Positions 1-64,000 of a stretch of DNA of 64,000 nt are shown in pieces. The stretch spans positions 29,987-93,986 of the forward strand of contig JABENI010000001.1 of assembly GCA_013332095.1 (NCBI GenBank), read 5' to 3'. The notes under the pieces were generated by a model. It did no database searches. It had not been told where the DNA came from and saw only the letters and a program-made list of their open reading frames with translations. A program made the translations under genes and the position numbers. How positions within the stretch are numbered: position 1 is the stretch's first letter; every line of letters starts with the position of its first letter. The DNA is from Candidatus Bathyoplasma sp. NZ (lineage in GTDB: Bacteria; Bacillota_I; Bacilli_A; MAG-NZ).

Positions 1-168
1 AATTTCTTGATAACTAGATGCATAAACCATTTCTGACTCACCATCTTTAGGTGTATATAAAACATAGCTTTTATCATATTCAGCAGATTCAAAAGTGAAT
101 AATATTTCGCACAGCATTTCAGTACCATCCTCTAAATTAATTATTAAATCAGTTTCTTCATTATACAT
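1..168 (-). CDS. DUF1292 (YrzB-like) protein, partial
   Basis: This is the first 56 codons of a small acidic protein; the 3' end lies outside the window. The segment reading LCEILFTFE followed by KSYVLY matches the core of the DUF1292 family (B. subtilis YrzB). The start is the ATG at 168, with GGAG about 6 bases upstream and 12 bases after the ruvX stop. In B. subtilis the same gene follows alaS and ruvX, so it is the last member of this operon here too. Its biochemical function is unknown. The family call is firm because both sequence and synteny agree. Confidence 0.85.
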
Positions 169-180
169 CCCACATTCTCC

Positions 181-594
181 TTATTTTTTAAAGTCTAAAT
201 ATCCTTGTAAAATAATTGTTGCTGCTAACTTATCTACTTCTTTTTTTCTTCTTTTTCTACTTAAGTCAGCAGTAATCATAACTCGTGTTACTTCTTTCGT
301 TGTAAGTCTCTCGTCCCAAAGAATAACTTCTAATCCAAATTTTTCTAACATTTCTTTAAAATTTTCCGAAATTTTAGCTCTTTCTCCGATTGAATTGTTC
401 ATATTTTTAGGATAGCCTAAAACAATTGTTTCAACACTGTTATTTTTAGCATACTCGGTAATGTAGTTTAAACAACTTTGATAATCTTCATCTTGAAAAC
501 GATAAATTTCCATTGGACTAGCTAACATTTCAAATTTATCACTTAGCGCAATTCCACAAGTTTTAGACCCTAAATCTAATCCGATAATTTTCAT
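181..594 (-). CDS. ruvX: RuvX/YqgF putative RNase H-fold nuclease
   Basis: A 137-residue protein of the RuvX/YqgF family, which has been linked to Holliday-junction resolution and to 16S rRNA 5' maturation. It opens with GLDLGSKTCGIALSD, the first catalytic Asp motif of the RNase H fold, and has the conserved DERLTT motif near residue 95. Length is normal for the family. Its ATG overlaps the alaS stop by four bases (ATGA), so it is translationally coupled to alaS and shares the T-box control. The DUF1292 gene follows at once. Confidence 0.95.
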   Translation of the reverse strand: MKIIGLDLGSKTCGIALSDKFEMLASPMEIYRFQDEDYQSCLNYITEYAKNNSVETIVLGYPKNMNNSIGERAKISENFKEMLEKFGLEVILWDERLTTKEVTRVMITADLSRKRRKKEVDKLAATIILQGYLDFKK

Positions 595-3209
595 TTAATC
601 AACTCTTTTACTCTTTTGATTGCTTGATCTATTTTTGTTATATCTCTACCACCTGCTTGAGCAATAGTCGGTTTTCCTCCACCGTTACCGCCACAAATAA
701 TCGCTGCTTCTTTTACTATTTTACCACAGTGGACATCGTTGTTACTTTTTGATACAAAGATTATTTTATCATCAACCACGTTTGCTAGAAAAACAAATCC
801 TGTCCCTAATTTATCTAATAGCGAATCAACAATTTGTTTTAGTACTGCTTGGTCATATCCTTCTACTTTGGCAATTAAAGAATTTCCTTCAATAAATTGA
901 TCAAATGTACTTAAGTCGTTTAAAGATAGTTTTTCTAATTCTCTTTTAACTTCTCGATCTAAGTTTTTAACTTTTTCTTTTAAACTTACTAATTCATCTC
1001 TTTTATTAAGAACATCTTGATAACTTCCGCTATAATTTTCATTTATTTGATAGTTAAATCCAATATTTACTTTTTGTTCTTCCGCCATCGCGACTATTTT
1101 GTTGGCCTTAGTGATTAAACTATTTAATTCATCATTGTAAACTTGTAAAAATTCTCCAATGCTATCTACACCTCGGTTAGTCAACGCTTCCATCCGGTAA
1201 ACTCCTGACCCTTTACTTTCAACTGAAGTAATTGCTAATTTTTTAATTTGGGAACTCGATTTAACATGAGTTCCTCCACATAAATCAATTGTAAAGTTAT
1301 CGATATTAACAACTCTCACTAAGTCTCCGTATTTTTCCCCAAACTCGGCAACTGCTCCCATTTCTTTAGCTCTGCTGATACTTTCATTAGAAATCGTTAC
1401 TTTCATTCCTCTACTAATCGCCAGATTAACTTTTTCCTCAATCGTTAAAATTTCTGCTCTTGTCAAAGGATGATAATTATTAAAATCAAATCTTAAGTTA
1501 TCTTTAGTAACTTGTGACCCTGCTTGAGAAACGTGATTTCCTAACTGCTCTCTTAAAACTTTAAATAATAGATGAGTAGCCGAGTGATTACAAGTTATCA
1601 GTTGTCTCACTGTTGAATCAACTTTTGCTTTTCCGCTCAACCCTACTTTAAGTTCACCTTTTAAATTTTCTATCTGGTGAATAAATTGTCCGTTCGGCAT
1701 TTTATTGCAACCTATAATATCAAAGTTGCAATTTTCACTTTCAAACACTCCTACATCTCCTACTTGTCCACCACTAGTGGCATAAAATGATGTTTTATCA
1801 AATACTACCCCTTCTGTAAATACTCCGGTAATTAAACAGTTATTTTCTAAATTATCGTAACCTACAAATTCAAATTTTTGCTTAAAATTTAAAAACTTTT
1901 CGTTTTGGTTAGTCATACTACTGCTTTTCCCCCGAGCGTTTCTAGCTCGTTCTTTTTGTTTGTTCATCTCTTCCTTAAATCGCTCTAAATCAACTTTTTT
2001 ATTGTTTTCTGCTGCATACTCTAAAGTCAACTCAATCGGAAAACCATAAGTGTCATATAGAGTAAAGGCCTCAACACCACTGATGTCTCCTTCAATATTT
2101 AAAAACATTTTCAAGCCTTTTTCTAAAGTCTCAAAAAATTTCTCTTCTTCTGTTTTGATAACCGTTTTAATAATACTCCGTTTTTCGTCAAGATAACGGT
2201 AGTACTCTCCCATATTTTCAATAACAATATCCACTAAATTATACATAAACGGTTTATTAAATCCTAAAGTTCTAGCAAATTTAATCGCTCTACGTAAAAT
2301 TCTTCTCAGAACATATCCTCTACCCTCATTACTTAAAATCGCCCCATCTGCTACCGCAAAGGTAACTGTTCTGACATGGTCTGTAATAACTTTAAACGCT
2401 ATTTGTCCGGTATATTGAACTCCAGATAATCTTTCTACTTCTTGAATAATCGGATAAAATAAATCTGTTTCAAAGTTTGTTTCAACATTTTGAGAAAGGC
2501 AGACAATTCTCTCTAGACCAGCACCGGTGTCAATATTTTTTTGGGGTAATTCAGGATAATCTTTTCTAGCTAAGCCTTTTATAGAATTGTATTGACTAAA
2601 TACAATATTCCATATTTCAATGTAACGATCATTTTCAATATCATCCTCAATCACTCTTTTATCACAATCTCCGTACGCCACTCCTCGATCGTAAAATATT
2701 TCTGTACAAGGTCCACACGGTCCCTCGCCTATTTCCCAAAAATTATAATTTGATTTAATTAAATGACTTTCTTCTATTCCGGCCTCTAACCACAAATCGT
2801 ACGTTTCTTTATCTTGCGGATAAACTGTTATATACAGTAAATTTTTATCAATATTAAACCATTTTTTATCTAATAATAGCTCAACAGCAAAAAGAATCGC
2901 TTCTTTTCTAAAATAGTCTCCAATTGAGAAAGTCCCTAACATTTCAAATAGAGTTTGATGTCTCGCGGTTACCCCTACATTCTCGATATCATTAGTTCTA
3001 ATACACTTTTGGGAATTGGCAATTCGCGAATTAATTGGTTTTTCTGAACCATCAAAATATTTTTTCAAAGCCGCCACACCGGCATTTATCCAAAGTAAAG
3101 TTGGGTCATCATTGGGAATTAACGAAGCGCTTTCCTCTAATCTGTGTCCTTTAGATTCAAAAAAATCTAACCACATTTTTCTAACTTGATTACTTGTTAA
3201 TTTTTTCAT
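591..3209 (-). CDS. alaS: Alanyl-tRNA synthetase
   Basis: Charges tRNA-Ala with alanine in the cytoplasm. The 872-residue protein has the complete domain order. The class II catalytic core is N-terminal. The editing domain carries the zinc ligands in HSATH and CGGTH. The C-terminal DHHA1-type domain includes GGNGGGKPTIAQAGG. Length is normal. Translation starts at the ATG at 3209 behind an AGGAGG. It is first in the operon with ruvX and the DUF1292 gene. The upstream leader is a T-box riboswitch, so expression should rise when tRNA-Ala is uncharged. Confidence 0.98.
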   Translation of the reverse strand: MKKLTSNQVRKMWLDFFESKGHRLEESASLIPNDDPTLLWINAGVAALKKYFDGSEKPINSRIANSQKCIRTNDIENVGVTARHQTLFEMLGTFSIGDYFRKEAILFAVELLLDKKWFNIDKNLLYITVYPQDKETYDLWLEAGIEESHLIKSNYNFWEIGEGPCGPCTEIFYDRGVAYGDCDKRVIEDDIENDRYIEIWNIVFSQYNSIKGLARKDYPELPQKNIDTGAGLERIVCLSQNVETNFETDLFYPIIQEVERLSGVQYTGQIAFKVITDHVRTVTFAVADGAILSNEGRGYVLRRILRRAIKFARTLGFNKPFMYNLVDIVIENMGEYYRYLDEKRSIIKTVIKTEEEKFFETLEKGLKMFLNIEGDISGVEAFTLYDTYGFPIELTLEYAAENNKKVDLERFKEEMNKQKERARNARGKSSSMTNQNEKFLNFKQKFEFVGYDNLENNCLITGVFTEGVVFDKTSFYATSGGQVGDVGVFESENCNFDIIGCNKMPNGQFIHQIENLKGELKVGLSGKAKVDSTVRQLITCNHSATHLLFKVLREQLGNHVSQAGSQVTKDNLRFDFNNYHPLTRAEILTIEEKVNLAISRGMKVTISNESISRAKEMGAVAEFGEKYGDLVRVVNIDNFTIDLCGGTHVKSSSQIKKLAITSVESKGSGVYRMEALTNRGVDSIGEFLQVYNDELNSLITKANKIVAMAEEQKVNIGFNYQINENYSGSYQDVLNKRDELVSLKEKVKNLDREVKRELEKLSLNDLSTFDQFIEGNSLIAKVEGYDQAVLKQIVDSLLDKLGTGFVFLANVVDDKIIFVSKSNNDVHCGKIVKEAAIICGGNGGGKPTIAQAGGRDITKIDQAIKRVKELIK

Positions 3210-3224
3210 TTTAAACCTCCTATA

Positions 3225-3420
3225 ATAATTAAAAAAAGCCCTTAAAATAAAGGACGAATTAACCGTGGTACCACCTTTGTTTCCGACTTATATGTCAGAC
3301 ACTTAAAATTCTCTTAACGCAAGAAAAACGTTAGGCTTTAACCTAAAATTCAGGAGTAGCTTTCAAAATTAATAGGGGTCTATTTCCAGCAACTATAGAC
3401 TCTCTTTAGCCGAATTAATT
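3225..3420 (-). promoter_or_regulatory. T-box riboswitch of alaS (specifier GCU)
   Basis: On the minus strand the leader carries the canonical T-box GGTGGTACCACGG (3263-3275). It is followed by a terminator hairpin made of GTCCTT and AAGGGC plus a U-run (about 3231-3256). The Stem I hallmarks are present: an AGAGAG element, the distal loop GCTGGAAATAGAC, and a specifier loop with GCT (3358-3360) inside GAAAGCTACTCCTGAA. GCU is an alanine codon, matching the downstream gene. A possible promoter just upstream reads TTGTTT-17-TATGCT on the minus strand but is not strong. Confidence 0.93.
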
Positions 3421-3543
3421 TTTACTTATCTCCATCATCATCAATTATCAAAAGCATATCATAATAGTACTTTATAAACAACCTTTTTTCCAAAAAATAC
3501 CCCTCGATTAAAACAGTTTTTCCTAACAAATTTTATTTTTTTC

Positions 3544-4404
3544 TTATTTTATTGTTGAAGGCATAAATTTACCGCTTAAATGTTTAATCGGATTCATTAA
3601 AATAAAGGCCTGCGGATCAACTTCTAAAATTGACTTCTTAATATCATAAACTTCATGCGATTGGACAACTGTAATCAAAATCATTTTCTTTCTACCAGAA
3701 TATGCTCCTACCCCTTTACACACTGTAATTCCTCTTTGGTAAGATTTTAATAACGTTTCTTTTACGACTACTCCTTCCGAAGTAATAATTTCTAACTTTA
3801 CTCGTTTATAAGCTGTATGAATTTTTTCCACAACTAGTGAAGAAGTTCCGAATCCTAATACCGTGTACAACGCTGTACTAACATCAAAATAGATTAAACT
3901 TATCAAAATTAACAATCCGTTTGCCAGCAAACTAAATTTTACTATCGGCACGTGTTTCTTTAGCGAAACGTACTGACTAATAATATCAATACCACCTAAC
4001 GAAGCTCCTCTAGATAAGGTAATTCCTGCACCGATACCAATGAATATTCCTCCAAAGATAGCTGAGGCAATAAGGTCATTAGGAAATATTGATGTTTCCA
4101 CATGGATAATGGAAAACATAACTGTCTCGATTAAGATTGCTATGATTGAATAGACAACAAATTTTCTATTAAGTCCAAAAAGCCCTGTAACTAAAGCTGG
4201 AATTTCCACGATAAACAAAATTACTCCTAAAGGTAAATTAATATCCACTCCACTTAAAATTCTTTGAAAAAACATACTGTAACCGGTCGTTCCTGTCGCA
4301 ATCAATTTACTGGGGATTAAAAAATAACTTACCCCGAATATATAAAATGCTACTCCAACAAGTATCCAGAAAAATCTTTTCATTTCCGAACGATAATCAA
4401 TCAA
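3544..4404 (-). CDS. YitT family membrane protein
   Basis: A 286-residue integral membrane protein with five or six hydrophobic segments in the first 190 residues. A cytosolic DUF2179-type domain forms the C-terminus (from about VKLEIITSEG). This is the standard YitT layout; its substrate, if any, is unknown. The start is uncertain. A TTG at 4404 overlaps the metG stop and has AAGGGGG about 9 bases upstream. The first ATG (4383, beginning MKRFFW) has no Shine-Dalgarno sequence. I keep the TTG. Co-transcription with metG is likely from the overlap. Confidence 0.88.
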   Translation of the reverse strand: MIDYRSEMKRFFWILVGVAFYIFGVSYFLIPSKLIATGTTGYSMFFQRILSGVDINLPLGVILFIVEIPALVTGLFGLNRKFVVYSIIAILIETVMFSIIHVETSIFPNDLIASAIFGGIFIGIGAGITLSRGASLGGIDIISQYVSLKKHVPIVKFSLLANGLLILISLIYFDVSTALYTVLGFGTSSLVVEKIHTAYKRVKLEIITSEGVVVKETLLKSYQRGITVCKGVGAYSGRKKMILITVVQSHEVYDIKKSILEVDPQAFILMNPIKHLSGKFMPSTIK

Positions 4405-6305
4405 CTTACTTTCGCCCCCTTTTCAATGTTTACGGTAACTACCTCTAATTTTTTTTCATCGGTCGCCACTAAAATCATTCCTTCGGATAATACTCCTCTT
4501 ATTTTAACAGCTTTTAAATTAGCAACAACGATTACTTTGCTACCCACAAAATCTGCTATTTTAACGTCTTCTCTGATAGCTGAAACAATTTGTCTAATCT
4601 CGGTTCCTAAATCTATTTTCGAAACTAACAGCCGGTCTGCTTTGGGATGTGGTTCACTGGCCAACACTTCTCCCACTTTTAAATCTATTTTACTAAAATC
4701 TGCAAAAGTAATTTCGGCTACTTCCTCTAACATATCTACCTCTTGTCCAATTCTTTTTTCAAATTCTTTTAAAGTTTTTTCCGCATCTAAACGGTTGAAA
4801 ATAGGAACGGCTTTTGCTAATACTGTTTCTGCTATCCCATTAAACTGATCTAATGAACTAAATGTCTTTTGGTCTGCTTTAATTTGTTTGAAAATATTTT
4901 CACAAGTTTCAGGAATAAACGGTTGTAGCAAAACTGCCATTTGACGAATCGATTCTAATAGGTTGTACAGTACTGTGCTTAATCTCGCCTTGTTAACTTG
5001 GTCTTTTCCTAAAATCCAAGGTTCAGTTTCATCGATATATTTATTTACTCTTCTTAAAGTTTTCATTATTTCTTGGATAGCATCTGATACTCTTAATTGA
5101 TCCATTTTTTGAATCACAATTTTTTTAGTATTTAAAACTGTTGCGATTAAATTTTTATCAATTTTATTCAATTCATTTGGTAAATATACTTGTCCGTTGT
5201 GATATTTATTAATCATGGAAATAGTTCTATTTACTAAATTACTTAAAGTGTTTACTAATTCCGCATTGTATCTTTCGATAATGACCTCTGGCTCAATATT
5301 ACCATCAGAGGCAAACGGCGTTTCTCTTAACACAAAGTATCTAATTGGATCAACACCAAACTGTTCAACTAAATCATCAGTGTACAAACTGTTTCCTTTA
5401 GATTTACTCATTTTTCCTTTTCCGACTAACAACCACGGATGTCCAAAGACTTGTTTAGGTAATTCAATATTTAGAGCCATTAACATTATCGGCCAATAAA
5501 TAGTATGAAATCGCAAAATATCTTTTCCAATTAAATGCACATCTGCTGGCCAGTATTTTTGGTAAAGTTCACCGTGATCACCATCGACATCAAAGCCTAA
5601 ACCAGTGATGTAATTACTCAGAGCATCAATCCAAACATAAGTAACGTGCCCGCGGTCAAATTCAACTTCTATTCCCCATTTAAAGGATGTTCTAGATACG
5701 CATAAGTCTTGAATTCCATCTTTGATAAAATTATTAACCATTTCATTTTTTCTTGACTCTGGTTGAATAAAATCGGGATTTTCTTCAATATGTTTAATCA
5801 GTCTATCTTGATAGTTGCTTAATTTTAAAAAATATGCTTCTTCTTTTTCATCTTTAACTGTCGCCCCACAATCAGGACATTTCCCTGAGGCTAACTGTGA
5901 TTCAGTATAAAATGATTCGCAAGGAACACAGTATTTACCTTGATAAAAACTTTTATAAATATCACCTTGTTGGTAAAGTTTTTTAAAAATTTTTTGAACT
6001 TGTTTTTTATGATTTTCATCTGTGGTACGGATAAATTTATCGTAAGAAGTATTTACTAAATCAAAAATTCTTTTAATTTCTCCTGCTACTTCGTCTACAA
6101 ACTGTTGAGGAGTTTTTCCACTCGCTTTAGCCTTTTCTTCAATTTTTTGCCCATGCTCATCCGTTCCCGTTTGATAAAACACCTCGTATCCCATCAGCCT
6201 CTTGTATCTAGCTATGGCATCGGCTAAAATAATTTCATAAACGTTTCCGATATGAGGAGTTCCTGAAGTATAAGCAATTGCTGTCGTAATATAATATGGT
6301 TTCAT
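4401..6305 (-). CDS. metG: Methionyl-tRNA synthetase
   Basis: Charges initiator and elongator tRNA-Met. The 634-residue protein has the class I HIGH-type motif HIGN at residues 18-21 and the KMSKS motif at 298-302. A zinc knuckle has cysteines at 126, 129, 143 and 146. A C-terminal tRNA-binding (EMAP-like) domain occupies the last 110 residues or so and includes DLKVGEVL. This is the four-cysteine dimeric type found in Bacillota. The ATG at 6305 has GGAG upstream. It lies in the same neighbourhood of rsmI and tmk as B. subtilis metS. A strong promoter and a T-box-like leader precede it. Confidence 0.97.
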   Translation of the reverse strand: MKPYYITTAIAYTSGTPHIGNVYEIILADAIARYKRLMGYEVFYQTGTDEHGQKIEEKAKASGKTPQQFVDEVAGEIKRIFDLVNTSYDKFIRTTDENHKKQVQKIFKKLYQQGDIYKSFYQGKYCVPCESFYTESQLASGKCPDCGATVKDEKEEAYFLKLSNYQDRLIKHIEENPDFIQPESRKNEMVNNFIKDGIQDLCVSRTSFKWGIEVEFDRGHVTYVWIDALSNYITGLGFDVDGDHGELYQKYWPADVHLIGKDILRFHTIYWPIMLMALNIELPKQVFGHPWLLVGKGKMSKSKGNSLYTDDLVEQFGVDPIRYFVLRETPFASDGNIEPEVIIERYNAELVNTLSNLVNRTISMINKYHNGQVYLPNELNKIDKNLIATVLNTKKIVIQKMDQLRVSDAIQEIMKTLRRVNKYIDETEPWILGKDQVNKARLSTVLYNLLESIRQMAVLLQPFIPETCENIFKQIKADQKTFSSLDQFNGIAETVLAKAVPIFNRLDAEKTLKEFEKRIGQEVDMLEEVAEITFADFSKIDLKVGEVLASEPHPKADRLLVSKIDLGTEIRQIVSAIREDVKIADFVGSKVIVVANLKAVKIRGVLSEGMILVATDEKKLEVVTVNIEKGAKVS

Positions 6306-6329
6306 CTAATTTTCTCCTTTTTCAAAATC

Positions 6330-6530
6330 CCAAAATAAAAAGCCCTTAAAAATTTATTAAGGACGAAAAAATCGCAATACTACTTTAATTTTAGTATTTT
6401 AGGCTCATTTTTTTTTCAGATAAGTAATACGAATTTTCATCTACTCTAAAAACATTTTTTTAAAAAACTCAAAACTATTAAATCATCGCTTTGATCTTTA
6501 TAATTGTAAAACTTTTTTTTACCACTGTTT
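6330..6530 (-). promoter_or_regulatory. T-box-like leader of metG, apparently degenerate
   Basis: The leader is about 225 nt long. Its 3' part runs parallel to the alaS T-box: AAAGTAGTATTGCGA (6373-6387 on the complement), then TTCGTCCTTAA, a loop, TTAAGGGC and a U-run (6336-6366). That is a T-box-like sequence followed by the usual terminator. The central TGG that should pair with the tRNA acceptor CCA reads TAG here, and GGTACC has become AGTATT. A Stem I with an AUG specifier could not be drawn with confidence; an ATG occurs in GCGATGATT near 6488. The leader is either a divergent or a decayed T-box. Confidence 0.55.
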
Positions 6531-6538
6531 ATATATAA

Positions 6539-6566
6539 ATAATACCAAAATATGTTACATTGTCAA
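6539..6566 (-). promoter_or_regulatory. Promoter of metG, sharing its -35 region with a divergent promoter
   Basis: On the minus strand TTGACA (6561-6566) and TATTAT (6539-6544) are separated by 16 bases, a good sigma-A promoter. Transcription should start near 6532, giving the leader described for metG. The same bases read on the plus strand give TTGTCA (6560-6565) with TTTATA at 6583-6588 (17-base spacer), a weaker candidate promoter for the ThiF-like gene. The two divergent promoters would overlap at their -35 elements. Confidence 0.7.
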
Positions 6567-6655
6567 CTCTATTTAATAAATATTTATATTTACTGATTGA
6601 AGTTATTTAAAAAATAAGTTAACATTAATTAAATTCAAAAGAAAGAACTGATTCG

Positions 6656-7288
6656 ATGTTTAAACGATATGAAAAAAATTTAGAGTTTTTTAATGAAAGC
6701 CAACTAAAGTTACTGCATGAAAAAAGTATTACTGTTTTAGGTACCGGAAGTGTCGGCAGTTTATTAATTTCTACTCTAGTTAGATTGGGAATCGAAAAAA
6801 TCACTACAATTGATAATTCAGTGATTAAAGAAGAGGATCTCGCAACCAATATTTTTGCTAATTGTAACACTGTTTCGGCAACAAAATCGGCTGTTGTAAA
6901 AGATAACATCAAGCTGGCTAACAGCCGTTGTAAAATAAATTCTATCACCATGGGTTTAACTAACGATTACTTGATAAAACTACTTAAACGCACTGATTTA
7001 GTCGTTAACACTATCGCTGATTTAAAGTTAAAAAAATTAGTTTTCGCGACCACGAAAAAAATGTCTCTTCCTCTGATTGATCTATATTTGAGTGCTACTG
7101 ATTCAAAAATTTTAATTTCTAGCGAGCCCTTGAAATATCAGCATCAAATAAATTTATTGAATTTACAATTTTTAAACAGTTTCCTTTCTAAAAAAATAAT
7201 TAATTATTTACTCGGTAAAGAAGATTTAAAATCATATAGTTTAGACAACAGCACTTATCAAATTAAACTGATTGAAAGACAAATTTGA
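6656..7288 (+). CDS. Short ThiF/MoeB-like (E1-type) protein
   Basis: The 210-residue protein has an N-terminal Rossmann segment like ThiF/MoeB/TcdA: GTGSVGS at residues 29-35 and an acidic ITTIDNSVI strand end near residue 52. The family's NLxRQ element, which carries the adenylation arginine, reads DLATN here. I see no CxxC zinc knuckles and no clear catalytic cysteine. It is shorter than typical ThiF or TcdA proteins (about 240-270 residues). The ribosome site is weak (AAAGAA). It is the only plus-strand gene in the first 38 kb and is divergent from metG. It may be a non-catalytic or degenerate E1-like protein; the function is unknown. Confidence 0.7.
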   Translation: MFKRYEKNLEFFNESQLKLLHEKSITVLGTGSVGSLLISTLVRLGIEKITTIDNSVIKEEDLATNIFANCNTVSATKSAVVKDNIKLANSRCKINSITMGLTNDYLIKLLKRTDLVVNTIADLKLKKLVFATTKKMSLPLIDLYLSATDSKILISSEPLKYQHQINLLNLQFLNSFLSKKIINYLLGKEDLKSYSLDNSTYQIKLIERQI

Positions 7289-7311
7289 TTTAATTTTTAT
7301 TTAGTTTTAAA

Positions 7312-7335
7312 AAAAGACCGCCTAAACGGTCTTTT
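7312..7335. terminator. Bidirectional terminator between the ThiF-like gene and rsmI
   Basis: A 9-bp perfect stem (AAAAGACCG with CGGTCTTTT) around a 6-base loop, flanked by A-runs and T-runs, sits between convergent genes. It can end transcription from both sides. Confidence 0.9.
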
Positions 7336-7346
7336 AATCTTAAATA

Positions 7347-8198
7347 TTATTTTTTTAAATTATGGTATTCATTGTAAGCTTCTTGTTTGCTTATCCTTCT
7401 TAGTTTGGCTACTTTTTTTATCGCCTCGTTAGTTTTTTCACCAATTTCAATAAAAGTTTCAATATGCTCTTTGATGCTAATATCAAAACTTAACAGTTCT
7501 TCACTATCACTTGCTGAAACAATTAACACTAATTCCCCTTTTAACTGCTGAATATTTTGCGCTAATTCACTGAGTTTTCCAAAGGTGAATTCTTCAAATT
7601 TTTTAGTAAGTTCTCTAGCAATCACGGCATCTCTTTCCTTGAATACTTCGTACATTATTTCTAAGGTATTTTTTATTCGGTGGACAGACTCATAAAAAAT
7701 TAAAGTGTGCCTACAGTCTTTTAAACTTGCTAGTTGTTTTCTTTTTTTACTTTCTTTACTGTCTAAAAATCCAAAAAAAGTAAAACTGTTCGGAGCAATT
7801 CCCGAAGCGATTAAAGCCGTTAGTGCTGCATTTGCTCCTGGTAAAGGAACAACGCTAAAATCTAATGCTAATGCTTCTTTTACTATTTCGTAACCAGGGT
7901 CAGAAATAACGGGCATTCCCGCATCTGATAAAATTGCCACGTTTTTATTTTCTTTTAAGGCCTCGATGATTAACTTTCCTTGCTTAATTTTGTTGTGTTC
8001 ATGGTAGCTATAAATTTTTTTCTTAATTTCTAAATGATTTAATAATTTTAAAGATACTCTAGTATCTTCACAAAAAATTAAATCAACGCTTTTTAAAGTG
8101 TTGACTGCTCTTAAAGTAATATCTTCTAAATTACCTATCGGAGTAGAAACCAAATAAAGCGTTGCTTTTTTATCGATAAAATTTTTATTTATTTTCAT
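7347..8198 (-). CDS. rsmI: 16S rRNA 2'-O-ribose C1402 methyltransferase
   Basis: RsmI methylates the ribose of C1402 in 16S rRNA with SAM. The 283-residue protein has the SAM-binding tetrapyrrole-methylase signatures: STPIGNLEDITLRA near the N-terminus, FCEDTR, and SDAGMPVISDPG near residues 90-105. The C-terminal helical extension is present. Its ATG overlaps the preceding TerB-like gene by one base (TAATG). The tmk-holB-ricT-trmN6-rsmI order equals the B. subtilis yaa/yab region. Confidence 0.96.
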   Translation of the reverse strand: MKINKNFIDKKATLYLVSTPIGNLEDITLRAVNTLKSVDLIFCEDTRVSLKLLNHLEIKKKIYSYHEHNKIKQGKLIIEALKENKNVAILSDAGMPVISDPGYEIVKEALALDFSVVPLPGANAALTALIASGIAPNSFTFFGFLDSKESKKRKQLASLKDCRHTLIFYESVHRIKNTLEIMYEVFKERDAVIARELTKKFEEFTFGKLSELAQNIQQLKGELVLIVSASDSEELLSFDISIKEHIETFIEIGEKTNEAIKKVAKLRRISKQEAYNEYHNLKK

Positions 8199-8596
8199 TA
8201 ACTGCTAACAACAATTTTAGCTTTTTCTCTTAAATCTCTCTGACCATAAACAACTTTGAACAGTTCTGCTTTTTTTCTTTCAGAAATTTTCCATTTTTCT
8301 AATAGTTGTTCTAACAAATAATGTTCTTCAGTATGGTAAAAATCATCGCTTAGTATTAAAGTAATTAAATTTATTAAAACTATTTTTTTTGCTTTTAATG
8401 AACTGCTTTCTAACTTATCAATTGCTATTTTATGATCATTAGTTTCGTAATCATCAATTTCTTTTCCCATCTCAGTAGTTAAAAATTTCAGTTCAATGAA
8501 TTCAGCTTCTTCAATATTACCATCTACTTTTGTTAAATATTTGGCTAAATCTAAAAAGTAATGTTTTTCTTCTTTTGTTAACAAGTTCAATAACAT
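8198..8596 (-). CDS. TerB-like acidic helical protein, function unknown
   Basis: I start it at the ATG at 8596 (MLLNLLTKEE), which has GGGGTGA four bases upstream. An earlier in-frame start at 8653 would overlap trmN6. The 132-residue protein is helical and acidic, with a DGNIEEAEF motif near residue 25 and TEEHYLLEQLLEKW further on. These resemble the paired acidic helices of TerB-like domains. It occupies the place between trmN6 and rsmI where B. subtilis has the GIY-YIG gene yazA. Its role is unknown; the TerB link is by eye only. Confidence 0.65.
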   Translation of the reverse strand: MLLNLLTKEEKHYFLDLAKYLTKVDGNIEEAEFIELKFLTTEMGKEIDDYETNDHKIAIDKLESSSLKAKKIVLINLITLILSDDFYHTEEHYLLEQLLEKWKISERKKAELFKVVYGQRDLREKAKIVVSS

Positions 8597-8618
8597 AATG
8601 TCACCCCACATAGTTTGA

Positions 8619-9356
8619 TTATAGCATACCTTTACGGTAATTAAAAATATCACTCACAATTTTAGAATATTGATTATTTTCATGAACAATAATCGGTTCT
8701 AACACTTTTAAACCCTCTTTGGAATTTTTCTGTGCTTCAATAATAACAGAATTAGCATTACTATCTTTTTTAGGATAAATAAAACGAATAGTTTTAGGAT
8801 TTAAATTATAATCTTTTAACAATCTTAATATTTCTGCTAGCCTATCTGGTCGATGAACCATCGTTAAATACCCTCTATTTTTAAGAAGTTTTTTCGATTC
8901 GTTTAAAACATCTTCTAAAGTAGTATTTACCTCATGTCTAGCAATTGTTTTGTATTCATTAGCATTTAGATTGCTGTCCTGATTTAATTTAAAATAAGGG
9001 GGATTACAAGTTACAAGATCATAACATTCTTTTCCAACTACTTGACTAATTCCTTTTAAATCATTTAAATACAGTTTAATTTGCCCTGCTAAATTATTTA
9101 ATTTTATTGATTTATCAGCCAAATCATAAACATCTTTTTGAATTTCCACAGCATCGATACTAGCATCTGTTCTTAAAGTTAAATACATGGCGACCGGCGC
9201 ATTTCCTGTACACAAGTCAATAATTTTTTTAGTTTTAAAATCAATTCTAGCAAAGTATCCTAACATCAGTGAGTCTAGTGAAAAATTAAACATGTCTGGT
9301 CTTTGATAAACCTTTAATCCATCATATGCTAGTAAATCGTTAATTATCTCTTCCAT
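8619..9356 (-). CDS. tRNA1(Val) adenine-37 N6-methyltransferase family protein
   Basis: The 245-residue SAM-dependent methyltransferase has the N6-adenine signature NPPYF (near residue 119) and a SAM-binding segment IIDLCTGNAPVAMYL. This matches the TrmN6/YabB family, whose E. coli member modifies A37 of tRNA-Val. Position after ricT matches B. subtilis yabB. Its start overlaps the ricT stop by 17 bases. The exact tRNA substrate here is inferred. Confidence 0.88.
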   Translation of the reverse strand: MEEIINDLLAYDGLKVYQRPDMFNFSLDSLMLGYFARIDFKTKKIIDLCTGNAPVAMYLTLRTDASIDAVEIQKDVYDLADKSIKLNNLAGQIKLYLNDLKGISQVVGKECYDLVTCNPPYFKLNQDSNLNANEYKTIARHEVNTTLEDVLNESKKLLKNRGYLTMVHRPDRLAEILRLLKDYNLNPKTIRFIYPKKDSNANSVIIEAQKNSKEGLKVLEPIIVHENNQYSKIVSDIFNYRKGML

Positions 9357-10152
9357 CGATATCCTCTAAATTAATTTTCACTCTGCTATCTTCGTGTTCA
9401 ATAACAATATCTCTTTTAAAAATATCTACTTCTAATACTTTGCATTGACAATCCAGACATTTTGGTTTAACGAAACTATTAACTTTAGGCATATCTTTTT
9501 TCAAATCGGTATATAAATCGTTCTCATACCTAATACAACACATCAACTTTCCACAGCAGCCAGTAATTTTGGTAGGATTCAAGGCTAAATCTTGGTTTTT
9601 AGCCATTTTAATACTAACTGAATCAAAGTTACACAAATGTTTAGAACAGCACAGTTCTCTACCACAAATTCCTATTCCCCCTAAGTGTTTAGCTCCATCT
9701 CTTTCTCCTACTTGTCGCAATTCTACTCTAATTTTAAATTTTTGAGCCAGCGATTTTACCAACTCTCTAAAATCAACTCTTCCTTCAGCGATGTAAGAAA
9801 ATACAATTTTTTTTCTATCTAAAGTATATTCTGCATTTAACAATTTCATCTCTACTTGATGTCTATTTATTTCTATTAAACACTTGTCAAAGGCATCTTT
9901 AGCAATTATTTTATTATTTTCATATTTTTTTAAATCATTTTGCGTCGCTTTTCTTAAAATAGGTTTTAAATCATTATTTATCTCTTCTTCAGTGATGAAT
10001 TTATTGTGTCCGGCAACTATCCCTATTTCCAAACCTCTCGCAGTTTCTACAACTACAAAATCTTGATTTTTTACTTCAATTCTACTTTTTTCAAAATAAT
10101 ATATTTTTCCTACTTTCATAAACTGAACAGGAATAATTTCAAATTTTTTCAT
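9340..10152 (-). CDS. ricT: RicT (YaaT), PSP1-domain regulator
   Basis: A PSP1-domain protein of 270 residues. In B. subtilis RicT works with RicA and RicF to help RNase Y mature mRNAs and affects sporulation and competence; all three processes have genes in this window. A cysteine-rich block (CGRELCCSKHLC, then GCCGKLMCC, and CLDCQC near the C-terminus) resembles the residues reported to bind Fe-S clusters in the Ric complex. The ATG at 10152 has GGAG 7 bases upstream and is preferred over an upstream TTG at 10164. It follows holB by two bases. Confidence 0.93.
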   Translation of the reverse strand: MKKFEIIPVQFMKVGKIYYFEKSRIEVKNQDFVVVETARGLEIGIVAGHNKFITEEEINNDLKPILRKATQNDLKKYENNKIIAKDAFDKCLIEINRHQVEMKLLNAEYTLDRKKIVFSYIAEGRVDFRELVKSLAQKFKIRVELRQVGERDGAKHLGGIGICGRELCCSKHLCNFDSVSIKMAKNQDLALNPTKITGCCGKLMCCIRYENDLYTDLKKDMPKVNSFVKPKCLDCQCKVLEVDIFKRDIVIEHEDSRVKINLEDIDGRDN

Positions 10153-10154
10153 AA

Positions 10155-11105
10155 TTATCTCCAATCTATCTGTGCTAGCAACATATCTAATGACAGGGCT
10201 AAATTAGCATAGTATTTAACATTCGTTTTTACTTTTAAAATATATTTTAAATCATCTACAACTTTTTCAAGTGGTAACTGTTGTAAACTATAAAGAGCAC
10301 TGCTAGTTATGAATTTCGGTTGTTGTTCATTTTTTAAATTTATCAAATCACTGTAAAAAATAATCATTAAGTCTAATAAGATATTGATGTTTTCTCTATT
10401 GATGAAATTTCCTTTTTCTTTAAAATAAATAATTTGTTGATGTGATTTGTCAGCAATGGCTTGCATTAATTTTTCAAACAAATCAAATACTTTAATAAAT
10501 TCTTCGCTTTCACTTAATTTTAAGGCTTCATCTGCACTGTTAGTCATCGTTTGTAAAACATAAGCATGTTTAGGATTAACATCTTGATTTAACAAACTAT
10601 CTCTGATATATTTTTCACTTACTTTAGTAAAACTTATCGTTTGTGCCCGCGATTTAATCGTCCTTAAAATGTGAGAAATATTTTCAGTTATTAATATTGC
10701 ATAAACATTATCGTGCGGTTCTTCAAAGTACTTAAGTAAACTGTTCGCTGCACTCAAAGTCATTTTATCAATGTGATTGATGATGTAAACTCTAGCGCCT
10801 GCAATTAAACTGGTCATATTTAACTCACTTATCAAATTTTTAATTTGTTCTTTTTTAATCGTCTGTCCACTAGGCTCAACAATAATCAAATTCGAATGAG
10901 ACTGTTTATCTATTTTTAAGCAATTATCACAATCATCACAACCACATATTATATTTTTTGCTAATTCTTTAGCTATTCTAAACTTCTTTGTCCCTTTTAT
11001 ACCTTCAAAAATATAAGCGTGGCTCAAACGATTTTGTTCGATGCTATTTTTTAAAATTTTAATTACTTTTGGCTGTGCATCTATAAAGCTATCAAGAGTT
11101 TTCAT
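10155..11105 (-). CDS. holB: DNA polymerase III delta' subunit
   Basis: Clamp-loader subunit delta' (316 residues). It has the AAA+ fold with a zinc-knuckle-like CGCDDCDNC near residues 54-62. The P-loop is degenerate (GIKGTKKFRIAKE), as expected because delta' does not hydrolyse ATP. SRAQTISF corresponds to the conserved SRC-type arginine finger. It overlaps tmk by 14 bases and precedes ricT, the classic Bacillota arrangement. Confidence 0.95.
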   Translation of the reverse strand: MKTLDSFIDAQPKVIKILKNSIEQNRLSHAYIFEGIKGTKKFRIAKELAKNIICGCDDCDNCLKIDKQSHSNLIIVEPSGQTIKKEQIKNLISELNMTSLIAGARVYIINHIDKMTLSAANSLLKYFEEPHDNVYAILITENISHILRTIKSRAQTISFTKVSEKYIRDSLLNQDVNPKHAYVLQTMTNSADEALKLSESEEFIKVFDLFEKLMQAIADKSHQQIIYFKEKGNFINRENINILLDLMIIFYSDLINLKNEQQPKFITSSALYSLQQLPLEKVVDDLKYILKVKTNVKYYANLALSLDMLLAQIDWR

Positions 11106-11715
11106 TTATCAATACCTCAACTAAGTTCAAAGCTTCCTCAACTACTTTTTTTAATTCTTGTTCGCCGTTAACTCTCTTTATTCTATCATATTTTTTTAAA
11201 ATTTCTCCATACCCTCGGTAAACTTTTTTATGAAATGCTATTTTTTCTAAATCCAATCGGTTGATATTTTTATTCGGTTCTTTGGTAATTCTTTCCAGTC
11301 CAATTTCTGGTCTAACGTCGATAAACAACGTTAAATCTGGTAAATATCCAGCTAGTATTTTTTGATTTATCTCCCAAACTAGGTCTACCCCTAATTCTCT
11401 ACCGTATCCTTGATAGACCAAAGAAGAATCGATAAAACGGTCACATAAAACAATTTTACCATTCTTTAAAGCTGGAATTATTTTCTCCATTAAATGTTCT
11501 CTTCTAGAAGCTGCAAATAAATAGGCTTCGGTTAAATAATCCATCTTGTTATCAATTATTAAATCTCTAATTTGTTCTGCTAATTCACTTCCACCTGGTT
11601 CTCTTGTTACTAGTACTCGGTATCCTCTAGCTTCTAAATTTTTTTGTAGTTCGGCAATCACAGTTGTTTTTCCTGAACTTTCTCCACCTTCTAAAGTAAT
11701 AAAATAACCTTTCAT
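11092..11715 (-). CDS. tmk: Thymidylate kinase
   Basis: Phosphorylates dTMP to dTDP. The P-loop is EGGESSGKTT at residues 8-17, and the DR(Y/F)-type motif appears as LCDRFIDSS. The lid region follows. The protein is 207 residues, normal length. I chose the ATG at 11715: GGAGG lies six bases upstream. The longer reading frame to 11772 would lie inside truA. The start overlaps the truA stop codon, so the two are coupled. Confidence 0.96.
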   Translation of the reverse strand: MKGYFITLEGGESSGKTTVIAELQKNLEARGYRVLVTREPGGSELAEQIRDLIIDNKMDYLTEAYLFAASRREHLMEKIIPALKNGKIVLCDRFIDSSLVYQGYGRELGVDLVWEINQKILAGYLPDLTLFIDVRPEIGLERITKEPNKNINRLDLEKIAFHKKVYRGYGEILKKYDRIKRVNGEQELKKVVEEALNLVEVLINENS

Positions 11716-12449
11716 CATTCGCCTCCTAAGTACCATATTTGCTCTAAATAAAGTCCGTGTGCACTGACACAATCTCCTGCTTCATTTCTATTTTTACTAT
11801 CGATTATTCCTTTTAAATCATCTCTTTTCCCAACACCAATATCAATTAAAGTTCCGACAATAATTCTAACCATATATCGCATAAAACCACTGCCGATAAA
11901 AGTAAAGATTAATTTATTATCTTTGATTTCCACTTCAGCTTTGTATATCTGCCTTACGTAGTTATCGTAAACACTGCTGGTAAAACTTTTAAAATCGTGC
12001 TCTCCCACCAAACACGGCAACTGCTGAGATATTTTCTCAAAATCTATTTTTTTCCTTAAATAAAGTTCTCGCTCTCTATCCAGTGGACTGTATTCGCCGA
12101 TGTTGATAACATATCGATATTTCTTTTTCCAGACACTGAAACGAGAGTGAAAACTTTGGTCGACAAATGCTACTTCCTTAATGTAAATATCATTAGGTAA
12201 ATAAGTATTAATCGCTAACTTCCATCTACTCTCTTTCAGTACTAGTTCAGTATCAAAATGAAATACTTGGTCGTTAGCATGTACTTTGGCGTCTGTTCTA
12301 CTCGCTGCGTATATTTTAATCTGTTCTCGGTGTATTTTAAATAAACTTTTTTCAATTTGTCCCTGAATAGTAGCGGCATTATTTTGTCTTTGAAAGCCAG
12401 AATAATTACCGCCGTCATAACTGACTCTACACCTTACTCTATAAGTCAA
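11715..12449 (-). CDS. truA: tRNA pseudouridine(38-40) synthase
   Basis: TruA converts uridines 38-40 of the anticodon stem to pseudouridine. The 244-residue protein has the catalytic Asp in SRTDAKVHA (near residue 53), the N-terminal YDGGNYSGFQRQ motif, and FLRYMVR-like FMRYMVRIIVG. It follows ecfT with an 11-base overlap, the order found across Bacillota. Confidence 0.97.
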   Translation of the reverse strand: MTYRVRCRVSYDGGNYSGFQRQNNAATIQGQIEKSLFKIHREQIKIYAASRTDAKVHANDQVFHFDTELVLKESRWKLAINTYLPNDIYIKEVAFVDQSFHSRFSVWKKKYRYVINIGEYSPLDRERELYLRKKIDFEKISQQLPCLVGEHDFKSFTSSVYDNYVRQIYKAEVEIKDNKLIFTFIGSGFMRYMVRIIVGTLIDIGVGKRDDLKGIIDSKNRNEAGDCVSAHGLYLEQIWYLGGE

Positions 12450-13392
12450 AATAAACTATCCCTACTAAAAATGAAATTGAAAAAAGAATTGTCAAGTAAT
12501 CACTAAATCTAAATTTTAAAATACCAAATTTACTTCTTTCCATTCCGGGAAAATATCCTCTTGCTTCCATGGCATTTGATAAATCATCCGCTCTTTTAAA
12601 GGAAATAACAAACATTGGGACTAAAAGAGAAACAATTTGTACCACCTTTTTTTTAATATTTCCACTGGCAAAATCTACCCCTCTAGAAGCTTGTGCTTTC
12701 ATAATTTTATTTACTTCATCCAACAGAGTTGGAATAAATCTCAGCGCAATGCTAATCATCATTGACATTTCATCAACTGGTACTTTTAAAACTTTTAATG
12801 GTTTCATCAAACGTTCTAAACCATTATTCAAATCAGCAGGTTTAGTCGTTAATGTAAGTAGACTAGATGCACTTACTAAAATAATTATTCTGACGAGTAA
12901 AAACAATCCAAAAGTTAGTCCATCTCGATATAAATTTAAATTGATAATTTTAAAAGGGGTCCCTAAGTTTAAAGTGTACAAATAAATGATAAAAGCAAAT
13001 GTTAATAAAAACCAAAAAAAACCTCTTATTCTAAATCTTTTTAAAATTTGATAGCCGATAATTACTACTACATTTAATAAAATCGTGATAAAACTCAAAT
13101 TTAAAGTTAAGGTCGAAATTATTGGCCCTTGCTTGTTGAACAAAACTTGAAAAACAAAAGTAAATGTCATTAAAAATAAGAGTGGCACTAACGATTTTAT
13201 AAAATTTAGCAAAGAAATTTTAGAAGTTAATATCAGTAAAAAGACCCCTGCTAATATCCATAACATATTAATCAATGTTGAAGTCATAAAAGTTCCAATC
13301 ATTAAAATAATTAAGGAAAGAATTTTCATTCTCGGATCTAGTCGGTGGACCCAACTATTTCTATTTATGTATCTACCTACTATCACATTCAT
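12439..13392 (-). CDS. ecfT: Energy-coupling factor transporter transmembrane protein EcfT
   Basis: EcfT is the membrane scaffold of group II ECF vitamin transporters. It connects exchangeable substrate-binding S proteins to the EcfA1/EcfA2 ATPases. The 317-residue protein has several hydrophobic segments and two coupling-helix signatures with the Ala-Arg-Gly type motif (QASRGVDF and MEARGYFPG). It lies two bases after ecfA2. No S component is in the window, so the substrate is set elsewhere in the genome. Confidence 0.96.
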   Translation of the reverse strand: MNVIVGRYINRNSWVHRLDPRMKILSLIILMIGTFMTSTLINMLWILAGVFLLILTSKISLLNFIKSLVPLLFLMTFTFVFQVLFNKQGPIISTLTLNLSFITILLNVVVIIGYQILKRFRIRGFFWFLLTFAFIIYLYTLNLGTPFKIINLNLYRDGLTFGLFLLVRIIILVSASSLLTLTTKPADLNNGLERLMKPLKVLKVPVDEMSMMISIALRFIPTLLDEVNKIMKAQASRGVDFASGNIKKKVVQIVSLLVPMFVISFKRADDLSNAMEARGYFPGMERSKFGILKFRFSDYLTILFSISFLVGIVYFDL

Positions 13393-13394
13393 CT

Positions 13395-14234
13395 TTATTC
13401 ACCTTTTACTATTTCTTTGATCAATTCAGCTAAACTTAAACAACCTATCTGGTAATTACGATTAAGTTTTTTATTTATCTTTTCCGCAATTTTGATATAA
13501 GTTGGCTTTTTCAAATTAAGCTCTTCTAATAACTTTTGGTCTAAAAATAAATCTCTAGCTAAACCATCAAACTTTTTTTCTGCTTCTTTCATTACAATTA
13601 CTCTAGTTGAATATTCACTAACTACATCCATATCATGAGTTACCACAATAATTGTTTTCTTCGTCGTTTGGTGAATTTTTTTAAATAATTCCATCATCTC
13701 TCTTTGTCCTTTTGGGTCTAATCCAACCGTCGGTTCATCTAATATCAAAATATCGGGTTCCATTGCTAAAACGCCAGCTATCGCCACTCTACGCATCTCT
13801 CCACCACTTAAATTAAACGGTGATTTTTCTAAAATAGTTTGCTCAAGTCCTACCAATTTAGCTACCTCTTTCGCTTTTAAAATAGCTTCTTTTTTAGATA
13901 CACCAAAATTAGTCGGTCCAAAAATAATATCTTTTTCTACCGTTTCTTCAAATAATTGGTACTCTGGAAATTGAAAAACCATGCCAACTTTTCTTCTAAC
14001 ACTGTTGATATTTCTTGTTTTTTTCACATCACTGCCCGATACTTTTACTATTCCACTATTCGCTAAAATTAATCCGTTCATATGTTGAATCAAAGTTGAT
14101 TTTCCACTTCCTGTATGACCGACTAAACAAATAAATTCATTTAAACTATCAATTTTTAAATCAATATTTTTAATTGCATATTTAGCGTTTCTCTTATCGT
14201 ATTTATAATTTACATTTTCGAATTCAATTCCCAT
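13395..14234 (-). CDS. ecfA2: ECF transporter ATPase EcfA2
   Basis: ABC ATPase of 279 residues with Walker A GHTGSGKST near residue 39, signature LSGGEMRRVAIAG and Walker B LILDEPTVGLD. It pairs with EcfA1 to power EcfT. The N-terminus MGIEFENVNYKYD is the EcfA2 type. The ATG at 14234 overlaps the ecfA1 reading frame by 25 bases and has AAAGG upstream. Confidence 0.95.
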   Translation of the reverse strand: MGIEFENVNYKYDKRNAKYAIKNIDLKIDSLNEFICLVGHTGSGKSTLIQHMNGLILANSGIVKVSGSDVKKTRNINSVRRKVGMVFQFPEYQLFEETVEKDIIFGPTNFGVSKKEAILKAKEVAKLVGLEQTILEKSPFNLSGGEMRRVAIAGVLAMEPDILILDEPTVGLDPKGQREMMELFKKIHQTTKKTIIVVTHDMDVVSEYSTRVIVMKEAEKKFDGLARDLFLDQKLLEELNLKKPTYIKIAEKINKKLNRNYQIGCLSLAELIKEIVKGE

Positions 14235-15010
14235 AATATACCTTTCAATTCTTCGTCTTGATAATTTAATTCTGCTAATTTATTTGCAATTTTCATCGAT
14301 GGTAATAAATCCAATCCTGCTGATAAAATTTTTTCTGTTTCTTTAAATACTGCTAGCGGTTTACCATCTAATACAATTTTTCCTTTATTTAAAACAATTA
14401 CTCGGTCGCTTAAAATAGCTTCGCTTAAATTATGGGTAATTGTGATAACAGTATTATTTTCACTTAAATTTTTGATGACCTCAATTACTTCTTCTTTACC
14501 TTTAGGGTCAAGCATACTAGTCGCTTCATCTAAAATGATAATTTCTGGTTCCATTGATAAAACAGCAGCTATTGCTACTCTTTGTTTTTCTCCACCACTT
14601 AAATTGTGTGGTTCTTTATCCTTATATTCTAACATATTTACTTTCGTTAAATATTTTTCAATTCTCATTTCAATTTCATCGTGTGCTAAACATAGATTTT
14701 CTAAACCAAAAGCTAAGTCATCTTTAACGGTTGAGCCCACAAATTGATTATCTGGGTTTTGAAAAACAATACCGATATTTTTTCTGACATCGTAGACGTT
14801 TTCCTCGGTTAATTCAATACCGTTTATTTTAATTATTCCTGTTTCTTTTTTCAATAAACCGATCATCACTTTTGTCAGAGTCGACTTTCCACTTCCGTTG
14901 TGACCTAAAATAGTAATCCATTCACCTTTGTTTATCACGATATTAAAATCTTTAAAAATTTCTTCCTTTGAATAAGAAAAAGACATATTTTCAACTTTTA
15001 TTATTTCCAT
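14210..15010 (-). CDS. ecfA1: ECF transporter ATPase EcfA1
   Basis: ABC ATPase of 266 residues with Walker A GHNGSGKST, signature LSGGEKQRVAIA and Walker B IILDEATSMLD. The start is the ATG at 15010 (MEIIKVENMSFSY); the longer frame to 15076 is inside the upstream gene and has no family support. The ATG overlaps the stop of the NusG-domain-II gene by one base (TAATG). Order ecfA1-ecfA2-ecfT-truA is the usual one. Confidence 0.95.
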   Translation of the reverse strand: MEIIKVENMSFSYSKEEIFKDFNIVINKGEWITILGHNGSGKSTLTKVMIGLLKKETGIIKINGIELTEENVYDVRKNIGIVFQNPDNQFVGSTVKDDLAFGLENLCLAHDEIEMRIEKYLTKVNMLEYKDKEPHNLSGGEKQRVAIAAVLSMEPEIIILDEATSMLDPKGKEEVIEVIKNLSENNTVITITHNLSEAILSDRVIVLNKGKIVLDGKPLAVFKETEKILSAGLDLLPSMKIANKLAELNYQDEELKGILWELNSKM

Positions 15011-15384
15011 TAGACAACTCCATCTACTAATACTTTTCCACCAATTATTTTTACGACTAATCTGTTTGGCGCACAAATAATTACTGGATTTATACTATTT
15101 TTAGTTATTTTAGCTATTAAGCAATCTAAATCTGGACAATCTGCATCAATTATCTGGACCGTTCCATTGCTTATTTCAACGGTGTTAGTTCCGCTATATT
15201 GATAAGTTTTCGTGAATTCTAAGTTATCATCTAAAAGATATTTATCGACAACTTCACCATCGTATCTCACTTCTACATAATAATCCACGTATTTATCAAA
15301 ATCATTCAGATATAAAAAAAGTCCGATAATGCCGACAAATAATATTGCAATTAAAGCAAAATCCGCTTTCTTCATATCTTTCAC
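15010..15384 (-). CDS. NusG domain II-containing membrane-anchored protein
   Basis: A 124-residue protein with one N-terminal transmembrane segment (about residues 7-26) and an extracytoplasmic NusG_II-type domain. The latter has VEVRYDGEVVDKYLL and a C-terminal CAPNRLVVKIIGG, both typical of this family. Cysteines in DCPDLDCL and ICAPN may pair. Such proteins are common in Bacillota and their function is unknown. It is coupled to ecfA1 by a one-base overlap. An ATG with AGGTG upstream starts it. Confidence 0.85.
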   Translation of the reverse strand: MKDMKKADFALIAILFVGIIGLFLYLNDFDKYVDYYVEVRYDGEVVDKYLLDDNLEFTKTYQYSGTNTVEISNGTVQIIDADCPDLDCLIAKITKNSINPVIICAPNRLVVKIIGGKVLVDGVV

Positions 15385-15441
15385 CTCTTAAAGTAATCTA
15401 TTATATTATAACAAATATCTGATTAACATCATATAAAAATA

Positions 15442-15849
15442 TTAAAAAGTAATAACTTTCACTGAATCATTTAAATTAATATGTCCTGATTTGACTACTT
15501 TTGCCACTAATACATTGTTTTTTAAACTACAATTTTTACTATCTTCTCCAATGTCACAATTCAAATAACAGTTTTTCCCAACTTCGGTAATTTCTAACAA
15601 ACTATCATTTATTAAAAGCCGATTTCCTAGTTTAAGCACCTTGATATTTTCTAGTACTATATTCGGTTTAAATTTTTTAAAACAGAGCCCTGCTAACTCA
15701 AAATCATCGTTATTTAACAAAATAGTAATCGCTTTAACAGAATGAAAATGCTTGTCATTCAAAATACCTTTGTTTTTAAAGATTTCTATTTTAGCAACAC
15801 TATTTGACTGATTAGCAAAAATCGTTAATTCGCTGACGTAACTTTCCAT
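15442..15849 (-). CDS. MOSC domain protein
   Basis: The 135-residue protein reads like a stand-alone MOSC domain. It has KPNIVLENIKVLKLGNRLLINDSLLEITEVGK, the region that in MOSC proteins precedes a conserved cysteine, and ends with ...HINLNDSVKVI. Two nearby cysteines are visible (NCYLNC). MOSC domains bind sulfur or molybdenum cofactor in known members; no molybdenum gene lies nearby, so the role here is open. It appears to be a single gene between ddl and the NusG-domain gene. Confidence 0.72.
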   Translation of the reverse strand: MESYVSELTIFANQSNSVAKIEIFKNKGILNDKHFHSVKAITILLNNDDFELAGLCFKKFKPNIVLENIKVLKLGNRLLINDSLLEITEVGKNCYLNCDIGEDSKNCSLKNNVLVAKVVKSGHINLNDSVKVITF

Positions 15850-15907
15850 TATTTCTCACTCCTTAGTATTTTATATATTATAACAATAATTATTATTTAT
15901 TTCTAAT

Positions 15908-15944
15908 AAAAAGAAAGGTTTGCTAACGTTAAACGTCGCAAACC
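15908..15944 (-). terminator. Terminator after ddl
   Basis: GGTTTGC (15917-15923) pairs with GCAAACC (15938-15944). The loop contains a smaller ACGTT/AACGT pairing, and a T-rich run follows on the minus strand. It lies just beyond the ddl stop. Confidence 0.8.
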
Positions 15945-15954
15945 CTGGAAATCT

Positions 15955-16965
15955 TTATTTATTTTTATAAAATTTACTGTTGTATAAAAAACTACTTTTA
16001 AAACTAGTAATGATTTCTTTTTTATGACTGTATTTAAATAAATTATTAAAAAACTCTTCATCACTTAAATTCCATAAATTCCTACTTAAATTACCCGGAA
16101 TAGTATTAACTTCATTAATGTAGTACTGCTCCCCTACCTTAAAACAGTCAAATCTAACCACACCGTTTAACCTTAAACTAAAGTAAGCCTTTTTTACTAA
16201 TTCCTCTAATTTTTGATCTTGAGACAATTTACTTCCGCGATATTTATTTTCATACTTATCTTTAAAACTAAAGAAATCAGCATCTATTTTTTTCACTTCA
16301 CTTAGAATTGCTTCATCACCGTTACCCATCACCGCTATTTCAAATTCTTCTTTTTCTAAAAATTCTTCTAAAATAACACTGCTGTCATATTTGAAAGCTA
16401 AGGAAATGTGCTCGATTAACTCTCTTTTATTTTTAGATATGTTTATGCCGATACTTGAGCCTAAAGTGCTAGGTTTTACAACTATCGGATAAGCTATTTC
16501 GATTTGTTCTAACACTGCTTGATAATTGTTAAACCACACCCCTTTGGTAATTTCAAAATATTCAGGTACTAAAAATCCTTTGCTTTTTAAAACATCTTTA
16601 AAAAATATTTTATCTTGACAAACAGCACTGGCAATTAAATTAACCCCGCTGTTTGGTATTTGATAAAAATCCAAAACTGCTTTGATGTTTCCATCTTCTA
16701 AATCTTTCCCATGGACACAAATCATAACGTGGTCTAAATGTTCTTTTTTGATTCCACCGTGAACAAAATCTGTTCTTTTTCCTTTTTCTTTTTTAAAGTT
16801 ATCGATTTCAAAAAAATTTTTAGAAGTAAATAATTCATTATTTTTATTTAAATAAAGTGGTATAACCTCGTGTAATTCTCGCAATTTATTCATAATTATC
16901 GTTCCGGTAATTATAGAAATATCATGCTCTACCGAATTTCCTCCAAAAACAACTCCTATTTTCAT
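15955..16965 (-). CDS. ddl: D-alanine--D-alanine ligase
   Basis: Makes D-Ala-D-Ala for peptidoglycan. The 336-residue ATP-grasp protein starts GVVFGGNSVEHDIS, has the ATP-binding KPSTLGSSIGI and ends with INEVNTIPG. In the omega loop the Lys-Tyr pair is retained in FKDKY, which in known Ddl enzymes goes with D-Ala rather than D-lactate as second substrate. I start at the ATG at 16965, with AAGGGGG 6 bases upstream, rather than at 16998. It follows murF, which uses its product. Confidence 0.93.
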   Translation of the reverse strand: MKIGVVFGGNSVEHDISIITGTIIMNKLRELHEVIPLYLNKNNELFTSKNFFEIDNFKKEKGKRTDFVHGGIKKEHLDHVMICVHGKDLEDGNIKAVLDFYQIPNSGVNLIASAVCQDKIFFKDVLKSKGFLVPEYFEITKGVWFNNYQAVLEQIEIAYPIVVKPSTLGSSIGINISKNKRELIEHISLAFKYDSSVILEEFLEKEEFEIAVMGNGDEAILSEVKKIDADFFSFKDKYENKYRGSKLSQDQKLEELVKKAYFSLRLNGVVRFDCFKVGEQYYINEVNTIPGNLSRNLWNLSDEEFFNNLFKYSHKKEIITSFKSSFLYNSKFYKNK

Positions 16966-16975
16966 TTTTTCCCCC

Positions 16976-18463
16976 TTAGTAGATATCTGGTAAATCATTT
17001 TCTAATAGAAGAATTGCTTCTCTTCCATCGTATATTTTATGAAAAATATCCATTGCATCTTTAAAGTCTTTAGCCAAGTAAACATTTTTACTGTTTAGAT
17101 ATTGCTTCAGGATCAAACCATTTTCACCTGTTAAAATAATAAAGTCTACTGTTTGATCAATTTTTCCAGCAACCTTTTTATGCTCTTCTTCACATAAGTC
17201 ACCTAACTCAACCATGCCTGGCGTAATTAAATATTTTTCTCCGTACATTTGACCGAGAACAGTTAGTGCCATCAAAAACCCAAGTGGATTTGAATTGTAA
17301 GAATCATCAATTATTGTAAGTTTTTTATTATTTTTAATTTCTAAACGATTTTTCACGGACTGAATAGTGTAGGTGCTAGCTTTGATTTGATTCAAACTTA
17401 AACCTAAATAATGAGCAACTGCTACACTAACCAATAGATTATAGACATTGTATTTCCCCAGTAATTTAACTTCAACATCAAGTAAAAATTCATCTGAATA
17501 ATAAATATCAAAACTAGTGCCCTCATTGGTATATTTAATATTTTTCGCAGTATAATCAGCGTTTTCAAAGCCAAAAGTAATAATTTTTTTATCTGCTACT
17601 GGATAGTTTCTGATGTATTCACAATCAGTGTTTAAAAAAGCCACGCCACCTTCTTTTAAATTTTCTACTATTTCAAATTTTGTTTTAATAATATTATCAA
17701 TCGTTTTAAAAGTATCTAAGTGCTGGACTCCAATCCACGTCAACACTGCTAAATCAGGTTTAACAATATCCGTTAATTCTTTTATTTCGTACCTTTTTCT
17801 GGCCCCCATTTCAGTAATAAAATACTGATTGCTTTCTTTTAAATTATTGTTTATTACTTTAGTAATTCCCATTGGGGTATTAAAAGAATTCGGTGTTTTT
17901 AAAACGTTAAAATAGTTCTCTAATAAACTGTTTAAAAATTCTTTGGTCGAAGTTTTTCCGTAACTACCAGTTATCCCTATTATTTTAATATCCACTTTAC
18001 TAATTTTTTGTTTAGCTAATTTAATAAAATTGTTTTTAAGATACTTTTCGTACGGACTTAAAATCAGATTACAAGTAATAACAGTAAAATTAACGGTTAA
18101 ACATAGCAGATAGAAATAAACATAATTGACTAATCCTAAGTAGTATATTAGAGATACTACTATCGAAATAACCACTAATAACAAACCAATTAATCTTTTT
18201 ACTCGAGCGGTAAAGACTAATTTTTTACGATTTTTCCTTCTAATTGCTAGGGAGCAGATAACTAATATACTCACTAATATTTCGGTACTATTAAATAACA
18301 ATAGTGGTAAAAAAATTATTAACCAAAGTTCTTTTTCTTTAAAATATTTAAAGTAATATTTTAAATAACTTTCGTTTTGATAACTAGCTAACTGTAATCT
18401 ATACAGTGAGTCGTACAGTTGATAACTAAAAAACAAACTAAATAATGCTATATATAAAATCAT
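16976..18463 (-). CDS. murF: MurF ligase with an N-terminal membrane domain
   Basis: Adds D-Ala-D-Ala to UDP-MurNAc-tripeptide. The first 145 residues form about four hydrophobic segments, absent from ordinary MurF. A Mur-ligase core follows: P-loop GITGSYGKTST near residues 163-173, then TEMGARKRYEI, VQHLDTF and the C-terminal IIDDSYNSNPLG. Total length is 495 residues. The ATG at 18463 has GAGGTG upstream and is preferred over a GTG at 18472. It lies directly before ddl, the usual partner. The membrane part would tether cytoplasmic precursor synthesis to the membrane; that effect is inferred. Confidence 0.9.
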   Translation of the reverse strand: MILYIALFSLFFSYQLYDSLYRLQLASYQNESYLKYYFKYFKEKELWLIIFLPLLLFNSTEILVSILVICSLAIRRKNRKKLVFTARVKRLIGLLLVVISIVVSLIYYLGLVNYVYFYLLCLTVNFTVITCNLILSPYEKYLKNNFIKLAKQKISKVDIKIIGITGSYGKTSTKEFLNSLLENYFNVLKTPNSFNTPMGITKVINNNLKESNQYFITEMGARKRYEIKELTDIVKPDLAVLTWIGVQHLDTFKTIDNIIKTKFEIVENLKEGGVAFLNTDCEYIRNYPVADKKIITFGFENADYTAKNIKYTNEGTSFDIYYSDEFLLDVEVKLLGKYNVYNLLVSVAVAHYLGLSLNQIKASTYTIQSVKNRLEIKNNKKLTIIDDSYNSNPLGFLMALTVLGQMYGEKYLITPGMVELGDLCEEEHKKVAGKIDQTVDFIILTGENGLILKQYLNSKNVYLAKDFKDAMDIFHKIYDGREAILLLENDLPDIY

Positions 18464-18473
18464 CTTTCCCACC

Positions 18474-19178
18474 TCATAATAAATAGTTATTAATAACCTC
18501 TAAAAACATATAGGGATTATCAATAAAGGGGAAATGCCCACTATTTTTTATTACTGCTAATCCAGACTTTTCTATTAAATCATTAAATTTTTTAGCCATT
18601 TTTAAAGGAGTTATCTCATCATTTTCTCCCCAAATTAACAAAGTCTCTACTTTAATTTTTTTCAAGTTCTTGGTTTCGTTAGTTTGAGTTTTCTTCATCA
18701 CTTCTTTTAGCATTACATCTGACTGTAAATAGTCCGTTGATCCTACTTTATTTCTAAGTTTATCAATCAATTGTTTTTGTTTAAATATTTCTAACACTTT
18801 TCTAATAAACTTATATGAGTATACTTTTAAATAATAATCAAGTTTTCTATTTAATAAGCCCGCGGCATCGATTAAAATAATTTTCTCCACCGGATATTTT
18901 AAAACATATCTAGCAATTATTCTGCAACCAAATGAATGACCAATTAAAATAGGATTTTTAATTTTATTTTTCAAAATAAAGATCTGTAGATTTTCTACAT
19001 AATCATCAATATCATATGGGACCTCTAGAGGAGTATTCCCAAAACCTGGTAAGTCAACTTGATACACAGTATATTTACTTTCTAGTTGGTTGCCTATAAG
19101 ATTCAGGCTTCTATGATCTTGTAACCAACCGTGTAACAAAATAACATCAGGTCCATTTCCTTTAACTTTAAAATACAT
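18474..19178 (-). CDS. Alpha/beta hydrolase
   Basis: A 234-residue alpha/beta-hydrolase-fold protein. Visible elements are the oxyanion LHGWLQDHRS, the nucleophile elbow GHSFG (near residue 84), the acid in WGENDEITP and the catalytic His in NSGHFPFIDNP. There is no signal peptide. The substrate is unknown. It sits 10 bases before murF and so probably heads an operon with murF and ddl. A terminator-like hairpin stands only 25 bases before its start. Confidence 0.88.
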   Translation of the reverse strand: MYFKVKGNGPDVILLHGWLQDHRSLNLIGNQLESKYTVYQVDLPGFGNTPLEVPYDIDDYVENLQIFILKNKIKNPILIGHSFGCRIIARYVLKYPVEKIILIDAAGLLNRKLDYYLKVYSYKFIRKVLEIFKQKQLIDKLRNKVGSTDYLQSDVMLKEVMKKTQTNETKNLKKIKVETLLIWGENDEITPLKMAKKFNDLIEKSGLAVIKNSGHFPFIDNPYMFLEVINNYLL

Positions 19179-19203
19179 ATCGTTTCACCGATAAATTGTA
19201 TGC

Positions 19204-19227
19204 AAAAAAAAAGAGGTATATACCTCT
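19204..19227 (-). promoter_or_regulatory. Terminator-like hairpin just before the hydrolase start
   Basis: On the minus strand AGAGGTATATACCTCT (19212-19227), a perfect 16-base palindrome, is followed by nine T residues. This is the form of an intrinsic terminator. It lies only about 25 bases upstream of the hydrolase ATG, with a separate sufB terminator already upstream. It may be a second terminator for suf, or an attenuator in the leader of the hydrolase-murF-ddl operon. The 19228-19342 stretch holds no gene. Confidence 0.6.
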
Positions 19228-19342
19228 ATAAGTTAATAAAAATGTCTTTTAAGAAAGATTTTTAGCAATTTTATTTTTTTAGCGACTTATCTAACTTTAC
19301 CAAAATAATTTTGAAATAAATAAAAATATTTTCCTAGTATCT

Positions 19343-19376
19343 AAAAAAGCCAATCTTTAAAATGATTGACTTTTTT
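19343..19376 (-). terminator. Terminator of the suf operon
   Basis: AGTCAATC (complement of 19364-19371) pairs with GATTGGCT (complement of 19348-19355), with one G-U pair, and is followed by a T-run. It lies directly after sufB. Confidence 0.85.
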
Positions 19377-19382
19377 TATTGT

Positions 19383-20792
19383 TTATCCTATTGAACCTTC
19401 CATTTCAAGTTTTATCAATTGATTTAACTCTACGGCGTATTCCATTGGCAATTCTTTTGCGAACGGTTCAATAAATCCCATCACAATCATTTCTAATGAT
19501 TCTTTTTCGGTTAAACCGCGACTCATCAAATAAAATAATTGTTCATCACTTACTTTTGACACAGTTGCTTCATGTTGAATTGTCACCTGGTTATTTTGAG
19601 CAATATTTAAAGGAATCGTATCACTTGAAGATATTCCATCTAAAATTATCGTGTCACACTGAACATTACTTTTAGCATTTATGGCATTTTTATTTTGTAG
19701 TACGGTTCCACGATAATTTACTTTTCCTCCACCGCGTGAAAGTGATTTAGAAATTATTGTGCTTTTAGTATCTGGTGCTAAATGAATCATTTTAGCGCCG
19801 GTATCTTGGTATTGACCTTTCCCTGCAAAAGCAATCGAAATAGTTGTTCCTCTAGCTCCTTGACCTTTTAAAATACAAGCTGGATATTTCATATTACGCC
19901 CACTTCCAATATTTCCATCAATCCATTCCATCAGACCATTTTCCAAAACTATAGCTCTTTTGGTAACTAAATTTATAATGTTGTTTGACCAATTTTGAAC
20001 GGTTGAATATCGGCAGTAGCCATCTTTCATTACAAATATTTCAACAACTGCTGCATGTAAACTATCTTTTGAATACAGCGGTGCGGTACAACCTTCTACA
20101 TAGTGGACACTCGCTCCCTCATCGACAATAATCAATGTTCTTTCAAACTGTCCCATCTGTTCAGAATTAATTCTAAAATACGATTGTAGTGGTTTATCTA
20201 TTTTTACTCCTTTTGGTACGTAAATAAAAGATCCCCCAGACCAAACAGCAGTGTTTAAAGCAGCGTATTTATTATCATTTTGAGCAATTGCTTGTCCCCA
20301 GTACTCCTTCAGCAATTCTGGATATTCTTTTAAAGCAGTATCCGTATCACAAAAGATAACTCCTAAATCATCAAGTTCTTTAATCGTACTATGATAAACT
20401 ACTTCCGATTCAAATTGAGTTGATACTCCTGCTAAATATTTTTGTTCTGCTTCAGGAATCCCTAACTTCTCAAAAGTGTCTTTTATTTCACTGGGAACTT
20501 CATCCCAATTTTTCCCAACTTTATCACTCGACTTAATATAATAAGTATATTCATTAAAGTCAATATCACTTAAATCTGGTCCATAATTTGGATTTTTCAA
20601 CTTTAAAAATGATTTGTAGGCTTTCAATCTAATTTCTGTCATCCATTCAGGCTCATTTTTATATTTTGAAATTGCTAGAACAACTTCTTTACTCAGTCCT
20701 TTTCCAGTATCAATTATTACTTTGGCATCTGTTTTAAATCCATATTTATAATCACTTACTATATCTACAATTTTTTCTTTAGTTTTTTCCAT
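19383..20792 (-). CDS. sufB: Fe-S cluster assembly scaffold SufB
   Basis: SufB is the scaffold component of the SufBCD complex on which Fe-S clusters are assembled. The 469-residue protein has the right-handed beta-helix core and conserved blocks such as [21 protein letters not shown]. The C-terminus includes [23 protein letters not shown], which contacts SufC. It is last in the operon and overlaps sufU by 14 bases. Confidence 0.97.
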
Positions 20793-21213
20793 CTTTCAAA
20801 CACTCCTCCATCGCCTGCCAAGCTATACTAGCACATTTGACTCTAGCAGGAAATTTAGATACACCTGAGTAGACAACAGCGTCACCAATATCTAATTTTT
20901 TGTCATAGTCATTTCCTTTTACCATATTATAATAATTTTCGATAATTTTCAAACTTTCGGTAGTCGTTTTTCCAATTAATGTTTCACTCATAACGGAAGC
21001 ACTACTACAACAGATACTGCAACCACTTCCGATATGGCGAACATCTTCAACTAAGCCGTTTACTACTTTCGTTTGAATAGTAATATCATCACCACATGAA
21101 GGGTTTTTAACTCTAAATTTTACATATTCCTCGTTTTCCACTAACCCTTTATTACGTGGGTTTTTATAGTGATCCATAATAACTTGTCTATATAAATTTT
21201 CTAAATTACTCAT
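20779..21213 (-). CDS. sufU: Sulfur-relay protein SufU
   Basis: SufU is a zinc protein of Bacillota that accepts persulfide from SufS. The 144-residue protein has the expected cysteines: [20 protein letters not shown] and KCASIAW. The Asp in CGDD fits the zinc site. The ATG at 21213 has GGGAG 8 bases upstream and is preferred over a TTG at 21228 that overlaps sufS. Confidence 0.95.
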
Positions 21214-21217
21214 ATTA

Positions 21218-22414
21218 TCAACTCCCAAATTCTTTGAAAAATTTTACTGTTTTTTTTACTGCATCGATAAATTTATCTACATCTTCTAAATCGTTATAAA
21301 GATAAAATGTCGCTCTTAAAGTAGCCGGTACGTTGAGCCATTTAGTCACTAATTGGGCACAGTGATGACCTGCTCTTAAACACACTTTATTTTCATCAAA
21401 GGAACTCGCGGCATCATGTGGGTGAACACCATCAATATTAAACGCTATTATCCCCGTTTCAGCATTTGGATTATAAATAGTCACCCCGGCTATTTGCTGT
21501 AATTGTTCAACCGCATAACTGCGTAATTTATATTCGTGCTTTAAAATCTTTTCCATTCCAATTGATTTTAAATAAAGAACAGCTTCTTGCAGACCAAAAA
21601 CACTCGCAATTGGCATTGTCCCAGTTTCAAATCGATAGGGGCTATCTTTAAAAGTCGCTTCGTACAATTCAACGTTATCATTCATATCTCCACCGAATTC
21701 TATCGGCGGCATGCTGTTAAGCAATTCTTTTTTTCCATACAAAACACCAATTCCTGTTGGTCCACACATTTTGTGTCCGCTAAACGATAAGAAATCACAA
21801 TCTAAAGTTTTACAATCAACAGCTTTATGAGGTACTGCTTGCGCAGCATCTACACTGACCACTGCTCCTGTTTGATGTGCTAATTTAATAATTTCTTCCA
21901 AAGGGGTAATATATCCCATTACGTTTGAAACATAAGTTAAAGCAACTATTTTCGTTTTAGCAGTTAAAACACTTTTAAAGTTTTCAACAGTTATTCTTCC
22001 TTCTTTATTTAGAGGAAGATAAACTAATTTCGCTTTTTTTACTTTAGCAACATGTTGCCAAGGCATTACACTAGAATGATGTTCTAATTCAGAAACAATT
22101 ATTTCATCACCTTCATTTATATTGTCCATTCCATAACTAGAAGCTACTAAATTTAAGGCACTCGATGCCCCTCTTGTAAAGATGACTTCTTCAAACTCCG
22201 CATTGATAAAATCAGCAATAGTTTGTCTGGCTTCTTCATATTTCGCTGTCGCAAGGTAACTTAAACTGTACACCCCACGATTGATATTTACACCATATTC
22301 AGTATAATAATCTTTTATTGCTTCTGTAACTTGTAAAGGTTTTAAACTAGAAGCACCACTATCTAAATAAATTAATCCATCTTTTATTGTTGGAAAATCT
22401 TTTTTGTAATTCAT
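21218..22414 (-). CDS. sufS: Cysteine desulfurase SufS
   Basis: PLP enzyme that takes sulfur from cysteine and hands it to SufU. The 398-residue protein has the PLP lysine in SFSGHKMCGPTG and the catalytic cysteine in CLRAGHHCAQ near the C-terminus. SELEHHSSVMPW is also conserved. Group II desulfurase; the operon order sufC-D-S-U-B is the one typical of Bacillota. Confidence 0.97.
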   Translation of the reverse strand: MNYKKDFPTIKDGLIYLDSGASSLKPLQVTEAIKDYYTEYGVNINRGVYSLSYLATAKYEEARQTIADFINAEFEEVIFTRGASSALNLVASSYGMDNINEGDEIIVSELEHHSSVMPWQHVAKVKKAKLVYLPLNKEGRITVENFKSVLTAKTKIVALTYVSNVMGYITPLEEIIKLAHQTGAVVSVDAAQAVPHKAVDCKTLDCDFLSFSGHKMCGPTGIGVLYGKKELLNSMPPIEFGGDMNDNVELYEATFKDSPYRFETGTMPIASVFGLQEAVLYLKSIGMEKILKHEYKLRSYAVEQLQQIAGVTIYNPNAETGIIAFNIDGVHPHDAASSFDENKVCLRAGHHCAQLVTKWLNVPATLRATFYLYNDLEDVDKFIDAVKKTVKFFKEFGS

Positions 22415-22415
22415 C

Positions 22416-23654
22416 TTAATTTCCCAATTTTCTATTTATAAGATTTTCAAAACATTCTTTTAATTTTTGATTTTCAAAAATATCGATAATCGGTCTAATA
22501 AGACCATTTATCACTAATTTTTCTGCATCTTGTTTACTCAATCCTCTACTCATTAAGTAAAATAACTTTTCATCATCAATTCTTCCTATCGTCGCTCCAT
22601 GTCCTGCTTCAACATCGTGTTCGTCGATTAGTAAAAATGGATTTGCTGCTAGAGTCGCTGTTTTTCCTAAAATAACACCTTTTGTTTTTTGAAATGCTTT
22701 AGAACCACTAAATCCATTAGCCACAATGCCAAAATTATTAAATATAATTCTACTTTTATTCAAGGCAATTCCATGATTAATAATATTACTGAAACTATTT
22801 TTTGCTTCGTGGTAAGTATAAGTATTTATATTTTGTTTTTCAAAACCATCACCAATCACAATAACTTTAACTTCAGCATTGGCCCCTTCTTCTAACAGCC
22901 TAATCGATGTATCCGCCATTATATTAGCATCGCATAAAACAGCTCTTAAAATATCGACACTGCTGTTCGCTTTTGCATTTATTCTAAGAGCAGTATAAAT
23001 TTTATTGTTTGCCTCATACAAATCGATTGAAGTATACTCTACTTTACTGTTAGCAAAAGCCATAATATCAGTTACATTATTTTTAACTGAAGTCTTTTTA
23101 CTGATAAAAAATTCAATGATTTTTATTTTAGAATTTTTTCCACAGCGCATAACTGTTCTATTGATAAAATCGTTGTTATCTTGGATATAAAATATTTTAA
23201 TTTCTTCTTTAAACACGCTGTTAGGTGGAATATCTATCAGTAATCCACTATTGTGATAAGCAGTATTGTAAGCGGTTAAAGTATTTTCTTTAAAACAATC
23301 CGGTTCTTTATTGAAATAATTTAACACTAATTCCGGTTTTTCCTCATAAGCAGTTTCAATGTCGTTTATATACATACTATAAGTCATATCAACTAATTTA
23401 TCATAAATAATATTTCCGTCCTTTATAACCAAAACATTACTCGTATCTTCGGTCACAAAATCAGATATCTCACTCGGTATTTCACCTGAAACATTCAAAA
23501 ACAAATTTTTCATCTTAGAGCTTTTACTGACAAAACTTTTCAAACTAAACTTCCCTAAATTAGGTAAATCTAATTTTTCCATTCTAATCAAAGCTTTTTT
23601 CCTAATATCGACAATTGATTTTTGATTATGTTTAAAAATACTATCAATATTCAT
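22416..23654 (-). CDS. sufD: Fe-S cluster assembly protein SufD
   Basis: SufD is the paralogue and partner of SufB. The 412-residue protein has the C-terminal [29 protein letters not shown] block shared with SufB, including the conserved histidine. The N-terminal half is less conserved. The ATG at 23654 has AAGGAG 8 bases upstream; the GTG at 23660 overlapping the sufC stop is too close to it. Confidence 0.95.
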   Translation of the reverse strand: MNIDSIFKHNQKSIVDIRKKALIRMEKLDLPNLGKFSLKSFVSKSSKMKNLFLNVSGEIPSEISDFVTEDTSNVLVIKDGNIIYDKLVDMTYSMYINDIETAYEEKPELVLNYFNKEPDCFKENTLTAYNTAYHNSGLLIDIPPNSVFKEEIKIFYIQDNNDFINRTVMRCGKNSKIKIIEFFISKKTSVKNNVTDIMAFANSKVEYTSIDLYEANNKIYTALRINAKANSSVDILRAVLCDANIMADTSIRLLEEGANAEVKVIVIGDGFEKQNINTYTYHEAKNSFSNIINHGIALNKSRIIFNNFGIVANGFSGSKAFQKTKGVILGKTATLAANPFLLIDEHDVEAGHGATIGRIDDEKLFYLMSRGLSKQDAEKLVINGLIRPIIDIFENQKLKECFENLINRKLGN

Positions 23655-23659
23655 ATTCA

Positions 23660-24490
23660 CTACTCCTTAATTATTTCTTTAACTGCACAATTACCCAAAA
23701 TAACTCTGTCATCTAAATCAACTGTATCTTCCTCTATCTTAATGCCAAGTTCCTCTTTTATCCAGTCGTAACCTGAAGTATCAATTTTCTCAATTAAATC
23801 GATTCCTCCAGTTTTAACAATTTTACCATTTATCATTATATGGACAAAATCTGGCTTAATATACTCTAACAGTCTTTGGTAGTGTGTAATTAATAAACAA
23901 CCAAAGTTATCGTTTACCATCGCCGCTATATTTTCGCCGACAATTCTTAAAGCATCAACATCTAGTCCAGAATCTATTTCATCTAAAATCGCAATTTTTG
24001 GCTCTAAAACTTTCATCTGTAAAATTTCGTTACGTTTTTTTTCTCCCCCGCTAAATCCTTCATTTAAATAACGATGTGGTAAGTCCTCACGCATTTTAAG
24101 TTCGGCTACGGCATTTTCAAACTTTTTAAAAAATTTTACAAAACTAATTTCATTATCAACGTTCCGTTTATTTAAAGCGGTTCTCACAAAATCAGAATTA
24201 GTAACACCAGGAACTTCTTTTGGATATTGCATTGCCAAAAAAAGACCTGCTCTACTTCTTTCATCAACAGTCATCGACAAAAGATCTTCACCATCTAATG
24301 TAACTGTTCCACTTGTTATCTGATATTTTGGATGTCCCATCACAGCATTGGATAATGTTGATTTACCTGTCCCATTTGGTCCCATAATTGCATGAACCTC
24401 TCCACCATTTATTGTTAAATTTACGCCAGTTAAAATTTCTTTATCACCAACGCTCACTTTTAAATCTTTTATAATTAAACTCGGTTTCAT
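23660..24490 (-). CDS. sufC: Fe-S assembly ATPase SufC
   Basis: ABC-type ATPase of the SufBCD complex. It has Walker A GPNGTGKST, signature FSGGEKKRNEI and Walker B AILDEIDSGLD. The 276-residue length includes a C-terminal tail of about 25 residues beyond the usual end near residue 250. First gene of the operon, with GAGGTG before its ATG. Confidence 0.97.
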   Translation of the reverse strand: MKPSLIIKDLKVSVGDKEILTGVNLTINGGEVHAIMGPNGTGKSTLSNAVMGHPKYQITSGTVTLDGEDLLSMTVDERSRAGLFLAMQYPKEVPGVTNSDFVRTALNKRNVDNEISFVKFFKKFENAVAELKMREDLPHRYLNEGFSGGEKKRNEILQMKVLEPKIAILDEIDSGLDVDALRIVGENIAAMVNDNFGCLLITHYQRLLEYIKPDFVHIMINGKIVKTGGIDLIEKIDTSGYDWIKEELGIKIEEDTVDLDDRVILGNCAVKEIIKE

Positions 24491-24513
24491 TATATCACCT
24501 CTATCTTAATATT

Positions 24514-24542
24514 ATTATATATTTTTACCTTAGTATTGTCTA
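24514..24542 (-). promoter_or_regulatory. Promoter of the suf operon
   Basis: On the minus strand TAGACA (24537-24542) and TATAAT (24514-24519) are 17 bases apart, a good sigma-A promoter about 25 bases before the sufC ATG. I see no obvious IscR-like or other operator. Confidence 0.75.
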
Positions 24543-24685
24543 TTAATATATAAATAATTTTCACTTTTAATAAAAAGTTTTATTTTTTCTCAAAAATAGT
24601 ATTTTCAATAATTACATTTTAACTTCTTCTTCTATAAAAGACATGAATTAACAACAAATTAATTTAAACTTTAACCTTTTTTTAA

Positions 24686-24715
24686 CTAATAAAAAAAGAG
24701 AATATTATCTCTTTT
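24686..24715 (-). terminator. Terminator after apbE
   Basis: A perfect 8-bp stem (AAAAGAGA with TCTCTTTT, 24694-24715) with a 6-base loop is followed by T residues on the minus strand, just past the apbE stop. Confidence 0.85.
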
Positions 24716-24718
24716 AAT

Positions 24719-25804
24719 TTATTTTATTTTAAAACTTTTATCTACTAACTGATAGTTTTTAATATTACTTGAAATATAAATTTCTTTATCTTTGGTAAAG
24801 AAAATTGCTTCCAAATCATCATGTTCTTCTACGTATTTTAATCCCTCTTCTAATCCTAAAATGTATAACATTGTACTGTACGCATCTATTTTTAAATTGT
24901 TGGAACTAACAACTTGAACTGCTAATAAATTATTTTCGACTGGATATCCGGTAGTAGTATTAAAAATATGATGATAAATTTTATTATTTCCAGTAAAATA
25001 TTGTTGGTCAATGCCTGTTTTTGATACTCCGGTATTTGTTTCATTTAATATAAAAATAACATCTTCATTTTCTAATTCCGGATTTGCAGTACCTATTCTA
25101 ATAGGTTCGGTAGTTTCTTTGTAGTAAGTTATTTCCTTATCTACTCCCGCTTCTTTTAAACGATTTCCAAAAACGTATTGTGAACTACTTCCAACGTTTA
25201 TGATTGCGGTAGTAATTCCTTCAGCTTTTAAAAATGTAGCTATGTCATAAGCAATAGTGCCTTTCACAACTGCTCCTAAATCTATTTTGGTTCTTATTTC
25301 CTTAAAACTTATTTCATTTCCTTCGATAATGATGTTTTTATAGTCAACATTCATCAGCGTGCTTTCAATAGCTTCAGCAGATGGAATATTTCCTCCTAAA
25401 TAAAAAGTTGCACCGTTAATTTCCCATAAATCTGCTAACGGTAAAACGGTAGGATCAAACTTCCCCTCTGTTTGCTCCGCTAACTCTAAAGAAACTTCGA
25501 TACTTTTAAGTAACTCATCACTAATAGTGACGGTTCTTGATCCAGCATCTCTATTAACTTTACTCAATTCACTTAATTCATTGTAAACATTGTAAGTTTC
25601 ATCTGCTTTTTTTAGTATTGCTTCTATCTCAACATCGATGCTATCTTTATTTATTTCATCTTGATAATAAAAAGTTACCATTGTAGTAGTGTTTAAATGT
25701 TCATTATAAGTAACGCTATGTCTATAAAATTTTGTATCATCTTGATTTCGACTACAACCACTCAATAAAAGTAACATTGTCATTAACATTAAAAATTTTT
25801 TCAT
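24719..25804 (-). CDS. apbE: FAD:protein FMN transferase, ApbE family lipoprotein
   Basis: ApbE enzymes attach FMN from FAD to a Thr or Ser of exported flavoproteins. The 361-residue protein starts with a lipoprotein signal (lipobox LLSGC, Cys at residue 17). It has the ApbE core: DLGAVVKGTIAYDIA, then INVGSSSQYVFGN and, late, DAYSTMLYILG, the metal-binding Asp region. INVGSS replaces the more usual NxGG(D/N). It has its own promoter and terminator. The neighbouring giant lipoprotein with FMN_bind-like repeats is a likely substrate. Confidence 0.9.
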   Translation of the reverse strand: MKKFLMLMTMLLLLSGCSRNQDDTKFYRHSVTYNEHLNTTTMVTFYYQDEINKDSIDVEIEAILKKADETYNVYNELSELSKVNRDAGSRTVTISDELLKSIEVSLELAEQTEGKFDPTVLPLADLWEINGATFYLGGNIPSAEAIESTLMNVDYKNIIIEGNEISFKEIRTKIDLGAVVKGTIAYDIATFLKAEGITTAIINVGSSSQYVFGNRLKEAGVDKEITYYKETTEPIRIGTANPELENEDVIFILNETNTGVSKTGIDQQYFTGNNKIYHHIFNTTTGYPVENNLLAVQVVSSNNLKIDAYSTMLYILGLEEGLKYVEEHDDLEAIFFTKDKEIYISSNIKNYQLVDKSFKIK

Positions 25805-25836
25805 TCACATCACTCGCTTTCAATTAGACAATCTTT

Positions 25837-25864
25837 ATTATACCAAATAAATTAATAAAAACAA
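25837..25864 (-). promoter_or_regulatory. Promoter of apbE
   Basis: On the minus strand TTGTTT (25859-25864), 16-base spacer, TATAAT (25837-25842). It lies between the cotE terminator and apbE. Confidence 0.65.
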
Positions 25865-25871
25865 CAACAAA

Positions 25872-25909
25872 TCTTAAAAAAGAAAATAGAGTGTTAAAAT
25901 AACACTCTA
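25872..25909 (-). terminator. Terminator after cotE
   Basis: A perfect 10-bp stem, TAGAGTGTTA with TAACACTCTA (25887-25909), has a 3-base loop and is followed by TTTTCTTTTTT on the minus strand. Confidence 0.9.
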
Positions 25910-25927
25910 ATCTACAGACAAAAAAAA

Positions 25928-26422
25928 CTAAAATTCTTCAATAAAATCTTCATTAACATCTATGTTGTCTTCCTCAACTGGATTAAATACACTAACTTTC
26001 ATTTTCGTTTCTCCAATAACCTCAGCTAATACTTCATAAGATATTTCAACTTCAATAGTCAATTCATTTATTGATGCATTTAAACAAGTAGGTTGTTGAA
26101 CCATTTTAACAATAACATCCATATCGCTACTAAGTGTATCTTTTACTACATCTTTTACTATTACATCATTCGTATAATTAATCACCTTTTTAGCTATTTC
26201 GGTTTTTGTATTATTATTTAAAGTATACCAAATATTTATTTCAAAATTTCCATCTAATTCTACTACTGAATCAATTTTATTTGCTGTAAAATTATTATTT
26301 ATTATCCAACATCCTAAAATACTAAATGGCTTCTCCCCTAATTCTATATTTTCAACAGTTTTAAAATTACCTGTTCCTTTACTAACAACTGCTTTTGTAA
26401 CAATTTCTCTAATATTACTCAT
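25928..26422 (-). CDS. cotE: Outer spore coat morphogenetic protein CotE
   Basis: CotE directs assembly of the outer spore coat in Bacillus. The 164-residue protein aligns by eye along its length with B. subtilis CotE: REIVTKAVVSKGTG, SILGCWIINN, INIWYTLNNNTKT, VIVKMVQQPTC, LAEVIGETKM, and an acidic tail. AAGGAGG precedes the ATG. In B. subtilis cotE also lies close to miaB; here a giant lipoprotein gene separates them. It is transcribed alone, between two strong terminators. Confidence 0.93.
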   Translation of the reverse strand: MSNIREIVTKAVVSKGTGNFKTVENIELGEKPFSILGCWIINNNFTANKIDSVVELDGNFEINIWYTLNNNTKTEIAKKVINYTNDVIVKDVVKDTLSSDMDVIVKMVQQPTCLNASINELTIEVEISYEVLAEVIGETKMKVSVFNPVEEDNIDVNEDFIEEF

Positions 26423-26450
26423 GTCTACCTCCTTTTTAAGCGCCTATTCT

Positions 26451-26458
26451 ATAGTATG
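26451..26458 (-). promoter_or_regulatory. Possible SigE-type -10 element of cotE
   Basis: CATACTAT on the minus strand, about 30 bases before the cotE ATG, matches seven of eight positions of the mother-cell SigE -10 (CATACANT). A matching -35 is not clear. B. subtilis cotE does use SigE, but this site is a suggestion only. Confidence 0.35.
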
Positions 26459-26579
26459 CAAAAAATTTTAAAAAGAGCCAAACAAAAAAGAAAATATATT
26501 TATATTTTTGCTAACGATAAAAATACGCTATTAGATAATTAAAATTATCAAACTAGTTAGTCTTTTTATTTTAAATTTT

Positions 26580-26618
26580 AAAAAATAAAAAAGATGTCAT
26601 TTTTTCAAATGACATCTT
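26580..26618 (-). terminator. Terminator of the giant lipoprotein gene
   Basis: A 12-bp perfect stem, AAGATGTCATTT with AAATGACATCTT (26591-26618), with a 4-base loop and a T-run on the minus strand. One of the strongest terminators in the window. Confidence 0.93.
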
Positions 26619-26627
26619 AAATAAATC

Positions 26628-29600
26628 TTATTCAGTTACTACTGGTGCTTCTAGAGTGCTAAGATCTATAGCAGTAACAATATTAAATGTTTGTTTAACA
26701 ACTAATTTTACATCTTCTTCTTCTTCATCAAAATTACCATCTCCATCTACATCAATTCTGTAAGTAATTTCAACAATGAAAGAATTAATATTTGGGTCAA
26801 TACCTGAGAAAACTACAACTGGAAATGCAACTCCAGTTTTATCATAAAATTGACTGTCAGTATCTACATTTTCATTTTCTGTCATATATTCACTATATAC
26901 AACGTCATTTCCAAATTCATCTATTATTCTAACTTCAACTCTTGTATCTTTCTCGCTAACTACTTGTATAGGCTTGTTATCAGTTTTTCCATCATTGTCT
27001 CTTACGTAGTCTTTATCAATTTCTCTGTATTTCTTATTACCATCATTGTCACCAGTGAAGTCCTCAAGAGATAAACTAACAGGTACCTCTATTGCAACAA
27101 AGTTAGTTTTTTCATCGATTTTTCCAAGACGTGCTTCCACATTTTCAGTTAATTTTTCTAAAAGTTCTTCTTTTCCTAAAGCTAATTTAGTAAATGCGAA
27201 TGATTTTTGGCGAATAGTTCCAGTTAAATAATCATCTACATCCGTAATTACATGATTTTGGTTAACATTATCTATAAGTGCTACATGTAATCTATCAGAC
27301 AATGATTCATGGTTTCTTTCTATATTATATATATATTTATTATCAACCTTGTCTAACGGTTCATTCGTAGTTAAAGTATCATAAGATGCAGTCACAGGCG
27401 GAGTCACAGGCGGCACAGGCTGAGTCACAGACAAATCAGCATAACTATCATATCTACTCTGATCGAACCATACATATCTTAATCCGTATACTGAAGTTTC
27501 TTCATCTAATTCGATATTACCTTCAATTGTAACTTTTCCATCATTTAAGATGTTTCCAGCTTTAGCTTCATTTAAAACTTGAGTAATTGCATCTTCTTTA
27601 GTTAATAATCTATAAGTGAATTCTTTAGTTATAGTACTAATATCCTCATCACCACTATCTGTCTTGTATGTAATGCTTAATACAAGTGTTTTAGTTATAG
27701 AACGACCTCCTGACAAAATAACTGGTAGTATGTTTGTACCGAGAAGTGGATCGCCTGCTTCGTCAGTCCATTTAACATTTTCCGCTTTTAATGGATTACC
27801 ATTGTAATGTTTAAAATCTGCGTATGTAACTGTTGGAAGTTTGATATCATCCCCATTTACATCAATTGCATCTTCAATATAAAAATCATTATCCATAGTA
27901 ATATCTTCTGCTAAATTTCCGTTTATTGTAGATGCCGTTAATACTTTAAATGTTTCAGTTCTGGTATACTCAATACCATTCCACTTTAAAATTAATTCTA
28001 CCTCTACTTCAGAATCTGATAAAATCTCTTTTGGGTCAAATTTTTCCTTCTTAATTTCTAATATATCTTCGTCAGCACTATTAAATTCAACAGTAAAGTC
28101 TTTAGTAGTACCAAAATCAAATAACTTAACAGTACCCGTAGTAGTAGGAACTATATCATCATTACCTATATCAACTATATTATCATTAATTATTTTTGTT
28201 CTATAGTCGTCATAATTTCCAGTTACCCATTCATTGTAAGGCGCTAAACCTAACATATAGACTATATTTTTATCTGTATCACTAGTAACAGTTGGCAAAG
28301 ATTTTCCATTTTCATCATCAGTAAATATAGCAACCGTTGATGCACTTAACTTAACTTTTGATTGCAATTGAACTCCTGTAACAGGATCTGCTAAATCACT
28401 GAATTGATCTAAATATAGATTTGCTGTTTCTGATACTACTGCCAATAAGGCATCATTAATTGCGCTTTCAACTGCATCGATAAATTGATTTTCTAATGGA
28501 GCATGTAAGTCACTCTTAGTAAGTTTACCAGTAACAGTTAAAGGTTCATCAGTTTCATAGCTATAACCATCTGCATATTCAGAAGATTGCTTTGTAATTT
28601 CATTTGCATATTCTTGTAAGTAACTTTTCCCTCCTATATTTGTAGTAAGATTACGACCTACCGTTTCATACCAATCAGTGTCGTCATCAGTAGCACCTTC
28701 TTCTTCATTTTCCTCATCTAAACTGAAAGATTCATCATCTCCTAACATTGTGTATGTTGTTAATTTTCCATCATCTCCTACAGTAGTAACATCCATGTAT
28801 AAATTTATAATTCGATCATATCCGTTTGCACTGTGTCCAATTGTACCATCTCCATTTACATTGTCAATTACGAAGTAAACAAACGCTTGGTCTCCATTTT
28901 TATCAGCTGATGATGCTCCATAATACGCACCTTCAGCAAATTCCTCTACTGCTTTAACTTTATCTTTATCTTTATAGATATCAAGTAAACCATATATTGC
29001 ATTATTAACATCTTGTGCTTGAATTAAAGCTTCATTTAATAATACTTGGAATGATTGAACATCTTCTAAAGAAACACCTAAATCAGCATTCAAATCAAAT
29101 ACGTTGCTATTAGTTTCACCAACTACTTTTTTACTAAGTTCACGAATTGCAACTCCCCAGTCAGAATCTAATCCTTGTTTAGTGTAGTTTCCTTGTACTG
29201 GCATTAATGTAGCTAATTCATCAATTTCTTGATCTTCGTCAAGATGGAACTCAATATCCGCGCCTACTGTATATCCCGTTTCATAACCGTCTTCTAGAAC
29301 TTCTTCTTCTCCAGCATATATATAATCGTTACCATCTTCATATATTAATAACGTTTCACTTTCTACTCTTATTCCTGGTGATTTTTGTCGATCATATGTA
29401 TATAATTGACGTTGATCCCCATCTTCATCTGTTATATATGCTGTATCAGTTTGAACTAATTCATCATAATAAACATCTTGAATTTTTCCATGTTTAACAG
29501 TTAAATATAAGAAACTATCATCATTACTAACATGGTATACAGAATCTTGTATTGTTTGACTAACTAATGCAATTTCTTTTTGTACATCGACTAATGGTAA

Positions 29601-30737
29601 GATATCAATAGTTACTCCGGCAATGTTATCAGCATACATTGCTATTACTTCAGTTTCTTCTCCATCTTCATCTAAATCTTCAGTATCCAATACTTTAGTC
29701 GCAGAAATATATCCTTGATTTTTAACAAATGAATCAGCATACAGTGCAGTTTGTCCTGCAAAATCACTATCTAAAACAGACTCAGTTCCACCTTTAGTAC
29801 TTTTGTCGAATTCTACTCCAGTAATTACCCCGTATTGGTCGACTACTATATAACCGAATACGTATTGTACTAATCCTGAGTCAAAGTCTACATCTCTAGG
29901 AGTGTGTGCATAATATAACCCTGGCGTATATGTTCCTTCTACTACAGTTTCACCATATTCATTAGTAGTTACTGGTTCTTCTACTGTATCAGTAGTTCCT
30001 AATGCTGCTTCACCATCTAAAATTTCTTGAACTAAATCAATTAATACATCAACATTAGTTAAATCTACCCCTACAACATTAATAGCAGTTGTCTTATCAC
30101 CAACTACTTTCGTTTGAATACCATAAGTAGTTTGATCGTTTACAATTTTTTCTGCTAATAAATCAGCATCTTTAATCCAACTAAGACCTAAAACTCTTGC
30201 AGTTTCATAAGTACTAATAGTGATTAATTGTTTAATTTCTTGATCAAGCTGATTTTCTAATCCTGAATCATCACCATGAAGCCCATAAATTAAGTCATTG
30301 TCTGTGATTGCATCTGTCTTTTTAGGATAATCTTCTGGTGCTACAGTTGCGTTGTCTAATCTCCTATAAGCATTTGGAACAGTTACTCCATCCCCTTTAA
30401 TTAATACATATAAATTTCCATATGCATCAGCTTTAAACGAACTTCGACTATCTGTATCATTGTAAGCCACACCTGCAATAGTTCCATAACTATCAACAAA
30501 CAAGTTTACCATTGTTACTTTTCCGTTTTCTCCGCTTTCTTTAACAAAATTGAAATAATTCCCCGGTTTATAACTTCTATCATTTATTACATTTGCAGGT
30601 ACTTCCTTTGTTATCTCAATTGTTTCGCCAGGTATTATTACTTCTTTAATAATTTCTATTTCAACAGTTTCCGGCGTACATGCACTTAACGTGATAACGA
30701 ATGCAATAGCCACTAAAATCGAAAATAATTTTTTCAT
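26628..30737 (-). CDS. Giant lipoprotein with four degenerate FMN_bind-like repeats
   Basis: A 1369-residue exported lipoprotein (lipobox LSAC, Cys20). Residues 56-240, 265-398, 399-577 and 598-770 look like four diverged copies of an FMN-binding-type domain. Each opens with a GxYxx strand, then a VxxxVxxD(x)YGxIxxV strand pair, and ends with a G(V)(T/S)-type turn before a helix (DNIAGVT at 370-376, ADLGVS at 551-556). The last 570 residues or so are beta-rich with Ig-like stretches and a PVPPVTPPVT linker (about residue 1110). The likely flavinylation sites are Thr376 and Ser556. It has its own promoter, a leader of about 300 nt and a terminator. The domain call is by eye; the function is inferred. 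Confidence 0.75.
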   Translation of the reverse strand: MKKLFSILVAIAFVITLSACTPETVEIEIIKEVIIPGETIEITKEVPANVINDRSYKPGNYFNFVKESGENGKVTMVNLFVDSYGTIAGVAYNDTDSRSSFKADAYGNLYVLIKGDGVTVPNAYRRLDNATVAPEDYPKKTDAITDNDLIYGLHGDDSGLENQLDQEIKQLITISTYETARVLGLSWIKDADLLAEKIVNDQTTYGIQTKVVGDKTTAINVVGVDLTNVDVLIDLVQEILDGEAALGTTDTVEEPVTTNEYGETVVEGTYTPGLYYAHTPRDVDFDSGLVQYVFGYIVVDQYGVITGVEFDKSTKGGTESVLDSDFAGQTALYADSFVKNQGYISATKVLDTEDLDEDGEETEVIAMYADNIAGVTIDILPLVDVQKEIALVSQTIQDSVYHVSNDDSFLYLTVKHGKIQDVYYDELVQTDTAYITDEDGDQRQLYTYDRQKSPGIRVESETLLIYEDGNDYIYAGEEEVLEDGYETGYTVGADIEFHLDEDQEIDELATLMPVQGNYTKQGLDSDWGVAIRELSKKVVGETNSNVFDLNADLGVSLEDVQSFQVLLNEALIQAQDVNNAIYGLLDIYKDKDKVKAVEEFAEGAYYGASSADKNGDQAFVYFVIDNVNGDGTIGHSANGYDRIINLYMDVTTVGDDGKLTTYTMLGDDESFSLDEENEEEGATDDDTDWYETVGRNLTTNIGGKSYLQEYANEITKQSSEYADGYSYETDEPLTVTGKLTKSDLHAPLENQFIDAVESAINDALLAVVSETANLYLDQFSDLADPVTGVQLQSKVKLSASTVAIFTDDENGKSLPTVTSDTDKNIVYMLGLAPYNEWVTGNYDDYRTKIINDNIVDIGNDDIVPTTTGTVKLFDFGTTKDFTVEFNSADEDILEIKKEKFDPKEILSDSEVEVELILKWNGIEYTRTETFKVLTASTINGNLAEDITMDNDFYIEDAIDVNGDDIKLPTVTYADFKHYNGNPLKAENVKWTDEAGDPLLGTNILPVILSGGRSITKTLVLSITYKTDSGDEDISTITKEFTYRLLTKEDAITQVLNEAKAGNILNDGKVTIEGNIELDEETSVYGLRYVWFDQSRYDSYADLSVTQPVPPVTPPVTASYDTLTTNEPLDKVDNKYIYNIERNHESLSDRLHVALIDNVNQNHVITDVDDYLTGTIRQKSFAFTKLALGKEELLEKLTENVEARLGKIDEKTNFVAIEVPVSLSLEDFTGDNDGNKKYREIDKDYVRDNDGKTDNKPIQVVSEKDTRVEVRIIDEFGNDVVYSEYMTENENVDTDSQFYDKTGVAFPVVVFSGIDPNINSFIVEITYRIDVDGDGNFDEEEEDVKLVVKQTFNIVTAIDLSTLEAPVVTE

Positions 30738-31045
30738 CTTTTTTCCTCCTTGATGATTTTAAATTCCATACTTTTCATTTCTTTTTCAATAGTCGTTAGT
30801 TAGTCACAGTTTTTTTTAGTGTCTTCTTATCTAACAACCATTCCAACTATTATCAAAATAGATAACAGTTCTAAATTTTTCATTTTCATTAACTAAATGA
30901 TTTTTTTTATTTCTTAAATTACGCTACTTCTATTACTTCTAACCCTCTACCGTAGTTGATATTACTATATATTGTAACAACTACGCTAATGCTACAAACA
31001 GTTTTTCGATATTACCCCCTTGTTGTTATATTGATTTACTACCCT
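30738..31045 (-). promoter_or_regulatory. Long 5' leader of the giant lipoprotein gene
   Basis: About 300 nt lie between the promoter and the ATG, with no gene in them. The leader has an 8-bp stem CGTAGTTG/CAACTACG (30951-30985, 19-base loop), a G-run (AAGGGGG near 31015) and an AAGGAGG ribosome site. It does not match FMN riboswitch consensus or any other riboswitch I recognise. Confidence 0.5.
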
Positions 31046-31074
31046 ATTCTATTACTTTATTAATCATATGTCAA
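31046..31074 (-). promoter_or_regulatory. Strong promoter of the giant lipoprotein gene
   Basis: On the minus strand TTGACA (31069-31074), a 17-base spacer, and TAGAAT (31046-31051). This is a near-consensus vegetative promoter, so the lipoprotein is probably made in growing cells and not only in sporulation. Confidence 0.82.
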
Positions 31075-31180
31075 CAGTTTTAGAAAAACTTTTGAATTAA
31101 AAGTGAATAAGTTGTGTATTTCTTATAACTTCCTATTAAATACTATTATATATCCGCCTATTTTATGCATTATCGTGATA

Positions 31181-31216
31181 AAAAAAATAAAAGTGAAGTT
31201 AAATTTCTTCACCTTT
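31181..31216 (-). terminator. Terminator overlapping the end of miaB
   Basis: On the minus strand AAAGGTGAAG pairs with CTTCACTTT (one bulge), with an 8-base loop and a long T-rich tract. The stem includes the last miaB codons. Confidence 0.75.
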
Positions 31217-32632
31217 TAAATAAAAAGTTTTTGCTCCTGTTATTTTTACGGAGACTATTTTACCTATCGAATTCACATCTCCTTTAAAATTCACTAATTT
31301 ATTTTCTCTAGAATATCCACTTAAAAAGTCTTCATCATTTTTACTAACCGAATCTACAAGAACTTCCACTACTTTACCAATATATTGATTGTTTTTGCTA
31401 TTACTTACCTCTTTAGTAACTTCAATTAGTTCATGTAAACGATTTTTCTTTTCTTCTTCACTGACTGTATCCACCAGTTTGGCGGCTGGAGTTCCTTCTC
31501 TTTTTGAATACACAAATGTGAACGCACTATCAAATTCTACTTCTCTATATAAAGTTAGCGTATCTTCAAAATCTTCTCTTGATTCATTTGGAAATCCGAC
31601 AATAATGTCCGTAGTTATAGAAATATTAGGCATATGCTGTTTAAGTAATTTAACTAGATGGATATATTCTTTTTTAGTATATTTACGATTCATCTTCTTT
31701 AAAATATCATCGCTACCTGACTGTACAGGTAAATGAAAGTGCTCCATTATATTGTTCCCACGTGCCATCGCTTCAATAGTTCTCAGATCCAAATCTTTTG
31801 GATGCGAAGTTGTGAAACGAATTCGTTTCATTTCTGTCTTGCTTAACTCTTCAAGTAAATCAGCAAATTTATAATTTATATCTAAATCATTACCATATGC
31901 ATTTACGTTTTGACCTAGCAACGTAACTTCTTTATATCCCTCTTTAACTAATTCTTCAATTTCTAAGATAATATTTTCCGACTTTCTACTTCTCTCTTTT
32001 CCTCTTGTATACGGAACTATACAATAAGTGCAAAATTCATCGCAGCCATACATAATATTAATCCAAGCTTTTTTTAAATTTTTTCTTATTTTAGGAACAT
32101 TTTCAACAATATCTCCTACGTTTGAAAACACTTCTACTACTCTTTCTTTTTGTAAATACGCAGCGTAAATATACTCCGGTAATTTGTGAATATTGTGTGT
32201 GCCAAATACTAAGTCTACATAATGGCATTTTTGTAATATTTTTTCTACTACATTTTCTTCTTGAGGCATACATCCACAAATACCTAAAATTAAATTAGGA
32301 TTAACTCTTTTTAGTGATGATAATCTTCCTAACTCTCCAAAAATTCTCACTTCTGCATTATCTCTAACTGCACAAGTGTTCACTAAAATAATATCAGCCT
32401 CTTCAGGAGCACTACAATTATTAAATCCTAATTTAGTTAATACTCCAGCCATTTTTTCAGAATCTGCTTCATTTCCTTGACAACCATATGTTTTTACCAA
32501 AAAGTTTTTCCCATTTCCGATTTTTTCATATTTCTTTGCTATTGTAAATTCAATTTTATTAACTTTTTCTATCCTTTTTCTAGCAGAACTTAAAGAAGGT
32601 TTTTTAAAGTATTTACTATAATTTTTTTTCAT
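31199..32632 (-). CDS. miaB: tRNA-2-methylthio-N6-dimethylallyladenosine synthase
   Basis: Radical-SAM methylthiotransferase that modifies A37 of tRNAs. The N-terminal cluster cysteines appear in YGCQGNEAD, VNTCAVRDNAE and GICGCMPQEE. The radical-SAM motif is CDEFCTYCIVPYTRGKERSR. A TRAM domain closes the protein. Start at the ATG at 32632 (477 residues), with AAAGGTGA six bases upstream; a TTG at 32659 lies before the likely ribosome site. It requires Fe-S clusters from the suf system in this window. Confidence 0.95.
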   Translation of the reverse strand: MKKNYSKYFKKPSLSSARKRIEKVNKIEFTIAKKYEKIGNGKNFLVKTYGCQGNEADSEKMAGVLTKLGFNNCSAPEEADIILVNTCAVRDNAEVRIFGELGRLSSLKRVNPNLILGICGCMPQEENVVEKILQKCHYVDLVFGTHNIHKLPEYIYAAYLQKERVVEVFSNVGDIVENVPKIRKNLKKAWINIMYGCDEFCTYCIVPYTRGKERSRKSENIILEIEELVKEGYKEVTLLGQNVNAYGNDLDINYKFADLLEELSKTEMKRIRFTTSHPKDLDLRTIEAMARGNNIMEHFHLPVQSGSDDILKKMNRKYTKKEYIHLVKLLKQHMPNISITTDIIVGFPNESREDFEDTLTLYREVEFDSAFTFVYSKREGTPAAKLVDTVSEEEKKNRLHELIEVTKEVSNSKNNQYIGKVVEVLVDSVSKNDEDFLSGYSRENKLVNFKGDVNSIGKIVSVKITGAKTFYLKGEEI

Positions 32633-32662
32633 ATTATTCACCTTTGTTTCACTTTTCAATAA

Positions 32663-32676
32663 ATTATATCACGTAT
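32663..32676 (-). promoter_or_regulatory. Extended -10 promoter of miaB
   Basis: TGATATAAT on the minus strand is an extended -10 (TGn-TATAAT). The full 14-mer ATACGTGATATAAT is identical to the one before metF (56263-56276). It lies about 30 bases before the miaB ATG. The -35 is weak. Confidence 0.65.
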
Positions 32677-32794
32677 CAATAAATAATAATATAAATATAA
32701 AAAAATAACGTTGCACTATTTATTTATATTTATAAATTCTTTATCGGTATTTTAAAGATGATTAAATTTATTAAAATAATTTATCAAGTTATTA

Positions 32795-32851
32795 AAAATA
32801 AAAAAGAAACTGCAATAAATAGAATAAAATTCTATTTATTTACAGCCCCTT
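32795..32851 (-). repeat. 57-bp repeat, copy 1: terminator-like hairpin after spoVS
   Basis: Identical over 57 bases to 60658-60714, the right end of the IS1182-type element. On the minus strand it forms a long hairpin (CTGTAAATAAATAGAA against TTCTATTTATTGCAG) followed by a T-rich tract. It lies 25 bases past the spoVS stop, so it can act as the spoVS terminator. It includes the IS end GGGGCTGTAAA, but no matching left end is nearby. It may be a solo IS end. The surrounding 32677-32876 region has no gene on either strand that I can support. Confidence 0.85.
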
Positions 32852-32876
32852 CTTTTTATCATAATAATCTATCAGA

Positions 32877-33137
32877 TTATCTTGCTTCAATAATTAATTT
32901 AATTGCTGTACGCTCTTCACCATCAATTATAACGTCCGCAAACGCTGGTATACAAATCAAATCTTTCCCTGTTGGTGCAACATATCCTCTGGCAATCGCA
33001 ACTGCTTTTACTGCTTGATTTATTGCTGCTGCTCCCACAGCTTGCATTTCAACCCTTCCATTTTCTCTAAACGCATTTGCTAACGCCCCTGCCACTGAAT
33101 TTGGTTTTGATTTACTTGATACTTTTAATACATCCAT
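32877..33137 (-). CDS. spoVS: Stage V sporulation protein S
   Basis: An 86-residue Alba-like-fold protein that affects septation and spore coat formation in B. subtilis. The sequence MDVLKVSSKSKPNSVAGALANAFRENG is highly conserved across the family. GGAGG precedes the ATG. It lies between ymdB and miaB as in B. subtilis. The protein also occurs in some non-spore-formers, but with cotE and gpr here it supports sporulation. Confidence 0.97.
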   Translation of the reverse strand: MDVLKVSSKSKPNSVAGALANAFRENGRVEMQAVGAAAINQAVKAVAIARGYVAPTGKDLICIPAFADVIIDGEERTAIKLIIEAR

Positions 33138-33256
33138 TTTTAATCCTCCTATTTTTTCATTTGATACTAATATTATTCGTATCTTTATTAATTTATGACC
33201 AATATTACCATAAATAAATTAATAAATTTGTCATTTATTGTTTTATTTATTATTTA

Positions 33257-34036
33257 TTATTTTTTTATATTTATAGTGTATATATTTTCTACTTTATTCG
33301 TAATATCATTAATTTCAATTACTGTGCTATTAAACTGTCTAGGGCCGCTTTCAAACACTGTAAACCTATTTGGAAGACCTGTAATAAATTTATTTATTAC
33401 GCCTTCTTTACTCACTCCAATAACTCCATTTAAAACGCCATTCATTCCAACATCAGTTTGATAAGCAGTTCCTTTAGGTAAAATTCTAGCATCTAACGTC
33501 GGGACATGTGTATGTGTTCCGATAACGGCTGAAACTCTACCATCTAAATAATATCCTAAAGCAATTTTTTCACTGGTTACTTCTGCGTGGAAATCTACAA
33601 AGATAATATCTGCTTCAATTTCTTCTAACAATTGATCAGCAGTTTCAAACGGACACTTATTTGGTCCAGGCAAATAAATACTTCCTATCAAGGAAATAAC
33701 TGCCACTTTTTTACTGTTGTAGTTAAGTATTTTATATCTTAACCCTTCTTTAACGCTGTTTGCATAATTAGCTGGAATAATTAAATTATTTGCTTCACTG
33801 ATAAAATCAAAAATATTATGATTATCCCAAGTATGGTTACCCATGGTTACCACATTCACTCCCATAGTCAAGAACTTTTTATAAATTTTTTCGGTAATAC
33901 CTTTTCCATGTGCAGAGTTTTCACCGTTTAAAATTACAATGTTGATATTATGTTCACTTCTAATTTCTTTTAAATATTTTTCAACTATTTCTCTACCAGG
34001 AGCAGCGAATACATCTCCTATAAATAAAATCTTCAT
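33257..34036 (-). CDS. ymdB: YmdB family metallophosphoesterase
   Basis: A 259-residue calcineurin-like phosphoesterase. Metal-ligand motifs are visible: FIGDVFAAPGRE, LNGENSAHGKG, MGNHTWDN and GTHTHVPT. B. subtilis YmdB hydrolyses 2',3'-cyclic nucleotides and affects biofilm regulation. It follows rny by 45 bases, the usual pair. Confidence 0.94.
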   Translation of the reverse strand: MKILFIGDVFAAPGREIVEKYLKEIRSEHNINIVILNGENSAHGKGITEKIYKKFLTMGVNVVTMGNHTWDNHNIFDFISEANNLIIPANYANSVKEGLRYKILNYNSKKVAVISLIGSIYLPGPNKCPFETADQLLEEIEADIIFVDFHAEVTSEKIALGYYLDGRVSAVIGTHTHVPTLDARILPKGTAYQTDVGMNGVLNGVIGVSKEGVINKFITGLPNRFTVFESGPRQFNSTVIEINDITNKVENIYTINIKK

Positions 34037-34081
34037 ATTTCTTCTCCTAAACTAACAACTTCTACCATTAAAGAATTATAT

Positions 34082-35641
34082 TTATTTCGCCACATCTACC
34101 GCTCTAGTTTCTCTAATAACAATAACTTTTATCGTGCCAGGATAAGCCATTGTTTTTTCAATTTTTTCTTTAATTTGTCTAGCAATTGTATGTGCCTTTA
34201 AATCGTCAATTTCTTCAGGTCTAACTACTACTCGTATTTCACGACCAGCTTGAATAGCATATGCTTTTTCAACACCTTCAATTTTATTAGAAATTTCTTC
34301 TAATTGTTCTAAACGTTTAACATAATTTTCAATTGATTCACTTCGTGCACCTGGTCTAGCTGCACTTAATTTATCTGCTGCAGCAACTAAAACAGCAATG
34401 ATTGTATTTGGTTCTTGATCGCCATGGTGCGATGCAATACCATCAATAACTTCTCGTTTCTCTTTATATCTCTTAGCTAGAGAAATCCCAATATCAACGT
34501 GACTTCCCTCAATTTCGTGATCTACACCTTTTCCGATGTCATGAAGTAATCCCGCTCTTCTAGCTAACAATTCATTTTCACCTAACTCTGCTGCCATTCT
34601 TCCAGTAAAAAATGCGGTTTCAATAGAATGTTTTAAAACATTTTGACCGTAACTTGTTCTATATTTAAGTCTCCCAATTAGTTTGACTAAATCTGGATGG
34701 ATTTTTCCAATACCAGTTTCAAACACTGCCTGTTCACCAGCTTCACGAATTTCAATGTCAATCTCTTTACGACATTTCTCCACTAATTCTTCAATTCTAG
34801 CTGGGTGAATTCTACCATCTGCTACTAAACTATCTAAAGTTTTTCTAGCAATTGCTCTTCTAATTGGGTCAAATCCCGATAATACTACTGCTTGCGGAGT
34901 ATCATCAACAATTAAATCAACACCTGTCAATGCTTCAATTGCTCTAATATTACGACCTTCTCTACCAATGATCCGACCTTTCATATCATCACTTGGTAAA
35001 TGAATTACTGAAACTGTTCTCTCTGTCGTAGCATCATTAGCATAGGCCATAATTGAATTTGCTAAAATCATTTTTGCCTTTTTATCAGCTATCAATTTAG
35101 CCTCAAACTCAGCATCTTTGATATAACTAGAAATCTCATTAGCCATATCCGATTCTACTTTTTCCATAATTAATTTTTGTGCATCTGCAACATTAATTTT
35201 AGAAATTTCAATTAATTTTTTCTCTTGTTCACTAATTAAATCTTTCATTTGAATATTTTTTTCTTCTAATTCAATTTTTTTAGAATCTAACTGATTTTCT
35301 TTTTTATCTAAAGATTCATCACGCCTATCTAAATTAGTAGCACGACTGTCTAACCGGTCTTCTCTTTGTGCTAACCTTTGTTCAACATCTACTACCGCTT
35401 TTGTTCTCTCTTTTAAATCTTTATCAGCTGCTTGCTTTATTGTAAAAATTTCTTGCTTGGTTTCAATAATAGTTGATTTTCTTCTTTTATCCGCTTCATT
35501 TGTTGCATTTTCTATAATTTTATTAGACTCTTTTTTAACTGACTTCATCGTGCGACTATCAATTATAATTTTTCCTATCACACCTAGTACTAGTCCAATA
35601 ATAATAAATAGAGCAATGCTCAATAATCCAATTTCCTCCAC
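34082..35641 (-). CDS. rny: Ribonuclease Y
   Basis: Membrane-bound endoribonuclease that starts mRNA decay. The 519-residue protein has an N-terminal membrane helix (about residues 5-25), then a long coiled coil (about 30-190). A KH domain with [15 protein letters not shown] follows, then an HD domain with LLHDIGKG. All parts are complete. In B. subtilis RicT assists this enzyme. Confidence 0.97.
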
Positions 35642-35701
35642 TTCATACCTCCATAAGTTCCATTAAAGCAACTACAATTGCTCTTTTCTGACACTGTAAA
35701 A

Positions 35702-35730
35702 AGTATACACTATTTTTCAATTTTTAACAA
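35702..35730 (-). promoter_or_regulatory. Promoter of rny
   Basis: On the minus strand TTGTTA (35725-35730), a 17-base spacer, TATACT (35702-35707). It lies after the recA terminator, about 60 bases before the rny ATG. Confidence 0.75.
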
Positions 35731-35751
35731 TCAATTTACAATTTACTTTAT

Positions 35752-35780
35752 AAATAAAAAAGTTAGATTGACTAACTTTT
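35752..35780 (-). terminator. Terminator overlapping the recA stop codon
   Basis: AAAAGTTAG pairs with CTAACTTTT (35758-35780), with a 5-base loop, and T-rich sequence follows on the minus strand. The stem includes the recA stop. Confidence 0.85.
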
Positions 35781-36758
35781 CATTATTTCTCTTATTTTCT
35801 TCTCAATTTCTCCTAAAATTTCTAAATTATCTTTTAGGTATTTTTTAACATTTTCTCTACCTTGTCCGATTTTTTCTTCTTTATAAGCAAACCATGAACC
35901 ACTTTTCGCAATTATATCCATTTGAACGGCTAAATCTAAAACTTCACCGGTTTTAGAAATTCCTTCTCCGTATATAATATCAACCTCTACTATTTTAAAC
36001 GGTGGGGCAACTTTATTTTTAACAATTTTTATTTTTGTCTTATTTCCAATAAATTCAGTACCGATTTTAATTGCTTCCGAACGTCTGATATCTACTCTAA
36101 TTGTTGAATAAAATTTTAGTGCTCTCCCCCCAGGTGTAACTTCTGGGTTTCCAAATACTATTCCAACTTTTTCTCTCAATTGATTAATAAATATCGCAAC
36201 TGTATTTGTTTTAGAAATTGCTCCTGATAATTTACGCATTGCTTGACTCATTAATCTCGCTTGTAACCCCATATGACTCGCACCCATATCACCTTGTATT
36301 TCCTGCTCAGGAACTAGTGCTGCCACTGAATCTATTACTAAAATATCAATTGAACCACTTCTAATCAACGCTTCTGCAATTTCTAATCCTTGCTCCCCTG
36401 TATCTGGTTGTGACAACAGTAGTTCGTCAGTATTGATACCTAATTTATTTGCATAAACAGGATCTAATGCATGCTCTGCATCTATAAATGCTGCATTCCC
36501 ACCAGCTTTTTGACATTCAGCAATTGCATGCAAGGCAAGTGTTGTCTTTCCTGAACTTTCAGGTCCAAAAATTTCTATAATTCTACCTTTTGGATAACCA
36601 CCAACACCTAGAGCATTATCTACTAAAATAGAGCCACTTGATATTGATTCAATTTCCACATGAGCACGATCCCCTAATTTCATAATCGAACCTTTACCAT
36701 ATTGTTTTTCAATCATTTTTATTGCATCTTCTAATGCTTTTGTTCTTTTATCACTCAT
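35772..36758 (-). CDS. recA: Recombinase RecA
   Basis: DNA strand-exchange protein and trigger of the SOS response. The 328-residue protein has Walker [10 protein letters not shown] near residue 66, [11 protein letters not shown], and the DNA-binding loop 2 region [10 protein letters not shown]. It lacks the long acidic C-terminal tail of some RecA proteins. It follows pgsA by 5 bases. I see no GAAC-N4-GTTC SOS box before it; expression must come through pgsA, or from inside that gene. Confidence 0.98.
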
Positions 36759-36763
36759 CTTTT

Positions 36764-37297
36764 TTACCTCTCACTAAATACTATCTCTTTATTTTTTATA
36801 CCGTACTCTAGACCCGAGATAACTGTTAAAAATAGCGATAAATAAATTAGCCAAGTTCCAATTAAACTTACAGTTCCTGTCAATAACATATTAAAATATA
36901 ATATTATTACTGTTAACATAGTTAAAAATGTTTTGGCTTTTCCTAATTTACTCGCTACAATTACTTTACCCGATGCTCCTGCTACTAATCTGATTCCTGA
37001 AACTAAAAATTCTCTACTCAAGATAATTATCACTATCCACGTTGCTATAACTCCTGCATCAATAAATAATAATAAAGATGCCATAATCAATAACTTATCT
37101 GCTAGTGGATCCATTAATTTGCCAAAATTTGTTACTAGATCATATTTTCTTGCAATATAACCATCTAAATAGTCGGTAATTGAAGCTCCGATAAATAGTA
37201 TTAGCATTATTAAATAATTTTGATTATAATAATAAACAAATATTATCACTGGTATCATTATTATTCTTAACATTGTCAATTTATTTGGTAAATTCAT
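36764..37297 (-). CDS. pgsA: CDP-diacylglycerol--glycerol-3-phosphate phosphatidyltransferase
   Basis: Makes phosphatidylglycerol phosphate in the membrane. The 177-residue protein carries the CDP-alcohol phosphotransferase motif [12 protein letters not shown]...[10 protein letters not shown], with all Asp residues, and several membrane helices. ATG at 37297 with AGAGGTG six bases upstream; a GTG at 37306 is less likely. The promoter shows an extended -10 TGATATAAT near 37330. B. subtilis has cinA between pgsA and recA; it is absent here. Confidence 0.94.
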
Positions 37298-37350
37298 TTT
37301 CAGCACCTCTCTCTTACCAAATATTATATCATATTTTGACTGTTAATTTA

Positions 37351-37617
37351 TTATATAGCAAAAATTTTTTCAAAAATTAATTTAAAAAAATCCAAAACAA
37401 AGGCCACTGTTTTATCAAATATTATTTCTAAAATTTTTCCTAAACTGTTGACATTAGATAAATCGTTGAAATGAATTTCTCTTTCTTCAATTCCAACCCC
37501 CTCATTAATTTGAACTTCAAATTCATTTAAATCCTGCTGGACACTTGTTCTACTAGCTTGATTCATCACTAAAAAAAGCAAGAAAAATAATATAACTACG
37601 TAATGTTTAGTTTTCAA
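37351..37617 (-). CDS. Small membrane protein of unknown function
   Basis: An 88-residue protein with an N-terminal hydrophobic segment (about residues 6-18) and a second hydrophobic stretch at its C-terminus, around an acidic middle. The start is a TTG directly after the stop of the small gene before it. The site is between gpr and pgsA. In B. subtilis spoIIP and yqxA follow gpr; this protein is far too short for SpoIIP and I cannot show it is YqxA. Unknown. Confidence 0.5.
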   Translation of the reverse strand: MKTKHYVVILFFLLFLVMNQASRTSVQQDLNEFEVQINEGVGIEEREIHFNDLSNVNSLGKILEIIFDKTVAFVLDFFKLIFEKIFAI

Positions 37618-37749
37618 TTAAAAATTACTAGGTCCTATTATTTTCAAAACATTGACAATTACATCTGTTGGTTCTAATTTTATGTTTACAAAAAATAAAC
37701 AAATTACTTCCTCTTGTAACATAAATAATAATAAAATTAACTTTTCCAT
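37618..37749 (-). CDS. Possible 43-residue small protein
   Basis: An ATG frame of 43 codons with a hydrophobic start (MEKLILLLFML), ending directly before the next gene's TTG start. It lies 11 bases after the gpr stop. No Shine-Dalgarno sequence is visible. It could be a real small gene or a remnant. Confidence 0.25.
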   Translation of the reverse strand: MEKLILLLFMLQEEVICLFFVNIKLEPTDVIVNVLKIIGPSNF

Positions 37750-37760
37750 ATTACAGTATA

Positions 37761-38777
37761 TTAACGGAAGTCCCTATGTAATGCCTTATCTAGTGAATTT
37801 GAGATAACTAAACATAAGTTTTCAATGTTTTCATCTACTTCTTTTGGTGTGACAATCATGTTGTAGCCAGTAGGAGTTAGCGCTTCGTATATCACTTCTC
37901 TTTTTTCATCTTCACTTAAAACTCCTAAATGTCCTAAAAATTGTTGTTTCCTCTCCATATCTACTTCTTTTGTGTAATCGATATCTTTCATGTTACTAGT
38001 AACCAACAACTCTTTTTTCCCAGCATCAAATTCATGATTTAAATATTTAACTAATAAATCTATCGTATCACTTGTAATAGTGACTGCATCCACAACAGTA
38101 GGAACCCCTATCGCAATTACCGGTATTCCTAATGTCTCAGTTGAAATTTCTTTACGTGAATTTCCTACTCCACTTCCTGGATGAATACCGGTATTAGTCA
38201 ATTGAATAGTTTGATTTACTCTTTGAATATTTCTTGCTGCAAGAGCATCAATAACTATTAAAAAGTCAGGCTTTATTCTCTTAGTAATCGCATCGACAAT
38301 TTCAAAAGTCTCAATTCCAGTATCACCCATTACTCGGGGAATTAAACTACTCACTTTTCTAAATCCCTTTTGAATATTTTCTGGCTGAAGGGCAAATAAA
38401 TGACTAGTAACAAAAATATTATTTACTACTGCTGGTCCTAGAGAGTCTGGAGTAATTTTCTCATTTCCTAACCCAACTACTAAGCAACTACTTTTTTCTC
38501 CAATGTTTAATTCTTTAAACATTGTTTTTAGGGTTTCGATCAAGACCTCTTCTAAATCATCATAACTATTGTAATTGGTTAAAAAATAATCAGAACAATC
38601 AACCGTATAATAAATTCCTGGTTTTTTGTTTAGTTGTTTACTCCCCATCTCTTCGACAACTGTCTTATGAATTTTAACATCCTTGTGAATATATTCACTT
38701 TGCTTAACACCATCAATTTCTAAACTTTCTACTTCTTCGTAAGCTAAATCAGTTCTACTACGATATTCTTTATTCAA
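37761..38777 (-). CDS. gpr: Germination protease GPR
   Basis: Aspartic-type endopeptidase that degrades small acid-soluble spore proteins at germination. Visible motifs are YRSRTDLAYEE at the N-terminus (the propeptide processing region), GLGNEKITPDSLGP, IVIDALAARN and HPGSGVGNSRKEIS. The start is probably the TTG at 38777 with GAGGTGG upstream (338 residues). The GTG at 38786 is less likely because it overlaps that ribosome site. Divergent from rpsT as in B. subtilis. Confidence 0.94.
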   Translation of the reverse strand: MNKEYRSRTDLAYEEVESLEIDGVKQSEYIHKDVKIHKTVVEEMGSKQLNKKPGIYYTVDCSDYFLTNYNSYDDLEEVLIETLKTMFKELNIGEKSSCLVVGLGNEKITPDSLGPAVVNNIFVTSHLFALQPENIQKGFRKVSSLIPRVMGDTGIETFEIVDAITKRIKPDFLIVIDALAARNIQRVNQTIQLTNTGIHPGSGVGNSRKEISTETLGIPVIAIGVPTVVDAVTITSDTIDLLVKYLNHEFDAGKKELLVTSNMKDIDYTKEVDMERKQQFLGHLGVLSEDEKREVIYEALTPTGYNMIVTPKEVDENIENLCLVISNSLDKALHRDFR

Positions 38778-38801
38778 AAAATCCACCTCAATTTCTAAAA
38801 T

Positions 38802-38832
38802 TAGTATCTATCTAATTCATAAAATTTATACA
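38802..38832 (-). promoter_or_regulatory. Possible forespore (SigF/SigG) promoter of gpr
   Basis: On the minus strand TGTATA (38827-38832), an 18-base spacer and GATACTA (38802-38808) fit the SigG consensus (TGNATA, CATACTA) at all but one or two positions. B. subtilis gpr is made in the forespore from such a promoter. Confidence 0.6.
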
Positions 38833-38944
38833 AATGAGAGCAGTTTAAATAAATTTTTTTTTTAATTTTGAGGTTTTTTAATTAGCACCTTGCATTAATG
38901 GAAGTTATTTGTTAGAATCTAAATGTTAGTGTGGAGGTGATTTT

Positions 38945-39208
38945 TTGGCTAATATCAAACAACAAAAGAAAAGAATTAAAACTAATCAAAAAGCAAAATT
39001 AAGAAATTCTGCTTTTAAAACTTCAATGAGAACTGCAATTAAACAAGTTGAAACTGCTGTTGATAACAATAAACATGAAGTAGCAGTTACAGCAAATAAC
39101 TTTGCATATAAAAAATTAGACAAAGCTCTAGCAAAAGGCTTAGTACACAAAAACTATGTTGCTAGAAAAAAATCTTATTTGACAAAACTTGTAAACACTA
39201 TAAAATAA
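38945..39208 (+). CDS. rpsT: 30S ribosomal protein S20
   Basis: An 87-residue basic protein that binds 16S rRNA. NIKQQKKRIKTNQKAKLRN is the classic S20 N-terminus. It starts with TTG at 38945, with GGAGGTGA about 5 bases upstream; no ATG is available. It is read opposite to holA and gpr, as in B. subtilis. Confidence 0.97.
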   Translation: MANIKQQKKRIKTNQKAKLRNSAFKTSMRTAIKQVETAVDNNKHEVAVTANNFAYKKLDKALAKGLVHKNYVARKKSYLTKLVNTIK

Positions 39209-39230
39209 CATCTAGTTAGATGTTTTTTAT
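39207..39230 (+). terminator. Terminator of rpsT
   Basis: AACATCTA pairs with TAGATGTT (39207-39224), followed by TTTTTAT, right at the rpsT stop. Confidence 0.85.
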
Positions 39231-39240
39231 TTAAATATTA

Positions 39241-39265
39241 AAAAAAAGGACTTTATTGTCCTTTT
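39241..39265 (-). terminator. Terminator of holA
   Basis: A perfect 8-bp stem AAAAGGAC/GTCCTTTT (39244-39265), with a 6-base loop and T residues on the minus strand. It ends convergent transcription from holA. Confidence 0.85.
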
Positions 39266-40200
39266 TAAATACTCAATAAATACATCTCTACCGCTATTTT
39301 TTTATCGACAATTCCTCTTTTAATTTTGATGTCTAAATCACTTAATTTTTCCATTTGTTTTTTTACATACGATAGATTAACTTTTTTAGCATTTTCCATA
39401 ATATAGTAAGCTCTACCACTACTTGCATTAAAAAATTTCATGATTTCTGTTTTTGAATAGCCGTTATTTATTAAAATATTGGCATAATTTAATTCTCTAA
39501 ATTTACTGACAATTAAACTCAACAGTTTAATTGGATCTTCAACTGAAATTAAATCATAATATATTTTTAAAGCTAAATTAATTTTTTTATCTACAATCGC
39601 ATTGATTAGATTAAAAACATTTTTTTCCACATTTAATGAAACTAATTCTTTTACCATCTTTTGCGTTATTTTTTTTTCATCTAACCCATACAGCGCCAAC
39701 TTATTCAACTCATTGATAACACTGTATGTATCGTTATCAGCACGCTTTATTATCTCTTGAATCGCTTGTGACTCTATTTGAAAATTAATTTCTTTAAAGT
39801 AATTTCTTATTGATATTTCCATATTGTTAACATCAATTTTTTCAAATTTTTTCACTTCCGCTAATTCTTTAATTTTTTTTACTATCTTTAATCTATAATC
39901 TAACTTTGTCGGCATTAAAAATAACAGTGTAGAATTCGGTGGATTTTCCAGATATTTGAGCAGTTCATTTTCTAACATCGTATCGAGTTCAGAAAAATTA
40001 ATATTTTTAATTATTACTGCTTTCTTATCACTGATGAATGGAATTGTTTTTGCATCTCTAAGCGCATCTACTAAATTAGATTCATCTAAATCGTAATTTA
40101 CCAAATTAAATTCATCTATATCGTACTGTTTAATCAATTCTTTTATTCTCTTCTGCAAAGTATAACTTTCTTCTCCATAGTATAAAAACACATTTTTCAT
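39265..40200 (-). CDS. holA: DNA polymerase III delta subunit
   Basis: Clamp-loader subunit delta, which opens the sliding clamp. The 311-residue protein has the N-terminal VFLYYGEESYTLQKRIKELI, typical of HolA/YqeN, and a C-terminal helical collar domain. I start at the ATG at 40200 with AAAGGA 9 bases upstream; the ATG at 40209 is too close to that site. Its neighbours, comEC and rpsT, match B. subtilis. Confidence 0.93.
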   Translation of the reverse strand: MKNVFLYYGEESYTLQKRIKELIKQYDIDEFNLVNYDLDESNLVDALRDAKTIPFISDKKAVIIKNINFSELDTMLENELLKYLENPPNSTLLFLMPTKLDYRLKIVKKIKELAEVKKFEKIDVNNMEISIRNYFKEINFQIESQAIQEIIKRADNDTYSVINELNKLALYGLDEKKITQKMVKELVSLNVEKNVFNLINAIVDKKINLALKIYYDLISVEDPIKLLSLIVSKFRELNYANILINNGYSKTEIMKFFNASSGRAYYIMENAKKVNLSYVKKQMEKLSDLDIKIKRGIVDKKIAVEMYLLSI

Positions 40201-40244
40201 TTCGATCATTCCTTTTATACTAAAATTATATCATATTCGCAAAT

Positions 40245-40275
40245 AAATAAAAGCTGAAAGATTTCTCTTTCAGCT
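40245..40275 (-). terminator. Terminator overlapping the comEC stop
   Basis: A 10-bp perfect stem AGCTGAAAGA/TCTTTCAGCT (40252-40275), 4-base loop, then TTTATTT on the minus strand. It contains the comEC TGA. Confidence 0.9.
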
Positions 40276-42378
40276 ATTTATGTTAAATCCTAGGATTTTT
40301 CCTAAGATATACTTATTATATGTATTAGTATTTATAAATATACCTTTTAAAATACCAAAATAAATAATTGTGCCATCTTTGTCCGTTCGATAGTAATCTG
40401 TATCTTGCAAAATATTTAAAACTTCTATCGATGGATGGTTGTAATAATTATTTTCTCCAACCGAAATAATTGCTATATCTGGAGTTAATTTTTCGTGCAT
40501 TTCTTGACTGTAAGAAGTATTAGAACCGTGATGTCCAGCTTTTAAAACATCAATATTCATTTGGTAATCTGTTTTTTCAACATCGGCTAAAAAAAGAAAT
40601 TTTAAGCCGTTTAAAGTTAAAACCTGTACTATCGATTGATTATTTATTTTTTTACTAAACTGATTTGGATCAATTACAGTAAATTCATTAAAACAACCAT
40701 AACGGTCCCCCTTTTTTACTTTTATAACATTTACTTTTTTTATTTCAGCATAATCTACTATTTCGTTTATTAGTTTGCCATTATTGTATTCACTTATAAC
40801 TAAATTTTTTACTTTAAGGTCATCGATTATATTTTTTGCCCCACCTACATGGTCAAAATGGGAGTGCGTTAAAACTAAATAATCTAGTTCAAAAATATTG
40901 ACTGCCTGTAAAACAGGCAGTACATTAGTGTCAACTATCTCTCTTCTAAACATTCCTCCTGTATCAATCAATGTGTTACAACTACCAAATTTTTGTTTTA
41001 TTAACGTACTATCTCCTTGCCCTACATTTAAATAATAAACTTGATCGACAAAATTTATTTTGCTAATCAAACATATTAAAATCAGATAAAAATAAAAGTT
41101 GCTTCTTTTATTTTTCTCAACTTTTACAAAATGTTGATACAACAATAAATAATAAATTACAATTAGTAGTGGATGTAAATTTCCGACATTTAAACTGTAA
41201 CTAAATTTGCTAAATACGTTTAACAAATTTTCAAAAATAAAAATTATATAATTGTATATCTCAGTAACTTTTAACAGGAAATTAATAAATGTTATCGGTA
41301 ATAAAATATAACTAACAAAGAAAACAAAGATAATATTTGCAAAAATAGTTATTAAATTAAATTGGTTGTTTAAATTAATAATAATCGGTAAAGTAACCAA
41401 TTGTGCTAATAAACTTAAAGAAAATGATTGTTTCCAATAGTTTCCTTTAACAATATCTCTACTCAACAACAAAGAAAAGGTAACGATATAAGACAATTGA
41501 AATCCACTGTCAAAAATACTGTATAAGTTAAAAGTAATCATTATAAAAAAAGCCATTATTAAACAATCTAAACTACTGAAAGGTATTTTTAGTCTTTTAA
41601 AAAATATTTTTAAAACGACCATCAATACTGTCCTTAACACCGATACGCTAAAGCCAGTGATAATTAAATAAATGCTAAAAAACACAATTATGCTATTGTC
41701 TTTAGCTTTTTCCTTTAGAAAAATATTTAAAAAATAATTTAAAATCAAATACAGCAAGCCTACGTGCAGTCCGGAAATTGCAAATAGATGAATTATCCCT
41801 AGGTCTTTTATTTTAGTTAAATTTTCTTCTTCTAAGTAACTTTTATCACCGATTATTAAAGCATATAAATAACTTTTTGATGGTTCTGTGAAATTATTTA
41901 AATATTTTTCTACTTTTTCTTTGATTAAATACGGGGTAAATTTACTTTCTAGATAAGTTAAATCGCCATCATAGGCTATATATTTAATATTTTTTGATTT
42001 TAAATATAATCTATAATCAAATAAATATATTCCGCTATCACTTTTAGGTAATCTTTTAGTGTTAATCTTGTAAACATTGCCAACTTTTAATTGTTGGTAA
42101 ACCAGTACTTTGTTTTTTCCTTTACAAATTGAATTTTTTAAAGAACTTTCAATTACAATACAACTGTTAAAATCTCTTTCGTTTAATTTTAATTTTATCA
42201 AAATTAAAGCAAAAATTAATATTAAAATTAACAGATATTTTTGGTAGACAAAATATTTAAAAAAATATATTAAACTAAATAAAATAAACCAAAAATTAAC
42301 AATCGGCAAAAATATTGCTAAAAAAACTGTTAAAATATGAATCCAATTATTAACTAGTGATAAAATCTTTAATTTCAT
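40270..42378 (-). CDS. comEC: DNA uptake channel protein ComEC/Rec2
   Basis: Membrane channel for single-stranded DNA entry in transformation. The protein is about 702 residues, slightly short for the family. It has N-terminal membrane helices, the competence domain (FAISGLHVGLLY near residue 205), and a C-terminal metallo-beta-lactamase domain with LTHSHFDHVGG and KAGHHGSNTS. It overlaps comEA by 29 bases. The start is not certain: ATG at 42378 or GTG at 42393, with only a weak ribosome site. comEB is absent. Confidence 0.93.
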   Translation of the reverse strand: MKLKILSLVNNWIHILTVFLAIFLPIVNFWFILFSLIYFFKYFVYQKYLLILILIFALILIKLKLNERDFNSCIVIESSLKNSICKGKNKVLVYQQLKVGNVYKINTKRLPKSDSGIYLFDYRLYLKSKNIKYIAYDGDLTYLESKFTPYLIKEKVEKYLNNFTEPSKSYLYALIIGDKSYLEEENLTKIKDLGIIHLFAISGLHVGLLYLILNYFLNIFLKEKAKDNSIIVFFSIYLIITGFSVSVLRTVLMVVLKIFFKRLKIPFSSLDCLIMAFFIMITFNLYSIFDSGFQLSYIVTFSLLLSRDIVKGNYWKQSFSLSLLAQLVTLPIIINLNNQFNLITIFANIIFVFFVSYILLPITFINFLLKVTEIYNYIIFIFENLLNVFSKFSYSLNVGNLHPLLIVIYYLLLYQHFVKVEKNKRSNFYFYLILICLISKINFVDQVYYLNVGQGDSTLIKQKFGSCNTLIDTGGMFRREIVDTNVLPVLQAVNIFELDYLVLTHSHFDHVGGAKNIIDDLKVKNLVISEYNNGKLINEIVDYAEIKKVNVIKVKKGDRYGCFNEFTVIDPNQFSKKINNQSIVQVLTLNGLKFLFLADVEKTDYQMNIDVLKAGHHGSNTSYSQEMHEKLTPDIAIISVGENNYYNHPSIEVLNILQDTDYYRTDKDGTIIYFGILKGIFINTNTYNKYILGKILGFNINS

Positions 42379-42868
42379 TGTAGATTGATTCACCGATGCC
42401 CGTTACGTTCATAATCTCCTCTTTATTTTTAAAATAACCATTTTCTTCTCGGTACTGAATAATTCCTTTTGCTCTTGATTCTCCTAATTTGGGTAAAGTA
42501 ATTAACATTTCAACGGTCGCCAAATTTATATTGATAAAGTTGTGTGATTTGTCTTCTAAATTTGGAATAACAATAATCGATCCATCTTCCACTAAACTCG
42601 ATAAATTAATTCCATTTACCGAGGCATTTGTCGTTATTCCACCGGCTAATTTTATTGCCTCATATATTCTTAAAGTATCTTCTAGTTTATAAACTCCTGG
42701 TAATTCCACTTCTCCTTTAATATCAACGTAAACATAGTTTAAACCTTTTTCTTCTACTGCTAATTTTTCCTCCTCTATCGCAATTACATCGTTAGGTCTG
42801 ACAAACTGATAAATAATAAATCCTAATAGAACAATCCCTATGATAATAAATTCTTTTTTGATTTTCAT
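42350..42868 (-). CDS. comEA: Competence DNA receptor ComEA
   Basis: Membrane-anchored receptor for double-stranded DNA. The 172-residue protein has an N-terminal membrane helix (about residues 9-22). A SLBB-type domain follows (VYVDIKGEVELPGVYKL). Two helix-hairpin-helix motifs at the C-terminus (INLATVEMLITLPKLGESRAKGI) bind DNA. GAGGTG precedes its ATG. Confidence 0.94.
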   Translation of the reverse strand: MKIKKEFIIIGIVLLGFIIYQFVRPNDVIAIEEEKLAVEEKGLNYVYVDIKGEVELPGVYKLEDTLRIYEAIKLAGGITTNASVNGINLSSLVEDGSIIVIPNLEDKSHNFININLATVEMLITLPKLGESRAKGIIQYREENGYFKNKEEIMNVTGIGESIYNEIKDFITS

Positions 42869-42917
42869 AATATCACCTCTATCACTATCTTTATAATTTT
42901 TTTTTTTTTTACTTATA

Positions 42918-42948
42918 AATAAAAAAAAGACACTTTATCAGCGTCTTT
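42918..42948 (-). terminator. Terminator of the acc-fab operon
   Basis: AAAGACGC pairs with GTGTCTTT with one G-U pair (42926-42948), 7-base loop, T-run on the minus strand, just past acpP. Confidence 0.85.
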
Positions 42949-42961
42949 TTTCTTAAAATTA

Positions 42962-43177
42962 TTATTCTAATAAATTAATAATGTCTTGAACTGTTTTAAT
43001 TTTTTGCGCATCTTCATCAGCAATCTCAACATCAAATTCTTCTTCAATTGCCATAATCAATTCCACAGCATCCAATGAATCTCCGCCTAAATCTTCTGAT
43101 AAATCACTTTCTAAAGTAATTTTTTCTTTGGGTACGCTTAATTCATCCGCAATAATTTCCGCTACTTTTTCAAACAT
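42962..43177 (-). CDS. acpP: Acyl carrier protein
   Basis: Carries growing acyl chains on phosphopantetheine. The 71-residue acidic protein has the attachment serine in [10 protein letters not shown] (Ser34). GGAGG precedes its ATG. It is last in the fatty-acid operon, separated from fabZ by 63 bases. Confidence 0.97.
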
Positions 43178-43240
43178 TTTTATTCCTCCATTTTTGATAT
43201 ACTATTATATTTTAAAACTAAACCGCTTAGATGTCAATAT

Positions 43241-43669
43241 TTAATTACCAATTGCTAATGTCAGTTCTGCTTTAACTGCTAATTTGCCATCTATTTTAGC
43301 GACTGCTGCTACCACGGCGATGCTTCCTTTAGTTTTTAATGTCTGTATCTCTAAAGTAAGAGTATCTCCAGGCAACACTTGTTTTTTGAACTTACAATTA
43401 TTTATCCCAGCAAAAAAACCAAGTTTTCCTTTATTTTCTGGCAGTGATAAAAAACTAACTGCCGCTGTCTGTGCTAACGCTTCGACCATCAGTACTCCTG
43501 GTGTAACTGGATAATTTGGAAAATGACCTTTAAAAAACCAACTGTCCTCAGTACATTTTTTTATTGCTATCGCACTTACTCCTGGTTCCAATTCCAATAC
43601 CTCATCAATTAACAACATTTCGTATCGATGCGGAATTATTTCTTTTATTTCCTCAATGTTTAATCCCAT
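43241..43669 (-). CDS. fabZ: 3-hydroxyacyl-ACP dehydratase FabZ
   Basis: Dehydrates 3-hydroxyacyl-ACP. The 142-residue hot-dog-fold protein has the catalytic His in GHFPNYPVTPGVLMVEALAQ, with the Glu a turn later. It follows fabF by four bases. Confidence 0.96.
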   Translation of the reverse strand: MGLNIEEIKEIIPHRYEMLLIDEVLELEPGVSAIAIKKCTEDSWFFKGHFPNYPVTPGVLMVEALAQTAAVSFLSLPENKGKLGFFAGINNCKFKKQVLPGDTLTLEIQTLKTKGSIAVVAAVAKIDGKLAVKAELTLAIGN

Positions 43670-43673
43670 ATTA

Positions 43674-44912
43674 TTACTCCTTGTATTTTTTGATTGCTAT
43701 CGTCGCATTGTGACCACCAAATCCTAATGAATTGGACAAAGCCACATTGATTTCTTCATTTCTACCTTGACCAAGTACATAATCTAACGTACATTCTTGA
43801 TCAATGTCTTTTGAAGAAATTGTCGGTGGTACAAAACCATCTTTGATTGCTAGAGTTGTATAAATAGCCTCAATACCGCCTGAGCCACCTAACAGATGAC
43901 CAGTCATTGATTTTGTACTTGAAACTTTTAATTTTTTACTATGCTCTTTAAAAAGATCAACGATAGCTTTACTCTCAATTTTATCGTTTAACGGTGTTGA
44001 AGTACCATGTGCATTAATGTAATCTACACTAGATGGTTTTAAGTTAGCATCTGCTAAAGCATTTGCCATGCATTTCCTCGCACCTTCTCCATCTTCTCGT
44101 GGTGCAGTTATATGGTTTGCATCACAAGTTACACCGTACCCTACTATTTCTGCATATATTTTAGCATTTCTTTTTTTAGCATGCTCTAATTCTTCTAAGA
44201 CAATAACTCCAGATCCTTCACCCATGACAAATCCACCTCTGTTTTTATCAAACGGGATTGATGATCGGTTTATATCATTACTCATATTTAAAGCCCTCAT
44301 AACACTAAATCCACCGATACCTATTTTAGTAATTGATGCTTCCGCTCCACCTGATAAAATAATATCTTGATATCCGTCACGTATTTTTCTAAAAGCTTCA
44401 CCAATGGAATTAGTTCCTGCAGCACAAGCAGTTACAATACATACACACACACCTTTAGTGCCAATGTCAATCGCCACATTTCCTGCTGCTATGTTTGTTA
44501 TTGACATAGGTACGAAAAAAGGACTAATTCTGCCATAACCTTTACTCTCACCTTTAATAACTTCTCTTTGAATTGTCCCTAAGCCACCGATACCACTTCC
44601 GATAATTACCCCGAAACGATCTCTATCCACTTCGTCGATATTGATTCCTGAATCAACAAATGCTTCTCTAGCTGCTACAATCGCAAATTGACTAAAGCGA
44701 TCTAATCTTTTAGCCTCTTTTTTCCCCAACTGCTCAATAGGGTCAAATCCTTTAACTTCAGCTGCGATTTTAACATCAAAATTACTTGCATCAAACAAGG
44801 TAATTTCGCCGATACCATTGACAGCCTTTTTTATATTTTGCCAATTTTCCTTGACATTATTTCCAATTGGGCTTATAGCTCCAAGTCCAGTAATAACTAC
44901 GCGTCTTTTCAT
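43674..44912 (-). CDS. fabF: 3-oxoacyl-ACP synthase II
   Basis: Condensing enzyme for elongation. The 412-residue thiolase-fold protein has the Cys-His-His triad: ACAAGTNSIGEA (Cys near residue 163), NAHGTSTPLND and TGHLLGGSGG. It has normal length and lies 8 bases after fabG. Confidence 0.97.
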   Translation of the reverse strand: MKRRVVITGLGAISPIGNNVKENWQNIKKAVNGIGEITLFDASNFDVKIAAEVKGFDPIEQLGKKEAKRLDRFSQFAIVAAREAFVDSGINIDEVDRDRFGVIIGSGIGGLGTIQREVIKGESKGYGRISPFFVPMSITNIAAGNVAIDIGTKGVCVCIVTACAAGTNSIGEAFRKIRDGYQDIILSGGAEASITKIGIGGFSVMRALNMSNDINRSSIPFDKNRGGFVMGEGSGVIVLEELEHAKKRNAKIYAEIVGYGVTCDANHITAPREDGEGARKCMANALADANLKPSSVDYINAHGTSTPLNDKIESKAIVDLFKEHSKKLKVSSTKSMTGHLLGGSGGIEAIYTTLAIKDGFVPPTISSKDIDQECTLDYVLGQGRNEEINVALSNSLGFGGHNATIAIKKYKE

Positions 44913-44920
44913 ATTTCCTC

Positions 44921-45664
44921 CTAAATTAGCCCACCATTTACATGTATAGTTTGCCCTGTGATATATTTTGCTTCATCACTTGCTAAAAATACCACTGCTT
45001 TTGCAATATCTTCCGGTTTACCTAAAACTCCTAGAGGAATATTTTTCTTAAAGTACTCTTTTACATCTTCGCCTAATACATCGGTCATTAGCGACTCGAT
45101 AAATCCGGGTGCCACGGCATTTACAGTAATATTTCTTATTCCTACTTCTTTCGCTAAAGATTTTGTCAACCCAATTAATCCCGCTTTGGTCGTCGCGTAG
45201 TTTGTTTGCCCTGCATTACCCATGAAGCCAACTACACTTGACATATTAATAATTCGACCCGTTCTTTTCTTAATCATTAATTTGGTCGCAATTTTACATA
45301 CATTCCAAACGCCTTTTAAATTAACATTAACTACTTTGTCAAAATCATCTTCACTCATTTTTATTATCAAATTATCTTTTGTAATACCTGCGTTGTTAAC
45401 AACAATATCAATTTTTCCAAAATGTTCTTTGATTTTCTCAAACATTTCTTTACACTGTTCCATTGATGATACATCGGCTTTTATTAGAATCGCCTCTACG
45501 CCATAAGATTTAACTTTGGCTAGTGCTGCCTCCGCTTTTTCTTCATCGTGCAGATAATTAATTATAATGTCTGCTCCTTGTTTGGCTAAAGTAATTACTG
45601 TTTCCAAGCCAATACCGGTATTCGCTCCTGTAACTAATGCTACTTTTCCATTTAATTCAAACAT
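44921..45664 (-). CDS. fabG: 3-oxoacyl-ACP reductase FabG
   Basis: NADPH-dependent short-chain dehydrogenase, 247 residues. TGANTGIG is the cofactor loop, NNAG is at residues 90-93, and the catalytic Tyr-Lys pair is in NYATTKAGL. The end includes the usual ITGQTIHVNGG. Its ATG overlaps the fabD stop by one base. Confidence 0.97.
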   Translation of the reverse strand: MFELNGKVALVTGANTGIGLETVITLAKQGADIIINYLHDEEKAEAALAKVKSYGVEAILIKADVSSMEQCKEMFEKIKEHFGKIDIVVNNAGITKDNLIIKMSEDDFDKVVNVNLKGVWNVCKIATKLMIKKRTGRIINMSSVVGFMGNAGQTNYATTKAGLIGLTKSLAKEVGIRNITVNAVAPGFIESLMTDVLGEDVKEYFKKNIPLGVLGKPEDIAKAVVFLASDEAKYITGQTIHVNGGLI

Positions 45665-46590
45665 TATGATGCCTCCATCTTTTCTAAAATTTTATTTAAT
45701 GTATCGATATTTTCAACGTTGTACGCAGTTACATTTCTGTCTATTTTTTTAATAAAACTACTTAAAACTTTAGTTGGTCCTACTTCTATAAAAGTATCAA
45801 CTCCTAATTCAAGCATTTTTTCAACACTCTCTACCCATCTTACTCTAGACATCACTTGTCTAGTTAACTTATCTTTCACTTCTTCAATCTTTAAAATATC
45901 CGCTGTCACATTGGATATAACCGGAATATCACATCTACTAAATTGGTAATTTTTTAACTCCGTCTTTAATTTTTTACTCGCTTCGCTTAACAGACTAGTG
46001 TGAAATGGACCACTTACGTTTAGCGGTACCAATCTTTTAGCCTTAGCTTCTATCAACAATTGACAAGCATCCTCTACTTGAGATTTTTCGCCACCAATTA
46101 CAATTTGTGTCGGAGTGTTATGGTTAGCAACTTCTACTTGAGAAAATTTTTCACATATTTCGGCAACTTTCTCAATATTTAGACCAAGGACAGCTACCAT
46201 ACTCCCCTGTATGTCTTTAACACTTTCTTCCATTATTTGTCCACGTTTATAAACTAATTTAACTGCATCTTCAAAGGATATCGCCTTCGCTGCTACTAAA
46301 GCCGTATACTCTCCTAAAGATAATCCTGCTACTACATCAGGTTTAATTCCTTTTTCTTTTAGTAAATTTAAAATTGCAACCGAAGTAGTTAAAATTGCTG
46401 GTTGTGTGTATCTAGTCTGATTAATTTTATTTTCACTATCAATAAAACAAATTTCCTTTATAGAAAAACCTAACGCCCTATCTGCTTTCAAATAAGTTTC
46501 ATCGATAATGTCATAACTTTCTGCTAAATTTTTCCCCATCTGTACATACTGTGCACCTTGACCTGAAAAAACAAAGGCAATTTTACCCAT
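45664..46590 (-). CDS. fabD: Malonyl-CoA:ACP transacylase
   Basis: Moves malonyl from CoA to ACP. The 308-residue protein has FSGQGAQYVQMG at the N-terminus, the nucleophile Ser in GLSLGEYTAL (Leu replaces the common His in GHSLGE) and the catalytic His in SGPFHTSLL. It overlaps fabK by 8 bases. Confidence 0.96.
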   Translation of the reverse strand: MGKIAFVFSGQGAQYVQMGKNLAESYDIIDETYLKADRALGFSIKEICFIDSENKINQTRYTQPAILTTSVAILNLLKEKGIKPDVVAGLSLGEYTALVAAKAISFEDAVKLVYKRGQIMEESVKDIQGSMVAVLGLNIEKVAEICEKFSQVEVANHNTPTQIVIGGEKSQVEDACQLLIEAKAKRLVPLNVSGPFHTSLLSEASKKLKTELKNYQFSRCDIPVISNVTADILKIEEVKDKLTRQVMSRVRWVESVEKMLELGVDTFIEVGPTKVLSSFIKKIDRNVTAYNVENIDTLNKILEKMEAS

Positions 46591-47518
46591 GATTTTTACC
46601 TAAATTTTTAACTACAGTTTTAAATTCACTAAACATTTTTTCGATTAACTCTGCACAAGAAACTTCTTCAGTAATCATCCCTGAAATTTGTCCACTCATT
46701 AAACTACCATTTTCCATATCTCCATCACGAGCAGCTTTTTTCAATGAATCTAAAGTAAGATATTCTAACCTTATTAAATCAATACCTTCTTTAATTATCC
46801 GGTTATATTCCTTAGCCATTTTATTTTTCAAAACTCTTACAGGAGCTGCTGTGCCTCTACCTGTTACCGTTGTTGAAGTGTCTTTTGCTTTGATAATTGC
46901 TTTTTTATAATTATCGTGAACTCCACATTCTTTAGTAACTAAGAAGGCTGTTCCCGCTTGAATTCCACTTGCACCTAAAGCAAAGGCGGCCGCTACTCCA
47001 CGTCCATCAGCAATTCCTCCCGCAGCAATAACTTCAACATCAACAGCATCCACAACTTGCGGTACTAAAGCCATCGTTGTCAACTCACCGATGTGTCCCC
47101 CTGCTTCTGTCCCTTCTACAACTACAGCATCAGCTCCTGAGCGGACTACTCTTTTTGCTAAGGCTACACTTGGAACTAAGGGTACTACGATAATTCCCGC
47201 TGCTTTTAGTTTCCCCATATACGGACCAGGGTTTCCCGCACCTGTCGTTACTAACCTAATTTTTTCTTCAATAACTAAGTCCACTAAATCACTCACGTAC
47301 GGACTCATTAACATTAAATTAATCCCAAATGGTTTATCGGTTAATTTTTTACACATTTTAATTTGTTCTTTTAATAATTCTTTATCCATACTTCCACAAG
47401 CAATAATTCCTAATCCTCCTGCATTGCTAACTGCTGCTGCTAATTTAGCATCAGAAATATTTGCCATTGCCCCTTGAAATATCGGATATTTTAAATTTAG
47501 TTCTTTAAATATACTCAT
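46583..47518 (-). CDS. fabK: Enoyl-ACP reductase II, FMN-dependent
   Basis: Performs the last reduction of the elongation cycle with FMN. The 311-residue TIM-barrel protein of the 2-nitropropane-dioxygenase-like family has GGLGIIACG near the start. The FMN phosphate site is IAAGGIADGRGVAAAFALGA. No fabI is present in this operon, so FabK is probably the enoyl reductase here. Confidence 0.94.
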   Translation of the reverse strand: MSIFKELNLKYPIFQGAMANISDAKLAAAVSNAGGLGIIACGSMDKELLKEQIKMCKKLTDKPFGINLMLMSPYVSDLVDLVIEEKIRLVTTGAGNPGPYMGKLKAAGIIVVPLVPSVALAKRVVRSGADAVVVEGTEAGGHIGELTTMALVPQVVDAVDVEVIAAGGIADGRGVAAAFALGASGIQAGTAFLVTKECGVHDNYKKAIIKAKDTSTTVTGRGTAAPVRVLKNKMAKEYNRIIKEGIDLIRLEYLTLDSLKKAARDGDMENGSLMSGQISGMITEEVSCAELIEKMFSEFKTVVKNLGKNHG

Positions 47519-47520
47519 CT

Positions 47521-48489
47521 TTAATATTTTATTATTGTCGCACCATAAGTCATTCCTGCACCAAAACCTACTAACAATAATTTATCTCCTTCTTTGATAA
47601 CTTTAGAAGCCACTGCTTCACTTAATGCTAGTGGAATACTCGCTGCTGAAGTGTTTCCATATTCTTCTAAATTTAAATAAAATTTATTGATATCAATACC
47701 CATTTTATTAGCCACTCTACTAATAATACGGTAGTTTGCTTGATGGGGAATTATATAATCAATATCTTCAATATTTAAATTATTTAATTCTAACACTTTT
47801 TCTATAGATTCTCGAACTGCCTTTACTGCAAATTTAAATACTTCTGCACCGTTCATATACAAGTACTCTTTAACTGGTACATAGTCTTTAAATTTATTAT
47901 TAAATTCCTTGGCAACTCCCAACACATTATTAATGTCAGCTGAAGAATCCACATAGCTTTTTAACACTTTTTCTTCTTCACTAACTTTTAAGACAATAGC
48001 GCCTGCTGCATCACCAAATAAAACACAAGTATTTCTATCTTCCCAATTCATAATTTTAGATAAAACTTCTGCCCCAATCAATAACGTACACTTACTAGTC
48101 CCGTTCTCAATCAGTGCTTTTGCTACTTCTAAACCGTATATAAAGCCTGTACAGGCTGCATTGAGATCAAAAGCCATCACTCTAGACTTCAGTTGTAACT
48201 TTTTAACCAATAGACAGGCAACACTTGGTGAAAGTTGATCTGGTGAAAAAGTTGCCACAATTATCGTATCGACTTCATGCTTATCAATACCGGCATTTTT
48301 GAGTGCTGCTACTGCCGACTCAAACGCTAAATCTGAAGTGTTTTTTTCTACTGCAATTCGTCTTCTTTTAATTCCTGTTCTCGCCGTAATCCACTCATCA
48401 TTAGTTTCTATAAACTCGCTTAAATCATCATTGCTTACAACAAGTTTTGGTACACTGCTCCCAACACCTATAATTTCTGAATAATTCAT
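47521..48489 (-). CDS. fabH: 3-oxoacyl-ACP synthase III
   Basis: Starts fatty-acid synthesis by condensing acyl-CoA with malonyl-ACP. The 322-residue protein has the catalytic Cys in NAACTGFIYG (near residue 112), His in PHQANYRI and Asn in YGNTSAASIP. Ordinary length. Confidence 0.97.
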   Translation of the reverse strand: MNYSEIIGVGSSVPKLVVSNDDLSEFIETNDEWITARTGIKRRRIAVEKNTSDLAFESAVAALKNAGIDKHEVDTIIVATFSPDQLSPSVACLLVKKLQLKSRVMAFDLNAACTGFIYGLEVAKALIENGTSKCTLLIGAEVLSKIMNWEDRNTCVLFGDAAGAIVLKVSEEEKVLKSYVDSSADINNVLGVAKEFNNKFKDYVPVKEYLYMNGAEVFKFAVKAVRESIEKVLELNNLNIEDIDYIIPHQANYRIISRVANKMGIDINKFYLNLEEYGNTSAASIPLALSEAVASKVIKEGDKLLLVGFGAGMTYGATIIKY

Positions 48490-48498
48490 ATTTTTCTC

Positions 48499-49461
48499 CT
48501 ATAGTTCTCTGTAATTAAATCTTTGGAACGAACCTAATTTTCTGAATTTTCCATATCGTAATTGTCTGGCATATCTTCCATGCATATTTTTATTATCTTG
48601 TAAAAATTTTTCAATTGATTTTTTAATTTCATTAGCCGTTACTCTTTTGTGCTCTCCTGCTCCCCCTAGAGGTTCTTTAATTATTTCTTCTATAACTCCT
48701 AACTCATATAGATCATCTGCTGTTAATTTCATTATTTCTGCTGCTTCTGCTGCTCTTTTAGAGTCTTTCCATAAAATAGTTGCAAACCCTTCTGGTGATA
48801 AAATAGAATAGGTAGAATTTTCCAGCATCGCAACTTTATTAGCAAAACTAAGTGCTAGTGCTCCTCCTGAACCACCTTCACCTGTGACAATAGCATATAT
48901 GGGAACTTTTAACATACTCATCTCCATTAAAATACTCGCAATTGCCGATGCTTGTCCACGCTCTTCTGCCCCTACCCCAGGAAATGCACCCGGTGTGTCT
49001 ACAAAGGTAATTATTGGTCTTGAAAATTTCTCTGCTTGTTTCATCAAACGCTGTGCCTTACGATATCCTTCAGGATTGGGCATCCCAAAATTCCTTTTAA
49101 TATTATCTTCTGTTGTTCGCCCTTTTTGATGCCCGATTACCGTTACATTAATGCCACCTATACTAGCAATTCCACCAACAATTGAAGCATCATCACCAAA
49201 ATAGCGATCTCCATGTAATTCAATAAAATCATCGAAAATCATCGCGATATACTCTAAAGTTGTCGGTCGATTAGTATCTCTAGCTAAAAGAACTTTATCC
49301 CAAGCCGTTAAATTACTCAAAGCATCTTTTCTTAATTCATTTATTTCTAATTCTATTTTTTTAACATTAAATATTACATCAGTACCTTCACTTGAACTCA
49401 GCATAGCGTTTAATGAACTTTCTAAATTTTTAATTTTATCAATTTTTTCTTTAACGCTCAT
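48499..49461 (-). CDS. accA: Acetyl-CoA carboxylase carboxyltransferase alpha subunit
   Basis: Forms the carboxyltransferase with AccD. The 320-residue protein has FGDDASIVGGIA, GHQKGR and TPGAFPGVGAEERGQ, all typical. The ATG at 49461 has AGAGGTG upstream and overlaps the accD stop; the GTG at 49470 is disfavoured. Confidence 0.96.
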   Translation of the reverse strand: MSVKEKIDKIKNLESSLNAMLSSSEGTDVIFNVKKIELEINELRKDALSNLTAWDKVLLARDTNRPTTLEYIAMIFDDFIELHGDRYFGDDASIVGGIASIGGINVTVIGHQKGRTTEDNIKRNFGMPNPEGYRKAQRLMKQAEKFSRPIITFVDTPGAFPGVGAEERGQASAIASILMEMSMLKVPIYAIVTGEGGSGGALALSFANKVAMLENSTYSILSPEGFATILWKDSKRAAEAAEIMKLTADDLYELGVIEEIIKEPLGGAGEHKRVTANEIKKSIEKFLQDNKNMHGRYARQLRYGKFRKLGSFQRFNYREL

Positions 49462-50341
49462 TGCTTGCACCTCTTTTATGCATCACTAAAATTCTTTTCA
49501 AAAAATCTCTTTGGTCTTTTCTATCAACTATGGCATCAACAAAGCCCTTTTCTAACAAAAACTCACTTTTTTGAAATCCTTCAGGTAACTTTTGATTAAT
49601 CGTTTGTTCAATAACTCGCGGTCCGGCAAAACCGATTAAAGCATTTGGTTCTGCTAGTTGAATATCTCCTAACATTGCAAATGATGCTGAAACTCCACCA
49701 GTCGTTGGATTAGTTAAAAAAGTTATATACAATCCACCTTTTTTAGAAAATCTCGCTACTTCTCCACTAGTTTTAGCCATCTGCATCAAAGATAAAATCC
49801 CTTCTTGCATTCTTGCTCCACCACTAGCTGTAAAGAGAATAATAGGTAATTTTTGTTGAATAGCATATTCAAACGACTCCGTTACTTTTTCACCTACAAC
49901 ACTTCCCATACTTCCCATTAAGAAGTAACTATCCATAACTCCTAAAACACACGGTTCACCTAAAATTTCTGCATAACCGTAAATATACGCTTCTTCTAAC
50001 CCAGTATTCTCTTTTAATGCATCCACTTTATCCTCATATCCATCAATTTCTAAAGGATTAGTAGTTATAAATCCTCTTCCTCTTTCAACAAAGGAATTTT
50101 TATCAGCAATAATCGAAACTCGATCGTATGATCTTAACCTTAAATGATTATTACATCTACTACAAACAAATAAATTATCGATTAACTCTTGCACGTGATT
50201 TGTTTTTTCACATACCGGACAACGGTCATATAATCCTTCTGGAATTTCAACTTTAAACTTTCGATTAATTGGTCGGCAAATATTTTTTATCCTATTTAAT
50301 TGTGTTTTTCGCTTTTTAAAAGTATCGTGTATATTATTCAT
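49451..50341 (-). CDS. accD: Acetyl-CoA carboxylase carboxyltransferase beta subunit
   Basis: The 296-residue protein has the N-terminal zinc ribbon (CPVC then CSRC, residues about 41-63) and the crotonase-like core (SGGARMQEGILSLMQMAKTS and FAGPRVIEQTI). It overlaps accC by 8 bases. The ribosome site is weak, so translation is probably coupled. Confidence 0.96.
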   Translation of the reverse strand: MNNIHDTFKKRKTQLNRIKNICRPINRKFKVEIPEGLYDRCPVCEKTNHVQELIDNLFVCSRCNNHLRLRSYDRVSIIADKNSFVERGRGFITTNPLEIDGYEDKVDALKENTGLEEAYIYGYAEILGEPCVLGVMDSYFLMGSMGSVVGEKVTESFEYAIQQKLPIILFTASGGARMQEGILSLMQMAKTSGEVARFSKKGGLYITFLTNPTTGGVSASFAMLGDIQLAEPNALIGFAGPRVIEQTINQKLPEGFQKSEFLLEKGFVDAIVDRKDQRDFLKRILVMHKRGASNER

Positions 50342-51692
50342 ATTTTTTCAACAACTCTTCCAAATGTCTTTCAATGAATGAAGTATCAAATTTACCTAAT
50401 ACGAAATTAGTATCATATAACAATACTTGCAAAAAATTAATATTATTATCTAGTCCTTCAATGATTAATTCACTCAAGGCTGATCTCATTTTCTTAATAG
50501 CTTCAACTCTATTTTCCCCTAATACTATTAATTTTCCGACCATTGAATCATAGTAGGGGGATAAAGTATAACCAGAATACAACAAACTGTCAAACCTTAT
50601 GCCAAAACCGTTAGGAACGTGCAGAAAACTAACTTTCCCTGGAGTTGGTCTAAAATTGGCTTTGGGATTTTCTGCATTTATTCTACACTCAATCGCATGC
50701 CCTCTAAGTACTATATCTTTCTGTTGAATATTTAATTTTTGTCCATAAGCTATTTTGATTTGTTCTTTAATTAAATCGATACCGGTAACCATTTCGGTTA
50801 TCGTATGCTCAACTTGAATTCTAGTATTCATCTCAATAAAATAATAATTTTCTCCTGAAACTAAAAATTCGATTGTACCAGCATTCTTATATTTAATAAA
50901 TTTTGCTGCACGCACAGCCGTTTTTCCCATTTTTTCACGCATTTGCTCTGATAAGCAAAAAGACGGTGACTCTTCAATAACTTTTTGATTTCTTCTTTGG
51001 AGAGAACAATCTCTCTCCCCTAGATGAATTACACGCCCGTGCTCATCTGCTAATATTTGAAATTCTATATGATGTAGATTTGCTACAAATTTTTCTAAAT
51101 AAACAGCATCGTCTCCAAATGCATTTTTAGCTTCTAATTTAGCACCGTTAAATGCTGCTTTGAATTCACTACTATTATTTGCGACACGCATTCCACGTCC
51201 GCCACCTCCACTTGAGGCTTTTATTAAAATAGGATAACCGATTTCTTCAGCTATTAAGATTCCTTCTTCAATGTTTTGAATTTCTCCTTCGCTTCCAGGA
51301 ACAACTGGAACTTTGGCTTCAATCATCATCTCTCTAGCTTTAGATTTATTTCCCATTAAATCAATTACTTCACTATCTGGTCCAATAAATTTAATTCCAC
51401 ATTCAGAACAAACTCTTGCAAAATGTGAATTTTCCGATAAAAACCCAAATCCTGGGTGAATTGCTTCAGCACCAGTAGATACTGCAGTACTAATAATGTT
51501 TTCAACGTTTAAGTAACTATCAATTGATTTTTCACTTCCCACACATATCGCTTCATCTGCTAACAGCACATGTAGTGAATCTTTATCGGCAGTTGAATAA
51601 ATAGCAACTGTCTTGATTGCTAGTTCTTTACAGGCTCTGATAACTCTTATCGCTATTTCACCACGATTGGCAATTAAAATCTTATTGAACAT
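50334..51692 (-). CDS. accC: Biotin carboxylase
   Basis: Carboxylates biotin on AccB with ATP and bicarbonate. The 452-residue ATP-grasp protein has KASSGGGGRGMR, the bicarbonate region ERDCSLQRRNQKVIEE and EMNTRIQVEHT. Complete length. Its ATG overlaps the accB stop. Confidence 0.97.
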   Translation of the reverse strand: MFNKILIANRGEIAIRVIRACKELAIKTVAIYSTADKDSLHVLLADEAICVGSEKSIDSYLNVENIISTAVSTGAEAIHPGFGFLSENSHFARVCSECGIKFIGPDSEVIDLMGNKSKAREMMIEAKVPVVPGSEGEIQNIEEGILIAEEIGYPILIKASSGGGGRGMRVANNSSEFKAAFNGAKLEAKNAFGDDAVYLEKFVANLHHIEFQILADEHGRVIHLGERDCSLQRRNQKVIEESPSFCLSEQMREKMGKTAVRAAKFIKYKNAGTIEFLVSGENYYFIEMNTRIQVEHTITEMVTGIDLIKEQIKIAYGQKLNIQQKDIVLRGHAIECRINAENPKANFRPTPGKVSFLHVPNGFGIRFDSLLYSGYTLSPYYDSMVGKLIVLGENRVEAIKKMRSALSELIIEGLDNNINFLQVLLYDTNFVLGKFDTSFIERHLEELLKKYE

Positions 51693-52132
51693 TATTCAAT
51701 TACCATTAAAAGTTGTTCAAATTCGACTAGTTGCTCATTAGTTACATAGATTTTTTTTACCGTTCCCGAAACTGGTGATTTTATTTCGTTCATCACTTTC
51801 ATCGCTTCAACAATACAGATTACTTGTCCTTCACTCACAGTTTGTCCAACTTTTACAAACGGTTCGATATCTGGGCCTGAAGCTATATAATATGTTCCCA
51901 CTAAAGGTGCTTTTACCTGTGTTCCTTTTATTTCAATTTCTTCAATTTTTTCGGTAATTTCTGATGCATCTTCACGTGGACTAGTCATAGTTACTACATC
52001 AGCATGATGATAATTTTTAACTTCTACTTCCTTTTTCAATACTAAACTATATTTTCCGTCTGAAAATTCTAAACCTGTTAGTTTGGAATCATTTACGAGT
52101 TTTACCAAGATTTTTATATCTTTTATATCCAT
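51692..52132 (-). CDS. accB: Biotin carboxyl carrier protein
   Basis: The 146-residue protein has an N-terminal helix, a linker, and a biotinyl domain with the biotinylated lysine in EAMKVMNEI. Start at the ATG at 52132 (MDIKDIKILV), with GGAGG 8 bases upstream; the longer frame to 52177 runs into the promoter. It is first in the operon, which is unlike streptococci where accB sits in the middle. Confidence 0.96.
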   Translation of the reverse strand: MDIKDIKILVKLVNDSKLTGLEFSDGKYSLVLKKEVEVKNYHHADVVTMTSPREDASEITEKIEEIEIKGTQVKAPLVGTYYIASGPDIEPFVKVGQTVSEGQVICIVEAMKVMNEIKSPVSGTVKKIYVTNEQLVEFEQLLMVIE

Positions 52133-52153
52133 TCTTTTATCCTCCAATATGAG

Positions 52154-52173
52154 ATAGTAAAAATATCTACTAT
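52154..52173 (-). promoter_or_regulatory. Candidate operator of the acc-fab operon
   Basis: An inverted repeat ATAGTA-8-TACTAT sits between the -10 and the accB ribosome site, covering the likely transcription start. The position fits a repressor. The sequence is not a clear match to the FapR or FabT sites I know. No regulator gene is beside the operon. Confidence 0.45.
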
Positions 52174-52177
52174 TCAA

Positions 52178-52205
52178 ATTATAACTTTAATAAATATTAA
52201 GTCAA
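52178..52205 (-). promoter_or_regulatory. Promoter of the acc-fab operon
   Basis: On the minus strand TTGACT (52200-52205), 16-base spacer, TATAAT (52178-52183). A near-consensus promoter that could drive the 9-kb operon. Confidence 0.8.
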
Positions 52206-52334
52206 GGAAATTTTCAATATTAGGGCGTTTTAAGCCTTTTTTGTTCAAAAAATAGCTTTTTTTTAATGATTTTCCCTCTTTTTTTACTTTTTTAACAATT
52301 CGCAAATCTAATAAAAATACTATTTAAATATATG

Positions 52335-52364
52335 AAAAAAACAACAGTTTATAACTATTGTTTT
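52335..52364 (-). terminator. Terminator of metH
   Basis: AAACAATAG pairs with CTGTTGTTT (one G-U pair, 7-base loop), followed by T residues on the minus strand, just past metH. Confidence 0.8.
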
Positions 52365-52376
52365 CAATAATTTGAA

Positions 52377-54713
52377 TCAAGATAAAATTTCCTCTAATAT
52401 TTTGATGCTGATCTGGGCATCTTTTGCATAATAATCTGCTCCAATCATATCAGCGTATTCTTGTGTTAAAACTGCTCCACCGACAATAATCGTATTTTCC
52501 AAATTCTTTTTTCTAATATCTTTTATAATCTTTTCCATACTTCTTACCGTAGTAGTCATTAAGGCGCTCAATCCAACAATGGAAACTTTTTCTTTTTCCA
52601 TTACTTCAATAATCTTTTCACTAGAAACATCTCTTCCTAAATCGTATACTTTGTAACCAAAATTTTCTAACAAAACTTTGACAATGTTTTTCCCAATGTC
52701 GTGAATATCTCCCTTAACAGTAGCTAAAATTATTTTACCTTTTTCTTTAAAGTTTAATTCTGCATCTGTCAATTTTTCTTTTAAAATATTAAAGGAGTTA
52801 CTGACTGCTTCTGCTGATTGAATTAATTGCGGTAAAAATATTTGTTTTTTCTCAAATCTCTCTCCGACAATTTTTAAAGCAGGAATTAAATCTTCATCGA
52901 CAATTTTTAACCCCGGTTTTTCTTTTAATAGTGTGACGGTAATATTTTTAGCCTCTTCTTTAAGTCCTTTAATCACGGCCATTTTCAAATCCAAATCTGC
53001 TACTTTAATTTCTTCTTTCACTATGTTAGAAAATTTTTCAATATACTCTTTTGAACCAAGATCTTCATTTGATAATACTTTAAATGCTTGAATCATATCC
53101 ATAATATTTTTTTCTTTGGTATTTAAAATCGGTGCGTCTAATCCTGCTGCTAAACAGGCAGAAATAAAAGTTGTATTCAGTAAAACTCTATTCGGTAAGC
53201 CAAATGAAATATTGCTTACTCCTAATATCGTGTGGTGTCCTAATTCTTTAATTAATTTTAAACTTTTAATTGTTTCAAACACTTCTTCTTGTTGAGCTGA
53301 AGCGGTCAAAGTCAAACAGTCGATTAAAATATCTTCTCTTTTCAAACCGTAACTAAGTCCTGTTTCAATAATTTTTTTAGCAACGGCTAATCTCTCTTCA
53401 GCTTTTTTAGGAATTCCTTTTTGATCTAAGGTCAATCCAAGTACGGCACAACCGTATTTTTTAGCAATTGGAAAAATTTGTTCCATACTTTCTTTTTTCC
53501 CATTTACTGAATTAATTAACGGTTTCCCATTGTATATTCTGCAAGCTCTTTCTAAAGTCTGATAATCGATACTATCAATTTGTAGCGGAATATCTAAAAT
53601 ACTTTGAATTCCTTTAATTACTTGTTCCATCATCGTTACTTCATCAATTTCTGGCAAAGTTACACAAACATCTAAAATTGTTGCTCCTTCGTCTCTTTGA
53701 TCTATTGCTTCTTTTAAAATATAATCTAAATCGTTTTCTTTTAATGCTTTTTTTAATCTTTTTTTACCAGCTGGATTCAATCTTTCACCAATCAGTTGAA
53801 TTTTTTTTCCTATTTCTACCGTTTTAGCGTAACTTGTAACATAAGTTCCTTTTTCAACAGTTCGTTTAATTTTTTCGGCTTTTTTTAACTTTTCGGTTAA
53901 AGCTTTAATATATTTATCCGTTGTTCCGCAACATCCACCTAAAACAGAAACACCTGCTTGGTAAAAAATTTCCATGTACTCAACGTATTCTTCAACTGTT
54001 AAATCGTAATAAGTATTACCGTTTTGATCTGTTTTAGGCAATCCTGCATTTGGTTGTACAATAACCGCTGCCTCACTATATTTTACAATTTCTTTTATAA
54101 TCGGCATTAGTTCTTTTGGTCCTAACGAACAGTTAACTCCAAAACCATCTACTGCTAATCCGTTTAAAACGATTGTCGCTGTTTTGGGATCTGTTCCGGT
54201 AAACGTCCTTCCTGTTTCATCAAAAGTCATCGTTACAAAAACAGGTAATTTAGTATTTTCTTTAACCGCAAGCACTGCAGCTTTGGTCTCTAATAAGTCG
54301 CTCATAGTTTCAATTAAAACGCAGTCAACTTGATATTTTTCACCCAACACAGCAATTTCTTTAAACAGTTGATAAGCATCATCAAAACTTAAATCGCCTG
54401 CTGGCTCTAATAACTTTCCCAGCGGTCCGATATCTAAGGCAACATAGTTTGGTTTTACCTCTTTTGCGGCTGATATAGCAGCTTTAACAATTTCTTCTAA
54501 ACTATAAGGTTCACCTGTAAATTTTAAACCATTCGCCCCAAAAGTATTAGTCGTAATCACATCAGCTCCAGCATCTACATAAGATTGGTGAATACTTTTA
54601 ATTAATGCTTTTTGCTCAATATTTAAAACTTCTGGTAATTGCCCTAATTTCAATCCTTTATTTTGTAACATGGTACCCATTGCACCATCAAAAAACAACA
54701 ATTTATCTAACAT
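52377..54713 (-). CDS. metH: Cobalamin-dependent methionine synthase, without reactivation domain
   Basis: Transfers methyl from methyltetrahydrofolate to homocysteine through cobalamin. The 778-residue protein has a homocysteine domain (DGAMGTMLQ, zinc cysteines in VNCSLGP and GGCCGTT), a pterin domain (from about residue 305, IGERLNPAGKK) and a B12 domain with the cobalt-ligand motif DIHDIGKNIV. The C-terminal SAM-binding reactivation domain of E. coli MetH is missing; the next gene upstream supplies it. It follows that gene by two bases. The cell must obtain B12. Confidence 0.96.
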   Translation of the reverse strand: MLDKLLFFDGAMGTMLQNKGLKLGQLPEVLNIEQKALIKSIHQSYVDAGADVITTNTFGANGLKFTGEPYSLEEIVKAAISAAKEVKPNYVALDIGPLGKLLEPAGDLSFDDAYQLFKEIAVLGEKYQVDCVLIETMSDLLETKAAVLAVKENTKLPVFVTMTFDETGRTFTGTDPKTATIVLNGLAVDGFGVNCSLGPKELMPIIKEIVKYSEAAVIVQPNAGLPKTDQNGNTYYDLTVEEYVEYMEIFYQAGVSVLGGCCGTTDKYIKALTEKLKKAEKIKRTVEKGTYVTSYAKTVEIGKKIQLIGERLNPAGKKRLKKALKENDLDYILKEAIDQRDEGATILDVCVTLPEIDEVTMMEQVIKGIQSILDIPLQIDSIDYQTLERACRIYNGKPLINSVNGKKESMEQIFPIAKKYGCAVLGLTLDQKGIPKKAEERLAVAKKIIETGLSYGLKREDILIDCLTLTASAQQEEVFETIKSLKLIKELGHHTILGVSNISFGLPNRVLLNTTFISACLAAGLDAPILNTKEKNIMDMIQAFKVLSNEDLGSKEYIEKFSNIVKEEIKVADLDLKMAVIKGLKEEAKNITVTLLKEKPGLKIVDEDLIPALKIVGERFEKKQIFLPQLIQSAEAVSNSFNILKEKLTDAELNFKEKGKIILATVKGDIHDIGKNIVKVLLENFGYKVYDLGRDVSSEKIIEVMEKEKVSIVGLSALMTTTVRSMEKIIKDIRKKNLENTIIVGGAVLTQEYADMIGADYYAKDAQISIKILEEILS

Positions 54714-54715
54714 AA

Positions 54716-55345
54716 TTAACTCCTTCTATACAAGCAATCGATTTTTTTACAATCACAACTTTTATCACAGCCAACAAAAAGTCTGCTATCTTCAACATCT
54801 TGAATTCCGATGATTGCGCTAATTGCTTTTCTTGGACTTAGTAAAAAACTATCGCTCACTGTTACTCCTATTTTATGTCCTTGTACTAAATCAACTAATT
54901 TTTTTTGAACATCTAACGCTAAATCACCGTACCCCGGTGAATAGCGATAAGTGATATACCTGTCTGTTTCATTTTTAATTTTATTGGTAATTTCATCAGC
55001 AATTTCTTCGATGTATGTCGAAGCGCAAGCATCTAAAATTAACGCCTTAGTCAAATTAATTTTTTGATTTAAGTTTATTAATTTTTCCAGTTGATAATCA
55101 AGTGCTATCAAAAGGATGATACATTGATCGGCGTACTTTAGATGTTTTTTTATATCGTTCCCTTTAAGGACTAAATAATCGTTAACAACAACATTTTCAC
55201 CTTTAATTAATTTAAATTTTTTATTAATAACTCGGTACGGTATTTTTTCTACTTCCGCAATACATTGTTCAATTAAACTATTTAAATTTTCATCTATCTC
55301 TTGATTTTTGTAACCCAGATATCTAAGTATCTCTTTTTTATTCAT
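54716..55345 (-). CDS. Stand-alone methionine synthase activation protein
   Basis: The 209-residue protein carries the SAM-binding motif of the MetH reactivation domain: RYSPGYGDLALDVQ and LLSPRKAISAIIG. It should reductively methylate inactive cob(II)alamin in MetH. The tail has three or four cysteines (CDKSCDCKKIDCLYRR), a feature of these small versions. ATG at 55345 has AAGGA 9 bases upstream; it overlaps the metF stop. Confidence 0.9.
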   Translation of the reverse strand: MNKKEILRYLGYKNQEIDENLNSLIEQCIAEVEKIPYRVINKKFKLIKGENVVVNDYLVLKGNDIKKHLKYADQCIILLIALDYQLEKLINLNQKINLTKALILDACASTYIEEIADEITNKIKNETDRYITYRYSPGYGDLALDVQKKLVDLVQGHKIGVTVSDSFLLSPRKAISAIIGIQDVEDSRLFVGCDKSCDCKKIDCLYRRS

Positions 55346-56204
55346 TGTTGAGTCCTTCAAGGATATATTTAATATTATTAATTATTTTTTCATATATGCG
55401 TGGTTTATTCATGATATACAGATGAATTCCATCTACACCATTAGCAATTAAATCAATAATTTGACCAGTGGTATAGGCTACAGCTGCATCTTCTAAAGCT
55501 GCTTTGTTATCACCGAATTTTTCCATCATCTTCCTTAATTTAACCGGCACTTTAGCGCCACACAATCCTGTTATTCTCTCAATTTGTCTGGTATTTAATA
55601 CTGGCATTATCCCCACAGATATCGGAATATGGATATTTTTTTCTCTACATTTTTGGCGAAAGTAATAAAAGTCCTCATTGTCGTAAAATAATTGTGTTAT
55701 TAAAAAATCAAGACCTAACTCTACTTTTTTTTGTAACATTTCAATATCATCTCTTAAACTTTGAGCTTCAGGATGCTTTTCCGGATAACAAGCTCCGGCT
55801 AAACAAAAGTCATCATTTAATTCAGCAACTAAGTCCGATGCGTAGTGGTATTCACTAACCTGATGATTTTTAGGTAAATCCCCTCTTAAAACTAAAACAT
55901 TTTCGATTCCACTTTGTTTTAAATCTTTTTTTATTTCTATCAACTTTTCTTTTTCTAACCCGATTGAGGTTAAATGGGCAAGTGGTTCAATTCCGATATT
56001 TTTTATCTTTTTCGCAATTTCAACTGTTTTATTATCACGCAAACTTGATAATGCTCCATGAGTAACTGAAATATAGTCTACTTTTAACTCTTTTAATCTT
56101 GATAAAATTTTATCGATATTTTTAAAATCCACCTCTTTTTTAGGTGGAAAAAGTTCTACTGATATCACGACATTTTTATTTTTGTATAGTTCGCTTATTT
56201 TCAT
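55338..56204 (-). CDS. metF: 5,10-methylenetetrahydrofolate reductase
   Basis: Makes the methyl donor that MetH uses. The 288-residue FAD-binding TIM-barrel protein begins with VSVELFPPKK and has the LRGDLP motif and ITQLFYDNEDFYYF. First in the metF-activation-metH operon. GGAGG precedes its ATG. Confidence 0.95.
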   Translation of the reverse strand: MKISELYKNKNVVISVELFPPKKEVDFKNIDKILSRLKELKVDYISVTHGALSSLRDNKTVEIAKKIKNIGIEPLAHLTSIGLEKEKLIEIKKDLKQSGIENVLVLRGDLPKNHQVSEYHYASDLVAELNDDFCLAGACYPEKHPEAQSLRDDIEMLQKKVELGLDFLITQLFYDNEDFYYFRQKCREKNIHIPISVGIMPVLNTRQIERITGLCGAKVPVKLRKMMEKFGDNKAALEDAAVAYTTGQIIDLIANGVDGIHLYIMNKPRIYEKIINNIKYILEGLNNE

Positions 56205-56224
56205 ATCTTTTCCTCCTATTTTTA

Positions 56225-56262
56225 AAATAATTAACTATAATTTAAATTATAGTTAATTATTT
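56225..56262 (-). promoter_or_regulatory. 38-bp perfect palindrome, probable operator of metF
   Basis: Bases 56225-56262 are a perfect inverted repeat with no spacer. The core half-site is TTAACTATAATTT. It abuts the -10 (TATAAT, 56263-56268) and covers the transcription start, with metF beginning 20 bases on. A DNA-binding dimer is the simplest reading. It is not followed by a T-run, so it is not a terminator. I see no S-box riboswitch. Confidence 0.8.
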
Positions 56263-56360
56263 ATTATATCACGTATAAAAATGATTTTATAAATTACCTT
56301 TACCCAAGAGCGTTACTATTATTTAATTTGTATTTACAGATAAAAATGTGAAGATTAAAT

Positions 56361-56918
56361 TTAATTTTTTGAATTTTTATTTTTAATGATCAAATCTCGC
56401 ATTTTGTAGGCAATAACTGCACATGTATAACCAACTAATACTCCTGCTAAAACATCTGTAGGAAAATGAACATATAAGTACAGTCTTGAAAATGAAACTA
56501 ATGCTGCAAGAATGATTATTGGTATATAAACCTTAAAACGCCCTAGTGTAAATTTTTCTCTTAAAAGCACAAAAGCAAAGGCAAACGCAACACTCGTGTG
56601 TCCTGATGGAAAAGAATAATCGCTAGGTGTTTTTATCAATAAAGTTAGATCACGGTAATTATACGGTCTAGCTCTCGTGAAAACATTTTTTAAAATCAAA
56701 TCGGTAATTAAAAAACTCAATAGGATAGATGTTAAGGAAATTAAACCAATTTGTCTAGTTTTAGGAAAAGCAATTAATATTACAGCAAATATAAGCCAAA
56801 TTATTCCTATGTCTCCGATATGTGTAAAAAATAACCAGATATTATCCGCTATTTCTGAACTGATAATATTTTGTATTTGATCAAGTATCATCAATTCAAA
56901 ATCTCTAAGTCCTGTCAT
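56361..56918 (-). CDS. PAP2 family membrane phosphatase
   Basis: A 185-residue membrane protein with the three phosphatase motifs: KNVFTRARP (C1), PSGHTS (C2) and SRLYLYVHFPTD (C3). Six hydrophobic segments. Likely an undecaprenyl-pyrophosphate or phosphatidic-acid-type phosphatase; the substrate is not certain. GGAG precedes the ATG. It is a single gene. Confidence 0.92.
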   Translation of the reverse strand: MTGLRDFELMILDQIQNIISSEIADNIWLFFTHIGDIGIIWLIFAVILIAFPKTRQIGLISLTSILLSFLITDLILKNVFTRARPYNYRDLTLLIKTPSDYSFPSGHTSVAFAFAFVLLREKFTLGRFKVYIPIIILAALVSFSRLYLYVHFPTDVLAGVLVGYTCAVIAYKMRDLIIKNKNSKN

Positions 56919-57018
56919 AATTATTCTCCTTTTTTTTTCTTATCATAGCACAATCAAAAACAGACTGTCAATTCAAACCACAATCTCAGTTCATAATTAT
57001 GGACTAAATGATTAATAT

Positions 57019-57047
57019 TTGGCATAAAATTTTATATAATTTATGTT
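57019..57047 (+). promoter_or_regulatory. Possible promoter of the 57.1-59.0 kb operon
   Basis: TTGGCA (57019-57024), 17-base spacer, TATGTT (57042-57047), followed by GGGAGGG and the ATG at 57069. A TATAAT also lies within the spacer. Confidence 0.45.
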
Positions 57048-57068
57048 ATAGTAATAGGGAGGGTATTA

Positions 57069-57914
57069 ATGATTAAAAACTTAGTATTTCAAAGCGACTT
57101 TGGGTTGGTAGATGGTGCGGTTTGTGCAATGCACGGAATTTCCTACAACGTCTGCCCTAATTTAAAAATTTCTGATTTAACACATGATATTCCAGCATTT
57201 AATATTTGGGAAGCGTCTTATCGCTTATTTCAAACTGTTAAATTTTGGCCTAAAGGCACTGTTTTTGTATCAGTAGTTGATCCTGGGGTTGGTTCAAGTA
57301 GAAAAAGTATTGTTGTTAAACTAAAAGATGATAAATACATCGTTACTCCTAATAACGGAACTTTGACCCATCTTAAAACAAGCACTCAAGTCGAGGAAGT
57401 TAGAGAAATTGATGAAACCGTAAATAGATTAAATGGTAGCGAAAATATTCATACGTTTCACGGACGAGATATTTATGCTTACACTGGTGCAAAATTAGCT
57501 AGTGAAATAATTAATTTTGAAAATATCGGAAAATTTTTAAATATTGAAGAGATAGTCACTCTTCCCGTTCTAAGTCCGAAAATTATTAAAAAAACGGATG
57601 TTAAAGGTAATATTGATATTTTAGATATCCGTTTTGGTAGTTTATGGACAAACATTCCTGAAAATATATTTGAAAAAGCTAATCTTAAATTTGGTGATCA
57701 ACTTCTCGTAAAAATAAGCAATTCTCAAAATATTTTATACAGTAATATCTTGATATATGAAAAAGCATTTTCTAATGTCAAGGTTGGTAACCCAATCGTT
57801 TATGTAAACTCTCTTTCTCATATTGCTGTTGCGATAAATCAAGGCAATTTCGCAACAACCTATAAAATTGATACTGGTATTAACTGGTCAATAGAATTCA
57901 AAAAAATAAATTAA
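57069..57914 (+). CDS. SAM hydroxide adenosyltransferase (DUF62 family)
   Basis: The 281-residue protein matches the family that hydrolyses SAM to adenosine and methionine. VDPGVGSSRKS, NNGTLTHL and HGRDIYAY supply the conserved Asp, Arg and His. The family also includes halogenases, but the hydrolase is by far the common form. GGGAGGG precedes the ATG. Confidence 0.9.
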   Translation: MIKNLVFQSDFGLVDGAVCAMHGISYNVCPNLKISDLTHDIPAFNIWEASYRLFQTVKFWPKGTVFVSVVDPGVGSSRKSIVVKLKDDKYIVTPNNGTLTHLKTSTQVEEVREIDETVNRLNGSENIHTFHGRDIYAYTGAKLASEIINFENIGKFLNIEEIVTLPVLSPKIIKKTDVKGNIDILDIRFGSLWTNIPENIFEKANLKFGDQLLVKISNSQNILYSNILIYEKAFSNVKVGNPIVYVNSLSHIAVAINQGNFATTYKIDTGINWSIEFKKIN

Positions 57915-57947
57915 ACACCCTATTTTACTTATTAAGGAGATGACAAG

Positions 57948-58544
57948 ATGTATACAAAAAAATTTTTAACAGATATGCCAATAATCAACTGCTCTAATTT
58001 TATTTTAAGACCTATTGAATCACAAGATGCAACGGATATGTTTGAGTATTGTAGCGATTTAAAAGTAGTCCAAAATTTAACATTCACCACCCATTCATCT
58101 GTTAGAGAAACCAAAAAATGTATCGATACGCTTTTTTTAACTAGACCAAGTAACAATATGCCTGCAGTTTACGCAATTTGTTTCAAAGAAAATAATAAGA
58201 TGATTGGTACTTGTAATTTTGGTGCTTTTAATACTGAAAACAAATACGCTACAATTGGCTATGCATTAAATAGAAAATATTGGAATAAAGGGATCATGAC
58301 TGAAGCAGTCCAAAATTTAATTAAAGTCGGCTTTGAGTATTTAAAATTAAAGCGAATTTCTGTAACGGTTAAACCAAATAATGCAAAATCCAAAAAAGTA
58401 ATTGAAAAGTGTGGTTTTACTCCGGAAGGGATTCAGTACAATACTTTTTTTGTAAAAAATAAAACAGAAGATATTTTAATCTATGCGATAACAAAAAACA
58501 GTTATTTTAAAAACAAACTCCCTTGGCAAAAGCAGACCACCTAA
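57948..58544 (+). CDS. GNAT acetyltransferase, RimJ/RimL type
   Basis: The 198-residue protein has the acetyl-CoA fold: an FILRPIESQDATDMF start, IGYALNRKYWNKGIMTEAV (cofactor-binding loop) and SKKVIEKCGF near the end. Such enzymes acetylate protein or small-molecule amines; the substrate is unknown. AAGGAG is upstream. Confidence 0.88.
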   Translation: MYTKKFLTDMPIINCSNFILRPIESQDATDMFEYCSDLKVVQNLTFTTHSSVRETKKCIDTLFLTRPSNNMPAVYAICFKENNKMIGTCNFGAFNTENKYATIGYALNRKYWNKGIMTEAVQNLIKVGFEYLKLKRISVTVKPNNAKSKKVIEKCGFTPEGIQYNTFFVKNKTEDILIYAITKNSYFKNKLPWQKQTT

Positions 58545-58545
58545 G

Positions 58546-58977
58546 ATGAAAATAATCGTCGATGCTGATGCTTGTAGTGTAGTTAAAATAATTACCGAAT
58601 TAGCTAAAAAATATCAGATACCAGTAATATTAGTATTTGATTTCAACCACCAAATTCACTCTGATTACGCCAAAACAATTGCCGTTGACCAAGGAATTGA
58701 TAGTGTTGATTATAAAGTTTTAAGTTTAACTGATAAAGATGATTTAGTCGTTACCAACGATTATGGTTTAGCTACTTTAGTATTATCTAAACAAGCCAAA
58801 TGTATCAACCAATCGGGTCTAGTATACGATGAAAACAATATTGATAGTCTTTTAGTTTCTAGACATTTAAACTCCAAATTACTGAAGGCAAAAGTAAAAA
58901 TTAAGACCAGTAAAAAACGTACAGAGAAAGAAGATTTAAAATTTCAAGCAACTTTAAAAAATATAATTGAAAAATAA
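58546..58977 (+). CDS. YaiI/YqxD family protein (DUF188)
   Basis: A 143-residue PIN-like-fold protein. IIVDADACSV at the N-terminus and DLVVTNDYGLATLVL in the middle are the family signatures with conserved Asp residues. The function is unknown; nuclease activity is suspected from the fold. It starts one base after the acetyltransferase stop. Confidence 0.9.
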   Translation: MKIIVDADACSVVKIITELAKKYQIPVILVFDFNHQIHSDYAKTIAVDQGIDSVDYKVLSLTDKDDLVVTNDYGLATLVLSKQAKCINQSGLVYDENNIDSLLVSRHLNSKLLKAKVKIKTSKKRTEKEDLKFQATLKNIIEK

Positions 58978-59025
58978 TTTCTTTTTTCAAAATAAAAAAG
59001 GGGCTGTAAAAAAAGTCTCTAAATA

Positions 59026-59068
59026 ACCAAAAAGCCGTTGGAGCTTTAAGTTCCAACGGTTTTTTGGT
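59026..59068 (+). terminator. Hairpin at the left end of the IS
   Basis: CCGTTGGA pairs with TCCAACGG, extended by A-T pairs, and T-rich sequence follows. It lies just before the transposase promoter-like TATAAT (59068-59073) and also ends the upstream DUF188 operon. Confidence 0.8.
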
Positions 59069-59079
59069 ATAATATAAGT

Positions 59080-60585
59080 ATGAACACAAATTTTATACAA
59101 CGTAATTATAACACATTTCAGTTAGTTTTACCTATAGAAATTGGATTAATTATTCCAAAGGATTCGATGGTTAGAACTTTTGATTACTTATTTCAACAAA
59201 TAAATATGGAGGCAATTGTTGAAAAAAGTGTTGCTAAATTTGGTTGATCAACACTTAATCAAGTAGTCTTATTAAAACTAGTTTTGGATGGTTTTATGAC
59301 TGGAATTAGAACATCAAGAGAAATTAGTAAAACTTGTAAAGAGAATATAAATTTTATGTACCTACTAGGTGATTCTAAAGCACCTAGCACACAAGTATTA
59401 ATAATTTTGTTAAGAAACTAGAAGGAAAGACTAGTATTCTTTTTGGTCGCTTAAACAAGCATATTATCAAACAATTTAATGTTAATTTAACAACAATATA
59501 TATAGATGGAACTAAATTTGAATCTGATGCAAACAGATATTCTTTTGTGTGGCGTGGTAGGATTATGAGTTCTATTTTTAAGTTAGGTAAAAAAATAAAT
59601 GAAAATATTAATTCACTTAACGAGATTTACGGTGCATACGATATTAAAAATTCAGTGAGATACATTGAATATCCTGAAAATTATCAGAAAAATTTAAAAT
59701 TTGATTATTATACTGAGCATAGATTAATGAAAATGAGCAGAGTGTTGAAACGAATAGTTAAAATGTCAAAAACTATATTTGTCCATGGAAAAGGTAAGAG
59801 AAAAAACAAAATACAGAAAATGTTTGAATTAATGGATGAAGCGTATGTTAAGATGAGGGAAAACAATAGACATTTAAAAATTATCGGAACAAATAGAAAT
59901 AGTTATGCAAAGACTGATTACGATGCTACTTTTATGCATTTGAAAGATGATCATCTGCAAAATAGTCAATTAAAACCTGCATACAATATGCAAATTGCAG
60001 ATGAATTTATAGTAACTACTGATGGTTTTCCAAGATAGAGCAGACTTTGGTACTTTTATTCCTTTAATCGAAAAATACGTGGATTTATATAATCAATATC
60101 CTCTTAATCCTGTTGCTGATGCTGGATATGGAAGTTATGATAATTATACATATTGTAAGACATACGGAATGAATCTTGCAATGAAATTTGGAATGTATAA
60201 ACAAAAACGAAATAAAAAATATGAGAAAAATTTGGAAGTGAAAGTAAAATATATAAATCAACTGACTGTAGCGGATGTATGTTGACAGAGTCTTGTGGTA
60301 ACAAATCTGGAAATGATAAAAGAATTTCTTTTAATGAGCAACTAGATGAATACCAAAAAGAAGCTATAGAATTTCTTGATACCGAAGAAGGAATTAATAT
60401 GAGAATGCAAAGGTCTATTCAAGTAGAAGGTGCATTTGGTATTATAAAAGAAGATTATAAATTTAGAAGATTAAACGTCAACTTCAATGGAAAGAGTTAA
60501 AATTGAGTGGGATTTAGTGTGTATTGGATTTAATTTAATGAAAGCACACAATAAATTAAAAAGAAGCGATATAATAATATCCTGA
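59080..60585 (+). pseudogene. IS1182-family transposase, interrupted
   Basis: The frame opens MNTNFIQRNYNTFQLVLP, then an in-frame TGA near 59246 in KFG*STLNQ. It shifts frame near 59400 ([10 protein letters not shown]), continues with [20 protein letters not shown] (a DDE-type Asp region), shifts near 60020 (RADFGTFIPLIEKYVD), again near 60280 and again near 60485, and ends at the TGA at 60585. Longest intact pieces are 163, 87 and 73 residues. At least one nonsense and four frameshift changes, so it is not functional. Confidence 0.9.
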
Positions 60586-60604
60586 TATTATGCCTCATAT
60601 TTTA

Positions 60605-60630
60605 AAAAAGCAAACTCTTGTTTGCTTTTT
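60605..60630 (+). terminator. Terminator after the transposase
   Basis: An 11-bp perfect stem AAAAAGCAAAC/GTTTGCTTTTT with a 4-base loop, with the 3' arm ending in T residues. Confidence 0.9.
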
Positions 60631-60657
60631 AGTCATGCTTGTTTTTAAATTTTCACG

Positions 60658-60714
60658 AAAATAAAAAAGAAACTGCAATAAATAGAATAAAATTCTATTT
60701 ATTTACAGCCCCTT
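60658..60714 (-). repeat. 57-bp repeat, copy 2: right end of the IS and terminator of the surface gene
   Basis: Identical to 32795-32851. Here it is the right end of the IS1182-type element. It also stands 28 bases beyond the stop of the surface protein gene. Its hairpin plus T-rich tract on the minus strand can end that transcript. Confidence 0.85.
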
Positions 60715-60742
60715 TTAATTTAAAAACTTTTTTTATACTTTT

Positions 60743-63700
60743 TTACTGCTGTCTTTTTTTAACAATATAGATTCCTGCTGTTGCTATTATTAGTACTCCT
60801 GATAATATCCCTAATATTAACAATAAATCATTGTTACTCGTATCAGCATTTATAAATATCTTGTCATTTGCATTTACACTTAAATAATATGTTTGTGAAG
60901 TTATAACTTCTGCATCTTCTACTTCTACATAATATTTCAATGCTTGTCCACTGTCTACTTTTATTCTGAAACTTGCACCTTTTGTTAATTCTACTTTTGT
61001 GAATTCTGCTGCTTTTACACTTGGAATAATACTTAATATATTTATATCGCTATCTTCAACGACTTGATAATATACTACAACATCTTGATACGGAATTTCT
61101 GAATTATTATTAAATTCGATTATAGAATTTTCATTATTTTTATAAATTTCAATCAAATTATTATTGTATATCCATCCATCTTTTGTTGCGTCAGCTATTA
61201 ATTCATCCAATGTTGAAGTTCTTTTATTAACTCCATAGACAACTTTACTACTATCTCCAGCTTTGATGTGTTCATATGAATTTAATTTTTCTAATTGTTG
61301 AATTTCATACGCTCCATTTTTTGCTTTTAATAAAATATATAAATATGAATTTTCTTTTGTAGGTATTATTTCCGCTACTTGGCTTTCTGTTAACCAATTA
61401 GAATCTATTAGTGGTTCTAATTCACTTATTAAGTACATTACTTCAGTTTCTTCTAAATATAATAATGGTGAACTAATTTCTTTGATAATCTCCTGTGCTC
61501 CTGAGCCAATCTCTGTAGTTATAGTTTCAGTAGTACTACTCGCTACTATAACCGTTCTTGTTGCTGTTGATTCGTTTCCTATGATATCTCTTACTTTATA
61601 TGTAATTGTATACGTTCCTTCTGCATTTGTATTAATAGTTCCTGAGATTATTACTGTCTCAGTTTGAGAATGATCAAATACTTCAACTCCTAATTCATTA
61701 TATATGCCATTTAATGCTACATAAGTTATTGTTGATCCCTTTAATGTGATTTGTGGTTTTACTGTATCTACAACTTTTACTGTTCTCGTTACTGTTTTAG
61801 TTTCACCATTATCTCTTATTGTGTAAACAATTTTGTATGTTCCTACTTCATTTTCAACAACGTTACTATTTACTTCTACATTTGAAGTAATATCAGTTGT
61901 TTTATTTGTTGCAGTAGCTGTATATCCTGGTTCGCTATAAACAGTTCCCAACTCTAATGTAATTGTAGTTGGTCCTTCTAAACTAATAGTAGGTCTTTTC
62001 TTCCTTGGAGGTGGCGGAGTTGAAGGTCTAGAATATACTACTGTTTTCATTTCAGATTCATTTCCTGCTACATCTCTTATTATAATTTGGTGTGTTCCAT
62101 AGCTTAAGGATACTATTTTCTCAAAACTCAATGAATCTAATTTTATCCAAGTGCCTCCGTTATCAATTGAGAACCAGCCTATGTTTTCATTTGCAACTAT
62201 AGTATAACTTGAACTTGTAGTTGTACTAGGACCGCTAATTATTGGTGCTGTAATATCACCTGTTGTAAATGTTGTACTTACTTCATCTGCTGAATTTCCA
62301 TCTGAATCTGTAACATTATATTTTGCTATTATATTTCTTCCTGCTGTTAATTCTGTTTTAACTAAAGCGATGTTTAATAATTCATTTCCAAAAATATCAT
62401 AATATTTTACTTCTATATCATTTGTTATATCACCATGTTTTTTATCATCTGCTGTTGCTACTGAGAATACATGAGTTTCTATTTCAGTTGGTACTACTAT
62501 ATCTACTACTGGTGTGATAATTATAGGTTTTGTATTATCTGTTACTACTACAGTTACTCTTTCTGCATTAGCCATATAACCATTTGAAGTTACATTGTAT
62601 TCTACTATTACATTTCGGCCTGCTGCTATTTCTGCTCTTGCTTCCGTCTCTTCGCCAATTAATAATGTTAATCCATCTGCTTTATAGTATGTTACTTCTA
62701 TATCATTATTTATATCTCCACCTACATTATCATTTGCTGTTGCTGTAGGGAAAGTATATGTTGTAGTATCATTACTGTTTGTTGTTAAATTTGTTGTATT
62801 TACTATAATTATTGGTATCTCATCTGCTAACACTTCAATTGTTATTCTTACTGTTTCTTCATTTCCTGCTTCATCACTTACCTTATATTCAACAATTACA
62901 TCATGTCCTACTCCTTCTCCTAATTCTGTTATTGCTGCATCTAAATCTGCTATTGAAGTTGTTCCATCTGCTTCATAGTATGTTATCTCTATATCACTTA
63001 TATTTCCATCTTTATTATCATTTGCTGTTGCTGTTGGTACTTCCCAAGTTGTAGCATCTGCTTTATGTAACGCTAATCCATTTGTTGGTACTGTAATTAC
63101 TGGCAAAATATCATCATCTACTGTTGTTGTTACTGTTTGTTCTACTGCTATATTTCCACTGTTATCTGCTACGTTATATACAATTGTTACTGTTCTTCCT
63201 GCTTTAATTTCTGCTCTTGCCAATGATTCATTTGCTAAGTCATTATCATTTTCATCTCTATATGTTACTACTATGCTTTCAGATATATCTCCATCTTTGT
63301 TATCATTTGCTGTTGCATTTGGAAATTCATATGTTTCACTCTCACTAGTATTAGTTGTGAATGGTGATCCGACTGGTGCTGTAATTTCTGGTGCTGTAGT
63401 ATCTTCTGGTACTGTAGTATCTACTGTTACTGTACTTAAATCTGTTGTTGCTGTTACTACCGTACCTGCAGTTCCTTCCATATCATTAAATGTTATGTTA
63501 ATTCCTGCTTCTCCTTCTGGAGTATTTTCATCTACTGTATAAGTTGCACTATATGTATCTCCACTTCCTGTTACTGCTGCTGATTGTCCTGCTATTGTTA
63601 CTGTTGGTGTTTGGATGTCCTCACTAGCTGTTATAGATACTGTTATTGTATCTCCTATATTTGCTAATGCTGTATTATTTCCATTATCACTTGCTATTGT

Positions 63701-64000
63701 TACCGCTAATGTTAATGCAGTTTTATCTACTGTTACTTTACTTGAATTTGTTGGTGCTGTTACTGGAGTACCTGTGTTTCCTGCCATATCAACATATGTT
63801 ACGTTAATTGCTACTTCTCCTTCTGGAGTTGTCGCTACTACTGTATAAGTTGCTGTATATGTATCTCCACTTCCTGTTACTGTTGCTGCTTCTCCTGCTA
63901 TTGTTACTGTTGGTGTTTGGATATTCTCACTAGCTGCTATTGATACTGTTATTATATCTCCTTCAATTGCTAATGTTGGATCATCATTATCACTTGCTAT
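60743..64000 (-). CDS. Large repetitive cell-surface protein, 5' end outside the window
   Basis: The reading frame is open to the window edge: 1085 residues are visible and the start is upstream. From the visible N-terminal end it has two near-identical Ig-like repeats of about 95 residues (TVTIAG, GSGDTY.ATYTV), then four or five HYR-like repeats each with TANDNKDGDI and AEIKAGRTVTIVYNV motifs. Two DUF5011-like repeats follow (YSEPGYTATA; YNELGVEVFD). A globular part and a C-terminal membrane helix (LLLILGILSGVLIIATAGIYI) end in KKRQQ. There is no LPxTG motif, so it is probably anchored by the helix. Adhesin or envelope role is inferred. Confidence 0.85.
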   Translation of the reverse strand: MASDNDDPTLAIEGDIITVSIAASENIQTPTVTIAGEAATVTGSGDTYTATYTVVATTPEGEVAINVTYVDMAGNTGTPVTAPTNSSKVTVDKTALTLAVTIASDNGNNTALANIGDTITVSITASEDIQTPTVTIAGQSAAVTGSGDTYSATYTVDENTPEGEAGINITFNDMEGTAGTVVTATTDLSTVTVDTTVPEDTTAPEITAPVGSPFTTNTSESETYEFPNATANDNKDGDISESIVVTYRDENDNDLANESLARAEIKAGRTVTIVYNVADNSGNIAVEQTVTTTVDDDILPVITVPTNGLALHKADATTWEVPTATANDNKDGNISDIEITYYEADGTTSIADLDAAITELGEGVGHDVIVEYKVSDEAGNEETVRITIEVLADEIPIIIVNTTNLTTNSNDTTTYTFPTATANDNVGGDINNDIEVTYYKADGLTLLIGEETEARAEIAAGRNVIVEYNVTSNGYMANAERVTVVVTDNTKPIIITPVVDIVVPTEIETHVFSVATADDKKHGDITNDIEVKYYDIFGNELLNIALVKTELTAGRNIIAKYNVTDSDGNSADEVSTTFTTGDITAPIISGPSTTTSSSYTIVANENIGWFSIDNGGTWIKLDSLSFEKIVSLSYGTHQIIIRDVAGNESEMKTVVYSRPSTPPPPRKKRPTISLEGPTTITLELGTVYSEPGYTATATNKTTDITSNVEVNSNVVENEVGTYKIVYTIRDNGETKTVTRTVKVVDTVKPQITLKGSTITYVALNGIYNELGVEVFDHSQTETVIISGTINTNAEGTYTITYKVRDIIGNESTATRTVIVASSTTETITTEIGSGAQEIIKEISSPLLYLEETEVMYLISELEPLIDSNWLTESQVAEIIPTKENSYLYILLKAKNGAYEIQQLEKLNSYEHIKAGDSSKVVYGVNKRTSTLDELIADATKDGWIYNNNLIEIYKNNENSIIEFNNNSEIPYQDVVVYYQVVEDSDINILSIIPSVKAAEFTKVELTKGASFRIKVDSGQALKYYVEVEDAEVITSQTYYLSVNANDKIFINADTSNNDLLLILGILSGVLIIATAGIYIVKKRQQ

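Follow-up and report, generated by a model that had tools for sequence, protein, structure and literature searches.

A giant lipoprotein with four divergent FMN_bind-like repeats and one, possibly two, plausible flavinylation sites, encoded next to cotE and apbE in Candidatus Bathyoplasma sp. NZ

Proteins with 2-13 FMN_bind domains are common in Gram-positives and have been described as multi-flavinylated proteins that may resemble multi-heme cytochromes in their action, and multi-flavinylated RnfG is mentioned in the same survey (Meheust 2021, PMC8238504). Domains of the FMN-bind2 subtype are approximately 160 aa long, carry insertions between strands 1 and 2 and after strand 3, and often occur in two or four copies (Huang 2024, PMC11334425). 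Two such multi-FMN proteins, SaFMN3/CbFMN4, which bear three and four covalently bound flavins, have been produced and studied (PMC10339131). The lipoprotein described here was compared with these proteins and with the smaller FMN_bind lipoproteins related to the PDB chain 2KZX.

The window, defined as the whole 64,000-nucleotide stretch of DNA that was analysed, comes from a genome of 1.82 Mb in 44 contigs that is 97% complete. The initial annotation had located a giant lipoprotein gene, cotE and apbE in it, and open reading frames together with Pfam placed all three genes where they had been put. The features of the locus are as follows.

31199-32659, minus strand: miaB, an ORF in the window
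26628-30737, minus strand: giant lipoprotein gene, 1369 aa, its signal peptide bearing the lipobox LSAC, assigned from the ORF and FMN_bind homology
26618-26591, minus strand: terminator-like hairpin 3' of the lipoprotein gene
25928-26422, minus strand: cotE, outer spore coat protein (PF10628, 3.4e-44)
25909-25887, minus strand: terminator-like hairpin 3' of cotE
24719-25804, minus strand: apbE, FAD:protein FMN transferase lipoprotein (PF02424, 2.3e-60), lipobox LSGC
23660-24490, minus strand: sufC, start of the suf block, the suf names coming from reading of the ORFs

Rfam gave no RNA element at 20000-38000. Relatives of the source genome include Mycoplasmatota bacterium zrk6 (CP074575.1) and two MAGs, one classed as Bacilli (JAGYLA01) and one as Mollicutes (CAJYBF01).

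FMN_bind was not matched anywhere in the lipoprotein by Pfam or NCBIfam (hmmscan), which returned signal-peptide noise alone. The search with PF04205, proposed as a check when the FMN_bind assignment was made, was accordingly negative for the window lipoprotein, and the best homolog stayed below the cut-off of 22 with 16.1 bits (E=0.019), nearly the whole model being covered. A profile of full-length homologs run against the PDB gave a single chain, 2KZX (E=0.0013), and a profile of the repeats run against the whole PDB gave one significant chain, again 2KZX, at E=4.6e-8 and aligned over nearly its full length. The 2KZX sequence is itself FMN_bind by Pfam (PF04205, 2.6e-7). Relatives of 2KZX were gathered from other genomes, hereafter the 2KZX-like family, and the resulting independent profile recovered every lipoprotein homolog (E=1e-26 to 7e-5), with the window lipoprotein at 1.2e-5. 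Among 400 shuffles and 348 neighbour ORFs searched as controls with the same profile, none scored better than 0.01, leaving aside FMN_bind proteins and the lipoprotein family's own homologs or remnants. Reciprocal class-wide profile searches converged on the same genes in four genomes (G007, G010, G012 and G018); the many class-wide matches that covered about the first 60 positions were signal peptides and were disregarded. A broader FMN_bind profile, built on RnfG-type proteins, proved too distant and was discarded, the 2KZX-like family being the proper comparison.

The protein consists of a signal peptide with lipobox, four FMN_bind-like domains and a C-terminal region of approximately 580 aa. 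The copies were cut from ten sequences of the lipoprotein family and compared profile against profile with HHalign; the percentages below are probabilities against the 2KZX-like family, for which all controls were below 1%.

30000-30578, minus strand: copy 1, residues 54-246, in which about 60 inserted residues separate the sheet from the first helix; 96.8%
29541-29948, minus strand: copy 2, residues 264-399; 98.1%
28974-29546, minus strand: copy 3, residues 398-588, with an insertion after the sheet like that of copy 1; 96.8%, aligned across the domain's C-terminal half
28383-28943, minus strand: copy 4, residues 599-785; 98.7%
26631-28370, minus strand: C-terminal region, probably atrophied Ig-like domains, judged only from sub-threshold aBig_2 matches in homologs

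Between the copies, HHalign probabilities were 98% for copies 1 and 2, 95-97% for 1 and 3, 96% for 2 and 4 and 90% for 3 and 4, the pairs 1-4 and 2-3 matching more weakly than the others, and the controls stayed low, with no more than 9% for reversed sequences and 0.4% for the C-terminal half of the lipoprotein. Four diverged repeats, as the initial annotation had described them, are thus borne out by most pairs, and the relation of all four to FMN_bind is borne out by their matches to the 2KZX-like family. By these profile comparisons the repeats are very probably divergent FMN_bind domains. An additional segment behind the sheet makes copies 1 and 3 longer than the short copies 2 and 4; this alternation suggests that the four-domain part arose by duplication of a two-domain unit.

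Structure prediction was attempted at two scales. The AF2 model of residues 45-792, made from nine sequences, was of low confidence (pLDDT 47), and its Foldseek matches were rejected as meaningless. Copy 2 modelled from 20 repeat rows gave a pLDDT of 75 and the order b-b-b-a-b-b-a, with Thr376 right before the last helix. When this model was searched against the PDB with Foldseek, no FMN_bind structure was among the 50 matches listed. The initial annotation had named a missing structural match as refuting its proposal; with a model built on 20 self-similar sequences the search was not read as a refutation, but it does count against the proposal.

The column of the flavinylation site was compared with 41 domains of the 2KZX-like family, where the consensus is D (29/41), T/A/S, G (35/41), V or A (38/41), T/S (40/41) and I. 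The following codons of the window lipoprotein fall on the column.

30063-30065, minus strand: Asp225, copy 1, flavinylation position that has lost its hydroxyl
29610-29612, minus strand: Thr376, copy 2, best candidate site, D-N-I-A-G-V-T, Thr/Ser in 9/9 sequences
29070-29072, minus strand: Ser556, copy 3, weak candidate site, N-A-D-L-G-V-S, Thr/Ser in 5/7 sequences

Thr376 and Ser556 had been singled out beforehand as the residues keeping the hydroxyl, and both do occupy the column under exactly these numbers; the loss of the hydroxyl from copies 1 and 4 was likewise correctly noted. The DNIAGVTI of copy 2 fits the 2KZX-like consensus in full and agrees with the relaxed form of D-x-x-(S/T)-G-A-(S/T), not with the strict form. 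In copy 3 the G-V-S alone is kept, the Asp at -6 and the S/T/A at -3 from Ser556 being missing. The column of copy 1 holds Thr/Ser in half of the sequences (5/10), and in copy 4, where the window lipoprotein has no Thr/Ser, Ser is found in 4 of 7. The lipoproteins of the relatives retain three or four sites, and the homologs in which the Thr/Ser of copy 2 is conserved are 22-44% identical to the window lipoprotein. In a model protein, a change of A to V just before the acceptor gave approximately 50% flavinylation, removal of the site's first Asp had minor effects, and Ser was a poorer flavin acceptor than Thr (PMC12052999). Together with the fit of the sites, these mutation effects make a good candidate of Thr376 and a poor one of Ser556, and a covalent flavin is predicted as likely on Thr376.

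In several respects the lipoprotein resembles described proteins. Like the multi-flavinylated FMN_bind proteins it is extracytosolic, has more than one FMN_bind domain (four) and ends its site in G-x-(T/S), but it goes undetected by PF04205, keeps one or two of four sites (Thr376 plausible, Ser556 weak), carries the C-terminal extension of about 580 aa and has no dedicated ApbE gene adjoining it in the source genome. Its likeness to multi-FMN-bind2 proteins is one of size and insertion only, with an even number of domains (four) of about 140-190 aa and a post-strand-3 insertion in alternate copies. With the 2KZX-like lipoproteins, among which we presume the PplA-like lipoproteins to belong, it shares the domain by profile, the lipoprotein nature and a D-x-x-(S/T/A)-G-(A/V)-(T/S) site; the 2KZX-like proteins compared have one or two detected domains in about 140-380 aa, whereas the window lipoprotein has four in 1369 aa. 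RnfG/NqrC belong to the same superfamily, and two RnfG are encoded in the source genome, but RnfG is anchored by a transmembrane segment and encoded within an Rnf operon, and the lipoprotein copies gave less than 16% HHalign probability against the RnfG-type profile. By analogy, the lipoprotein would function, if at all, like known multi-FMN_bind proteins. The initial suggestion of a new architecture was too strong, since proteins with up to 13 FMN_bind domains and four-domain FMN-bind2 proteins are known (PMC8238504, PMC11334425); what sets the lipoprotein apart is the divergence past the reach of Pfam, the partial loss of sites and the long C-terminal extension.

The gene neighbourhood was examined in the window and in the relatives. 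No acceptor or partner gene adjoins the lipoprotein gene, the listed neighbours being miaB, cotE and the suf genes. The window apbE is the sole ApbE gene of the source genome, and its product retains the His and Asp-x-x-Ser-Thr motif regions. As the two Rnf complexes, encoded with RnfG in two operons, need ApbE, the window ApbE must serve Rnf too. In zrk6 and in genome G001, apbE stands directly before sufC, the first gene of sufCDSUB, without the lipoprotein or cotE, and the window ApbE is 36-40% identical to such suf-linked ApbEs and 25% to lipoprotein-linked ApbE. It is therefore more likely a general enzyme than the dedicated partner of the lipoprotein. The position of apbE directly upstream of the suf operon was observed in three genera (window 21218-25804, L056:9375-14034 and L060:8048-12518), although why a flavin transferase should accompany genes of iron-sulphur assembly is not obvious. 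In zrk6, cotE follows ymdB, spoVS and miaB and has neither the lipoprotein gene nor apbE beside it.

An ApbE and lipoprotein system wrapped around cotE, as first annotated, did not hold up against this comparison, since apbE goes with suf in two relatives and cotE with miaB in one, and terminator-like hairpins lie between the genes. It could be argued from the gene order and common strand in the window that the three products, lipoprotein, CotE and ApbE, work together as a unit, such as a flavoprotein in or on the spore coat. The hairpins 3' of the lipoprotein gene and of cotE speak against such a unit, as do the separate placement in zrk6 of cotE behind miaB and of apbE before sufC, each without the other two genes, and the presence of the lipoprotein family in G001, G003 and G036, where cotE was not detected (the G001 and G003 assemblies are incomplete). 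The lipobox moreover points to the cell membrane, and a spore-coat link of the lipoprotein was rejected because of synteny, so that a single unit is highly improbable. From the suf-linked apbE, the miaB-linked cotE, the hairpins and the single ApbE needed by Rnf, the most fitting view of the adjacency is that a lipoprotein gene and two conserved blocks happen to be neighbours, cotE having no part in the proposed redox function.

Paralogs of the lipoprotein were found in other surroundings. In zrk6, which has four intact genes of the family, an ApbE lipoprotein gene (PF02424, 2.4e-56) ends 73 bp before a 1302-aa lipoprotein paralog, the pair being flanked by a NuoEFG-like hydrogenase on one side and the S10 operon on the other, and an Rnf operon whose RnfG has three FMN_bind domains is situated about 12 kb upstream; apart from RnfG, the hydrogenase and Rnf names come from reading of the ORFs. 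The same pair occurs in G003 with apbE broken by a stop. This lipoprotein-linked apbE, 60-75 bp upstream of the paralog in both genomes, differs from the window type, and its presence beside the paralog in two relatives is indirect support for a link between ApbE and the lipoprotein. The S10-operon site holds an intact paralog in zrk6 and G001 and a decayed remnant in the source genome (L026:5116-8194, contig C32), where many stops and frame breaks were seen, so the function of the lipoprotein family is not kept universally. Adjoining the remnant is an open frame (L026:9344-15001) that runs for at least 1885 aa and encodes bacterial surface Ig-like domains.

Further loci with related genes were recorded. 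Three tandem full-length lipoprotein copies lie downstream of a beta-propeller protein (PF09826) in zrk6 at L019:6022-16897, with no ApbE there. RnfG with three FMN_bind domains was seen in Rnf operons of zrk6 (L055:7585-9318) and G036 (L059:11411-12901). Small lipoproteins are encoded beside Rnf operons of G036 (L059:5255-5932) and zrk6 (L055:11913-12188), with rhodanese-like lipoproteins adjoining, and the one in G036 has at its C-terminus an FMN_bind-like site, FTGTSVS, to which Pfam gives no match. A fumarate-reductase-like lipoprotein with an N-terminal FMN_bind domain in zrk6 (L057:11329-13095) is likely another ApbE client. In the source genome, a repeated 261-aa membrane-protein ORF and an rnfD fragment beside an Rnf operon (L027:13510-18097, contig C22) represent either a recent tandem duplication or an assembly artefact.

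Taken as a whole, the data are on balance in favour of the lipoprotein being a flavin carrier at Thr376. The exported protein would present four diverged FMN_bind domains, paired long with short, on a C-terminal stalk that is probably Ig-like. The single general ApbE, which would also flavinylate the Rnf subunits, would attach FMN to Thr376 and possibly to Ser556, and copies 1 and 4, with their sites lost, may act as scaffold. We infer that the covalent flavin would be reduced on the outside of the membrane, with the RnfG of either Rnf complex as the simplest donor, and would hand its electrons on to an extracellular acceptor. Against this reading stand the missing Pfam and NCBIfam matches, the two lost sites and the weak context of Ser556, the Foldseek listing for copy 2, the low confidence of the four-domain model, the decayed paralog, the suf linkage that explains why apbE is near, and the lack of an adjoining acceptor or partner gene.

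The repeats may alternatively have lost their flavin in the source species and serve as structural or ligand-binding modules, for instance in adhesion or matrix, with ApbE working for Rnf alone. Two of the four sites are gone and one more is weak, the domain is invisible to Pfam, ApbE is suf-linked and needed for RnfG, and the paralog in the source genome has decayed, all of which would agree with such a loss. Yet the Thr/Ser of copy 2 has persisted in 9/9 sequences despite the low identity of the homologs, three or four sites are kept in the relatives, and an ApbE gene adjoins the paralog in two genomes; complete loss of the flavin is accordingly judged rather unlikely. A chance likeness of strand pattern in an unrelated fold could account for the Foldseek search with the copy-2 model, but it leaves unexplained why the repeat profile hits 2KZX and no other PDB chain significantly, why all four copies match the 2KZX-like family with clean controls, and why the reciprocal searches land on the same genes in other genomes, and we give it next to no credence.

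With the flavin-carrier reading preferred, a wider picture can be drawn very tentatively, and we regard it as doubtful in its entirety: giant paired-domain flavin lipoproteins invisible to Pfam, found almost exclusively in a single bacterial family and amplified to four intact genes in zrk6, would conduct electrons at the cell surface, with Rnf and an NADH-linked hydrogenase feeding them and a dedicated ApbE in some members. Within the lipoprotein family the number of retained sites falls from four to one or two, a natural series in which the motif changes tolerated by ApbE can be studied. Surveys of flavin-based extracytosolic electron transfer depend on the Pfam FMN_bind model, and large multi-domain relatives can escape them altogether, so that the number of such systems in Mollicutes-related Bacilli may be underestimated.
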